Shown here piece by piece: positions 1 to 64,000 of a DNA stretch of 64,000 nt. The translations under genes and the position numbers were made by a program. Below the pieces are notes generated by a model, which ran no database searches, was not told the DNA's origin, and saw only the letters and a list, made by a program, of their open reading frames with translations. Numbering within the stretch: the first letter of the stretch is position 1; the number at the start of each line of letters is the position of its first letter. This DNA comes from Sistotremastrum niveocremeum HHB9708 (Eukaryota; Basidiomycota; Agaricomycetes; Sistotremastrales; Sistotremastraceae): positions 22,928 through 86,927 of the forward strand of contig KV419433.1 of assembly GCA_001630475.1 (NCBI GenBank). The letters are read 5' to 3'.

Positions 1-2026
1 TATTTCCAACTTGGTGACTACCAGTACATCTCCTTCGTGCAAGTGAAGGAGGCTGCGCAAGAAATCGCGCTCGGCCTCGTGGACCTGGGCATTGAGAAGG
101 GGCAGGTTTTCAACATCTATGCGCAAACCAGGTATGACATCTGAACATCATTACATTTGCCTTGGCTGAGACATCCAACCATCCCAGTGTCAACTGGCAG
201 CTCGTCCAACACGCTTGCTGTTCTATTGGGACGGTCATAGCCACCGCTTACGATACCCTCGGCGAGTCGGGCCTCCAACATGCCCTAAATGAACCAGACT
301 GTGCTGGTGTATTCACTAATTCCGACCTACTCCCAACTCTTCTCAATGTCGTCCCAAATACTCCCTCTATCCGCTACATCATCTATGATGGAAAGGCTTC
401 GCAAGCTCATCTTGACAAAATCAAAGCTGTCAGAGATGGTGCCATCACCGTCTTACACCTCGACGAACTCAGGGCTCGTGGCAAAGGCAAGGACGAAGCG
501 CCTCTCAGGGATCGTGCCCCCAAGCGGCCAGACCTTGCCTGTATCATGTACACAAGCGGGTCCACGGGCGCGCCCAAGGGTGTCCTCCTGACACACGCGA
601 ACCTCATATCCGCAGTTGGATCCATTCGCAATCATACCATCGGCCAGAATCTCAAGAGCTCGGATTACTTCCTGGCATTCCTCCCCCTTTCCCACGTCCT
701 CGAGTACATTGTCGAACTCGCCCTGTTCTTCATTGGCGTCACGACTGGCTATGGTCGCGTTAAAACGCTCACCGACGCCTCGGTGCGCAACTGTCTCGGT
801 GACATTCGGGCGTTCAGGCCCACGATCATGGTCGGCGTGCCTGCGGTCTGGGAGTTGATCCGCAAGGGCATCGTCGGCAAAGTCAACAGCTCGGGCGGAC
901 TGAAGAAGTCTGTCTTCAATGGTGCACTCGACTTGAAGAAGTTGGGCATCCCAGGTGTGACGCAATTGATCGACGCTGCAATCTTGAGTCAAGTCCGAGC
1001 GCAGACCGGTGGAAGGCTGCGATTAACCCTCAGCGGTGGAGCAGCTCTGAGTAAAGAGACTCAAGAGTTCCTCACTCTCGCTCTCGTGACTGTTCTTCAA
1101 GGTAAGCTTTCACTGCCGCTTATATGACGTCATGTCGTGTTTCGTGTGCTGACAAACTTGTTATTAGGTTATGGCTTGACCGAATCGTGTGGCATGTGTG
1201 CGATTCTTTCCCCCGAACATTTCGAATATGGAACCGCCGGCGCTCCCGTTGGTTCGATTGAGATCAAGCTTCTCGACGTTCCTGACGCTGGATATTTCGC
1301 TACGAACAAGACGCCTCAAGGCGAAATTCTCATTCGTGGACCTAGTGTCACCTCCGGTTACTTCAAGCGCGACGACCTGAACCAAGATGAGAGCATCTTC
1401 ACCAAAGATGGTTGGTTCCGCACCGGAGATGTCGGCCAATGGAACGCCAACGGAACCTTGAGCATCATCGATCGTATAAAGAACTTGGTGAAGTTGCAGG
1501 GCGGTGAAGTAAGCTCCTATATCTGTCATCACTAAAATATCGAGCTCATCATCATCTTCAGTACATTGCTCTCGAACGTCTCGAATCGACCTACAAGTCA
1601 TGTAACCTCGTCTCCAACATCTGCGTCCACGCCGATACCAACGCCAAACAACCCATCGCTATCGTCATCCCTCACGTCCCGAATCTCCGTCATTACCTCG
1701 CCTCCACCGGTAACAAGAGCATCAACTCCGAAGCCGAAATCCACGAACTGTGCGAGAAGCCTGAGGTGGCTGCTCTCGTGTTGAAGGAGTGCAATGCTGC
1801 AGGCAAGAAAGCCGGCTTCAAGCCTATGGAGATGCTTCAAGCTGTCATCCTCACTCCCGACGAGTGGACACCTGAGAGCGGGCTTGTTACCGCCGCTCAG
1901 AAGATCCAGAGGAAGAAGATCGCTGAGACTTTCTCAAAGGAAATAAAGGTACGAACTTCTCATTGTCGTAGTGATGATGCAGAAATCTAATTTTGCCCGT
2001 AGGCTGCTTACAAGAACCAAGATTAA
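1..2026 (+). CDS. Long-chain acyl-CoA synthetase, 5' end outside window
   Basis: Activates long-chain fatty acids to acyl-CoA through an acyl-AMP intermediate, normally at ER, peroxisome or lipid-droplet membranes (family knowledge). Exons read: 1-131, 188-1101, 1168-1508, 1562-1948 and 2003-2026, giving 598 residues in frame from base 1 to TAA. Seen in the protein: the AMP-binding P-loop YTSGSTGAPKG (around bases 548-580), the GYGLTESCG adenylate motif spanning the 1102-1167 intron, the WFRTGD motif and DRIKNLVKLQGGEY near the C-terminus. The first visible residues, YFQLGDYQYISF, lie about 90 residues into a typical family member, so the start codon is upstream of the window. It converges on QCR2. 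The class (AMP-binding, FAA1/FAA4 type) is secure; the exact paralogue is not. Confidence 0.93.
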
Positions 2027-2423
2027 GCACGTCCTTATTCTCTTTCCATTTCACGAATTGTACTCTTCCATTTGTTTCTTGTCTTGATTTCATCCACGAT
2101 ATGACTGTGCCATCCAATCACCCTTTCGCCCTCTTTTACCCCTAATGGGCTTACTTTGTGAACAATCCTGTATATTACACAAGCCTTCTCTCAATCTTGA
2201 TGTTACGTCATTGCACGATATACGAGAGCCGTTGAGTGAACTGTCCGACACAACTGCGCCTGTTTTCGCTTGCCCCCACATTCATCATGTGAGACGAGTT
2301 TGCGCTCGTTGCTTGCTGAGCCTGTGTAGAGACTGCGAATAATGCCTATCGGTTGCAACTGATCCTGCAAGCCCAGTTCACTTTTCATATTATGAATTTC
2401 TATGGCGCATCTAATGCCAATAT
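2027..2423. other. Convergent 3' intergenic region
   Basis: It holds the 3' ends of the acyl-CoA synthetase and QCR2 transcripts. I see only short reading frames without domain signal and no RNA gene. Confidence 0.6.
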
Positions 2424-3955
2424 TTAAAGGCCGATTTCGTCTGGGTAAGGGAGATGATGTGTATCGCCAACGGCCACAAACGTGGGCTTTGATTTCAACA
2501 AAGTAGAGGTAGCCTAAAGAAAGATGATCAAAGAGTGAAATAAACCGGGGAGCAGAGTCACGAACTTTGGTAAAGCTCGACGCGTCGACCTTGCTGAATG
2601 AATCTGCGACGCTCAGTAGTGAAGACGCAGCGCCTGAGATGAGCTATGGGGTGTCAAGTCAGTCATGCAACTTTCCGAAGCGAAAAGGGAATCATACTTG
2701 AGGGCCATAGGCGGAAACGAGGCCTTCCCGGCTTTCGGTGGCAGCGGTAGCAAGGAATTTGGCCTTGGCCGATGCAGCAGCCAATTCCTCCTTCTTCACG
2801 TTACCAGCAGCCGCATCTTTCAGTGCCTGGTATGCGACTTTCCCAGCTTCCTTCGCCTTCTCTGCAGTAGGCGCCTGAATGAGCAGACCGAATAAGGCCG
2901 CATCGGAGTAAGGAAGAAGGACAACAGAGGCGGAGGCACCCTCGGGGAGAGTGGCAGCGAGTGGCGAGACACCCTTGGACCATTTCACAGAAGGGACGGT
3001 GGAGAGATGAGATGCGAGGATGGCAAGCTCGGGAGTCACAGCTGACGCGAGGCCGTATCCGATGAACAAGGTCTGCAGAGCGCCATGGGAGTGCTCGGAA
3101 TGCTGCACTCGTGATTCACCACCGAAGTAAGTGGTCTTGGTGGGCGCAGCGATCTTGTTGCCGGTGGTGGCAGGTGCAGAGCCGAGATACTTCTCGACCA
3201 ATTTCTGCAGGGTAGCCTGGTCAATTCCGGTGCCGAGAATTGCGACGTTGTCCTTCGCAAAGGCACTCTCGGCGTAGCTTTTGACGTCTTCGGCGGTGAG
3301 ATCGGATTTTTGGACTGGAATGAAGAGGGGAGATCCGAGGCCGGACCGGAAGGCGAGAGCATGGGCAATCTCGAGAGCTTGATTGGCAGGATCAGAGATA
3401 GCATGCGTCGACTCAGATGCAACTGCCGGGATCACACTCTCTTCGAGCTCATAACGAGTGAAGCGGGTGGACGTCAATGACGAGGCGAGCGCATCAACGA
3501 AGAATGACCTGGATCAAAGTTCGTGATCTGTTATCATAACTGAATGAAAGCTGGTACGTACTCATCGCCGCGAAGGAAGTCTGCCGTATATGCAATGTGT
3601 TCGCGGGTCAATGAAGTGGACAACACTCCTCCATACAACTCGGTTTCACGAACGAGACCTAGTGCCGACCTCTGGCTGGTGTTCTGGAACCAGGAGTGGA
3701 TATATTAGGACGGACGACTCTTCAAGATTGTGTAGTCAGACGTACTTTGAAGGCAAAGTTCTTGAGAACTTGTGCGACCCCAGTCTTGGATTCATATCTC
3801 GGGCCTGCTTTAGCCAAGATGGTGACGCTTGAGGTCGGCTCGCCGTTATCCACAGCTGAGACCTTGTATCCCGCGGCCTCCACTACTGTGGCAAAAGATT
3901 TCTTCGCATTTGAAGAGCTAATTCTTCGCGAAGCCACGCGCGCTGTCGAGAGCAT
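2424..3955 (-). CDS. QCR2: Cytochrome b-c1 complex core subunit 2, mitochondrial
   Basis: Core protein 2 of complex III, a non-catalytic M16-peptidase-fold subunit on the matrix side of the inner mitochondrial membrane. Exons (minus): 3746-3955, 3562-3683, 2698-3508, 2566-2643 and 2424-2513, giving 436 residues, the usual length. The N-terminus MLSTARVASRRISSS is rich in Arg and Ser and has no acidic residues, like a matrix presequence. Family landmarks follow: AVDNGEPTSSVT, KAGPRYE, FAFKNTSQRSALG, RETELYGGVLS and RGDESFFVDALAS. The C-terminus reads KPTFVAVGDTHHLPYPDEIG. There is no HxxEH zinc motif, as expected for this subunit. I chose the ATG at 3955 because an upstream in-frame Met would add about 38 residues of unrelated sequence in front of the presequence. 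The last two introns are small and their acceptors are well formed. Confidence 0.93.
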
Positions 3956-5336
3956 CGTCGAAAGCTCCGATGGGATATTCAAAGCAGCGAGCAGAACGAT
4001 TTGCGGTTTGAAGCGGAGTTTAAACTTTATTCCGACCACACCACGAACGATCACCACCAAGATTGCCACATCCTCTCGTCAACAAACGTCTGATGGCCAG
4101 TTTATTTAATGTTCCACTAGTGGGAAAGCTGAAGAATGCGCAAGACGTTTCTCGAGATAATCTTATTTGAAGCGAACATAATGAACAGCGTGATCCTGTC
4201 AATCACTGCCATTGACCCGCTCGTGAAAGAGGCCGAAAATCTGATGCCCACAATGCCCATTCTATTCGAGAGCTCCAGCGCAGTGAAGACTGTGCCTTGA
4301 TGTCATCAGAAACATGAACTTCCCTTCTGGCCTGTCTCTCTACGTCGAGTCTACGATTCGTAGTACGAACGCAAATCTCCGCTTGCCAATGCCACCAGTC
4401 GCGTAACGAACGAAGATCCACCCCGAGCATCAGGTCGTGATGCCTATCCTTCGTTATCAGCGATAGCTATGACTGTGTCGACTCTAGGAACGCTGTCTCG
4501 GATACATGACTTCTACACTGTCCGCGGCTGCTCGCCCTGGCAGTATTATCTGTTCTCTTTTTGGACTGGCATGCGCAGTGATATGTCCGAACAGAACTAT
4601 CCAGGAAATAGGAATTTGCACTTGGAGATAAGATGAGCATCTCGTTCTTTGAAAAACGGCATTGCTTCTCGAAGACGAAGACAACGACGACGCGATGTAA
4701 CTCCAAGAACCTGATGGCCTTATACGCGCGAAAAATACCCGCCCGACCGCTGCGATTTCTTTCACAAATCCGTCAACCAATATGGCAACGTGCTTATGAT
4801 GTTCTGATACATCCAAGGTCAGCCCCTGGCTGTTGCTGAGTGGCCAAAACGTGTGTTTCGGGAACTATCGCCAGTACTGGACCATGGCTGGTCATGACGA
4901 TCCGGCCCTTGAATCGTATCTTCTCATGCCCGTGATCGCGGTCCGTTAGATGGTGGTCGTCTAGGACCTTTACTCCACTTGTCAAGTCGAACCCGGGCCT
5001 GTATTGGCCGCTCTAAATTTCCTCGCGAGCCGATACTAAACAAATCACATCACTCACGCGTTGGTCCATCCTCCCCCATTGCTGGAATATAAGTCGTCCT
5101 GTGGCACAGGTGCTATTCCAGAAGACAGTGGTACCTCATTCTGGGTGCACCTAAAGTTTGATGCCATCATTAATGCGGCGTCTACTGCACCCGCTTATTT
5201 GTTAGCAGATCAAGACATCTTTTCTGACCATCCGAAGCCGAGTCTAGAGCCTCTCATCAGTACTAAAGCAGTGCCATCTCACGCGTCTTTCTTTTCCTCT
5301 GTCCCAGCAACCAAGAGAGGCCTCAATTTGCATCCG
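3956..5336. other. Divergent intergenic region, no gene seen
   Basis: It separates QCR2 (minus) from the 7-TM-type gene (plus) and should contain both promoters. Short frames of 60-165 codons occur, but none shows domain motifs or joins sensibly across GT-AG sites; the longest, ending at the 5555 intron, is the 7-TM frame running upstream of its ATG. Confidence 0.5.
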
Positions 5337-6846
5337 ATGTCCGACTCGGACTCGTTCGCTTTCGATGGATTGAGACTTGGTCCCCATCCTCAGACTGTGG
5401 TCGCTCTGTGGCTAGGGCTACTGCTTGCTGGACAAGTGGGCCTGCTTCTTCTGCTTCTGACGATCATATTTTCGACTACACTACCACCTCGGCTTCCGGT
5501 CCTGTTAAACTTCATTCTGATTTCTTTTCTCGGTACACCAGTGCAACTGATTCTGTAAGTAGGGTATCCCAGTCTGAACAGATGTCATTTTAAACTTCCG
5601 ATCCATGCAGCTTCTACACTGGTCAAATCTTGAACCCAGTCGTTCCTTATGAAATCTGCTTGACGCAGACAGTCCTGAAGCACGCCGTCGATGCAGCGTA
5701 TGTTCGCCTCCTTCAAGGAAACGACGGATGCTGATGCAGTATAGATTCTTTCCGGCACTTCTCTTGTTTACGATCGAGGTATGTTCTTTATATATTCAAA
5801 ACGACAACTGGTGATGGACTTCTGTCAGTGTTATCGCTCTGCCGCCCATGGTCCTAAACCATATCAAATATCAACCATGAGGAACTCGGTGGTAAGTCTC
5901 ACCCCCAGCTCTCGAGCCACTTTTAAAGAGAAATTTAGCTCCTTAGCCTTCCATATCTTCACGCCATTCCATGGGGCCTGGCTGTTCTGATCGTGAGTCT
6001 CTCTCCACGCCATGGCAGTCTTCGAATCTAACTGCTCATAGGTGGGAGTCAGATATCCCAACAAAGTGTCCAGGGAATTGCACGGACACTTCTGTTCGCT
6101 TGCCGACAATTCTATGTATGGTCTACAATATCCGTCATTCTTGGCTACCTCACCAAAAATCCACAAAGGGGTCTGGCTTCAACAATCGAAACGGCCATTT
6201 TTGTCTTTCTGATGATCGTATGGCAAGGTAGTTTCACTCATTAATGCGAGACACACCGAACAATTTTGAGTTATTACTGCAGGTCGACTTTGGATGCTTT
6301 GGTGGAGACGTCGAAAAGCCGCCAAGACTTTCGGCTTCGTTCACCAGTTAAATCTAGCCCTCATCCTCCGTATCGCCATGTTCACAACTTGGGAGTTAAT
6401 CAGGTAGATGAATTTGCTTTGTATTGAATCTTCCAAAAAAACTCTAAACCAAGCATTAGCCTTCTATACTCCTCAAGATCCGCCACAGGAAACACCCCAA
6501 TAGCGAGCTCGTTCCTAGCCACTTGTAGGTCCAAAGATCATACTTTACTTGACCCCCCTCATCCTCTCATCTCAGTGCCCCTGACAATATTCCTGATATT
6601 CGCAACGCAAAGGGTACGTGTCATGAGTGATCCAAAATCTCTCCACCTGAAAAGTGTCAGAATATTCTGCGTTTGTGGTTTCGTTGTATTATGGGACGAC
6701 CGACGGAGGTACCGACCATGCCGCCTGCATCCCAGCACTCTCAGATTCGTGAAATCTCTATACAACCGCTGGAACCTGTAGAGTTCATGGAATCTCGGAG
6801 ACATGTCAATGGCATGACTGGTTCGATGAAAGCTGAATCCGCTTGA
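5337..6846 (+). CDS. Seven-TM-type membrane protein, family copy 1
   Basis: Function unknown. Ten exons: 5337-5554, 5611-5697, 5745-5778, 5829-5891, 5939-5992, 6053-6227, 6283-6403, 6460-6524, 6576-6613 and 6661-6846 (346 residues). Hydrophobic segments are spread through the protein as in a polytopic receptor or channel: TVVALWLGLLLAGQVG, VLLNFILISFLGTPVQ, FFPALLLFTIE, LPYLHAIPWGLAVL, ISVILGYL, TAIFVFLMIVW, and LALILRIAMFTTWE with LPLTIFLIFA. It is a clear paralogue of the gene at 61964-63468: exons of 87, 34, 63, 54, 121 and 38 bases match exactly. Oddity: the acceptor that matches the paralogue (exon starting at 6042) gives YPNKVS and HGHFC like the paralogue but then loses frame near 6115. 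An acceptor 11 bases later (6053) keeps the frame. It may therefore be a recovering or decaying copy. The ATG at 5337 sits just before the conserved GPHPQT motif. Confidence 0.8.
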
Positions 6847-7543
6847 AATATATGTTTCCCTAGCTGGCAGAAAGCCATTTTCTTTGTATTTTCTAGACTA
6901 GTGCCGCACCGACGGGACCGTGACTTTGAAGTCGACCACTGTCGACACCGCGCCTTGACTCAACAGTTTTCTTGAGGAGAGGAGAGCGATAAGGAAAAGC
7001 CATTGTTGACATTGTGTCCAGCGCAATCGTACCAGTCGGGACATTGGTGCATCAGTCATGACGACTACCAGCAAAGGAACAATACCAAGCTGAACAATGC
7101 GGTTCTCCAGGTTCTCCTGAGTCATATCAATCATAAGACAATTGTCTCTTCATGTAATATAAATTCGGATCCGGTTGCCAACCCGACCCCATGCCACTCT
7201 TTTTCCCAATATATAATGGGAGGATAAATATCGCCCGTCGCCTCCATTCTCGCCCCCCAGTGAATCATATCGAGTGTCCCCACTCAAAGACCTCTCGATC
7301 ACGTTTCATCTCCCCGACGTTTTCGGACTGAACGTAACGCTTCCCATTGTTGCTCTCGAGACGTGACGAGTACAACTCTACCCGGGGCACCAGCATCATT
7401 ATTCGGAAAGTGTAAAATACCTCTACAACCACCAAGAGTTATTCACCTTGTCAGTGAAAGTCTCCATATTCGAGAAAATCGTTCTATTAAACCCCCACCC
7501 AGATCGATCCTCAAACAAGTCCACTTAACACCCTTTCATCGCA
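6847..7543. other. Intergenic region with possible TATA box
   Basis: No gene seen. A TATATAA string lies at 7210-7216, about 330 bases before the next ATG, so it could serve only a transcript with a long leader. Otherwise there are only short frames. Confidence 0.4.
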
Positions 7544-7810
7544 ATGCCGAAATTGAACCGTTCTCGCTGGCTGCCTTATCAACGAGAGATCCTAAGACGA
7601 GAATGGGCGATCACCGACCGTCCCAGCCCCGAGAAGATGTCACAAATTGCAGCCGAAGCAAATATGCACCCTTCTCGAGTGAAGGTTATCTTCCTCAACT
7701 TGAGGCAAGCTCGAAAGTGCAAAGCTAGGGGCATGGTCGAGTCAGATTCGGAAGAGGAGGAGAAGTCATTGAAGCGGTTGAACGAGCTTTTTGTGTCGGC
7801 GAGGCTTTAA
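7544..7810 (+). CDS. Very small homeodomain-like protein
   Basis: A single-exon frame of 88 residues. After an N-terminus with RSRWLPYQREILRREW, the segment AAEANMHPSRVKVIFLNLRQ looks like helices 2 and 3 of a homeodomain. In the recognition helix, VIFLNLR corresponds to the usual V-W-F-x-N-x-R: Phe49, the DNA-contacting Asn51 and Arg53 are kept, while Trp48 is Ile and position 52 is Leu. The helix is followed by a basic patch (RKCKAR), then an acidic run DSEEEEKS and a short C-terminal helix. If real, it would be a minimal nuclear DNA-binding protein with no activation domain. Alternatives are one exon of a longer gene, or a relic of a mating-type-like homeodomain gene. I see no partner homeodomain gene nearby. 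The fold call is inference from a short match. Confidence 0.6.
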   Translation: MPKLNRSRWLPYQREILRREWAITDRPSPEKMSQIAAEANMHPSRVKVIFLNLRQARKCKARGMVESDSEEEEKSLKRLNELFVSARL

Positions 7811-8119
7811 GTCGCATATTCCCCAAGCTCTCAGGACATCCTTCAACTTGAGCGGAGCTTGCACTGATCTGTCCATCAAGAGGTGTATCTTGGATATAAC
7901 TCGTCAACACTATCGTCACTGTAGAGAGCCACGTCGAAATACTATTGCGGACTACAAACAGAGCACTACATCCAGACTGTCAATATTGACGATCCGAAAT
8001 AACCAGATACAGTAGTCGAGATGAAGACCTGTCTGAGACGCAGACACTATTATATTACTTAGTCGGATCATCTTGTTGGAAGAAACAATCGAAACAGTCA
8101 AATCCAGAACACAAACCTA
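7811..8119. other. Convergent short intergenic region
   Basis: 3' flanks of the small homeodomain-like gene and the first signal-peptide-peptidase-like gene. Nothing else is visible. Confidence 0.5.
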
Positions 8120-9714
8120 TCAGACGATATCGGTTTTCAGACCCTCTGCTTTCTCCCCGTCATCAACATACGGTTCGATTACGTAAGGCACGGCGGTTGT
8201 AGCATCGCCGGCTTTATCGGCGGTATGCTCAACTTTCCAAACCTCCTCGTAAGCCCATAGAGCGCCGAGCTCGCGGCGACAAAGAGCTACACCAACGATG
8301 CCGAGACACATCAAAGGAAGGGAGAACCACATTACAACAGCTCCGAGAGTGTATATCTCTTCGACCTCGATGACGTTATATGGGGCGAAGGCCGCAAAGG
8401 CTCCCAAGTTGGCGATAACCCAAGTGATAGTGGCGGTGATAGAGTAAGGTTTGGAGAATCTGGGGATTTGAGAACTTGGAGGGATGACAAAGCCGGCGCT
8501 TAGTGCGAGCCTCTTGTTCTTCACTTCGGGGGTATCGACTTTGATTAGCGATTGGACAATCTGGTCTTCGACCTCTGGGTGGGCCTTAAGGTGGTTGTCG
8601 AAATCGAAACGATACGACAGGGCGATGATACCACCCGGGAAGAGACTCCAGTAAATAGCAGTCAAATAAGGCATCCACTTGGCGAATTGGGATGCGATGA
8701 ATTCCTCGAGAGCAGGGGGGATTTCGTCATCTATGGAGTTCGGTTCTCCCGATCCAGATCCAGCCAGGAACATCATAGCGAGTCCTCCAGCTACGCAACA
8801 AGCCTGAAACAAAATGAGCAAAGAAGACTCTCCGCGATGACAGTGCACTTACGAAACCGCCGAATACCCACTTGAGGACAGTCTTGAATTTGACGATAGG
8901 ATAGCGTTGTGCTTTTACGGTAGCAACGGTTCCACAGAAGATGAGCAATGGCCCAGCAAATCTCAATCCATCGCACATGCCAGCCACGATCACGGCGTAC
9001 GAGACGACCGTCGCTGCAATCATATGGTAGCGGAAGCGTTTGAATACCTCAGCATCAGCGTGGAAGGCAGGCACTAATAATGAGCAGTTGAGATGGAATT
9101 GTTCGGGAAGGGAACTCGAGCTTACTTCCTGCCACATTTCTGTGAATTGAGTAGGCTTTGGGGAGCAACTCGACGAAAGTCTTAGTAATAAAGTTGAGAT
9201 TATTTCAATAAATCGACGTGGGCGTTGCTGGAGATAACTCACCCCAATGAGCAGACAGAAGAAGAAAGGTCCCGCAGACAGAGCGAAGACAATATCATAG
9301 ACGGCTTTTGGAATGAAGACGCCCACGATTGATAAGACCGGAAGTATAAAGAATGGAATGTAGACTGCAAGAGTCAAAGCCAGCGCAATCTTCTGAACCC
9401 TTGTCATCTTGAATTTCTCCTCATCCTTCTTGACGAACGTAGGAGTATGTTTAGCAGCAATCCAAACCTACGGGCCAACATCAGTTCTGGCGCTCTCACG
9501 AAACTCAAGTTTCAAGCGCGGCAAGACTTACACGAAGGGACGACGAGCTAGCAGCGAGATATGCTAAGAAGGCCGGGACGAAATATACAGATTGAGACTT
9601 GACCGCCTCTATCAGGCGTTCCATGTCGAGGTTGGGTAACATGGTCGTTGGATAAGAGCTTGAGGAGGCGCAATTCTGCGGCCCCGGTGTTGGCAAGGGC
9701 TCCGGCACCGCCAT
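8120..9714 (-). CDS. Signal peptide peptidase-like protein lacking catalytic Asp, copy 1
   Basis: Exons (minus): 9532-9714, 9243-9467, 9126-9180, 8853-9073 and 8120-8803, giving 455 residues with eight or nine hydrophobic segments. Similarity to the presenilin/SPP family (A22) is seen at FPGGIIALSYRFD, which fits the IPG..IAL..RFD stretch after the GxGD motif of active enzymes; at FSKPYSITATITWV, which fits the segment after it; and at the C-terminal RELGALWAYEE, which fits the GE...SYEE stretch. By this alignment the GxGD aspartate is Trp280 and the preceding GLG is AIY. No Asp lies in the membrane segment FGGFACCVAGG, where YD should be, and the PAL motif is absent. I infer a pseudo-enzyme of the ER or Golgi membrane; a substrate-binding or chaperone role is only a guess. 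A tandem paralogue lies 198 bases upst­ream on the same strand. The homology call rests on short motifs. Confidence 0.75.
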
Positions 9715-9912
9715 GCCGAGCGGGGCAAGCTGACGTCAGCAAGGCTGTACGCCACATAATTGCTTCCGTGTCAGCTTGTCGTGTGCAAGGAACAAGCAGT
9801 CTGATTGAAAGTCAAGCTGAGAGATAATAGTCCGAATATAATTTAGAAATTATTATGCTACATGTCGATGATTGAAGATCAAAATATAAATGATAGACAG
9901 GCAACACCGCCT

Positions 9913-11342
9913 TCAAGCCTCAGGGCTTTTCATCTCGGTTGTTTTAGTAATGCTTGAATCGCCGTCTTCGAGAGATACCTCCGCCTGCAGGGTTGGGACT
10001 TTCCACTCCTCGCGATAAGAAAGGACCTCAGAGAGTTCTCCAAGAAGCCAGGCTCGTATTCCGATCCCAGTGAACATGGTCAAAAGGGCAATAAAAGAAG
10101 AGTGTGCGCTGAACTCCGGGAATGGGGGGCTGGAATTGCTTTCGGACGAGATTTTGATGGCAATAAAAGATGAAGTTAACCAGGCGAATAGGGAGGTTTG
10201 GAAGTAGCCCCTCGGGAAAGGCGGCATCTGTGATCGAGGCGGAATGATGATGCCCTGGCCGATCGGGCCTCGTATAGTGTCTTGTGATGGGACGACTTCA
10301 AGTGCCGGTGAGGCAAGGGTGTCATTGGATGTCGCACCTGATCTCCATAAATGAAAGTCGATGCGATAGCAAGTGGTTAAAAGGACTGTTGGGAATATAG
10401 TCCACATCATGTTCATGAAAACGGGGGATGCTTCGAGCCCCGTTGGTTTCGACCGATGAGAATGAGAGAATGAGAAGGGTTGAAAGGCGAGAAGAAGGAA
10501 TGCCTGAAAAGTAATCACAATCAGACGAGTAGATGGCGGGAAAAGGGACGACGACTCACGAAGAAACCGGAAATGCACAGGCAAAGCCATTTCATAGACA
10601 TTGTGTGACTCATCGGCGACGAGCATATGAGATAAATGATCGCTGCGGAACAGATCCATTCCGCAAAGTGATAGCCCCGATCTTCTGCACCGACAATCAT
10701 GATGCATGGCACCCAGACAAGGATGCTCGCGGCTGTCTGTCGCTTGCTACGCGCCTCGTCCACAGTTCGGAGGAAGACCACTGGATGTTTCGTGAGCTTG
10801 ATTAATGTTTTCAATATTTGAAGGACTTACCTCCCGCCGGATTCCGGTGGACACTATACCGATACACTTCAGGCTCACGGAAAAGCAACTATTGCACGCA
10901 GTTCAACAATACGAAGCATGATGTTAAGCTTGGGAAAGGAACGCACCGCGCTGATGCTAATAAAAGATACAAGTCCCACGAACACTCGGGTAAAGTATCC
11001 GTCGACCTCTACACCCGGTGGCATCCTGTCTTCGAAGTTCGTTGCGAAGTAGACAAGGCCAAATATGATGAGAGCGCTGATAACCAGCACTCCGCAGACG
11101 ACTGCAAGGCGATGTTTCCATATTCGGTCTTTCTGAGAACGTTCAAGTTGAAGTGCGGGAACATTTTGAGCTGCGACCCAAACCTGTTCCAACGGTCGTC
11201 AACTGAGTCATCGAGATCATTTCAAGAGTGTACGAACTCGCAATGAGGCTGGGGCTGCTAGCAAAGCTCCTGATAAAAGTGGAAGAAAGAGTGGAGTGTA
11301 TCCATTCAGGATATCTAGCATCAGCTCTGAACTGAGTGCCAT
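9913..11342 (-). CDS. Signal peptide peptidase-like protein lacking catalytic Asp, copy 2
   Basis: Exons (minus): 11238-11342, 10947-11183, 10831-10888, 10560-10780 and 9913-10503, giving 403 residues. It is a paralogue of the gene at 8120-9714: five exons each, the same intron phases, an identical 221-base exon 4, and shared blocks such as ASLRVW.AA, VHRNPAG versus IHRNVAG, and II.PP.SQ.P. The N-terminus YTPLFLPLLSGALLAA then PASLR resembles TM1 of fungal SPP. In the segment MNMMWTIFPTVLLTTCYRID the catalytic-aspartate position is again Trp, and no Asp occurs in the preceding membrane segment CISGFFAFLLLAF. The loop after the RID motif differs from copy 1, and the cytosolic tail is Ser/Thr/Glu-rich. 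The ATG at 11342 is the first in frame and gives a normal leader. The likely role is the same unknown membrane role as copy 1. Confidence 0.72.
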
Positions 11343-12731
11343 CCTAGTTTAGCAATGCAGCCTTGCCAAAGGTTTGGAACTGCGGACGATGGTCAGGATG
11401 GAAAGACAGGGGCTCGGCGGCAACAGCCGAATACCGACAACCGGAGACCAGATGCCGAAGCGCAGTTCCCACGATTGGTTCTTTCGAGGAGGATGCCGAG
11501 CGATGCCGAGTGCTATTCATGTTTGTTGACTCCTATTCCTATCTTGGTCTTGCTTGAAGCCTCAAACCATGCTCAGTCTTACGAGCAGAATCTGTGTGTC
11601 TTTGACCGTATCGATTTTTCGACCTTGAAGACCGTTCGATTCGTTCGGAAACTCTAGGCGACGTCTCCTTGTCTCTTGACATCATCTGCATTAAGAACGA
11701 ACCCTAACCCAACACAACGGTCAAAGGCACCACAACATTGAGTCGTACGTTTACACTCCACCGATAGAAGTTTGCTATCTTTTCCTCAGTTACTCACGAA
11801 CGATATGCTATTCCTACGTTACAGAAATAACTTACAACTACCGTGATGGTCGCCAGGCTTGTGCGCACTCACAGGATGACGTCCGGCTCGCACGGCTGGA
11901 GTGGCCGCTGACTTTATCTGGTTGGAGAAGGCCCTGTGTCAACCCTAAAAACTGCGGCATCTCATCATTCGCATAAACGGCTAGTTGAGTTGACTGTTGA
12001 GACTGACTAATCGACAGTGCTGGCTGCGGCAGAACCAGAGCATGCTCCTACTTTCCATTTGGATGAGCATAGCGTCCACAAATCATTCTCTAGACAGTTC
12101 TCGCTGGCCTCTTGACTGTCATCTACAAAATATTGAAGTCCAAAACGTCAAAATCAATGATCCGAAGAAACACCTTCCAGGTCAAGGCAGGGTTGCGTCA
12201 CTAACAAAACGCGGGCCGAGCAGCATTCTTAAATGATCTTCTCACGAAAGCTTCGGAAGAGCTTTATTTTCGAAACTACGCGCCCACTCCACCCTGAATG
12301 TATCTGTTTCATAACCCCATTTCTGCATTCCCGAATCGTTTTACGCGCCGCAGGCAGACCTTCTCCTCCCATGCAATAATCAACGAAAGCTATGTTCGCG
12401 CTCGTATTGGACTCCAACGCAGTGGACTCCCACCTCATCCCCGCGACTCTCGAAACCTGTCTCGTTGAAACACCCTCGCGACTCTCCAGCGAATGATAGG
12501 CAGCGCAACTTTGTTCACCGTCCGTTCACGACGGCCTCAATTGTGGGATTTTTGACGACCGTCGTACTGGAACAGCATGCGCTTGTTTCCCTTGATGCGT
12601 TTGCCATGAGAGTTGACTAGAGTGCCGTTGCTGTATAAAACGTCGAGCGTTGAGGCTCGGTGATCCTCAGGACATTCAGTTCTCTTCGCATTCGACCCCT
12701 TCCTCCCTTCATCAGCAGTCTAGCAGCAGCA
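11343..12731. other. Peroxidase upstream region
   Basis: No convincing gene. It separates the SPP-like pair (minus) from the peroxidase (plus) and should hold the peroxidase control region. One TGCGCAC match to the TGCRCNC metal-response core reported for fungal MnP promoters lies at 11862-11868, about 870 bases upstream; such a short match is expected by chance. Frames of 60-100 codons show no domains. Confidence 0.4.
12634..12640 (+). promoter_or_regulatory. TATA box of the manganese peroxidase gene
   Basis: TATAAAA lies 92 bases before the peroxidase ATG, a usual distance for a highly expressed secreted fungal enzyme. Confidence 0.6.
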
Positions 12732-14201
<1,470 letters not shown>

Positions 14202-14842
14202 GCTTGTTCATAAGAATCATAAGAGCTTGAGTGAAGATAATTCTGACTATCTAGTAGTAATGATACAGTCACATTTTATGATCTTTCATTCGTACTTCCC
14301 GATCGTTTTGTACGTTCGCTAGTGACTGGAATATTATATATTCACCGATCCGTCTTTCTCTCGATCCCCAAAGTCATATATCGAAGCAAATGATCGGGAC
14401 TTTGGAACAAGCTTCGGAATCATCGCGCGCCGAGACTGCTTACGTAAAGCATGACCTTGATTATTTTCTACGACTGTGCCAGTCCAAGTCCAATTACAAG
14501 ATCTCCTGACGACGCAATGCGAGAATATAGAAAGAAAAATGTACGACAAATGAGGTTGGAAGGGATAACACGATAGCTAAGATACAACTTGAAGATACTG
14601 TAACCCTAGTACTAAGAATATATGCAGGAAACAAAAGGAGAGTGAGGAATAAAGAGCGACAATCATACCGTCCATCCATCCATCTAGATAACCAACTTCG
14701 GTGGACCGCAACACTAGCATGTCACATAGAAGAACAAACCAAGGGCCCGATAACTGATAACTAAAACTAAAAGAATGACAAGGCTGGTTGGCCGATAGGA
14801 TTAGAATGAATAAATGTGTGGGTGGTGTGTGATGTGCGAGAT
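14202..14842. other. Convergent intergenic region
   Basis: 3' flanks of the peroxidase and the first fucosyltransferase-like gene. No gene, RNA or clear repeat is seen. Confidence 0.5.
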
Positions 14843-16719
14843 TTATGTCGTACGCGATTTCTTCCAGAATCGCGTCGTGTAGTCGTCTTTGAAATCCACC
14901 ATCCGGAGCATTGCGACGTTGCTCGTGACGCTCGAGAACTAATGCACATCATACATCAGATGAGGGAAGAAAGGATGAAGGAGAGAGACGTACCCCGTTA
15001 CCAATGAAAGCCTCTGCCCTCCTCGCAATCTCCATATCAACAGCAACACTCGCCATTTTCTCTTCCCTGCTCTCCATCACCACCTCCGGACTCAAAGTAT
15101 GCACAACATTCTCCCATCCATCCGCGAGAATCATCTCCTTAAATTTATCCAAAAAGTCCAACTGGCCATTGGACATGATGTATACATTCTTCAATGATCC
15201 TTTCGTGTAATCCCGGACTTCGCGGAGCTTTTCAAGCATTTGTTCTTCGGTTGGCCAACAGTGACGGAGGACGTTTGCGTGGTCTTCGTCGGATGGATAG
15301 CCGGATCTGTCGAGTTGGGAGTCGGGGAGGGCAGGAACCATTGCCCAGACGTTATATGGGAGGCCCCATTTAGCGAGATTGTGACAATGACCCTGCATAT
15401 ATGATTAGACAGCGTAAATTTGAGACCGAGTGAATTGGCGTACCTGATAATCTCCTCTCCGGACGGCAATGACGAGGAGACCGGGGATGGTGTACTTCGT
15501 CCGTGGATCGGGCACTTTCCAAGATTCGGGCATCGAGGCCATGCGGTGGACGTAGCGTTCGTAGACCCAGTTAACCATAGGTGCCCACATGAATTCGGTC
15601 AATACGGGTGATTTGGAGATCTCCTCCCAAATCGACACGATCTTGACATTATCCATGAGCCTGAGAAAATAGATTAGACAGAGAATATAAAGAAGGTCGA
15701 ATAAACGCACTTGAAGTCGAAGAGACTCGATCCAGTCATCTCCACACACCTCTCTTTACCCTCAGGATCAGGCTGCGTCAGCCGCTCTACCCACTTGTCG
15801 ATCACGAGAGCTCCTTCATCGTCACCAGGAGCGCCAAGACCCATTTTCTTCCCTTCTATCGCGGTGTTAAATTGTATGCGTTCCGCGCGGGGACAAACTT
15901 GATGCCAGAAGAATTGATTAATGGAACGTGGAGCGCGGTACGTCTCGTTCGTCCAGGGAAAGGGGGCGCCAGCTGCGGGGCCGGCTACCATGTGCGTTAG
16001 AGGATATCCCGGGGCTGGATATCCGATGTCTCGGAATGCGTAGGAGCGGTTGGCACGGTGAGAAAGGTAAGCGTTGAGTATGAGTTCTTCGAGCTGAGTA
16101 TAGTAAAGGTAAGACAACGAGGAAAAATGAACGAGAAAAGTGACTTATTTATTGAAACCCATGTGGATGTATTGATTAAGGAAAGTGATGTAGCGTCCTG
16201 TTCTTCCTTCTGGGAAAGGAAGATCAAGGTTGTGCTGTGGCAGAGCATCCTCGCGTTGACGGACGCATTCTAGACTGAAGTTTTTGGGATGGAAACAGGA
16301 GGCGGGCGCCCAACGGCTCTCTTCGTCGACGTCGACGCTCGGTGGCATAGCTATCGATTCTGCGCGTATAAACTCAGTTTTTCGACCTGCAGACTGATCG
16401 GTGATGTCGTACCTGAAGTGTCGACCTTGCAAAGTATAAGACCAATCATGAGGCCTACTGATAAGAAGCCAAGGCCAATACTCGTCCACATCCATATTCG
16501 ATGTTCAGGAATCTCTGAAAAAGCATCTAGCCGTCGTCTGCTCGTCGACGTCGACAGCTGCTCTCCATTTTCCTGCTCCCGTAAATCGTCGACTGAGGTA
16601 TTTCCGGTGCCTTCCTCAGCGCTGTCTTGCTCGCTAGAATGTCTGGGTAGGAGGTCGTATTTTTCCTCAGCGTGCTCTGAGGGGGGGCCCTTATTGAAGA
16701 GCGACTTGAGAAACGACAT
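14843..16719 (-). CDS. O-fucosyltransferase-like type II membrane protein A
   Basis: Six exons (minus): 16413-16719, 16149-16359, 15711-16097, 15444-15660, 14994-15392 and 14843-14938 (538 residues). A short cytosolic tail (MSFLKSLFNKG) and an acidic linker precede one membrane segment, WTSIGLGFLSVGLMIGLIL, followed by a lumenal domain. Motifs resemble GDP-fucose O-fucosyltransferases: FNNQLEELI near the domain start, IAVRRGD then GHCHN (like the basic RRxD block that binds nucleotide sugar), and IMSNG. The substrate is unknown. The second intron (16098-16148) only restores the frame and the NNQ motif if it begins AT and ends AC; otherwise TAA follows FNK. Two paralogues lie next door. The start MSFLKSLF is shared with copy C. 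The fold family is inference from motifs; the gene structure is firm. Confidence 0.85.
16098..16148 (-). other. AT-AC intron of copy A
   Basis: A 51-base intron beginning ATAAGT and ending TATAC on the minus strand. Joining AAT AA with T CAG gives Asn-Asn-Gln. No GT or GC donor nearby keeps the frame. Confidence 0.75.
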
Positions 16720-17718
16720 GGCGGATGGGGTGGTTAGGGTGAAACGAGGATAAGGAGGAAAATCGCGTCGCCTAATTTTGTCCGGTATTACTGTTTCCTG
16801 TCTCGGAGCGGACTTCGGAGATGGTGTGCCTGAGACGGCCGCACAGACTTTGAATTGGTTTAGCCTTAGACGCTCAGTTCTGGGCTTCAGGGTCTTGTAA
16901 TTTCAGATGGGGATGTTCAACTTGTTTTTCTACTCTACACTATTTGCCAATAGGAGCCCAACTCATTAGAGAGAGGAGTGTACAATGACTAGGTCAAAAT
17001 CTCCTAAGTGGAATTTAATATAATCTTATCAGTCTATTCCGACTCCGAATAATGGACGTTACGTAAGACGTCGATCAGAGTGATCGAAGCAATGCGGATC
17101 GTTTCGGATGCCGGAAGAGCAGAAGTCGGAAGCAACGTTGTCTCGCATCGACCAATGAGCCCTTCTGTGAGAATGGTGCCGCGAGCAAGGTGCAAGTCTA
17201 CCTTGTCAGAATGCCGTCTCCGCATGTCATGGTCGGCTGATTGACTTGAGCGCTGAATTTTCGTCCAAGGCTTCCTTGGCAGCTCGTGCTGCTCGTCAAC
17301 AAGAAGATCGACAGAATGATGGTCTGCATTTTGTTCTTGATTCTTGAATTGGAGACCTATTTAAAACTAGCACCGAAGACAAAGTGGGCCTAACAACAGG
17401 GAGGCCGAGAAACGAAAGATGATCGATGATCTTCGACCCTATTTTAATTGAGTGCGCCGTGCGCCGCGGGCACCAATGCCGCGTATGTACCTGTCATTTC
17501 ACATCCATATCATTGATTTGATGCCGTGAAGTGAAGCCTATTCAAGGTCGAAATGTACTCGAAATATGTGAAGTGAAAGACGATGAATGCGTTAGAAAAC
17601 AAGATAGCAAGAAAGTATACGAACGGAATGATAGCAAAAATAAACACACACACAAATCAACCTCCGTGATACACAGCTTACCTCGACGGGAGCGCCTCAA
17701 AAAGATCAAGAATAACAG
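16720..17718. other. Intergenic region between copies A and B
   Basis: Promoter of copy A and 3' flank of copy B. Only short frames are present. A conserved promoter block next to copy A is listed separately. Confidence 0.5.
16741..16806 (-). promoter_or_regulatory. Promoter blocks shared with copy C
   Basis: On the minus strand CCGAGACAGGAAA (16794-16806) and CTTATCCTCGTTTC (16741-16754) occur in the same order as upstream of copy C (20521-20533 and 20553-20566). The spacing differs. They may be functional elements or simply recent-duplication similarity. Confidence 0.5.
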
Positions 17719-19642
17719 TTACACCCGACGTGATTTCCTCCAAAACCGTGTCGTATAGTCATCCCTATGATCTACCATCCTCAGCATAGCCACATTGCTC
17801 GTCACGCTCGAGAACTAATTCCTTATCAGCAACTAATATATACGAGAATCATGAGAAAAGAGCGTACCCCATTCCCAATAAACGCCTCCGCCCTCCTCGC
17901 GATTTCCATATCAACAGCAACACTGGCAAAGTTCTCTTCCTGCGAAACCATCCTCACCTCCGGACTCAACGTATGAACAACATTCTCCCAACCGTCCTCC
18001 AATAACATCCCCTTAAGATCTTCCAAATATTGTTCATCGCCGTTCGACATGATGTAGACGTTCTTTAATCTCCCGTCTGTATAGTCTCGGACTTGACGCA
18101 TCTTTTCCATCATTTGGGATTCGGAAGGCCAACAGTGTTGCATAAATTTTTCGTGCTCTTCTTTAGAGGGAAAGTCGGATCTGTCGAGTTGGTCTGGGAG
18201 GGTCGGAACCATTGCCCAGAGGTTGAAGGGATAACCGGCCCAAGCGAGATTATGGCAGTGACCCTACAAGATTTATGAGGAAGAGAGGTGAATGTAAGGA
18301 GTGACGTACGGAGAAGTCTCCTCTGCGAATGGCAAGGACGAGAAGACCGGGAATCGTATATTTCGTCTTTGGATCGGGGATCTCCCATGAGTCGGGCATA
18401 GACGACATTCGATGAACGAAACGCTCGTAGACCCAATTGACCATAGGCGACCACATGAACTCCGTCAATACAGGTGACTTTGAGAGTTCCTCCCATATCG
18501 AAACGACCTTCACATTATCCATCAATCTTCACGGCACATCAATCTCGGCACCCCATAAGATATCAATATAACTCACTTGAAATCAAAAAGACTCGAAGAA
18601 GTGATCTCCACACATCTCTCCTTACCCTCCGGATCACTCCTCGTCAATCTCTCAACCCACTTCTCAATCACCAAAGCTCCCTCATCTTCGCCGGGTGCAC
18701 CAAGACCCATCAACTTTCCCTTATTCTGAGTATGTAATTGTACCCTCTCCGCTCTCGGGCAGACTTGATGCCAAAAGAATTGATTCACAAAACGGGGAGC
18801 TTGATATCCATCACTCGTCAGGGGGAATGGTGCACCGGATATCGTCCCGCCGATCATTTGAGAGAGGGGATATGCGGGTGTTGTCGAGCCGTGGGGTTGG
18901 CCTATGTCTCTGAAAGCGTATGAACGATTTGAGCGGTGTGAGAGATATGCGTTTAGGATTAATTCTTCTAGTTGAGTAAGAGCAGGTCAGCGCGGTGCTT
19001 GCGTATATGAGGAGAGAACTTATTTGTTGAAGCCTTGGTGGATGTATTGGTTTAGGAATGTTATGTATCGCCCTGTTCGGCCTTCGGGGAATGGAAGATC
19101 GAGGTTATGTTGAGGGAGGGCATCTTCGCGTTGACGAACGCATTCGATGCTGAAATTCTTTGGATGAAAACAAGATGCCGGTGACCACTGTTCTTCCTCT
19201 TGCTCAGAGATCATCGATGAGGTCGGCAAATTGATATCTATCTCGTCCCGTTCAGCCATTCGGAGAGTAAGAAAGGGGAGGACGTACCATGAGTGTCAAT
19301 ATTACAGACTATGATTCCAACCATCAATCCGAAGGATAAAAATCCCAGCGCGAGACTCGTCCACATCCATATTCGATGGTCAGGAATATCCTCATAAACT
19401 TTGGTCCGCTGCAAGCGAGAGGGCCAGCGCGAGGTTGGATTTAGAGCCCGTAACGTCGACTCAGGATGCTCATCATGTCCCTCGCCCGCGTCCAGGACCT
19501 CATCCTCCTCCGGTGAATCTTCGTCCTCATGTTGTTCAGGTGAATGTCGAAGGAGAAGGTCATATTGCTCCTCCTTATCCTCAGATTCTTCACCTCTCTT
19601 CGTAAAGAGAGACTTTAAGTCGAAGAATGACCGAAAAAGCAT
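17719..19642 (-). CDS. O-fucosyltransferase-like type II membrane protein B
   Basis: Six exons (minus): 19288-19642, 19024-19237, 18577-18975, 18310-18526, 17868-18263 and 17719-17814 (558 residues). It has the same plan as its neighbours: N-tail with KEEQYDLLLRHS, a longer acidic linker, membrane segment WTSLALGFLSFGLMVGIIV, then WSPASCFHPKNFSIEC, RTGRYITFLNQYIHQGFNNQ, RRGDFSGHCHN and IMSNG. Exons 3 to 6 have the same lengths as copy C (399, 217, 396, 96), so B and C share structure most closely. The second intron, 18976-19023, is again AT-AC. The linker is richer in Glu and Asp (HEDEDSPEEDEVLDAGEG) than in A or C, so the cytosolic part is diverging fastest. The ATG at 19642 is preferred over an in-frame one at 19720 because the other copies begin right at the corresponding tail. 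Confidence 0.85.
18976..19023 (-). other. AT-AC intron of copy B
   Basis: A 48-base intron, ATAAGT to CTTAC on the minus strand. It joins AAC AA with T CAA to give Asn-Asn-Gln. Here the acceptor region lacks any suitable AG: the only nearby one would cut inside the Leu-Glu codons. Confidence 0.78.
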
Positions 19643-20607
19643 GGTACATGGGGATGTTATCAGTGAGGGTCGCTGAGCGCCAGGCACGAGACATCTTGAT
19701 TCTTGATGGTATAGGTTCACTAGAACGCTTTCACAAGCATCTGGGGGCCCTCGGAGCGCATCTCGGAGGACCTACTCCTTGCCGGGTTATCCTATTCCCG
19801 GAGTTTGGACCGAATCTGAGGAATCTTCACAAAGTCCGGAACCATGATTTATTTTAGCTGACAGGCGATTTTGAGCCTGCTACAATTTCAAAGTAACGGA
19901 GAGCCGGGCTTCGGAATCAAATGACCGAAGTCTTGCAGTCATAATTAATAAGTATGGCGCGTGCTTGGTTGCTAACAGCTGTGTTCCACGAAACGAAGCT
20001 GAGATGCATGACCATGTTGCATAATATTTTGTACGAAAATCCTGCCACACGTTAGAGCATCACACAAGGATAGGGTTCCAGCAGAGTCAGCTGAGTAGAG
20101 CACATTGCCACTATCTCAAAGGGAAGAGAAGAAGCCTGAAGAGCAACGAAGTTCTCACAGGCTTATCACAAATGGCTGTCAGGACCGCCACTCCTTCTTT
20201 TGCTTCCGTATTCCGAAAGGAACGTTCTATGATCGCGTGCTTACATACTCTTCCGAGTTAGGCTCGGCCGGTGATCGGGGTTTTGCCGCCGTCGGGTTTC
20301 GGGTGTTCCAAAATGAGCATATCAGGTTCCAGATAGGAGAGGCAGTATTCCTAGTCATGAGTAGAAAACCTGCCTATAAGCCTCCTATTTCTTCGTCAAC
20401 ACTAATTTAAAGCCTTGAAGAAGGCAAGATGCCAGTCGGAGTTTCGGAAGTGTCTAGACCGTAGCGCCAAGGCTAAATCCAAACGTGTAATTCGGGGATC
20501 TAAGACATCCGAGAGCCGCTCCGAGACAGGAAATACCGTCAATACTACCGTGCTTATCCTCGTTTCGCCCTCACACCGCCCTAATCGGCCTAACAACCCG
20601 TCCCACC
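19643..20607. other. Divergent promoter region of copies B and C
   Basis: 965 bases between two divergent genes. Only short frames are present; one of 101 codons (20105-20410) has no domain signal. Confidence 0.5.
20521..20566 (+). promoter_or_regulatory. Promoter blocks shared with copy A
   Basis: CCGAGACAGGAAA (20521-20533) and CTTATCCTCGTTTC (20553-20566), 40 to 90 bases before the ATG of copy C, match blocks upstream of copy A. Confidence 0.5.
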
Positions 20608-22487
20608 ATGTCGTTCCTCAAGTCGCTTTTCAAAACGCGCACATCGACAGAGGTCACCGAGGAAAAATATGACCTCCTACCCAGACATTCTACCGACCAA
20701 GACAGCGCTCACGAGGGCAGTGGCGAGGCCTCTGTCGACGATTTACGCCAAGATGAGCAGCATGGAGAGTCTCAGTCGACGTCTAGAGGCCTAAGACGGC
20801 TGAAACTCTTTTCTGATCTTCCTGATCATCGAATATGGATGTGGACGAGCATTGGGCTTGGGTGTTTGTCTGTTGGCTTGACCGTTGGGCTTATTGTATG
20901 CCAGATCAAGACTCCAGGTACGCGTTGATGAACTCTTTTTGCTGCTCGATTGTCTCAATTTTGATGCAGACTCCATTGCCTCTACACCCAGCCCTGTTCT
21001 GAATGAAGAAGAGCGATGGGCGCCCACGTCATGTTTCCATCCCAAAAAATTCAGCATCGAATGCACTCGTCAACGAGAAGACGCTCTCCCTCAGCACAAT
21101 CTCGACCTTCCCTATCCCGAAGGCCGCACAGGTCGCTACATCACATTTCTTAACCAATACATCCATCAAGGCTTCAATAAATAAGTCTTCCTTCTTTATC
21201 TCTTCGTTCTCAGACTGACTTGTCTTCACTCAGCTAGAAGAACTAATACTTAACGCTTACCTTTCTCACCGCTCAAACCGCTCTTACGCATTCAGAGATT
21301 TTGGCAATCCACACGGCACATCAACACCCGCCTACCCCCTAAACTATATGATCGGTGGAACTACTGCCGGTGCCCCCTTTCCCCTGACACAAGATGGATA
21401 TCAAGCTCCACGATTTATTAATCAATATTTTTGGGAACAAGTTTGTCCGCGAGCGGAGCGTGTTCAACTTAATACACAAGTTGAGGGGAAGCTCATGGGC
21501 CTTGGGGCTCCGGGAGAGGATGAAGGTGCACTCGTGATTGATAAATGGGTCGAGAGGTTGACGAGGCCGGATCCTGAGAATAAGGAGAGATGCGTGGAGA
21601 TGACATCATCCAGTCTCTTCGACTTCAAGTGAGTTTATCTTCCTTCACGTCTTAAAAGCGATTTAAGTTGCGGCTTCAGGTTGATGGATAATCTCAAAGT
21701 CGTCTCGATATGGGAAGAACTCTCTAAATCGCCCGTTTTGACGGAGTTCATGTGGTCACCTATGGTCAACTGGGTTTACGAACGTTATGTTCACAGTATG
21801 GCTTCGATGCCCGATACTTGGCAAATCCCTGATCCCAAGACCAAATACACAATCCCAGGTCTTCTCGTCGTCGCCATCCGCAGGGGTGACTTTTCCGTGT
21901 GTACTGTATCTGCCGCTCCATCCCCGTAATCTCATCTATTATTTAGGGGCATTGCCATAACCTTGCTTGGGGTGCTCTCCCTTTCAACTTATGGGCCATG
22001 GTACCCGCACTTCCCGATTCCATGGACCGTTCCGACTTCCCTTCAAAAGAAGACCACGACAACGTCATGCGTCACTGTTGGCCCACTGAGGAACAGATGA
22101 TGGAGAAGATGCGCGAAGTCCGTGATTACACCGGCGGATCGTTGAAGAATGTTTATGTCATGTCGAATGGGAAGGAGGAATATCTTGAGAAGCTCAAGTC
22201 ACTTTTGCTCGAAGATGGATGGGAGAACGTTGTTCATACGCTGAGTCCTGAGGTTAAGATGGTCACTTTCGAGGAAGAGATGGCTAGTGTCGCTGTTGAT
22301 ATGGAGATCGCAAGAAGAGCAGAGGCATTCATCGGCAACGGGGTGCGTTTGCATGTCACGCTTCCTCGCTTCATGCTAACTTATATTATAGTTCTCGAGT
22401 GTGACTAGTAATGTTGCCATGTTGAGGATGATGGACTACAAAGACAACTTCACCACACGCTTCTGGAAGAAGTCGCGTCTCACATAA
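20608..22487 (+). CDS. O-fucosyltransferase-like type II membrane protein C
   Basis: Six exons: 20608-20917, 20970-21180, 21230-21628, 21680-21896, 21947-22342 and 22392-22487 (542 residues). The cytosolic tail of about 75 residues ends in DHRIWMW; the membrane segment is about residues 76-99; FNNQ is at 172-175, RRGD at 374-377, GHCHN directly after it, and VMSNG later. It ends DNFTTRFWKKSR, like its relatives. Expected site: Golgi or ER lumen, adding fucose or a related sugar to protein or glycan (inference). It lies inverted relative to A and B. Its promoter shares two blocks with A, while its exon lengths match B, so the three may have exchanged sequence. The intron at 21181-21229 is AT-AC. 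No truncation or missing motif is seen, so all three copies look active. Confidence 0.87.
21181..21229 (+). other. AT-AC intron of copy C
   Basis: A 49-base intron from ATAAGTC to TTCAC. It joins AAT AA with T CAG to give Asn-Asn-Gln. With a GT start three bases later, TAA would stay in the exon. Confidence 0.78.
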
Positions 22488-25400
22488 GCACCTTCCCCCT
22501 CGTTCTACTGGATCATATCGATCCTTTCCATTCTTTTTGTTGTGATTTTTGCACGTTTTATGGCCTGCTAGTGTTGCGGTCATCTTGTAGTTAGTCCTTG
22601 CATGACGGACGGACGATACCCGTTAGACTCTTGTTTCATCCCTTGCTATCCACTATCTCTGTAATCTTTACCCGTACATCTACTTGCTTTCTTGCATCGT
22701 CTCTCTACTCGGCACCCACTCATGCATATTGATCTGCTTTCAATTAATCGACGCAACTGGCGAATGATCACTGAATGCACCTGGAGCATGGATCGAAGTG
22801 CGGTCCCAGAATTTGGGTTGCTGATATGCGACAGTAGGCTATTGTGGAAGTCCAGCGCCGTCAATAGTAGTTGTTTGGATGCTACGAGTTTCCTAGCAAT
22901 ACGTGAGTGATGCGAAATGTCAGACAACGTCTCGTACCCTTATCTGTGTTTATCATTCTCTCCTCTCAGAAGGTATAACATTTTTTGAACTTCCCGTCTC
23001 AAGTCTATGCTCACTACTTTCGTTAGGACATTCAAAGACTTTAGTGCCAGTGTCGAGACGAACGGCAATATTCGCGATGAACATGCTAATTGAGGTTCAA
23101 ATACGAAACGTGCTCGTTTCATTTGATCTCAGGATGACCTATAGACGTAAACCGAACGTAATAGTAGGAAAGCGGAAGCAAATTATGAATCCGAGACCGG
23201 GAAGAAGCATGACTTCATGAGATGTTTCCTTCCGTTCAATCAACTCAGGAAACTTTGACCTGCTTGCATGCAAAGGCACACTTATCATGGCATTTGCGAA
23301 AAAAGAGGGCGTGCGAAAAGTGCACCCATACGAGAATATAAGGTCCTACGGCAAAACCAGAAGGTTGCGTGCCGGCTTGGATCTCCGCCTATGGCGTCTT
23401 ATCAAACCTAATAACCGCAGGCGCTTAGAGCTCTGAAATGAGGCGATCTCCCGCGAATTCTGGGGCCGTGTGGCCGCGCTTAGGCCGGCTTACCCATCTA
23501 TAGGCATGAACTAAGTCCTTACGTTGTTTACTCCGCTAGCTCACATCTTTTTCAGTTAGAGACCCTGTGACGGTCCTGATCGAGAAGAATATCCGTGTCG
23601 GGTTTGAAGACACTTGCTATAGCAGAAGCTATAATTTTCAACTCGAGAGAAGCCTTTTTCCTTGTGAACAGCGAGTATTTTGCCGCTGGCTCAAATTTGA
23701 AGATTATTGAATGTATGGAAGGTATACACATGGCGTGAAATTTTACGAGCTTGTTTCGAACATCAACACGCGCAAACTGGAGGCTATCGCCGAAGCCCAA
23801 GCGGCCAATTGTTCAGGATTCAGGAGATGTAAATGAGGAAAACAAAACCAACCTACACGAGTCTTTAACTGAACACTGTTGAATCACCAGCTATGATTGT
23901 TTGCCCACTCTCATGGACTCCCTAGTGTTGCGCCCATGTACCTCGGATCGCCACTTGTCCGCAGACACATCCGACGCTATCCCATCCGGCTACAGCGCCA
24001 CGTCATGGAAAATGGAGCAGACAGTCGTTGGTATCCCAGAAGGATGTCCATTCGCTCTCTGGATTATTCCTCGTTGTTGACGATATGTCGCTCCGTATGC
24101 GTGCCGTCGGTGCCGACCCCTATTCGCCCAAGATTTTCGGTTTGCTGCATTCTGTTTCATCGAATGCCTGGCAATTATCCAGCCCCTCTAATCCTCTGAC
24201 CCAGGCCACGAAGTGGATAGTCGAAAACCGTGGGCGATGAAGAGTTCGGGGATCACGTTCGAATGGACCGAGAAGCCCGTCCCAATTGTTGACAAGTACA
24301 TGGTGCTCAAGTCCTGTTTCGTTCAACGGATCATGGGCGTCGAATTGTATAATCACTATTTGGACTGGCATCAAAGACTACGAAGTACGGGAGAGATGAG
24401 AGACAGGCAGTCAACATACCGCTTGCTAGATGATCTCCGGTGGACTGAGAGAATGACGAACGCTGGCCATGCCTCAAGTTAAGGTACGCAACCCATCTCT
24501 TCAGTCTCATGTCCGAGATCCTAATGCTGAGGATGCAGAAGCTGAAGATCTGTTCCTGACAGTGATAGTCGGCGCGCTCACCAAGCGCCCTAATCATTCT
24601 ATCCGGTGGCGGTCTGGCGGAAATACTCCATGAAAGCCAAACCTGGCCCTCTGGCATACCTGTTGCGTACGGCATTCCGGTCAAAATCCTGGGGATACAG
24701 ATCAATCTACATAAAGCACATCCAATGCGAGAGAAATATAGAACATGAACGGTTTGTTGACTCGAGTTTCAACTCAGTACGCATTCGCTGATTACCGACA
24801 GCTATAGTAAACTTCGCTCTCGGGGTCTGAATTTATGTTTTCAAAGGCTCGGCGACTTATCCTCAGGGCAAGAACATTCGCAGCCTTGATAAGCTGATAG
24901 GTCCGTTTCATCCGTATGAGGCGCAATTGTCTTCAGAGTGCCGATATTATCAGGTTGAGAGAAGGTCAACAAAAGAAGAAAGCTAAATATATCCCCTTTA
25001 TCATCTGACAGACGCCAGCGGAGAAGGACCACAATGCCAACAGATAATAGTGAGTGGCGGACATCAGGTACCCAACACGGTCGAACTCAGACTTATCAAA
25101 TTTATTTTAGGCACAACAAGCTAAGAAATGGGAAGCAAGCTCATCTTCACCACCTCATACGACATGATACTATCATTCGCGCGGGACCGTAAAGCGGGTC
25201 GAGTGGCATCGGGAATTTCCCTGCCCCGCTTTCTCGATCATCGTAATTCCGGCTACTAAGAAGGTTGCCGCCGGCGCTTAATCTATCAGAGCCGAACGAG
25301 AATCTTAGGACCGATATTACTGGCTGCATCTACTCTTAAATCTACTCGAGCACCATGGAAGAGTGTCTGGCTGGGCACTGCAGTGAATCCGGGGACGAAA

Positions 25401-28122
25401 ACGGGGGTTCTCACTGATCGACACGAGCTCGGGTTCTGATATGGCGCGTTCATCGAGATGCGCGACTTCGAGATCTTGGACGATTGTAATCAAACTTTCG
25501 GGAACTTTGGAGCTGGATAATTGGCCCCTTTTACTTGCATTTGGACGTTTTCGATGCTGTCCGATCGGCGATGGTTACCTATCATTTGCCATTTCTCGGA
25601 AACTCGAGAGACTTTGGGGATTCTCATTCGCTGCAACCATCTGATAACTCAGGAAAGAGTCGGAAGTTGTTTTGGATACTGGTGTTGTGCTTTTACGGCC
25701 GCCAGGACTTGATATGAACGTCAATAGCGCGAGGGGTGTCGGGTGTCGCCGGAAACGTGGCTTTTTGGCCTCGAGGAGGTATGATTCATTGAACTTGAGT
25801 TCAAAGCGCTTGAAACTGACGTAGAACGTGCGCATTAGCCCACTAGTTCTCTTCATGACACACCGCCGGAGCCGCGCCCAAAGTATCGACCTGGACCATC
25901 TGATATACGCCTCAAAATTTCGGGTTCATGATATCTTGATGCTAAGATGCGGATTTTGTGGAATTATTGACCTGTGATGTCGGCAGTGTGCTCTCGAGAA
26001 TGTTGTTGAACCCTCCGAGCCATTCGCCAGACTCAGGATATTCCTTGGGCCTAGCAGGGGCCCGTTATTCGATCTCGGCGGAAATGTTACAAAAAGGACT
26101 CAACGTGCAGTCTACCCGGTCCTAACACCTTGCTCAGCTCTCTCGACAGCCTCTCGGTCTCTCTGACGGCACATATCGCATGCGGGAGTCGGTGTCCTGA
26201 CGGCCAGTCAAAAAAGTCAGCTTGGGCTTCTAGACGCGCGCTATATCCTCATCCATAAGGTAACTCCGCACACCGATAGAACTGTCATGAAAAGAAGCGC
26301 TGATTAGTACATGATTAGACGGAGATGAACGGACGCCACTCGCCTCGCGGAAACTAAGAGCTTGAGTGATTACGACTCGTGTACTCCCTTTCATCGTCAG
26401 CTCGCCCCCTGCCCCAACAGCCAAGTATACCATCAGCGATGTTTGCCAAGCTAGGAGATATTCGTAAGCATACCTTTCAGTGCAGTCAATTGGAAAATTC
26501 AGAAGCCTGATCATATCATATTTGACAGACGAGCGTCGACAGAGGACTGGAAACGAGAGAGGTACGGCGAGCGGGTGAATAAGGAGCTGAAGCGCCCTAT
26601 GGCCATGGATTCGCCGGAATTGAGTTGAATTGCAATGTCTTCAGGACTATGGCAGGGAGTGTACTCGAGCGACGGCTTAAGCGCCGGACTCCGTGGCTGT
26701 TGAGAGGGGGTTGACGATGATTTGGTTGACATGTGACACTCTCCGGTTGGGACTGGTGGATCAAGGAGTGTTTTGAAAGCTATGAGACCGGACTACGCTG
26801 ATAACACGATGTGATGAGCGAGCCGAGGGGGGTCGAGAGGCTCTAATGGCAGGTCGCTCGTGGAATATTGAGTGGGAGTCTGACGCTCGCGACAATGATG
26901 ACAGTGTCGTCAGAGAGCTGGTCCTTTAGTACGATTGTAAAGCATGTAATCGTTTTGGGCGAGAGGAAGGGAGGAAGAGGTGGGTGGCCTCTGTGGTTCG
27001 GTGTTGATCGTCGTCCACGGAGTGGCTTCGCGTTTGGAGGCTCTGAGAGGCGGTCCTGAGAGTCCTGGATGAGCGTGTAGCTTTGAATGGATGTCGGGAT
27101 GTGTCTGACCGAATGGTAGGACAGGACGATGTCTCACTGGCTCTCTGTTGATTTTTTGCTTCCGCCATTGTGCAGACGACGATCCTACCCATTCTTATCT
27201 ATCCTGATCCATTCGCTCTTCCACCTCGCCAGGGACCTCTTTCCACCTCATTATATCCTAACGACCACTTTTCTTCATCATTGGATGTCTCTTTCATGAT
27301 CTCTCATCGGGGTGGCAACCTAGGTGGTCTACCCTACATGCGCTCACGGTATGTGATCGATGCACTTGTGGACGGTGTTTGACCTCATATTCTTCTTTTC
27401 TCTCTGCTCAGATGCTCTATTGGTGATCAGAGTCCATCGGCCTATGTGGCAAAGCTCACGGCGATGGGAGTGACCAGATATTGCTTCCGATGTCTTGAGG
27501 CTATTGTCTCCTTCGCTGATTTGGCAGGGATGCTCGGTTGCTGTTTGTATCTCAAGACGTGCCAATCAACGCAATGGGTATTATGCGCATTGAGAATAAG
27601 GCGGTTGTTGATTCGAGGAGGAATTGTGCATGCATCGATCAATGCGCGTTGTTTGACGATATTTGGATTCCGCATCCGGCTGTAAGTCTCTCCCTTTTAA
27701 CACACGATCAGAGCATTTTCTCATTGTGAAAATGGAACTTTCCAGCGCTATGGAATTCATGAGATGCTCAAGAATTATTTCCGAGAAAATCCGAGCGAAA
27801 TCCATGAACGTCAGCCGAGAACTGGGACCAATGCGACGATACAAGGCCCACAGGCTCTTGTATAAACAAGACCAAAACAACGCCATTCCTCATCGTCCAG
27901 GACTATAGCACAACGGCCCACAATGGCAATCGCTGATCATAGCTGCCCATTGTCCGTCGCTTCGGACGCTATGGGCCTCGAAAATTTAAATAGCTCGGGC
28001 CAGAGATGCCATTTTCTCTTCTTCAATACCGCTCTTCAATTTCTTGCTGCTGCAACTTTTTCCTCGTGCCTGGCGCATTTTGCAAACCCCAGTATACCTC
28101 CTAATACTCCAATCAGCAACTC
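22488..28122. other. Gene-poor region of 5.6 kb
   Basis: No confident gene apart from the fragment listed at 27324-27865. Many frames of 60-125 codons exist on both strands. Those at 24028-24482 (plus) and 26230-26732 (minus) read somewhat protein-like but do not join into a model and match nothing I know. There is no clear long repeat, terminal repeat or RNA gene. It could be decayed duplicate genes. Confidence 0.4.
27324..27865 (+). CDS. Possible small multi-exon gene or gene remnant, unknown
   Basis: I do not recognise it. Four segments, 27324-27348, 27412-27469, 27528-27681 and 27746-27865, join through GT-AG sites into one frame of 118 codons plus TAA (357 bases). The middle reads LLFVSQDVPINAMGIMRIEN and then CACIDQCALFDDIWIPHPA, followed by RYGIHEMLKNYFRENPSEIH, which looks like folded protein rather than noise. 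No start codon is found: TAG precedes the first segment in frame, so an upstream exon is needed. Competing frames exist in the second and third segments, and an antisense frame overlaps. It may be a pseudogene. Confidence 0.3.
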
Positions 28123-30387
28123 ATGGGTCCCTCCGACGATCACCCACCAAGTGAAGACCTTTGGTCCAATCGCAACATCGACAATGCGATCAATCTCTCC
28201 ATGTTTATTGCACAGACGTCCGATCGACCGCAGGCGGTCGACAACCCTGGGACTCAAAGCCCACCGTTATTCTCAAACTCCCAGGCAAGTCTCATAACTA
28301 TATATTCACGACCTGGTGTTTACTTTGATATAGGGAACGCTATCCTCCCCCCTGCAACCGGGCACGCCTTCCCAAGGGGCGTCTTCATCTGATATAAGTC
28401 CTTCGGACTTTCTGGGGACCCACTATTTGTCCGAGTTATCCGCTCCTTCTTTCGGACTGGGTCTTGAAGAAATCCTTTCTCTCAATGGTGGTTATACAGG
28501 CCCTACATCTTTCACACCCGAATTCGATTTATGGACTGGTGAACCCAGCCATTCCTTGTCGGCTGGTTTCCGACTTTCAGAGCTCTGGGCTGATGTGACC
28601 GAACGTGAGTAAAAAGTCTTCATCTGCGTCCAGTCCCTAATGGTTAGCATTAGCCCTTCCTGTTCCAGCTCCCGAACTCGGTGGCCCAGTTCTGACACTC
28701 GATGACCTTGCATTGCCGCCAATGCCACTGCTGCCACCGCTGCCGCCCACTGTAGATCCTAGTCCCCCCGCCCCTCTTAACGATTTCTTTCCTCCTCTCC
28801 CTACTCCTACTCCTCCTCCCACCCAACCTTCGGGGTCAAAGAAGCGGAAAGCGTCATCGAAGCTCGAAGAGTCAAAAGATGCTCCATCGAATCCGGGCAG
28901 GCGTAAGCGTCCTCGTCTCGAAGCCAACGCGTCGCAGGCTGGACCTTCGACACCAAAGCAACACGACCCCCCTACCCCCAGTCATTCAACCCCATCCTTC
29001 GCCATTCCTAGCACCTCATCTACCCCTCTGCATCGTTATTCACCTACCCAGTCTTCCCCTCTCGCTAGACCACCCGTCACTGCCGTCAGCCCATCAGAGT
29101 CCCAGAGTAGCAGTGTTCCACACCGTCCCCCGACTGCACGCTCGCATCGAGGACCTCCGTCCAGTCCACCAGCGGCACCCGTGGCATCTGGTTCGGCTAT
29201 AGGACCTCTTGCAGCGCCCACCAGCTCGTCTCCGACTCTATTGGAGTCAGAGGCTCCGGTAGCAGGACCTGTCGATCTTCCTCTTCCTCCTGCTCCCACC
29301 CGAAGCAAGAGGAAGAGAGACGTTTCAGACGACGCGCAAGAGGTCCAAGCCCCATCCAAACGTACGAGGCGGAAGTCGACTACAAGGAAGGGGAAAGCCA
29401 AGGCTACGGATGAGGACTTCGAAGAGTGGGGTATGCGATTTGCCTACGACCCTAACGAGACCATCGTCGCTTCAGAGCCTGGGGAGGGAAATACCAGCGC
29501 GCAGGGGAAGCAGTTCGTTGGAAAGCCGAAGAAAGAGCTCCCTTGTCATTCCGTACAGCGTGATCCGGCAGAGACTCTAGATGAGCTTTTCAGGCGCTAC
29601 ACAACAGGCGACGACAAGTCAGGCTTTGTCTGTGTATACCCGGACCTCGCCAATCCGGGACAGGACGGCGGCAGCATGGTTCCGTGCAGCGACAGGGACA
29701 CCGTGAGGCGTCATTTGCAGAAGTTATATCGCTATGAGCGGAACCTCTATGACCGGGGCAGGCTTCGGCTACAGGACGCGCGTTTGGTGAATCTCTTCCA
29801 TTACTGCAAGAAGCTGGTGAAGGATTCTTGCGTCTATGAGTGCAAGGATGATGAGTGCATGAAGAAGGGTGAGCCTGTGACATTCTCTCGGTGGGATGCT
29901 GCCAAACGTCATTACCATCATCCACGTCATCGTCAAAACGTACGTCTGCTGCATCCATTCCGTTGATCTTGTACTCACTTCCGTGTCAGATTTCGTTGAA
30001 GATCGATGGAGAGTATGACCGCGTGGCTATGAGTGCGGAGGAAATCGCAAAATTTGAACTGAAAGAAGAGGAGGAGAAGAGGCGCGCCAAGGCGAAGAGG
30101 GAGGCAGACAAGGAGGCAAAGCAGAAGGCAGAACCGACTCCGAAGCCGAAGCCGGAACCCAAGATGACGAAGACGACGAAGACGAAGACGAAGCCTAAAC
30201 CCAAGAAGACCAAGAACGCTGTTGCTGTACGTTGAATTTCACATCTACCTTCGAGCGATTTGACTTATTCGTTAGTCAGTCTAGTTCTCGAAGGAAGCTT
30301 GAGGAGGCGCTAGAGGATGGTTTAGACGATGTGGAGAATGAGTATGAGGAGGCGGACGATCCAAACGACTCGGACTATCACAACTAA
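28123..30387 (+). CDS. Proline-rich nuclear-type protein with Cys/His finger-like region
   Basis: Function unknown. Five exons: 28123-28284, 28334-28604, 28669-29939, 29990-30226 and 30280-30387 (682 residues). The first intron has a GC donor (CAG then GCAAGT). The N-terminal third is Ser/Pro-rich; residues about 155-350 are a disordered Pro/Ser region with basic patches that look like nuclear localisation signals (GSKKRKAS, GRRKRPR, SKRKRD, SKRTRRKS). From about residue 455 a folded part contains FVCVYPDL, then DTVRRHL, and later CVYECKDDEC with RWDAAKRHYHHPRH. This is Cys-Cys-His-His spacing like two degenerate C2H2 fingers. A Lys/Glu-rich coil and an acidic end (LDDVENEYEEADDP) follow. I infer a nuclear DNA- or RNA-binding protein, perhaps a regulator. 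The family is not one I can name. Confidence 0.75.
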
Positions 30388-30791
30388 TGGTCCTTCCCGC
30401 CCTTCAACCGATAGTGTTCCTTCCACGACTTTATTTTTCTGTAGGCGATCCGAGCGGGCTCGGGGCGCCTTTATTATTAATACTGCTGTGTTGTATTCGC
30501 TCTGTTTTCTGTGTTTCCTGTATTGCTTTGGTTATTTAGTCTGCTGTATTCGCTTTCTAGCATTAATCATGTAATAGTACTCATTTTCTATTCGAGTTCG
30601 AGCTTGTGTTCGAGCAGACGGTTCATGAATACAAGTCGCGTGGGGCTATGGCCATGGGTCATGATCAGGAGAAAAGCTTACGTAAACGACGGGCGCTCGA
30701 TATTTTTTGTTTTCGAAGCTCAGTCGCGCTTTCACTGGAGACTCGTCGACACTCTGCGTCCATCAAAGTTTGATTGCCCTTGTCTCCCACC
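30388..30791. other. Intergenic region upstream of BMS1
   Basis: AT-rich 3' flank of the proline-rich gene, then the BMS1 leader. No gene is seen. Confidence 0.5.
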
Positions 30792-33700
30792 ATGGAAGAC
30801 CGACCTCACAAGGCGCATCATGCAGCTCAGTCAGGCGCGAAGGCGGAGAAGAAAGCCGACAAGAAAGGGAAAGGGAAGGCGAAGCAGCAGGGATTCAATG
30901 AAAAGGTACGTCCTACTGTTAGGTCTATCATATCCTGGGATTCTGATATCATTTTACTTGGACTCAGGCCTTTGCACCCAAGTCTGGCCGGAGGGCTGAT
31001 AGACAAGGTCGACGAGCGGTTGAAATTGACCAGACGAGGTTGCATGTTCCTCTCGTGAACCGGACACCCGACGACGAGCCTCCACCTGTGATCGTTGCTA
31101 TTGTCGGACCTCCAGGGGTGCGTCTTGATATCTCTGTGCTCATGCAAAAGTTGCTGAGGAAGGTCTGTAGGTTGGCAAGACCACTCTCATAAAGTCGCTT
31201 GTGAAGCGCTACACCAAGCACACCTTGACCGAAGTCAAAGGTCCTATCACGGTTGTGAGCGGAAAGAAGAGACGACTGACATTCGTTGAATGCAACAATG
31301 ATATGAATTCCATGATTGATATCGGGAAGATTGCCGACTTGGTTCTCCTAATGATCGACGGTTCATTCGGTTTCGAAATGGTACGCTACTGTCATCATTC
31401 TTCTACAGCTCTATATTCATAAACATCCTATAGGAAACCTTCGAATTTCTCAATATCCTCCAAGCCCATGGCTTCCCCAAAGTCATCGGCGTCCTAACCC
31501 ACCTCGACCTCATCAAAAAACTCGCAACACAACGTGCCACCAAGAAAGCGCTCAAAAAGCGTTTTTGGACAGAGATCTACCAAGGCGCAAAGCTCTTCTA
31601 CCTCTCCGGCATCCTCAACGGACGTTACCCCGATACCGAAATCCTCAATCTCTCCCGATTCATCAGCGTCATGAAATTCCGACCTCTTGTCTTCCGAAAT
31701 ACACATCCCTATATTCTCGCAGATCGATTGGAGGATATGACTCCTCGACAGGATGTCGTCGCTAATCCGAAGATGGATAGGACAGTGACATTATATGGAT
31801 ATCTTCGTGGGACGAATTTACGAGAGGGCACGGCGGTGCATGTACCTGGAGTTGGGGATCTGAGAGTGAAGAGTGTGAAGGCACTTGGAGATCCTTGTCC
31901 ACTACCGACAACCGAAAGCGAGAAGAGGAGAAAGCTGGCTGATCGACAACGACTTATACATGCCCCTATGAGTGATGTTGGAGGAGTACTCTATGACAAA
32001 GATGCGGTTTACATTAATGTCGGAGGAAGCTTCACGAGAGGGGCGGAAGGAGGTATGTTCTTTCTTGTCATTTACCACGGGCTTGTGCTCATGATGGAAC
32101 AGTACCTCAAGGCGAGGGAGAGCAGATGGTCATGGACCTGCAAGATGTCGATGAAGGGATCGAAGCCGGTATAAAGAAGAGTCAGATAAGGCTCTTCGGG
32201 ACGTCAGAGAAACCCCTCAGTGTTGGCGATGCTCGATTGCCTGGCTCCGATGAGTCTGATGACGAGTCTGAGAGCGACGCGTCTGGCTCAGGTTCCGGAT
32301 CCGAGGACGAAGACGAAGCATCCGACGTCGATTCAGAGCTTGGCGATTCGGACGAGGATGCTGAAGACGACGAAGAAGAGCAGGAAGAGGACCTGGACGA
32401 TCCCTCTCGTGGTGATCGAGGTCGAACTTCTCTGCGTCGTCCGCCACGTTCATTACCATCTCTCCCTTCGACATCAAAATCGAAAGAAGGACGAGAAGAA
32501 GTCGAATATGCCGAGTCGGATGATGATCTTGGAGACGAGAGCGGCCCTTCGAACCGCGTTGATCAGGACGATCATGTTGAGATCGGCGACGACGACGAAG
32601 ATGACGAAGATGAAGATGCTGACGAGGACGAAGATGAAGAGGACGAGGCTCCCCGATGGAAAGCAAATCTTGCACAGAAGTCTCAAGAAGCTTTCAAGCA
32701 ATCGATGAAACGTCGGAAAGTGGACTGGATATCCCTCGTCTACTCTACCGAACTCGACCCTGTCGAAGTCGTTCGACGCGGTACCGGGCACGATATTCCT
32801 TCAGATTCTGATTCAGAGAATGGCGAGGAGGAAGAGGACGAGCTGTTCGTTGTTAAGAAGGATAAGGATGGGACTGGGGTTGGCGAACAGGAGGTCTTGG
32901 ACCAAATCAAAGAGGCTATCGATGAGGAGAGCTTGGAGAGATGGGAAGATGAAGATGTCTTGGATGGGATTCGAGGTCTGTTCATCACCGGCGGTCAAGG
33001 AGGTGATGGTGCTGGCGAAGCGGAGGGAGGCGAGGAAGAAGGAGGGGACTTCGAAGATCTCGAAGCTGGCGACGGTGCCGAGAACGAAGAAGGCGAAGAT
33101 GGAGAATCTTCAGCTCCTACACCAAAACCAACGATGAGCCTCGAGGAATCGCGTGCTGCAGCCCTAGCAGCGAAGAAAGAAATCCTGAAGCGCAAATTCG
33201 ACGAACAGTACGATGATCCCGATGATCCCGATGGAGGGGAGAAAATGGATTTCTACGAGACGAAGAAAGACGAGATGGCTCGACAGCTTGCGCTGAATGC
33301 GAAGGAATTTGAGGGGCTGGATAAGGAGAGCCGATTGATGGTTGAAGGTCATCGACCGGGTTCATACATCCGTATCGAGCTGATGGACGTCCCTTGCGAA
33401 CTCATCGATTCCTTCGATCCTGCTTATCCTCTTCTCGTCGGTGGACTTCTTCCCGCAGAGGAGAAATTCGGCTTCTTACAAGTCAGGATCAAGAGACATC
33501 GATGGTACACCCGGACGTTGAAGACGAATGATCCGTTGATCTTTTCGCTTGGGTGGAGGAGATTCCAGAGTATACCGATATACTCGCTGGATGACCATTC
33601 GATACGGATGCGGATGCTCAAGTATACTCCGGAGCATATGCATTGCTATGCCACCTTCTATGCACCTATATCCCTCCCCAATACCGCCTTCTGCGCCTTC

Positions 33701-34663
33701 ACATCTCTATCCTCCGGAACATCGAATTTCCGAATCAGCGCGACGGGAGTGGTACTTGACGTTGATCGATCGAGTAAGATCGTCAAGAAGATCAAGTTGA
33801 CGGGTTACCCGATGAAGATATTCAAGAACACCGCGTTCATCAAGGATATGTTCAATTCGGCGTTGGAAGTAGCCAAGTTCGAGGGTGCGAATGTAAGGAC
33901 GGTTTCCGGCATTCGAGGGCAGGTCAAGAAGGCGCTGGCGAAGCCTGATGGAGCTTTCAGAGCTACTTTCGAAGATAAGGTTCTTATGAGCGGTACGTGC
34001 TTGGCTATTGTTTGAGATATCAAAGACTGACAAAAAACTGTAGATGTCATATTCTTGAGAGCTTGGTATAGCATCGAGCCGAGGAAGTTTTATAATCCGG
34101 TGACTTCGATGTTGCTGAAAGATAAGGGAGAATGGAAAGGGATGAGATTGACGGGCGCTGTTCGTCGGGACGAGGGGATCAAGACTCCCCTCAACGTCAA
34201 CTCCACGTACAAGGCACGTACAGTCTCGATTTCTTATGCAGGACCGACTGACCCGAGTTTGCAGCCCGTGGAACGGATTGCTCGTCGTTTCAATCCTCTC
34301 AAAATTCCCAAGAAGCTCCAAGAAGCGCTCCCCTACGCGTCGAAACCCAAAGTTATGAAGCCTCAGAAGCGCGAGACATATCTTCAGAAACGAGCCGTGG
34401 TTCTCGAGCCGGAGGAGAAGAAAGCAATTGCACTCATGCAACAGATACGAGCAATCCGGAAAGACCAGGTCGTTAAGCGGAAGGAGAAGAAACATGAGCG
34501 AAATGAGCAGAAGAGAAAAGAGATTGAGAAACGCGAGGAAGGGAGGAAGGAGAAAGAGAAAGAAGAGCGCAAGGAGTACATGAGGGTGGCAGGTATCAAG
34601 AAGAAGAGGGAGGAGGCGCTCGAGAATGGTCAGGGGAGGTCGAAGAGGCGACGGATGAAGTGA
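30792..34663 (+). CDS. BMS1: Ribosome biogenesis GTPase BMS1
   Basis: Nucleolar GTPase of the small-subunit processome; with RCL1 it drives early 18S rRNA processing (family knowledge). Six exons: 30792-30905, 30968-31117, 31171-31380, 31434-32052, 32103-33992 and 34044-34663 (1200 residues, usual length). The N-terminus is a basic tail. The P-loop GPPGVGKTT (about 85-93) is split by the 31118-31170 intron. [14 protein letters not shown] and [16 protein letters not shown] follow, and [12 protein letters not shown] serves as a TKxD-like base motif. The AARP2CN-type region is followed by long acidic tracts (bases 32240-32650 and 33000-33110), then the C-terminal elongation-factor-like half with [17 protein letters not shown] and [17 protein letters not shown]. 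The tail is a Lys/Glu/Arg coil. It is head-to-tail with NUP192. Confidence 0.96.
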
Positions 34664-35085
34664 TTTCCTACTTTATTTCCAGTATTATAGCAGATCTAAT
34701 CATGTGGTGGCTCTTCACGTTACTGGCTGAACACTGCTGCGCGCGCTATTGTAGTGGATTCGGCCGTTATGTCCGGGAAGAGGCCTTAGGCAAACAGACC
34801 ACAACAACGCACGAAAACGTGCAGCGTTGGCGAGCTCAGAAGCCACGCGAGCTCTCCTTTGACGCTCTGTAATCTTTCGACTTACGACTATCTAATACGA
34901 CATCCTTCGAGTCCGTCTCACACCCAAAAAAGTGGCTTGCGGAATCCACGTCAAAATTCTCAGCTACAAACTGGTTGAACTTGCGTCGAGACTGACGAGC
35001 GTGCTGGACGCCCACCAAAAGATGTACAGCACTTCTATTATGTTTCCTTCACTTTCAAGCTTATTGTGAACAATAGATCGGCGTG
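34664..35085. other. Intergenic region between BMS1 and NUP192
   Basis: 3' flank of BMS1 and promoter of NUP192. No gene is seen. Confidence 0.5.
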
Positions 35086-38000
35086 ATGAACTCTCTCGAC
35101 GCGCTCTACAACTCACTACGCGGACTCGAGCCTACATCCCCAGGCTCGTACCTCCAAGATGTTCATTTCGAACTCATAACGGCTACCCAAACGCTTCGAT
35201 CACTGTTTGATATTCCGCCTCGAAATCCTGCCGAAGAAAGAGAGATCAAATCAGGTGAATGCTATTGTAACATCTTATATATCCCAGCTGACTTCTTTGC
35301 AGGAAAGGCGAAAATTGGGGACCGAACACTAGTCCTGAATGGCGCATTCATCTCAGAAGTCCTTTTCCTCGCCCAGCATCTCGACATATCAGAGCTCCGT
35401 GTCGCAGAGCTGGTGGATACAATCATGTGCACAGATCCGAATCTGATTCCAGAGGACCGGATCGAGAAAGCGATTGCCCTCTATCACTCTCGTCGAGAAA
35501 CTTTGGTTGCATGTCTGCATCTGATTGTGCAGGGAGTGTTTGCAGAAGAAGTTGATGATCGACCGAGGATATTGGGAGAATATGCGAGGAATCAACTGTT
35601 CGGCGATTTAGTTCCGTTGTCAGAAGGGAGGCGAGGCGCATTGGGTGAAAAGATCCTGGAGGAATGCAAGCGGGTCGAGGCAACCATGAAGAGGGTTGCT
35701 GATGCCATCACAAATGCCAAGTCAAGAACTGACCTTCAAGGTAACGAATTACAGTCGCTCTCATTGCTAGATACTGACAGACCCCTACCCAGGTGGCACA
35801 TTGGGCCGAACAGCCCTAGAACTTCGACATAACTACCTTATCCAAGAACGATATTCCCTCACATTCCTCCTGTATCTATGCGCTCAGTCTCGCCTGCTCA
35901 CCGGCATTGACATCGTGAAACTCATCTCTACCCTCGCGGAAAACACTTCCACTTCGAGCGAAACTAGCCCGTACATCCTCTGTACGATCCTGAAGGCCCT
36001 CGATCCTCATGCTCCCGCGCCAAATCCTCTCTTCACCGACCCCGTCTTTATCAAACTGGTCTCACAGCAGCTGAACTTCGGTCCACAAGCTCCTGGCGCA
36101 GGAGCAGCCGCTGGAAGAGAATGGAAATCTCCCAAATCTCTTCCCACTAAGTCTCTCCTTCAAATGAAGTGGGCTCTGTTCGGTCGAGCCGCCCTTGCAG
36201 CCAATGTACGACCTGGGAATGGCTTCACGGAAGAATCTATCGAAGGCTCAATAAAACTCGCCATCGAGAATGATGCCTTCACCGCTCTTCTCGCCCTTGT
36301 CTTCCTCACCGAGTCGTCCCAAAAAAGCAAATTCGGACGAGACCCTCTTAGCTATGCCTTCGCATTGCGCTCGGAGATGAACGAGAATGGATTGACGGCC
36401 AGTATCGGAAGACGAATCAGACCGGAATTCCGAGGTTTCGTGCTCGAGACTGTCCGAGATGCATGTCTGGACCTTATTGGCGATGCGCCGACGATCTTGA
36501 GGAGCGTTCGGATCCGACAGGAAGATCTGCTCGGTGCATCAGCTCACCGCCCCCCACACCATGTTCCATCTGGTACCACCTCATCATCATCGAATCCTCA
36601 ACCTCGAACCGATATCTCCATATTCTTCATTCTACTCGGAACACTCTACACTCTCCTCCCACCAGATTCGGCTTTGGACTTCTTTACACCTCTCGACCCG
36701 AAACAATATTCTCCTCGCGAGGCGAATTTGAATATTTTCTTGAAATGGGCAAGCGACGTCAGTGATTGGGACATGAGAAGAGCGATGTTCGAGATGATTG
36801 CTGGACTGTGTAATGGGAAAAATGTTGCTGAGATGGGCTATAATCTTCTTGCGGGTGGAGGTCAAGGCGTGCTACCTATGGCTGCCCCTGGCATTGTCGG
36901 TATTGGGGCATTGGGCGGATCGGTGGGCGGAGAGGGACTCGCGGGCAGTGGAGGGCTGAGTTGGAAGGCCCTTTTCAGGACGCTCGATCAACTTGCGAGC
37001 AGACTACCCAACCCTCGTAGTAGTGCTCAACATCAACACCAGCAAGCTCAACAACATCAACAGAGATTCCCTAGTTCTCGACCTCCACCCCATGCTCCCA
37101 CCCAGGCACAGGGTGCACCACCTTCTCCGCAGGAGATCTTCCTCCTTTCTTCCTTCCTCTCAATCCTTCGAACGATCGTCTCTTATGCCCCTCGAGCCAG
37201 GTTGGCTCTTCACAATCTCACTTCTCTCCGCGCGATCTCCTCGATCGTGACCCTCATCCCATGCCACATACCTCTCGAACTCAAAGGAGTCCTCTTCGCA
37301 ACTCTCAGTGAATTCTGCAAGGCCGGTGCAGGAGTGGCTGGTGTAGAGATATGCAAGGAGGTTTGGAGTGCATTGGAAGAAATAGAGGTTTTAGGCGGTG
37401 AGGAGTACTCGGGTGTCAACGATGCTCGCGGAGGATTGTTCGGCGGGTTCGGAGGGATAGGTGGAATCGGAGGAGCTGTACAGGTCAAGAGCGGTGTATC
37501 TTTTGAACTCGATGACGTGGAGGTTCCTGGAAAGCGATATCCGTCCACGTACGGCTTCATTACCCTCCTGAATTCCCTCATTCACACACCGAAATCTATA
37601 CCATTATCCAAACGACTTCTCACATACGAGCCCACGCACACTGTCCCTGATAATCTCGGTGCTCCAAGGAGACCCCCGGGTATTGGACCCTATGTGAAAT
37701 TTGTGATTCACAAAGTCCTCTTACCCACATTGAACGAGAGGAATCCCAGGGAGTATGCGGACACTGCGGAAAAGTGGATGATGATCGATGAGTGTCTCTG
37801 TTTCTTGGAGAATTGTCTTGCTTCGTACCCTCTCGACGAGTTACTGCATCTCGCGGATACTGATATGACAGTTATCAGAAGAGCCGTGGCGCATCCCGGA
37901 TTTGAGGTTCTCCATCAGCTTCTGACGGATTCCCCACTGGTGAACGCTCTCCTCAACTATCTTCATCAAGGAGCATCGTTCCTCGAATCTTCCTCATCGT

Positions 38001-41000
38001 CTTCAAATGGAGCGGCTCCGTCTCCTGAGTTCGAGAAGACAATGTTGCGAGTGCTGAGAATCACGCACCGAACCCTCGAAATCCAAAGCATCTTCATTGA
38101 GGTCCTCACTCCCCTGCTCTCCGACATCGATACATCGTCTTTACTTCCTACGTCCTCCGGTCCATTTATGTCAAGTTCAATCACTGGACTCGATCAGCGA
38201 TTGGTTTGGAGCCCTGATTGCGTCATTTCCATTGGCCTGTGTATCACCTATGGATCGGAAGAAGAACTAGTTTTGATGGGCATCCGAACCCTCGCAATCC
38301 TTAGCGCAAGTCCGTCTTGGACCGCTATGGATCAAGTCAATATAGTTGGTTCTCGAAGACACGTCAATCGACTCGCAGTTGCACTGGAAAGGAATGCGGA
38401 TTCTCAGCTCATTCTTAACGCATTCGTGAGGATGTTGAATGAAGATGTCATCGGATTCGTATCCGAACCTGATGTTCAGGCTACAACCGGAGCTGGAGCG
38501 CCTATCGAAGATCTTTATCGGCCTTCATTGATCGAGGCTATCCGATGGGAAATATTGGATCTCCTGTTGGATAATACCAGCGCGAACAGACAAGGCCCCA
38601 ACCTAGGACATTTGTTGCTTGGTTTCATCGAGAGTGGGAACGAGCTCATACTTCAAGATCCGAGAGAAGCAGGAGCGAGGATATCATGCTTGCATATCAT
38701 CCTGAACCTGCTTAATCGTGGTGTTCCTCGTGTATCTGGCGCTCTGTCGAAGTCCACGCATCCGGTCGTGGAACTCGACACCAGACCGCTGTACGAAACA
38801 AATCCTGCTCTGGCGGAGAAATGTTATAGGTTGATCTATCAACTCTGTACTCAGGATCTTACCCGCGAGACAACGATGCGGTATCTCCGTACTCGAGAGA
38901 ACTTCTTCGTACGACATTTGTCAGCCATGCCTTCAGCCATCCCCGTCCCCCCGTCCTCTGAAGACGGAGCGATGGGCCAGATTCATTATTCGGATCAGAC
39001 CCAGGTGTCCACATCCTGCGAAACAATCGTGGCTTTCCTGAGATTGAGATCATGGGTAGTTGAGGCTGTCGCACAAGAAGTTCATCTTCTCACGCGCGCT
39101 GGACAAGTCAACCGGGTGCAGGAGATTTTAGAGATCCTCTTCGGTTTGAGCTCGGACCGATCTGCTGAAGAAGAGGAAGAAATCGATGAGTATGGAATGA
39201 TGGGCGGGTTCAATCCCTCGACCTTTGATCCTGGTCAATCGTTGACTAAGATTGTCGAATTATTCTATTCGTTCGATTTCGACTGGGAAGAATCTTACGA
39301 AGTTACTCAAGTTCCTATACAGTTCTATTCTGGCATTAATCTCCTTGCATCCATCCGGACGGATTATGCAGGCTGCGAGCTTGTCGACCGGGATACTCTC
39401 ATACAGATGCTCCAGGAAGCGAAGAATCAGCTTCAGCCCCAGCTCACCACGGATGCGCAGAAGACGCAATTGGAAATCGAGACGTCGTATATCCTTGCCA
39501 GCTGCACGATTGAGAATCATCGAAGAGAGATTCAGCATGCGAAAGGTGTCGGGCTGGACTCTTGGAGACGGCTCCTGGATATTTGCCTTGCCAAATGCTT
39601 CGATCGCTTACCACACGACCGTCGGGAGTCGGTTTTGATTGACCTGCTCCGAGCTCTTCCTCCCACTATTCGTTCAGGGGCTTTATCTGCGCAGGCAACG
39701 GTCTCGCTATCGGAGACTATTGTGTCGCTGATGACGAAACTGCGGGCGGACCGATATCAGCAAGTGATAGTACAGTCACCCGTCGACGATTCTTACGCGG
39801 CGACGCTCCCCACTGAAAACCTTCTCACTCTCCTCAAAAGCATTCTTGAATGCATCTTGGACAATAGTCAGCTGGAACTCGTCCGAGGAAACCTTTATGC
39901 TGCACTGATCAACTTCCTTAATCTTGTTGACTCAAGTCGTCGGCAAACACCCTCAAGTGCCGACTCGCATGCGTCAATTGCGAGATTGAATATGTCGCAG
40001 ACATTGGATGACGTTTCTTCCTTCAATGGGGACTCGAGCTCTCTCGATCTTTCATTCAGCCAGCGCCCCTCCAAAGCTCCTCGTTCAGATCTGGAGTCCG
40101 GAACATTGGAAGTCCTCAGCATGGTGGTGGAAAAGCTCATGCAGGTTGTAGCCCGAGACGCTATCGACGGAACCGAGGTTTGGAGATCTGTAGCCTTAAC
40201 CTTTCTCGATTCCCTCATCAGGATCTCGAGATCCGAGAAGTCGCACCCGGTCCTGACAACGCTCGCAAAGCAGGGTGCTTTGTACACGCTCGTTCGTGGG
40301 ATCAAAGATATCGACGCGGATATCGAGATGCTCTATGATCCTGATCCAAGTCAGTGTTTCACGCTATCTGCACACTCTTGCGCCTGACCATGACTTCAGT
40401 GAACCTCAACTCCCTCTATGTCTATGAGGCACGTATGGCGTTGCTTACACGAATTGCTCAGACTCGACAAGGTGCCGAGCGCTTAGTGGACTCGCGGCTG
40501 TTCCCTGTCCTGACGCAATGCGAATTCATTGACGCTAAGCCTGAAGCAGATCGAAATATACTTGGTGAGGTCCATCTCCTCCCACGTTTCTATCACTCAT
40601 TGTGTGCTAGATGCGTCGAGTTTCCTGCCAAACGCCCTTCATCGCTACCATCAGCTCCTGTTGCCGGCGCTCCAGCTCATCGACAGCGTCCTTGCAACCC
40701 TTGGCTCCTCCTCTAAGCAGGCATCCAAACAGGCGCGTTGCCCAACCAGTCCGATCTATTCACACTAATATACAGACAGGCCTTCGACTTCCTCATTGCT
40801 CACCGTGAAACGATCACCATCCTCCTAAAGGACAACAGTTCCGAAATATCCTTGGCTTCATTCCAGGATCGACAACTCCTCGTCTCCATCTGCTCATATG
40901 TTTTCCCAAGCATCGAACGCACGAAATTGGTGGGTTCCTCATGTGATTTGCGCCTTGGGCGCATAGGCGCCGTCTCTGATGGAGGTAATATATTGACAGG

Positions 41001-42282
41001 GCCCTGCGGATTTTGGACCCATCCATGCTGCGGTAGCGAATATTGGTGCACGTTGCCTGGTCCCTTCACGCTGGCATCAGATGCCGCGACCTTTGAATGA
41101 TGCCGAATTGGTGGCTCAGGCTACTACTGTTGGTATGCACGTGTCGCATGTCAAATAATTCACGTTTCTCATTCATCCTAGATGTAGGGGGTCGACATGT
41201 TACAAAATTTGACGTAATGGTACAGACGTCGCTCAAATCTCTGAAATATTGGGTCATCAACTATCTTTCAACGTCGAGTAATTCCATGGGTAAGTTTGGC
41301 AAAAATATTCGCCGAAGTTTTGCTTACGTCATCACGGATTTTGCGGCAGGCCTCGACTTCAGACGCGTCCTCAGCGCGTCGACCGCTCAGAAGACTGATA
41401 CCACTGCACATGGTCTAGGCACGTATCTTCTCTTCTCTTCAGGCAGTGCAAGTAACTGACATCCTCGCTTCAGTCCTCCAACCTTCGATCGGCGATGCTA
41501 TCTTTGCGCTCGGAAGCATATTCGACCAACTGACAGACGTTCTTCGTCAAGTCAGTAACCTCTCACACAAGCTAGCCAACAAGGAGAGCGTAGATGCTAT
41601 GGAAGTCAGCAATGTGAGTCTTCTTCGCTACCGTCTTTCCGAAGAGCGTCAGCTCACTCGGTGATAGATCGTACGATCTTCGGGCGTTCTCTTCATCAAA
41701 GATCTGCAGACCCCTCAGCAAAGAAGCTTCGCCTTCCGTGAAATCGAACGACAGAGAAACGAAGCAGCGGCAGAGGTCCTGACATTCATTCGTAAGCCCC
41801 TGTCTCTCAAAGGCACAGCATTGGAAGACTGATGCATTCGTGGCATCGTCAGATTCTTTGGAAGTACTGTTACTGCTGATATGGAGGCATCTGGACTACT
41901 TCCTCAGTGGTCGACATCTGGAGGAACATTTGACGCAGAGTGATAGTTCGTCAGGTGGTCCTATTTCATTGACTGCTTCGAGAGTTGGGAATCCCCGCTC
42001 GCTGCATCATGTCGATCTCGGTGCACTACGCAATGAAGCTGCCGCACAGCTTATCCCTATCGTAGAAAAGGTCGAATCGCAAGTCTTGGTATGTAGATCT
42101 TCAAACCTGGCTGTTACGAGAATATTGACAGTCTGCTATAGCCTACGGAGATAGTCGGCAAAGACCTTAACTCGCGTCAATCCTTCACGCATATTGTCTG
42201 CAGAAAAATACGAGATACGCTCTCGTTAAAAGCGATCGGAGATGTAAACGAAGATGATACATCAGATTTACGAGCATACTAG
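35086..42282 (+). CDS. NUP192: Nuclear pore inner-ring scaffold Nup192/Nup205
   Basis: A large alpha-solenoid of the nuclear pore inner ring that holds the channel nucleoporins. Thirteen exons: 35086-35254, 35303-35740, 35793-40349, 40400-40564, 40611-40732, 40780-40929, 41000-41132, 41182-41289, 41350-41412, 41447-41613, 41668-41791, 41853-42088 and 42142-42282 (2190 residues). The N-terminus fits the family: LITATQTLRSLFDIPP, then SGKAKIGDRTLVLN after a 48-base in-frame intron, and GGTLGRTALELRHNYLIQER. The long middle exon is helical repeats with a Gln/Pro-rich insert (bases 37020-37130). The C-terminal third sits in ten small exons. Two introns are unusual: 40733-40779 starts with GC, and 41413-41446 would be only 34 bases, so those junctions are less sure. 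The ATG at 35086 follows a GTG in frame. Confidence 0.9.
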
Positions 42283-42444
42283 TTAGCAGCAGATAGCCCT
42301 TAATGATCAAGTTGAATTACACGGTAGTGATAAATTGAAAGAAAGAACAAGTTCCGAGGGGTATATATATATATTATGTAGTCCGCTGGAGTCGACGTGA
42401 ATGATAAAAATTAAGATACATGCGTCTCTGCTATGCGATGGGTC

Positions 42445-43298
42445 TTAGCGTGGTAGGAGGCTGCCTGCGCCGCGCAGTGCGAGGGCTCCGCCGAAGCGCA
42501 GCGTTTGAGTACCTCCAGGGAAATAGGCTGCAACGTATGAGACGAGAGCAACGACCTGTGTTTCAATGATGATTGTTTTGGCAATACAACGATGAGAAGA
42601 GGACGTACCTGCACGATGGCTGATATCAGGGAGCCCAGATAGGATTTGAGCTGCGGTAGAGCTTCGTGAGGACATTGTAACCGAGATAAGGACGAAGACA
42701 TACGCCGAGTGAGAAGTAGAGTGTTAGCCCCAGACTCGCGAAGTAAGCGGCGGAGAATGGTAATCTCTCTTTGCTCAGAAGATGTTTGATATGATTCCAG
42801 GGGCCCACGAGAACGGCGAAACTGGTTTCAAGTTTCAATTAGCAAGAAGTGATATGATTGGAAGAGAGCCACGTACCCGAACATGACGAGAAGGCTGCCC
42901 AGACTGAATGCTAAGGCGAATTTTCCAGGCTTGATGGCGAGCAATGGGAGCGTTAGGAATGCGACGAAGAAACAAGCTGCTGCGCCTAGCAAGCAAGCCC
43001 CGAATCCAAGCAATCTGTTCGGTATCGTCAATGTAGCAAACCAAATGACACTCAATATCTTGTCATACCTTTCCCATCGACTCAAAGCAAAGTACGCCTC
43101 CTCCTCATTCGATCTTTCTGACGAGCGCAGCGGCACATATCCACCCGCAAACGAAGTGATTCTCGAGAAGACACTATCGGAAGCAGCAGGTGCAGAAGCC
43201 TGAGCAGCTTGTGAATCGTCGGTTACACCTCGCGCCCATTTGAACTGTGAAAGAGATGAACGGAAGTTCTGTTCAGTCGAGGCTGGTGGTGCAGGCAT
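42445..43298 (-). CDS. SFT2: SFT2-type vesicle transport membrane protein
   Basis: A small tetraspan protein of Golgi and endosome membranes that helps retrograde vesicle fusion. Exons (minus): 43069-43298, 42877-43014, 42704-42821, 42609-42650 and 42445-42555 (212 residues). After a polar N-terminal part (about 75 residues) come the family blocks FALSRWERLLGFGACLLG, AFLTLPLLAIKPGKFALAF, GSLLVMFGFAVLVGPWNH, then YFASLGLTLYFSLG, SLISAIVQVVALVSYVAAYF and the conserved ending PGGTQTLRFGG. The first intron is 54 bases, in frame and stop-free, but removing it restores the family sequence WERLLGFG. It converges on NUP192 with only 162 bases between the stop codons. Confidence 0.93.
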
Positions 43299-47981
<4,683 letters not shown>

Positions 47982-48329
47982 ATTTTCTTCTTTGTATCTG
48001 GGTCCTTGTATTTTATGAAACACTATTCTTGACGAAGTCACGCATGGGGTAATAGGTTGTCCCAGTGGGATGGGAGATCTGTGTGAGAGAAAAACTATTG
48101 AATGTGTTAGACGACTTTTTTACGCATACAATTCTACTAAATTATCATCATCATATCGCGAGAGTTGCAAGCATGAAGTCCCGATGAATTTTTTTTCGAT
48201 GCGTTAAGTCACACTTGTGACGCCCCGAATCCGATCTCGCCAAGCAACTGCCCGAGCAACTGCCTCGCTGCCACGCTGCCGCCGTTGTCTCCTCTTAGTG
48301 CTCCTCTATCCGAAACGAACCTTGTGATG
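47982..48329. other. Convergent intergenic region
   Basis: 3' flanks of the GMC oxidase and the DUF6535 gene. Nothing else is seen. Confidence 0.5.
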
Positions 48330-51300
48330 CTATAGGCGTAATTTGAGAGCGTTACCGGCAGGATCCTCTTCGATAGGTGGCTCGTGTCCGTCCAGATCTC
48401 CTAAGGCTACTTCATCTCCCATATTGATGTGGATGGAAGAGGGAGTACTTGATCGACGCTCGCGGCCGACGGGAAGCTGGACCTCAGGATTTTTCTCATG
48501 CTCGGGGTGTGGATCGTTACTGTCAAATGACGTTCGAGAAGCCGTTTGTGGAGAGTCTGGGAGCGGTGGGAGTCGCAAAGCCCAATCTCCGTCTACTGGA
48601 ACTGGCAACTTTTCAGTCAATGATCGTACACACAAGAGAAAGGATTCACCAGTTATGCCGAGGCGTTCTAGACTGGAAAATTCTTGCGCCCTTCGAGAAT
48701 CTGCATCCTGGCGTTCCTCTGATTCTTCCTCTGATTTCGTTGATGAGGTATCATCGGCTGTGCGAAAATGTAAGACTAGTCTTCCTCAAACTTCAAAACT
48801 GAGATCTATACCTGTGCATAGGTCAGCTAGAACGTTGGCAATCTGGGTTTTCAGCACTTCTAACTCTTCCTGTTCTAATCTCGCAACCTTATCGGACATG
48901 AGGAGATTTGCCAAGTACGACGCTGTGAACCGTGAATGATTTGGCATCCGCTGAAGATAGAAGAGCATAGTGCTCAAATCTTTAAAGTCGAAGTGATTCA
49001 ACAACCTGTCAAAAGAAGGACCTTTGAGGAGCACTTGACGGAGTACTATGTCATTCATATCGAGCTGATGCTCTGAGATCTTCGGACCACGCATATCTCC
49101 TGTCTCAAGAATCGGGCGAATGAATCCTAGCACTCTGAGAATGAAGTGTAAAGCGTTCCCTTCCGACTCCAGCTGAGATGAATTGCGAGAAGGTAGTGCA
49201 TGCAGAAGACGATTAAAGTGATCCAGAATATCCATCTCTTTTCCTTCCACAAATTCCTTTGCCAGTTCATAGGCATCGTTCGGCAGTGGACCAGGCCACT
49301 GCACGTAGAATTCTAGGATCGAGATACGAGAGGCCAGGCTCAATGGTTCAATTGGAAGTGTCCGATTCCAAGCCGCGGATTGGCCGTCATATTCTTGCCA
49401 TTCAGGGATAAGCGGTATCAGTCTGCTCAGTATGACGGCGTTGTCTTCAATCCGAGGGAAAGCGAGTTGTACGGGCGTGGCTTCTAACGGGGGGAAATCG
49501 GACCGAAGTGTACGGAATGCAGGCGAATCAGCAAGACCCCATGCAACAAGAGTTGGCAATGGTATTTCAGACCCAATATCTGATATTCGCTCCAACTCCT
49601 CGCGGATAGATGTGACAACATCTATTAGTGAACGTGTCAGCCCATGGTCGAAAATAAAATTGGGTGCTTACCTAGAGGACGCTCAAGTCGTGTCACAGAT
49701 CCTTGAGTATCGCTTGGACCATTCGCAATTGCCTGTCTGGGAAGTGCAAAAGCTGCAGGTACCAGAGGATGTCAATCGGAGGGACTGAGTAATGGATAAA
49801 TGCTTACGATCCCACCGCATCAACGCATGATAGATATTTTGGGATATTTGAGCGTAAACAACATCTGACTTGTAATTCCAATCCTTGCTTGTGCGGAGTT
49901 TTAGGACTGCGAGGAAAAACAGGCCGATCAGGAGGCGATAGGTCTCATCCACTCGAAAATCATCAGGGAGGAGATTTATGAAGAAGGAAAGAGCTTCCAA
50001 TTGTGCTGGACTAAGGGAGCGGATTCGACGTATTTGTTGGGCATCTTTCGAAGATCCATGAAAGCTAGCGTCCAAGATGGAATAAAATCCCGCTAGACTA
50101 GTCCTCGGCAATTCGCGAGCATCTGCTGCATCTCGACTAAAACCACCTCGGACATGGACCAGAATGTCGATCAAAGAACGCCGCTGTGCCTCTATTGTAC
50201 CTGTTCTCGCTGCGAAGGCACATATGCGAGGAATATATCTCTGTTCCCGTCCTTTGAGAAGGGCCGGTATGACGTCGTCGACATCCGCCTCGTCTGTTCG
50301 GAGATCCTCGGACCACATCAGGCAGCACTCGAATGTGGAGGATTGGACCTCGGTGTCTAAGGTGTCGGTGATGAAATCATTGTCGGTGTATCCACCTGCT
50401 TTCCATTCTCTGACCGAGGCCAGAAATAATGCGTAGCGCAGTGAGTAGGTATTCGGCGGATCGGTTGCCAAAGGTTTGCAATGACGAAGAGCAGCCACCA
50501 TAGCTCGATCACACGAAGGGTGATGAACGATGGAGGACCAATCTTCCACCACGGGTAGTGTGATTTCAACGAGAGCTATAAACGCGGCTTTTCTTAGGAC
50601 AGAGTTGGCATTCAGGTACTCCTTATGCCTCTCCTTGAGACCATGAGAGACGATTGAGACAATCGTTTTCGAGTCTATGAATACCGAATATTAGCCCATG
50701 GGAAGATCTGACGATTTTGTGCTTACCGAGGATCCCCTGCGAAAATTTTGGCAAGCTCTCCACCATCTTTAATTTGGTCTGATCGCTCGCGTAAGGACTC
50801 AGGGCTCGATTAACGGCTTTCCACAGTGAGCTCTTTTCGAATTGCGTAGTCTCTTTGATAACGAGATCCGTGAATAACGGTAAAACCGTCACAGCCTGAT
50901 CCGATAGAGCTTGGTCGGTCATCGTTGTGACCATATCGCAAAAATGCTTTTGTGCCTCTACCATACGTTGGTTCACGTGTATTGTTTGGGTCAATTTGCT
51001 GTCATTATCTGCCCGTTTTTGCTTGGCCTCCTGCTGAGATGTGTTACGTGTCGAGGGAAGTAATGAGTACCGATCGAGTCCAGGATATTTTGGCGACTTG
51101 TTGATGAGTGGGATGATATAATTCCTTAGCAAAAGGGAGATCGGGGACTTGAAAGGAGATTCCTCATAGAGTACAGCTAGAATAATGGTGGCCCCCACGA
51201 GAAGACCGACAAGCAAAGACAGAAGTGAAGCAGTGGCTCCTGTTAAAATCAGCAGAACAGAATGATCGTCCTCCTCAAATGGCAGGTTCCACAATTGGTA

Positions 51301-53547
51301 GAGCAGACCAAAAATGAATAAACAGATTGATCCGATCAGGAAAGGGTTCAGACCATTCAGTATCGGTGACAACCAACGCTCGGCACGCTCGAATCTGTCT
51401 TTCAAGCGCATCGTTTTTTCGGAAGCCTTCATGTTGCGAGGAATGCGCGTAAGGTATCCAATCCAACCACGTCCGAAAACAGCAACAACGGCACAAAGAA
51501 GCTACCGGACTCGTGAACTTACAAATATCGCCAATGCTAATAGACGAACTCACGCTGACGATGAGAGAACCGTACCAAAACAAGGTAGCAATCTCATCAG
51601 ATTTGGCAGGTACAAAAGGGACGGGAGTCAAAAATGTCGTCGGTACTTTCAGGCCATTCAGAATGCCGATTTGGATGACTATCTCGGTCAGATTCGCCAC
51701 GATCAGAGTTGTATCCGAGTCAGGGGGCGGAGACAAATTCTGGGTCACTTGAAGCAAGAAGGCGGTGACAATCGCGGAAAATAGGGCGATCTGTAATCCA
51801 GTGCTCAGGAATTTGTAGCGAATCTGACCAGTAAACTCACAAATATCAGAGTGGTATCGAGACCTTGCATCCACAGATCCGCTTTCTCTTGGATCTGCTC
51901 TACAGCTGCTCGTAAAATAGCAGTCCAACTGCGCTCATGATCCCATTCAATGCTTTTGGATTGTTCAGACGTTTGTTCTGGGTGACTATGATCAAATATA
52001 AAATCTTGGAAATTATGAAGCCTTGCCTTTCTCTGCTTTCGCTTTCAGAAATGCCAAACACTCGGTCTGTTGCCTGAGAAGCTGCATGTATTCTCGATTG
52101 ATGTTGGCTGAATTCCCCGCATAAGATATCAATGGTTGGTCATCTCAGAATAATGCTCACCATCTGTCCCGGGAAACGGAACACCAGGACCAGATCCCCT
52201 TGGATTTGCAGGAATATTTCGACTCCTGACAGAAGGAGCAGCGGATCCTCGACGCGGAGGCACGTGATCCTCAACTGGTCTGGGTAATCTCGTGGGAGGA
52301 CGACTTGGTGCCGAATTTCGACTTGGTAGTTGGGAAGCACCGGCATGCAAATCTAGGATCTAATTGAATATCAGATGTCTCGACGGTGATTTCACGGATC
52401 GCGATACCTGGGGAAGTGTCTGCTTGTTGTAAGTTTCCAGAGGGACCGGGTCGAATTTGAGGAGCTGGTGACTGAGGTGAAAGCCTTCGCTTTCCTCTAG
52501 ATCTTTTGTGTCTCGCCCGACTTTCATCCCACCAACCTCTTTGGTCCTCAGTAGGTGCTTCCTCTGGATTCCAATCACTTTCCCAAGTGCGTGGTGCACC
52601 CCACTGCCCATCTGGATCATTCGATGGCACTTGATCTTGTCCCCAGCCGGTCAATTCGGTTGGAAGCGGAGGTGTAGGTGCGTTATCCTGATGTCCTGGT
52701 TCTTCGCCCCATGTATACCATCTGGAACCTCCAGGCGCTGCCATACTTCCCCAACTTGCAGGCCCAGGTTCTGCACCGCCCTCCCAACCAGCGTTTTGGG
52801 GTTCCCATCCTGATTCGTCTTCGGTACCCCGATCTTGCCGTGGTCGCTGTCTTGATTCCGGTTCTGAATGCTCCAAAGACTGCCTACGCTCTGGAAAATA
52901 ACCAATCGCTTCTTCCAAAGTTCGATCAAACGGATCAAATTTTCCATAATCATCGGCATCAATGGGGGGCTGATTCGAGCCCGGAACTGTAGATTCAACA
53001 TCCTGATGAATGCTTGCAACTATAGGAATCGGAGAGTTGGCTTTCGTAGGTTGAGGTGGAGTTGAAGGCTTTTGAGGAGATGGGGGGCCAATCCGAGATC
53101 GATGGCGCGACTGATGGGTCATTTCTGCCTCATCGCTAGAGTCGGTCTCTACTGTAGTCTGCCTCCTGGGAGGAATACGGACATCTGATCAAGCAAATGA
53201 ATAACTATCGTCAGTGATTTATCGTGGACCAGTGATCATGTAGGAAAATACTCACTGCGCTGAGCTCTATCGGATTCCTCGTATGAGCGATTCGGACTGG
53301 CTAATCCTGACAGTAAAATTCCTGGTGGTTGCTCGGGTGAATTTGAGAATATAGGCGATTCTGATCGCTGACGATGACTGTCCGTGTTCGTGTCTCCACG
53401 ATTGCCAACATCCAATCTACCAGGCTCTCTCTGATCTCCCGCCTGGGCCACAATGGCATCACCTGGAAGGTCTTCTGATGGAGCTGAGCGTTCCACTGTC
53501 CCATATAAAACAGCTTGCTCTTGCGCTGTTGATGCTGTACTGGACAT
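48330..53547 (-). CDS. DUF6535 membrane protein with Trp-rich disordered N-terminus
   Basis: Function unknown; the family is common in Agaricomycetes. Eleven exons (minus): 53256-53547, 52408-53184, 52161-52352, 52027-52107, 51841-51977, 51554-51790, 50727-51501, 49808-50674, 49672-49752, 48812-49621 and 48330-48757 (1558 residues). The order is: disordered part of about 440 residues with 11 Trp between 224 and 316 (GWEPQNAGWEGG, RWYTWGEE); a coil EYMQLLRQQTECL; the DUF6535 core with WMQGLDTTLIFIALFSAIVT; WYGSLIVSLLCAVVAVFG; then PFLIGSICLFIFGLLYQLW and LLSLLVGLLVGATII (four membrane segments, about 494-683). About 870 residues of helical repeat-like sequence follow. Intron 51977-52027 uses a GC donor (AAAG then GCAAGG). 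The ATG at 53547 (MSSTASTAQ) is the first in a frame that is open further up. Confidence 0.82.
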
Positions 53548-54577
53548 CGCAGCGATGCGCTGGTGATAGTGGGAACGGGCGCTTGAATGGTACGTCTCGA
53601 CGGGCTCCGGCAAACTGTTAAGATGCCGTGCCAGATACCCGGCGTACCGTAGCCGGCCTGTGATCGCCAGCAGCTTCGCCAGCCGGCCGGCCGTCGGCAC
53701 GGAACCAAATGCGCTGGTGAGCGCCTCCAAAACTCTCTTCAAAACCCATTGTCAAAACCCGCGTGCTGCACCTCTGAGCTCTGCAATGATAAAGTCTTCG
53801 TATACTGCGAAGCAATAAGTGAGATCTTCAATAAACAACATCAGGAGTTGAAAGAGAAACGTATTCCAAATGTACGTAATTTTTTCAACATTCGGCTTGA
53901 TGATATCCGACAACCTCTCATTCCGTCTCTCACTCCTCATAGAGCAAGATTGCAAGCACATGGACACTCAGCGATTAACTACAAGCGTTCGATTGCATGG
54001 GCCTCTGTTTAACCAAAACACGTGTTCACAGCCCTCGTTTTCCCTTCGAAATTTTCGGAGGACGGAACGGAACGCAGTCTTCACACGGCCTGTCTTCCGT
54101 ACTCTCACCGACTGCAATGCAAGACTTCTCCAAAACGTAGCGCTACGATCGCCTTCGATGTGCACTCAGACGCTCTCAAAAAATAGCGCTTTCCGGCGGG
54201 CATTTACGAATTTTCGGCTTCTTTGATCGTGCTTCCTCTATTGGCGCCGGGTCCCCAAGTTGGAGAAGTCTTTCGGAACAAAGATCGTCTCGAATTCATC
54301 AATTTCCAGGATTTCAGAATGGGCTATCTAGGTGATCACTTCGACTGGACGAACGGAGAATATCGCTGACTAGGAATCGCAAGGCACAACAGAAGGAGCG
54401 GGCATCATCCGCGCCCAAGTCATCTTCGAAACTTCGCAGTCCAATTTACACAGACTCCCTCATTCTCGAGCGTCTATCAATGCATGATCACGCTTGATTA
54501 CGCACGCCGTGACTGGTCTTGGCCTCGTCGAAACGCTATAAGTCGTCGACAGGATCGAGGGTCGCCGAACGGCGACC
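53548..54577. other. Divergent promoter region
   Basis: It lies between the DUF6535 gene (minus) and the surface-protein gene (plus). The frame of the DUF6535 exon 1 stays open for about 195 bases upstream of its ATG, but without another ATG. Nothing else is recognised. Confidence 0.5.
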
Positions 54578-56220
54578 ATGCCACCCACTGTGCACATGTA
54601 TCATCGACACTGGCGGCTTGCTTTAATCTGGTTGTTTCTATATACGACTCCTGCGTTCTCACAGAACCAGACTTTTACATGGTATTTTGCTGGAGTAAGT
54701 CTTGTAATTTGCAATTCATAGACAATTTTCTAATATGCTCACAGTCGACTACTCTTCCGGAATGTGGCACCATTGGAATCATTGTGGACACAAGTCCGTT
54801 ACCAAACAGTACTCAGGTTGCAAGGCCACCCTACTATATGTTGGCGTATGAAGTCAGCGGTATCGCTACTGTGTCCAACATCGGTTCAGATAGCGATGAG
54901 CTTTCATGGACTATCAAACATGCATCAGGTACGTAATTTCTCAGGTTCATAAACTAATCGGATGACCTACACCTCCGTGTATTCGTAGGGACACAACTCC
55001 TACTACAAGTCGCAGACTCTTTAGGAAATACGGGCGGCGTCGGACCAGCGGTATACAATGTCACCGGTACGTCTTCAACTCATCTCATCAACTTCTAGTC
55101 TCCACCGCTAACACGGTATGCTTACGTAGTGGGTGGTGCGACCAACTGTCATTCTTCGACTGAGACTACGCCTATTACGCTCGCTATTGAACCCCCAAAT
55201 TTAACCGTGTTGCAAAGCTGCGGTCCTTTGGTTCTAGACATTGATGGGGGAACAGCGCCTTATACCGTCTCTTTGGTTGCGACTAATTCGCCGACTGTCA
55301 AGAATGCGACGCTTCTAGACACAGAAAATCGATATACGTGGATCAATCAGAGCCCTGGGACAGATTTGATAGGTATGTTTTCTGTTCGGTTGGATATAGG
55401 GCGCTACTGAACCGATGTCAAGCCACAGTCAGCGACGCGTCAGTCAGAATTTTTAATACATACGATCTCTGCGCTGATCACATAATATCCCCACACCAGC
55501 ACAGGAAAGTATTCAAAAAGCACAGGCTTGATCCAGCTGGATGAGCACAATAATGCGACTTGTAATAGCACAAGCTTTGGCGGTCAACAACCAGGTGTAC
55601 CCGCGCCGAACGTAGCTGCACCAGGTCACACAAATATCGGTGCAATTGCCGGAGGAGTAACAGCGGGCGGACTCGCACTCATCGGCCTAGCACACATTCT
55701 GGGCCGTTTCCTTCTCCGCCGTCGTCATGCTACGCCATCATTTACGATCGAAGATCCGCCTGAAAATTATGAGGAACGAAGTGCTGAGGCGGGCCATCAT
55801 GGGAGTGGTGCTCAGGCTGTCAATCAGTACATCTTGAATGGGTCGAGTGGAAGAAAGTCGACATACATCGAGGGTGTACCATCCGTCACCCTTCAATATT
55901 CCCCTCCCGGAACAACAGCCTCGAGTCCATTGGATTCACCTCCTCCCTCGAGCTCGACGTCTTCGTCTTCTGCACACGCATCTAGCAGTTCGGAAGGCAT
56001 GCTTAAAGCTCAGCCTCTGAGCCAGCCTGAAGCTGTTCGTCCGTTATCAGTCACGGTCTCGCCGACGGTGGAATCTTCCTTCAGATCCCCGATAGTCCTG
56101 ACCGGACAGACCGCTGGTTCGGAGGTTCAAAGTCAGATCGTCCATCATATGGATGGCAGAGTAGTTGAGACGGATGTTCCACCAGCATATGAGGATCGAA
56201 TATCCAATGAGCCGAGCTGA
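54578..56220 (+). CDS. Single-pass surface protein with Ser/Pro-rich cytosolic tail
   Basis: Function unknown; the architecture resembles fungal wall-stress sensors, though without their Cys-rich WSC domain. Exons: 54578-54694, 54745-54928, 54989-55066, 55130-55372, 55429-55438 and 55500-56220 (450 residues). It has a signal peptide (residues 1-28, core WRLALIWLFLY) and an extracellular part with paired Cys (LPECGTIGI; NCHS; LQSCGPLVL; ATCNSTSF) and N-glycosylation sites. This part reads like two beta-sandwich repeats (LQVADSLGNTGG; IVSDATGKYSKS). One membrane helix, IGAIAGGVTAGGLALIGLAHI (about 257-277), is followed by an Arg stop-transfer (LLRRRH). The tail has runs of Ser and Pro and ends VPPAYEDRISNEPS. 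The fifth exon is only 10 bases (TCAGCGACGC); it is the only way I found to reach VSDATG in frame, so it needs checking. Confidence 0.75.
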
Positions 56221-56571
56221 TGAACCTCGAAGACCGATGATAACGCTTGCGCAGGGCACGCATTTTGTCACGAGCCAACCTGCTTCTTTTTCTTGCTCTC
56301 CGACCAAATCGTATATTAGTGTATAACATCTACTTCCAATCGATGTATTAATTATTCCAGATATAGCTTGGGTTTGCGCTACGTAGACTGTCCTTATGTA
56401 AACTTGGTTTAGAAGTGCGAACGTGGAAACATGCCTGCTTCCGATGATTACAAAGGAAGTCGGACGGTGTCGTAACAAATTTGTCTATCAATACAGAGCC
56501 AGGCCGGATTACGATCCCACCTCCTGAATGCAAAGCATCCGCATGAGATCACACCAGAGCTTGCGTTCCTT
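56221..56571. other. Convergent intergenic region
   Basis: 3' flanks of the surface protein and the BCS1-like gene. No gene is seen. Confidence 0.5.
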
Positions 56572-58806
56572 CTACTCAGTCGACGATTTTGGGAGATCCG
56601 ACGACGTAGTCGCAGGCGAATCGACCGACGAGCCCTCTCCGTCATGACCATGAATTCCATTCGTCTTCACCGTCCCATTCGTCATTTTCTCCAATGGAGG
56701 TGCCGCATCTCCTTCCCCATTCTCTGTCGGTAAGTCAGACCCCACGTTCGATCCAGTCGCGTCCCCCGCAGCTGGCCCGAACCCATTGCTCATCCCTTGC
56801 ATCGGCATAGGAGGAGGCGGTGGGGGTGGAGGAGCACTAGGACCAGCGCCATAGGGATTCGAATAGCTCGCAGCAAGCTTCTCCCTCTCCCTCCTCCTCT
56901 CCTCTTTCTTCTCCTTCTCAACTCTCTTCCTCTCCTCCCTTTCCTTATTCTGCTCCGATACCCATTCCTCGGCATTATCTACTGCGGACTGTGCGTCTTT
57001 CTTGTGTAGGAGGAGGTAGCCTTGGAGTTCGGCAACGGTGAACTCGTGTTGAGGAATCGTTTCGGAGAATCGGAGGGCGTAGTCTTGCACGGACTCGGAT
57101 GGGGATGAGGACTTTGAGGTAGATTCTGATGACTCGGCTTTCTCGGAGGATGGGGACGAAGGGGACGAAGAGGTGCCTGGGTTCGACGAAGAGGTTTCGG
57201 TGAAGAAGGATGTGAAGAGATCGCGAGCTTGATTTTGTGAGGCAGCTTTATATTCGACTTTGACGTCTATACGACCAGGACGAAGAAGAGCCGGATCCAG
57301 TCGATCGACGTGATTCGTCTATATACAACCAAAGCTCAGTATATATTCTCTAATGAGAGATGAATTGGCATACCGTGCAGAAGAATATGCGACCTTCCTC
57401 TGTTATCAGGGTGGTCAGCCACTATCAGAGTGGAAGAGAAGCAAAGGGTGCTTGCCTGAGCCGACGCCGTCGATGACATTGAGCAAGCCACTGAGGGTAA
57501 TGGCCGACTTTGGTGGAGGTAGGAGGTAGGGATTCATCATCATTTGATTCTTGGTCATCATCTCCTCTTCTTCGTCCTCTCGCGAGGGGAAGGCACAGTC
57601 AATATCTGGAGATCGCATTCGTCAACTTCGGTCCATGGCAATGAAAAGAGTGGATAGTACCTTCGATTAGAAGGATAGAGTGTGATGGAACGCCTGCCAC
57701 AATTTGCTTCAAAGATCCATCGTTGAGCATGTTCGCCGATAACGATAGTGTGTAGATCTCCAATCCCAATTCCCCGGCTAAGGTGTATATAGTCGAACCT
57801 ACGTCGCACCTTTAGCACAGTACCAGATCAGAGAACAAAATCTGGACGTACTTTTCCCTGTTCCAGGAGGCCCATACAGAAGATACCCTCTTCGGTGAGG
57901 GATGCCCTTGTCAACATACCAATTTCCGCTCTCCAAGAACTCTTGCGCATCAGCCAGTAGCATCGCCTTCGTCTCCTCTTCAAGAATGAGAGACTCCAAA
58001 GGTCTCCGATATTTAGTGATGACGCGCGACCAATCTGCACCTCCGTATTGAGCGGCGGATTCATGAATCGTCACGCGGGGCTTTGAGCTTTCGGTGTAGA
58101 GGAGTCGGGCGGATTCGACGAGCTCGGTCAGCGTGGACATTCTGAGGCTGTAGACACTGGTACCGCGCATTCGTGATCAGAAACCTCGACACTGAAGAGA
58201 GAGGAGGTGAACGTACGTCAATGACATCCCGCCTCCCGTGGACTGTCTTCCATACGGACCAAAAGTCGTCTCCCCTTGTGTCCTATTGATCTCGAACCAA
58301 TAACCTTTATATTTGAATAGATGCGGCGCGCCATATTGTGGCACGTATTCCGCGTTGCCGAGTATCTGTCCGCCATCGCCGCCTGTAGGAAATGGGAGCT
58401 CAGGGAATCCAGGTCCCATGGGCGGTGCCAGTGTAGAGTTAATGCCCCATTTACGTTGAGAAGAACGCGCTGCGACTTGGAAATCTCGTGATTTCTCCCA
58501 TACACGTTCTTCGGTGAGTAAGAGCATGAGCCATTCGTAGGCTTGATCGCCTTCTCTGAAGGTGGCGGTCATTGAGAATCCTGGAATTGAATGATTAGAT
58601 TAATACAGCATAGAATGAAATGAATGAGGCGTACGAATTTTGAATCTCTCCATGGCCCAATACATGAATCTCCTTCCGAACTCAACGATGGATCCAAGAA
58701 CGAGCAATCGCAAAGAGTCGTAGACATAAGGAGAGTGCATCACACTTCCCAAAGGTCCCATTCCAAGACCAAGACCAATGATCCAGTTAAGTAGCGTGCT
58801 CGCCAT
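56572..58806 (-). CDS. BCS1-like mitochondrial AAA ATPase with long C-terminal tail
   Basis: BCS1 moves the folded Rieske protein across the inner mitochondrial membrane during complex III assembly; this is a BCS1-family AAA ATPase. Exons (minus): 58635-58806, 58217-58580, 57852-58156, 57661-57798, 57456-57605, 57374-57399 and 56572-57318 (633 residues). The N-terminal hydrophobic part (MASTLLNWIIGLGLGMG) is followed by the BCS1_N region (GYWFEINRTQG, MSLTVYSLR), Walker A GPPGTGKSS (274-282), Walker B LLIEDIDCAF (split by an intron) and the arginine-finger region TTNHVDRLDPALLRPGRID. The intron after GVGS (57400-57455) has a GC donor. Oddities: a Ser-rich insert after FTETSSS, and a tail of about 130 residues with a Lys/Glu/Arg coil and a polyproline run. 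Classic BCS1 is about 450 residues, so this may be a paralogue with another job. Confidence 0.87.
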
Positions 58807-61800
58807 GTTCCCAATAAATGCTTTCCGGGTCGAGGAGGCTTCGAGGAGGCGAAATTTGTGAGCGTTGCTCGTGAGGTGGCCGCAGTCGTAGACGTCGAGC
58901 AGTTAAGTATTAAAAGCAATACCCCACAAAGATCAGTGAGTCAATCGTCCGATACAATTTTGTTCCGGGTTGTACAACTGGAGGCAATGTTAATGGTCGC
59001 CGGCGCCTTCTCATGATTCGGTTCGCCTCGAGGCCTCGTTGCAAAGGGAAGCCTTGTCGGAATAAACCGAGCCATTGATCCCGTTTAGGTTGGCTTGTAA
59101 GAGCCAGTTAAAATATTCATACACTCTGTGTTGTAACTCATCGCTATCCATGCTCAAATGAAGTACAGTGCAACTATTGATGCAGTCAGTATCAACTTGG
59201 AGCTCATCCTCTACAGCCAGGAGAAAATTGCAGGGCTGAGTGAAGGGGATTTAATCTAAAGCGGTCCCGAATCCAGACTTCTATCGCAAGACTGACTAGT
59301 ATGATCGCAGCAGCTCCCGAGCGCTGCGCAACTGTGTGTTTACTCTTTTAGATGCCAAGTCTGTTGAAGATGACCAATCCTCTTGAGTATGAACTCGTCT
59401 CCACACGTTGGTTCACAGCCCCACGGGCCCACGCCAGATTCCAATACCGGGTACTGAATAGCAATCCCTATATGTAGGCACAGCTGTACAGTTCACCGTC
59501 TTGTTGAAGGATAGCAGTGAAAAATCGGGAGACGACACCCGCGAAGGTGAGATAAACGAGTCAAGTACCCCTGCCGAGTTTTTCGTCTTCAGAGTTATCC
59601 CCAGCGACACGCCGTGATGAGCGATTATCATCACCGACAAGCGCATTACTGGTCAGATGCGCTCTTGAGCCTAAGATGACGGGACGACGAACGTCCTGAG
59701 CCAGTAGAAGTTTCGAGAGGAGAAATAGGTGTGCTTCGTTTGGACGATATAGTTCGGTTTGTTTCCCAACAGCTTACTGAGAGAGCTGATATTTCAGTGA
59801 AACCAGAAGGTCCACATGTTAAATGCCACATCGCCCAGGCACAGATTGGTCGAATTCGTCAGAGTAGGCGAAGAGATTAAGGAAGAAGGCGCAATCAGGA
59901 AGACGATCAAGAGCGTTGACTTGCTGAGCATGTGGTCTGGAAACGTAGAAGCAGTTCCTCTATTGATATTGCTCACGGGAAGTGATGACGGCGTAAGACA
60001 GGAGGTACGAGCCTCCGCCCTATTGCTTTCCGAATACGCAGAACGCAGAGTTGAATATCTGCAGGACATCAGCGGCACTAGCAACTCTTCATCCGCGTTC
60101 TCTTGATGAGGATTTCGTAGTCCATCTGTCACGCCAGTGGGGGACGTTCGAAAGTTCTGAGGAGCGAGGCAATCAACGCAGTCAGTGAACGGGGGGATGA
60201 CATTATATTCAATCGCATCATCAGCGGAGTGCAGCCTCCAGCTAGCAATTCACTAACGAAACTCCAAGTCCTCGCAGGCTGACAGGCGATGATTAGCCCT
60301 ATACATGTCTTTCTAGACGCCCGGTGCGTATACTAGTATTCGTGATTGGCATTCACGGTTCATCTGGTTCACATCTTCACGTCTGGATGGCTTTGAGTAG
60401 CAGCTATGAGACCTCGTAAAATATTCTTGTTAATAAAAGTGACGACTTCGACCAGCACAATATGCAACACTGCAGCGAACGAGGCGCAAGGAAAGCAAAT
60501 GGGCAAGATTTACGCATATCGGCGGTTGCCGGTGCCACGTTGCACTTTTCTTTGCTACAGAAACATCGACATCTCTGGGACAACTCAGGCTGTCGATGTA
60601 CTCCCACATTTAAAATATCTGCACGTCCTATGTTCTCGAAAACAGAACGTCGACCGAATTCCAGTCGCTAGATACTGGTGCTTATGCAGCATCAAGCCCT
60701 CTACCTCGAATGGGCAACCTCGCATCATTGCCAGCGCGGCATCGGAGAACTCGCAGGGTCATTACTATCAGTGCCCTACCGAAGACCAGTACATGGGTTT
60801 GCCATCCCTTCTTTGTGATCATATCCTGCTTTTAACTTGCCGAAACCAGGATTTCACGTCGGCGCCCCGACAACGCGAACTGTCAACATGAACTCTTTTC
60901 GAAAATAGGCAACATGCCGCCAAAGCAGATATGATTACTGGCTGTCAGTACGCTGCTGTCTGCATAAGCCACCTTCCAAGATTGCCCATTGTTCCTTGAT
61001 CAAATCTCGGAGGTAAAATCCATTTCTAGCATTTGACGGAGTCGTCTGATGTTGATCTTAGGTCCAACTTTATCAAAGCCAACGGAACAGCGGCCTTGGA
61101 TCAGCGATGCAACGAGGTCGAAGGATCGCCCTTATCGCATCAAGATACCTAGAAACTACTTTCTTCAGTGGTCTAATCGACTCAGGGGCAGATCATGGCT
61201 TACAATGTTAAATCAATTCAATCATCGCTATACACTGCTCTGCTCTATCAAATGGCTCTATTGGCGGGAACGCCACGAGTGAGACCAGACTTCCAATTGC
61301 CCATCATCACTTGTCCCTTTATATCGATTACATTAGGTTGTACTGGTAGCTTCCGAAGACCGAAAGGGGCGTCGATGGATCCGAAATTGCACCCGAATCC
61401 CATCGATGTTGGCCAACAGATCATCCCATTACACTGATGATAGACCTAATGATAGCGCTGATGTACTGCTGTAAATTAGGAGATGCGCTATCTTCGCGCC
61501 AATGACATGGAATTTTCTTGATAAAATTCGTTCCTGAAGATCGCGCAAGTGGCCGCAATGACCGTGAGCTTTTTCGCGCGCCGCGCCGGCTACGAAACCT
61601 GTCCTGATTACATGTGCGGGATCTTCTGGCTCAACTCTTCCTGAAAACTTCAGGGGGGTCTTGTGATGGCACTATCTGACTCGAGTACACATCGGTACTA
61701 TGGCTGTTGCTTCGGAATCTAGTTGAAGCCGTCGATCAACACGAGTGCAAAAGGCACATTGGCATCACGACACATCACTTGGATGTACCGCCGACTATAT

Positions 61801-61963
61801 ACTAGTGACCGGTGCTTTGAGGAGTGGACTTCCTTTCGCTTCTCTAGGCTATTGACTTGCCTATCCGCTGTGCGGTCTCCGCCTAACACAAGTGTACGGG
61901 TACGAGGAATAATTATCCAGCTTACGTTCCATCATCCAAGTGAAATCGACGAACGGGACGGGT
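58807..61963. other. Gene-poor region of 3.2 kb
   Basis: No supported gene. Two overlapping frames at 59680-60106 contain helical, repeat-like sequence (VSQQLTERADISVK; VRQEVRASALLLSEYAER) and could be a worn gene remnant. A 161-codon frame at 60406-60891 has many Cys but no domain. No repeats or RNA genes are recognised. Confidence 0.4.
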
Positions 61964-63468
61964 ATGAGCGATCCAGGCTCAGACCCACGTTATCCCTTCG
62001 GATTTGATCTCGGCCCTCATCCTCGAACTCTCCAACTCATCTGGTTCTCCTTCCTGATGGTCGGTCAAGCTGGACTTGCTCTTTTTCTATTGACATTATT
62101 TTTCTCAAAATCGCTCGCTCCTCGACTTCCGGTCTTTTACAACTTTGTATTACTGTCATTCTTTGGAACCCCCGTGTATCTTATCCTGTACGATTTTCCA
62201 TTCACTGTATCTTGTTCTGTAGAGGACTGATCGAATATATAGGTTTTATACTGGAGAATTTATGAACACCCGTCCTCCTTACGCCCAGTGTCTTGTGCAA
62301 GCCGTTATGAAGCACGGAATAGACCCAGCGTGAGTATTCTTCCAAAATGCTTCTCCAAGCCTCTGTAGCGGCAAAGATCGATTATCAACTTTGTCAGATT
62401 CATTCTCTCCTCACTCTTGCTAGTCATAGAGGTGATTACTAAGTTCTGGTATGACACGTTGCGAACTAATGTCAACCTAAATATAGACCTGGAAAAGCCT
62501 AGTCCGTGGACCCCGCGAACGGACACATTCCCCATCTCGTGGATGGATTGTGCGTAGCAAGCGTCCATAATTCTCCTTTCCACCTAGCGCATCTCAATTT
62601 CCGTCCTAGATGCTCGCTTTGCCATACCTCAATTTCTTGCTCTTCGCTATCCCTGCCGCCTTAGTGAGTATGAATGTTGTAACTTCCTTCCCAAGTTGAC
62701 CTTGATTCTATAGATTGGACTGTATTTTCCCGATGAGGTCAGTCACGGAGGGCATTCATTTTTCTGCACCATTGTGAATGATACCTTGTATGTCGCTTTC
62801 CCCGATTTCGTGTTCATGGTGGCGAAGAATTACCACTCACCTTCCTCCAGTGGCGCGATTCTGTCTCTCGAGGTCGCTTTGATCGCCATTGGAACTCTCA
62901 TTTGTCAAGGTATAAATTTCAATATAGTTCATTCTGCCAAAGTAACGCTAACGCCATACTCTTGACAGTTGCCATTTGGACGGTGTTGTGGAAGCGTCGA
63001 AAAGTGACCCGAACCATGGGCGTACCTTCTTCTCTGGATACGTCTCAGATTGTACGAATCAGCTTCTTCAACGTCTGGGAAACCATAGGGTGCGAGTCAA
63101 TCATTCAGTGATTTTCCAATGATTTGCTCGACGAATGCCAACAGACTGCTATTGAATTCGGGGGCAATCGTCAATACACTGGGCAATACCTTGATCGCCT
63201 CGACATTCCTTGCAATTAGTGAGTCTGTCCTAAATTGACATATAACTTACGTATTTATTTTCTCCCTCCTCGTGCTTCAAGTACCTTTGTCTGTTTTCTT
63301 GGTCTTCGCCTCGCAAAAGGTACATTCATTGTGTTAGAACCCACTGCAATACCTATTGAGGTGGATATCTAGGACATATTGAGAATATGGTTTCCATTCT
63401 TTTTCCGACTCCCCGACTCTTCAGAAAAAATTAGGCCAGGTGTCATAGTGCTTAATATCTGTAAATAG
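61964..63468 (+). CDS. Seven-TM-type membrane protein, family copy 2
   Basis: Function unknown. Ten exons: 61964-62187, 62243-62329, 62398-62431, 62487-62549, 62610-62663, 62714-62909, 62969-63089, 63145-63218, 63282-63319 and 63373-63468 (328 residues). It is a paralogue of the gene at 5337-6846, sharing GPHPRTLQLIW versus GPHPQTVVALW, LPRLPVFYNF versus LPPRLPVLLNF, FLGTPV versus FFGTPV, LPYL and NTLIASTFLAI versus NTPIASSFLAT. Hydrophobic segments are spread through the protein as in polytopic receptors. Exon 6 here is complete (LYFPDEVS through HSFFC to LYVAFPD), unlike copy 1. The last exon diverges after ILRIWF: copy 1 goes on for about 57 residues, while this one adds about 25 unrelated residues and stops where the AT-rich repeat starts, so the tail may have been replaced. 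The ATG at 61964 fits copy 1. Confidence 0.8.
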
Positions 63469-63720
63469 CAGGTTATAGCCAATATAGCTGAAATAGCTAG
63501 CCCCCCTCCTAGTCCAACTTCAATAGCTTTGGGGTGGACCTAGTGAGGCATTGAATAGGGAGAAAATAGCCATGGCACTGAGCTATCAATTTGATATTTT
63601 ACCCTATATAGCTCAAGGCAGGATCTATCATTGTAATATCATTTCACTATTTTGTCTACAGGGGGCAGCTATTCCGTGGCTATCTGGCAGCTATTTTCGT
63701 GCTAAATAATTACTATGAAT
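63469..63720. repeat. AT-rich stretch with repeated ATAGCT/AGCTAT motif
   Basis: Seven ATAGCT or AGCTAT words occur in about 230 bases (63494-63695), in sequence much richer in A and T than the rest of the window. It may be the body of a small non-autonomous mobile element. Confidence 0.45.
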
Positions 63721-63944
63721 TGCTGTGATAGTGCCCCCAAAATTTCAGGCACATCCACAGTCAATAGCATTAATTGAAATATTCAATATAACCCTTGTTT
63801 CAGTCAGAGAATCCATTTGATTGACAACTACTACTCTCCAAAACACAAACAAATGATACAAAAGGTCTCAGAAGAGTAGTGAACAGAATTACAACCGACT
63901 CGGCAATTTGACACTTTCCAGGTAACAATTTGAGTAGAGTTCCA

Positions 63945-63989
63945 AAGTCCAGTCACGACTGGACTTTTTCCAAAATTCCTCGTGACTGG
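63945..63989. repeat. Nested inverted repeats near window end
   Basis: AAGTCCAGT (63945-63953) and ACTGGACTT (63958-63966) form a perfect hairpin with a 4-base loop. CCAGTCACGA (63949-63958) is also the reverse complement of TCGTGACTGG (63980-63989). This is compatible with the end of a transposable element. Confidence 0.5.
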
Positions 63990-64000
63990 CAACTGCGACC

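Follow-up and report, generated by a model that had tools for sequence, protein, structure and literature searches.

How one reading frame is carried past the same TAA codon in several related genes is the question raised by a locus of Sistotremastrum niveocremeum HHB9708, analysed here in a stretch of 64,000 nucleotides (the window). Copies 1–3 are neighbouring fungal glycosyltransferase-like genes, and L039, located on another contig and about 50% identical, is a distant fourth copy with the AT-AC intron described below at the same place. Read unspliced, copies 1–3 give GFN and then an in-frame TAA (GFNK-stop), and L039 likewise carries the TAA in frame. The gene models and the features of this site are as follows.

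14843..16719, minus strand: copy 1 gene, 6 exons, 538 aa
16719-16413, 16359-16149, 16097-15711, 15660-15444, 15392-14994, 14938-14843, minus strand: exons of copy 1
16098..16148, minus strand: predicted AT-AC intron of copy 1, ATAAGTCAC...TTACTATAC, 51 nt, phase 2
16145..16153, minus strand: codons AAT AAA TAA of copy 1, the in-frame TAA overlapping the donor ATAAGT
17719..19642, minus strand: copy 2 gene, 6 exons, 558 aa
19642-19288, 19237-19024, 18975-18577, 18526-18310, 18263-17868, 17814-17719, minus strand: exons of copy 2
18976..19023, minus strand: predicted AT-AC intron of copy 2, ATAAGTTCTC...TGCTCTTAC, 48 nt, phase 2 (phase from exon lengths)
19020..19028, minus strand: codons AAC AAA TAA of copy 2, the in-frame TAA overlapping the donor ATAAGT
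20608..22487, plus strand: copy 3 gene, 6 exons, 542 aa
20608-20917, 20970-21180, 21230-21628, 21680-21896, 21947-22342, 22392-22487, plus strand: exons of copy 3
21181..21229, plus strand: predicted AT-AC intron of copy 3, ATAAGTCTTCC...TTGTCTTCAC, 49 nt, phase 2
21176..21184, plus strand: codons AAT AAA TAA of copy 3, the in-frame TAA overlapping the donor ATAAGT

The first-pass annotation had placed an intron running from ATAAGT to AC at these three positions, with a TAA just past the apparent exon end; its coordinates are exact, and the TAA is found in frame in all three copies. Excision yields GFNNQLEEL in the three window copies, including the Asn-Asn-Gln that had been announced, and GFNNQLQEL in L039, where the inserted stretch has 50 nt. 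The coding lengths become 1617, 1677, and 1629 for copies 1, 2, and 3, all divisible by three as claimed. The split Asn is AAC in L039 and AAT in copies 1–3, so that it is preserved via a synonymous change at the base that opens the next exon. The stretch GFNNQLEELILNAYLSHR would provide a peptide across the predicted AT-AC junction. The protein of copy 1 shows a single N-terminal hydrophobic stretch, recognized by eye, and the O-FucT-like domain after it.

The ends of the intron were sought with every in-frame, stop-free excision, whatever its terminal letters (n = 1178, 643, 643, and 648 in the four copies). One paralogue, L043, is uninterrupted through the whole stretch and reads GLNNILQE with no intron there; compared with it, the AT-AC excision is the sole best-scoring one in all four copies, both the AT and the AC end thus emerging with free termini. 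Against L040, L041, and L042, which extend merely four residues beyond the Asn-Asn pair, the top excision begins at that AT donor in every one of the 12 comparisons, and AT-AC ranks first in three of these, all with copy 2, another acceptor scoring higher in the remaining nine. The Asn-Asn pair is invariant in 8/8 paralogues, four of which are uninterrupted there, and the pattern G-x-N-N is likewise invariant in 8/8.

The Gly-x-Asn-Asn pattern may correspond to the N-terminal donor-site loop type of O-FucT (PF10250). The first-pass annotation took FNNQ for the motif expected where O-fucosyltransferase domains start; the Asn-Asn pair stands on the paralogues of this genome, and the Pfam and PDB matches stop short of that part. 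Copy 3 matches PF10250 in its C-terminal part with E values of 3.1e-6 to 4.7e-6 and a score of 26.9–27.5 bits, under the curated cut-off of 31.5, and at E up to 0.1 the model is matched by 7/7 proteins of alignment A1, from which L042 is excluded. Among PDB entries POFUT2 and POFUT1 appear at E 0.17–0.47, with Toll-like receptor chains adjacent (0.58–0.65). The proteins of A1 resemble the GDP-fucose protein O-fucosyltransferases (PF10250; POFUT1, POFUT2) in matching the Pfam model, with copy 3 under its cut-off and the PDB matches weak, and they can be considered putative enzymes. Relatives outside this genome were sought in viral contigs (two pattern matches, none confirmed) and, with A1, in genome contigs (57 stretches, none confirmed); these collections are viral and prokaryotic and so cannot settle conservation in fungi.

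The exons beyond the junction are under purifying selection. Among copies 1–3 pS is 0.70–0.80 there and pN 0.11–0.15, in the comparisons with L039 the values are 0.81–0.87 and 0.33–0.34, and upstream as well as downstream of the junction pN lies well under pS. The TAA thus does not mark the true end of the gene, nor can the shared signals be put down simply to recent duplication. Three diverged copies had been said to provide independent support; L039 adds a fourth diverged one, but the four are homologous and hence do not represent four independent origins.

The pattern in the four copies exceeds chance. A scan of 81 kb on both strands, covering the window, L039 (included as a known carrier of the intron), L069, and L070, required a donor ATRNGT and a YAC acceptor, together with a branch-like motif and an open frame of 50 codons or more to either side. 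Five donor sites matched, four being the AT-AC intron in its four copies and the fifth an alternative donor that falls inside the one of copy 1; when identical rules were applied to five control end-pairs, the counts were 0, 0, 0, 1, and 0. Two zf-C4pol loci, examined because a Ganoderma lingzhi gene with this domain has a confirmed AT-AC intron (available text of PMC11590231), revealed none in the ORF-based scan, which sees only introns flanked by at least 50 open codons.

The splice signals were compared with those of the ordinary introns of the family in a set of 27, comprising 23 GT-AG introns picked by hand from homology and the four AT-AC ones; 15 come from copies 1–3 and 12 from L039–L043 (one AT-AC, 11 GT-AG). 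From 39 introns listed by the aligner for L039–L043, 27 were dropped, 20 located in badly aligned N-terminal parts and seven in gapped stretches of the conserved part (G at +5 in three, absent in four); those dropped from badly aligned N-terminal stretches include three AT-AC introns placed by the aligner. G at +5 is present in 23/23 hand-chosen GT-AG introns, or 26/30 with the seven badly aligned ones added. An ORF scan without a donor motif, giving 70 GT donor sites, 27 of them with +5 G and mostly due to chance, is too noisy as a test of this feature. The donor of the AT-AC intron is ATAAGT in all four copies (ATAAGTC or ATAAGTT), and not the ATATCC of U12-type introns, as had been stated; it is therefore U1-like past its first base, with +5 G and AAGT in 4/4. 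AAGT occurs in only 1/23 of the GT-AG introns of the family (Fisher p 0.0003, treating homologous copies as independent). While this hexamer is identical in the four copies, the donors at the other three homologous introns compared are drifting. A branch-like motif lies 11–12 nt before the intron end in each copy: CTGAC in three (copies 2 and 3 having it at 11 nt), CTTAC in copy 1 (12 nt). It resembles the branch sites of other introns of the organism, since by manual count 15/23 GT-AG introns of the family have a similar motif 11–14 nt from the end.

Taken together, it is very probable that the intron has AT-AC ends and is spliced by the major, U2-type spliceosome, and that the switch to these ends predates the split of the copies. 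Both parts of the original proposal, AT-AC splicing and U2 class, are thereby favoured by L039, the paralogues with an uninterrupted Asn-Asn pair, the +5 G and branch-like signals, and a genome search in which no U12, U11, or U6atac rose over the cut-off.

A GT-AG intron shifted by 4 nt at both ends (TAA/GT...CAG/CTN) would leave the in-frame TAA in an mRNA of equal length and give a protein of about 170–190 aa. Three copies (1, 3, and L039) do have CAG 4 nt beyond AC and GT 4 nt beyond AT, but in copy 2 TCAA directly follows the AC, so CAA stands where CAG would be needed and the corresponding acceptor is missing. The +5 G found in 23/23 homology-placed GT-AG introns of the family is absent from every shifted donor (GTCACT, GTTCTC, GTCTTC, GTCTAC), and the strong constraint on the downstream exons also argues against this reading, which is very unlikely.

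Processing by the minor spliceosome, as a U12-type AT-AC intron, appears similarly improbable. The terminal dinucleotides would suit it, the distance of 11–12 nt from branch to end fits the optimum of 11–13 nt given for U12-type introns in the available text of PMC3584512, and U12-like patterns are in weak excess (11 matches vs 5 in the control). However, ATAAGT differs from ATATCC at three letters and none of the four introns begins with RTATCCTT; the branch is CTGAC or CTTAC and not CCTTAAC (the consensus in the available text of PMC3033335), CCTTRAC being absent from all four introns on reading, and a spacing of 11–14 nt is seen in the 15 GT-AG introns mentioned above. The snRNA search of the genome gave eight U2 and five U6 matches over the cut-off, no match at all for U12 and U11, and ten for U6atac, all below the cut-off (best E 0.83, five at U6 genes); U1, the positive control, was likewise not recovered, which makes the negative searches weak. 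Additionally, a survey, in its accessible part, found no convincing minor introns in Basidiomycota (PMC10639083).

The first-pass annotation also denied that any frame-keeping GT-AG or GC-AG intron exists, which is false as written. In-frame alternatives number one GT-AG and two GC-AG in copy 1, four GC-AG in copy 2, and two GT-AG and eight GC-AG in copy 3; all cut into the conserved stretch and none of their nine donors has +5 G. One set, homologous across the three window copies, would drop GFNNQLE by way of a GY-AG intron starting with GTTTCAAT in copy 1 and GCTTCAA in copies 2 and 3 and ending in GAAG (TGG/GTTTCAAT or AAG/GCTTCAA...GAAG/AA). Even though it keeps the frame, it is extremely unlikely: it lacks the +5 G and removes the G, N, and N invariant in 8/8 paralogues, for copies 1–3 no GT/GC-AG excision places better than 236th in any of the 12 comparisons, and L039 has no in-frame GT/GC-AG excision within the range tested. 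Decaying pseudogenes or read-through of the TAA, with no splicing at the site, would account for a TAA in frame in all four copies but are scarcely credible with pN far below pS on either side of the junction, and with inserts of 51, 48, 49, and 50 nt, copy 3 and L039 would in addition lose the frame on read-through.

The preferred reading, an AT-AC intron of the U2 type, can be set out as a mechanism. The second intron of these O-fucosyltransferase-like genes, starting with AT and ending with AC, would be removed by the major spliceosome, U1, U2, and U6 acting on it in vivo. Judged against the U1 sequence, ATAAGT would keep the full pairing potential from +2 to +6, offsetting the G lost at +1, and the branch would be the fungal CTGAC (CTTAC in copy 1), 11–12 nt before the end. 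In the second splicing step the terminal C and the initial A may work together, much as the first and last G of ordinary introns do. The change from a GT-AG ancestor would be one event, before copies 1–3 split from the C3 paralogue, and the AT-AC state may have been retained because reversion needs a simultaneous change of both ends.

U2-dependent AT-AC introns are known as 'AT-AC type II', with SCN4A intron 21, whose donor is ATAAGT, as the textbook case. Its splicing needs the major-type spliceosome (available text of PMC2831892). The intron described here is like it in its AT and AC ends, U1-like AAGT donor, and ordinary branch site, but differs in being 48–51 nt long, fungal, retained in a duplicated family, and predicted from sequence. 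In Caenorhabditis elegans 59 AT-AC introns, of which at least 42 are thought real, were reported; the worm seems to be without U11, U12, and U4atac, and the authors consider these introns U2-processed (PMC3033335, accessible part), although the organism and the genes are others. In the available texts, the share of AT-AC among fungal introns is about 0.01–0.03%: G. lingzhi has 13 (0.014%), one confirmed by PCR and Sanger sequencing where the automatic gene model had broken (PMC11590231), and in Coriolopsis trogii AT-AC makes up 0.0235% and was among five end-pair types amplified for validation (PMC13395996). AT-AC introns are thus already cDNA-confirmed in mushrooms (PMC11590231, available text), and the present intron is predicted to be of this known kind. 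The end-pair is shared with these two mushroom-forming fungi, but the available texts on them mention neither this gene family nor a paralogue-wide AT-AC intron; none across this family is described in the accessible literature, including PMC7072748, PMC4084796, and PMC5473141, supplements aside.

That the AT-AC ends are a regulated gate and not a frozen accident, with a slow AT-AC reaction setting the amount of full-length enzyme, is a long shot. If true, the 4-nt-shifted GT-AG register, available to three of the four copies, would give an equal-length mRNA containing the stop, and the whole clade would have been so regulated since before the duplications, possibly across many mushroom species.

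Automatic gene models can break at AT-AC introns, as in one G. lingzhi gene (available text of PMC11590231), and corrected models have been obtained here for one fungal glycosyltransferase-like family. Within a single genome one AT-AC intron can be traced through several gene duplications, offering a natural series in which to ask what keeps the two ends coupled, why the rest of the donor freezes after loss of the first G, and whether a return to the former ends is blocked. A family that has retained such an intron through old duplications would serve as a useful natural experiment on splice-site function.

The window, part of contig C40 in a genome of 34.7 Mb and 111 contigs, carries three neighbouring O-fucosyltransferase-like genes, numbered copies 1–3 by coordinate. 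In each, the second intron runs from ATAAGT to AC, as proposed by the first-pass annotation, whose intron coordinates and frames were correct on re-reading.

The three genes and their AT-AC introns
14843-16719, minus strand, copy 1 gene, six exons and five introns, 538 aa with the AT-AC intron excised
16148-16098, minus strand, copy 1 second intron, ATAAGT...AC, 51 nt, phase 2
17719-19642, minus strand, copy 2 gene, six exons and five introns, 558 aa with the AT-AC intron excised
19023-18976, minus strand, copy 2 second intron, ATAAGT...AC, 48 nt, phase 2
20608-22487, plus strand, copy 3 gene, six exons and five introns, 542 aa with the AT-AC intron excised
21181-21229, plus strand, copy 3 second intron, ATAAGT...AC, 49 nt, phase 2

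The remaining introns of these genes are GT-AG (12/12) and 46-55 nt long, and the proteins, with the AT-AC intron excised, are 70-76% identical to one another. Copies 2 and 3 lie head to head, their start codons separated by 965 bp (window 19643-20607), possibly a shared promoter region. The Pfam O-FucT domain (PF10250) matches the C-terminal part at E 4.7e-6, under the curated cut-off, and is matched at E up to 0.1 by all seven proteins of A1, the family alignment; in PDB, POFUT2 and POFUT1 appear only at E 0.17-0.47, alongside chance-level matches to another family. The label "fucosyltransferase-like" is fair. Five of the ten other window ORFs scanned match Pfam; the other five have no Pfam match at E 0.001.

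Other window ORFs matching Pfam (assigned by listing order)
138-1124, plus strand, AMP-binding enzyme
2695-3513, minus strand, peptidase M16 C-terminal
32018-34012, plus strand, Tsr1/BMS1 C-terminal
35771-40384, plus strand, Nup192
56575-57318, minus strand, BCS1-type ATPase lid

Querying this genome with the protein of copy 3 yielded a fourth paralogue, L039 on contig C3, whose domain is 50% identical to that of copy 3. At the same codon it reads TTC AAT AA/ATAAGTC...CTGACCTCTGTTTAC/C CAG; its split codon is AAC, versus AAT in copies 1–3, Asn in both. Four more distant paralogues, L040–L043 (36-38% identical to copy 3 for the three included in A1), are intron-free at that codon and give G-W-N-N or G-L-N-N uninterrupted, and G-x-N-N is invariant in 8/8 paralogues. 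L040 (C9), L041 (C12) and L042 (C85) have a GT-AG intron five codons past the second Asn, in phase 2, which is also the phase of the other clade's AT-AC intron; it may be a separate gain or have slid by 15 nt.

Every in-frame, stop-free excision within a set range that removes 30 nt or more, whatever its end letters, was scored with the uninterrupted paralogues as references. Against L043, uninterrupted over the entire stretch, the AT-AC excision was the sole top scorer in 4/4 copies (1178, 643, 643 and 648 excisions scored per copy). L040, L041 and L042 cover just four residues past NN before their own intron; here the top excision began at the same AT donor in 12/12 comparisons, with AT-AC ranked first in 3/12 (copy 2) and another acceptor higher in 9/12. 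Thus the predicted AT donor is supported by all four references, and the predicted AC acceptor, left unfixed by L040–L042, by L043 plus agreement among the four copies.

Both strands of 81 kb, made up of the window and three loci, were scanned for ATRNGT...YAC introns holding a branch-like motif and flanked on either side by 50 or more open codons. Five donor sites emerged, the four known introns and an alternative donor inside the site of copy 1, against 0, 0, 0, 1 and 0 sites for five control end-pairs; GTRNGY...YAG had 14 donor sites. The scan draws its power from the donor motif and the controls, as dropping the motif leaves a noisy result of 70 GT sites, of which 27 have +5 G.

Among 27 family introns hand-picked by homology, +5 G is present in 23/23 GT-AG and 4/4 AT-AC introns; seven more, lying where the conserved part aligns with gaps, are excluded, three with +5 G and four without. 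AAGT at +3 to +6 occurs in 1/23 GT-AG versus 4/4 AT-AC introns (Fisher p 0.0003, overstated since the four are related). The donor hexamer is one sequence in all four AT-AC introns, whereas at introns 3, 4 and 5 of these genes it varies. A branch-like motif lies 11-12 nt from the AT-AC intron end (CTGAC in three, CTTAC in copy 1); by manual count, a similar one lies at 11-14 nt in 15/23 GT-AG introns and is absent in 8/23. These signals fit a U2-type donor that lacks the first G and would be obliged to keep the rest.

Could the shared letters be a leftover of recent duplication? High silent divergence makes this unlikely: 3' of the junction, copies 1–3 differ from one another with pS 0.70-0.80 and pN 0.11-0.15, and comparisons with L039 give 0.81-0.87 and 0.33-0.34; 5' of it, pS is 0.58-0.82 and pN 0.17-0.33. 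The AT-AC intron is overall slightly more alike between copies than three other homologous introns compared (whole-intron identity 0.53-0.66 versus 0.47-0.62). Judged by selection, the part downstream of the AT-AC junction is translated.

A GT-AG register shifted by 4 nt is hidden in copies 1, 3 and L039; regulated switching to it is possible but unlikely, since the register is missing from copy 2 and has no donor with +5 G. The first-pass annotation had ruled out any GT-AG or GC-AG intron that preserves the frame, which is not strictly true: such excisions number 3, 4 and 10 in copies 1, 2 and 3. None is credible, because every one deletes conserved residues, their donors have +5 G in 0/9, and none was found in L039 within the range tested.

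A U12-type intron does not fit, its consensus donor ATATCC and branch CCTTAAC (PMC3033335) being unlike those found here; a U12-like pattern has 11 matches versus 5 in a reversed control (hand-estimated chance ~8), and according to PMC10639083 Basidiomycota show no convincing minor introns. The genome check for U11/U12 components suggested by the first-pass annotation gave no match to U12 or U11, and none over cut-off to U6atac; these negatives are weak, since U1 likewise had no match to its Rfam model in the whole genome even at E 1, perhaps because it is a diverged fungal U1 or was overlooked by the search's first look. Over cut-off were eight U2 and five U6 matches. All eight scored U2 matches (L049–L056) lie on both strands of one contig, C6 389996-858216, about 470 kb, one (715697-715810) being shorter than the rest. 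The U6 matches have equal scores and 115 bases each, versus a 105-position model; the two on C37 are divergently oriented, with about 3.2 kb between them.

U6 snRNA matches
C5:651944-652058
C9:877088-877202
C30:409823-409937
C37:213327-213441
C37:216660-216774

Frames, homology, conserved signals and selection are the observations for the AT-AC intron. It would be recognised by U1, U2 and U6. The first and last bases of introns interact in the second splicing step, where an initial A and a terminal C may stand in for G and G. The ancestral intron was probably GT-AG, and the double change to AT-AC would be a single event predating the split of copies 1–3 from L039.

AT-AC introns of the major spliceosome form an established class (PMC7072748, PMC2831892). 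The share of AT-AC introns is 0.019% for fungi in an annotation survey (PMC7072748) and 0.03% in predicted models of three fungi (PMC4084796); Caenorhabditis elegans has at least 42 likely ones, with U11, U12 and U4atac thought absent (PMC3033335). Such introns are already known from mushroom-forming fungi: Coriolopsis trogii has a share of 0.0235% (PMC13395996), and Ganoderma lingzhi has 13 (0.014%), one of which, in a gene interrupted by automatic annotation, was verified by PCR and Sanger sequencing (PMC11590231). What is added here is an AT-AC intron that has stayed at a single codon across old duplications and whose donor is frozen.
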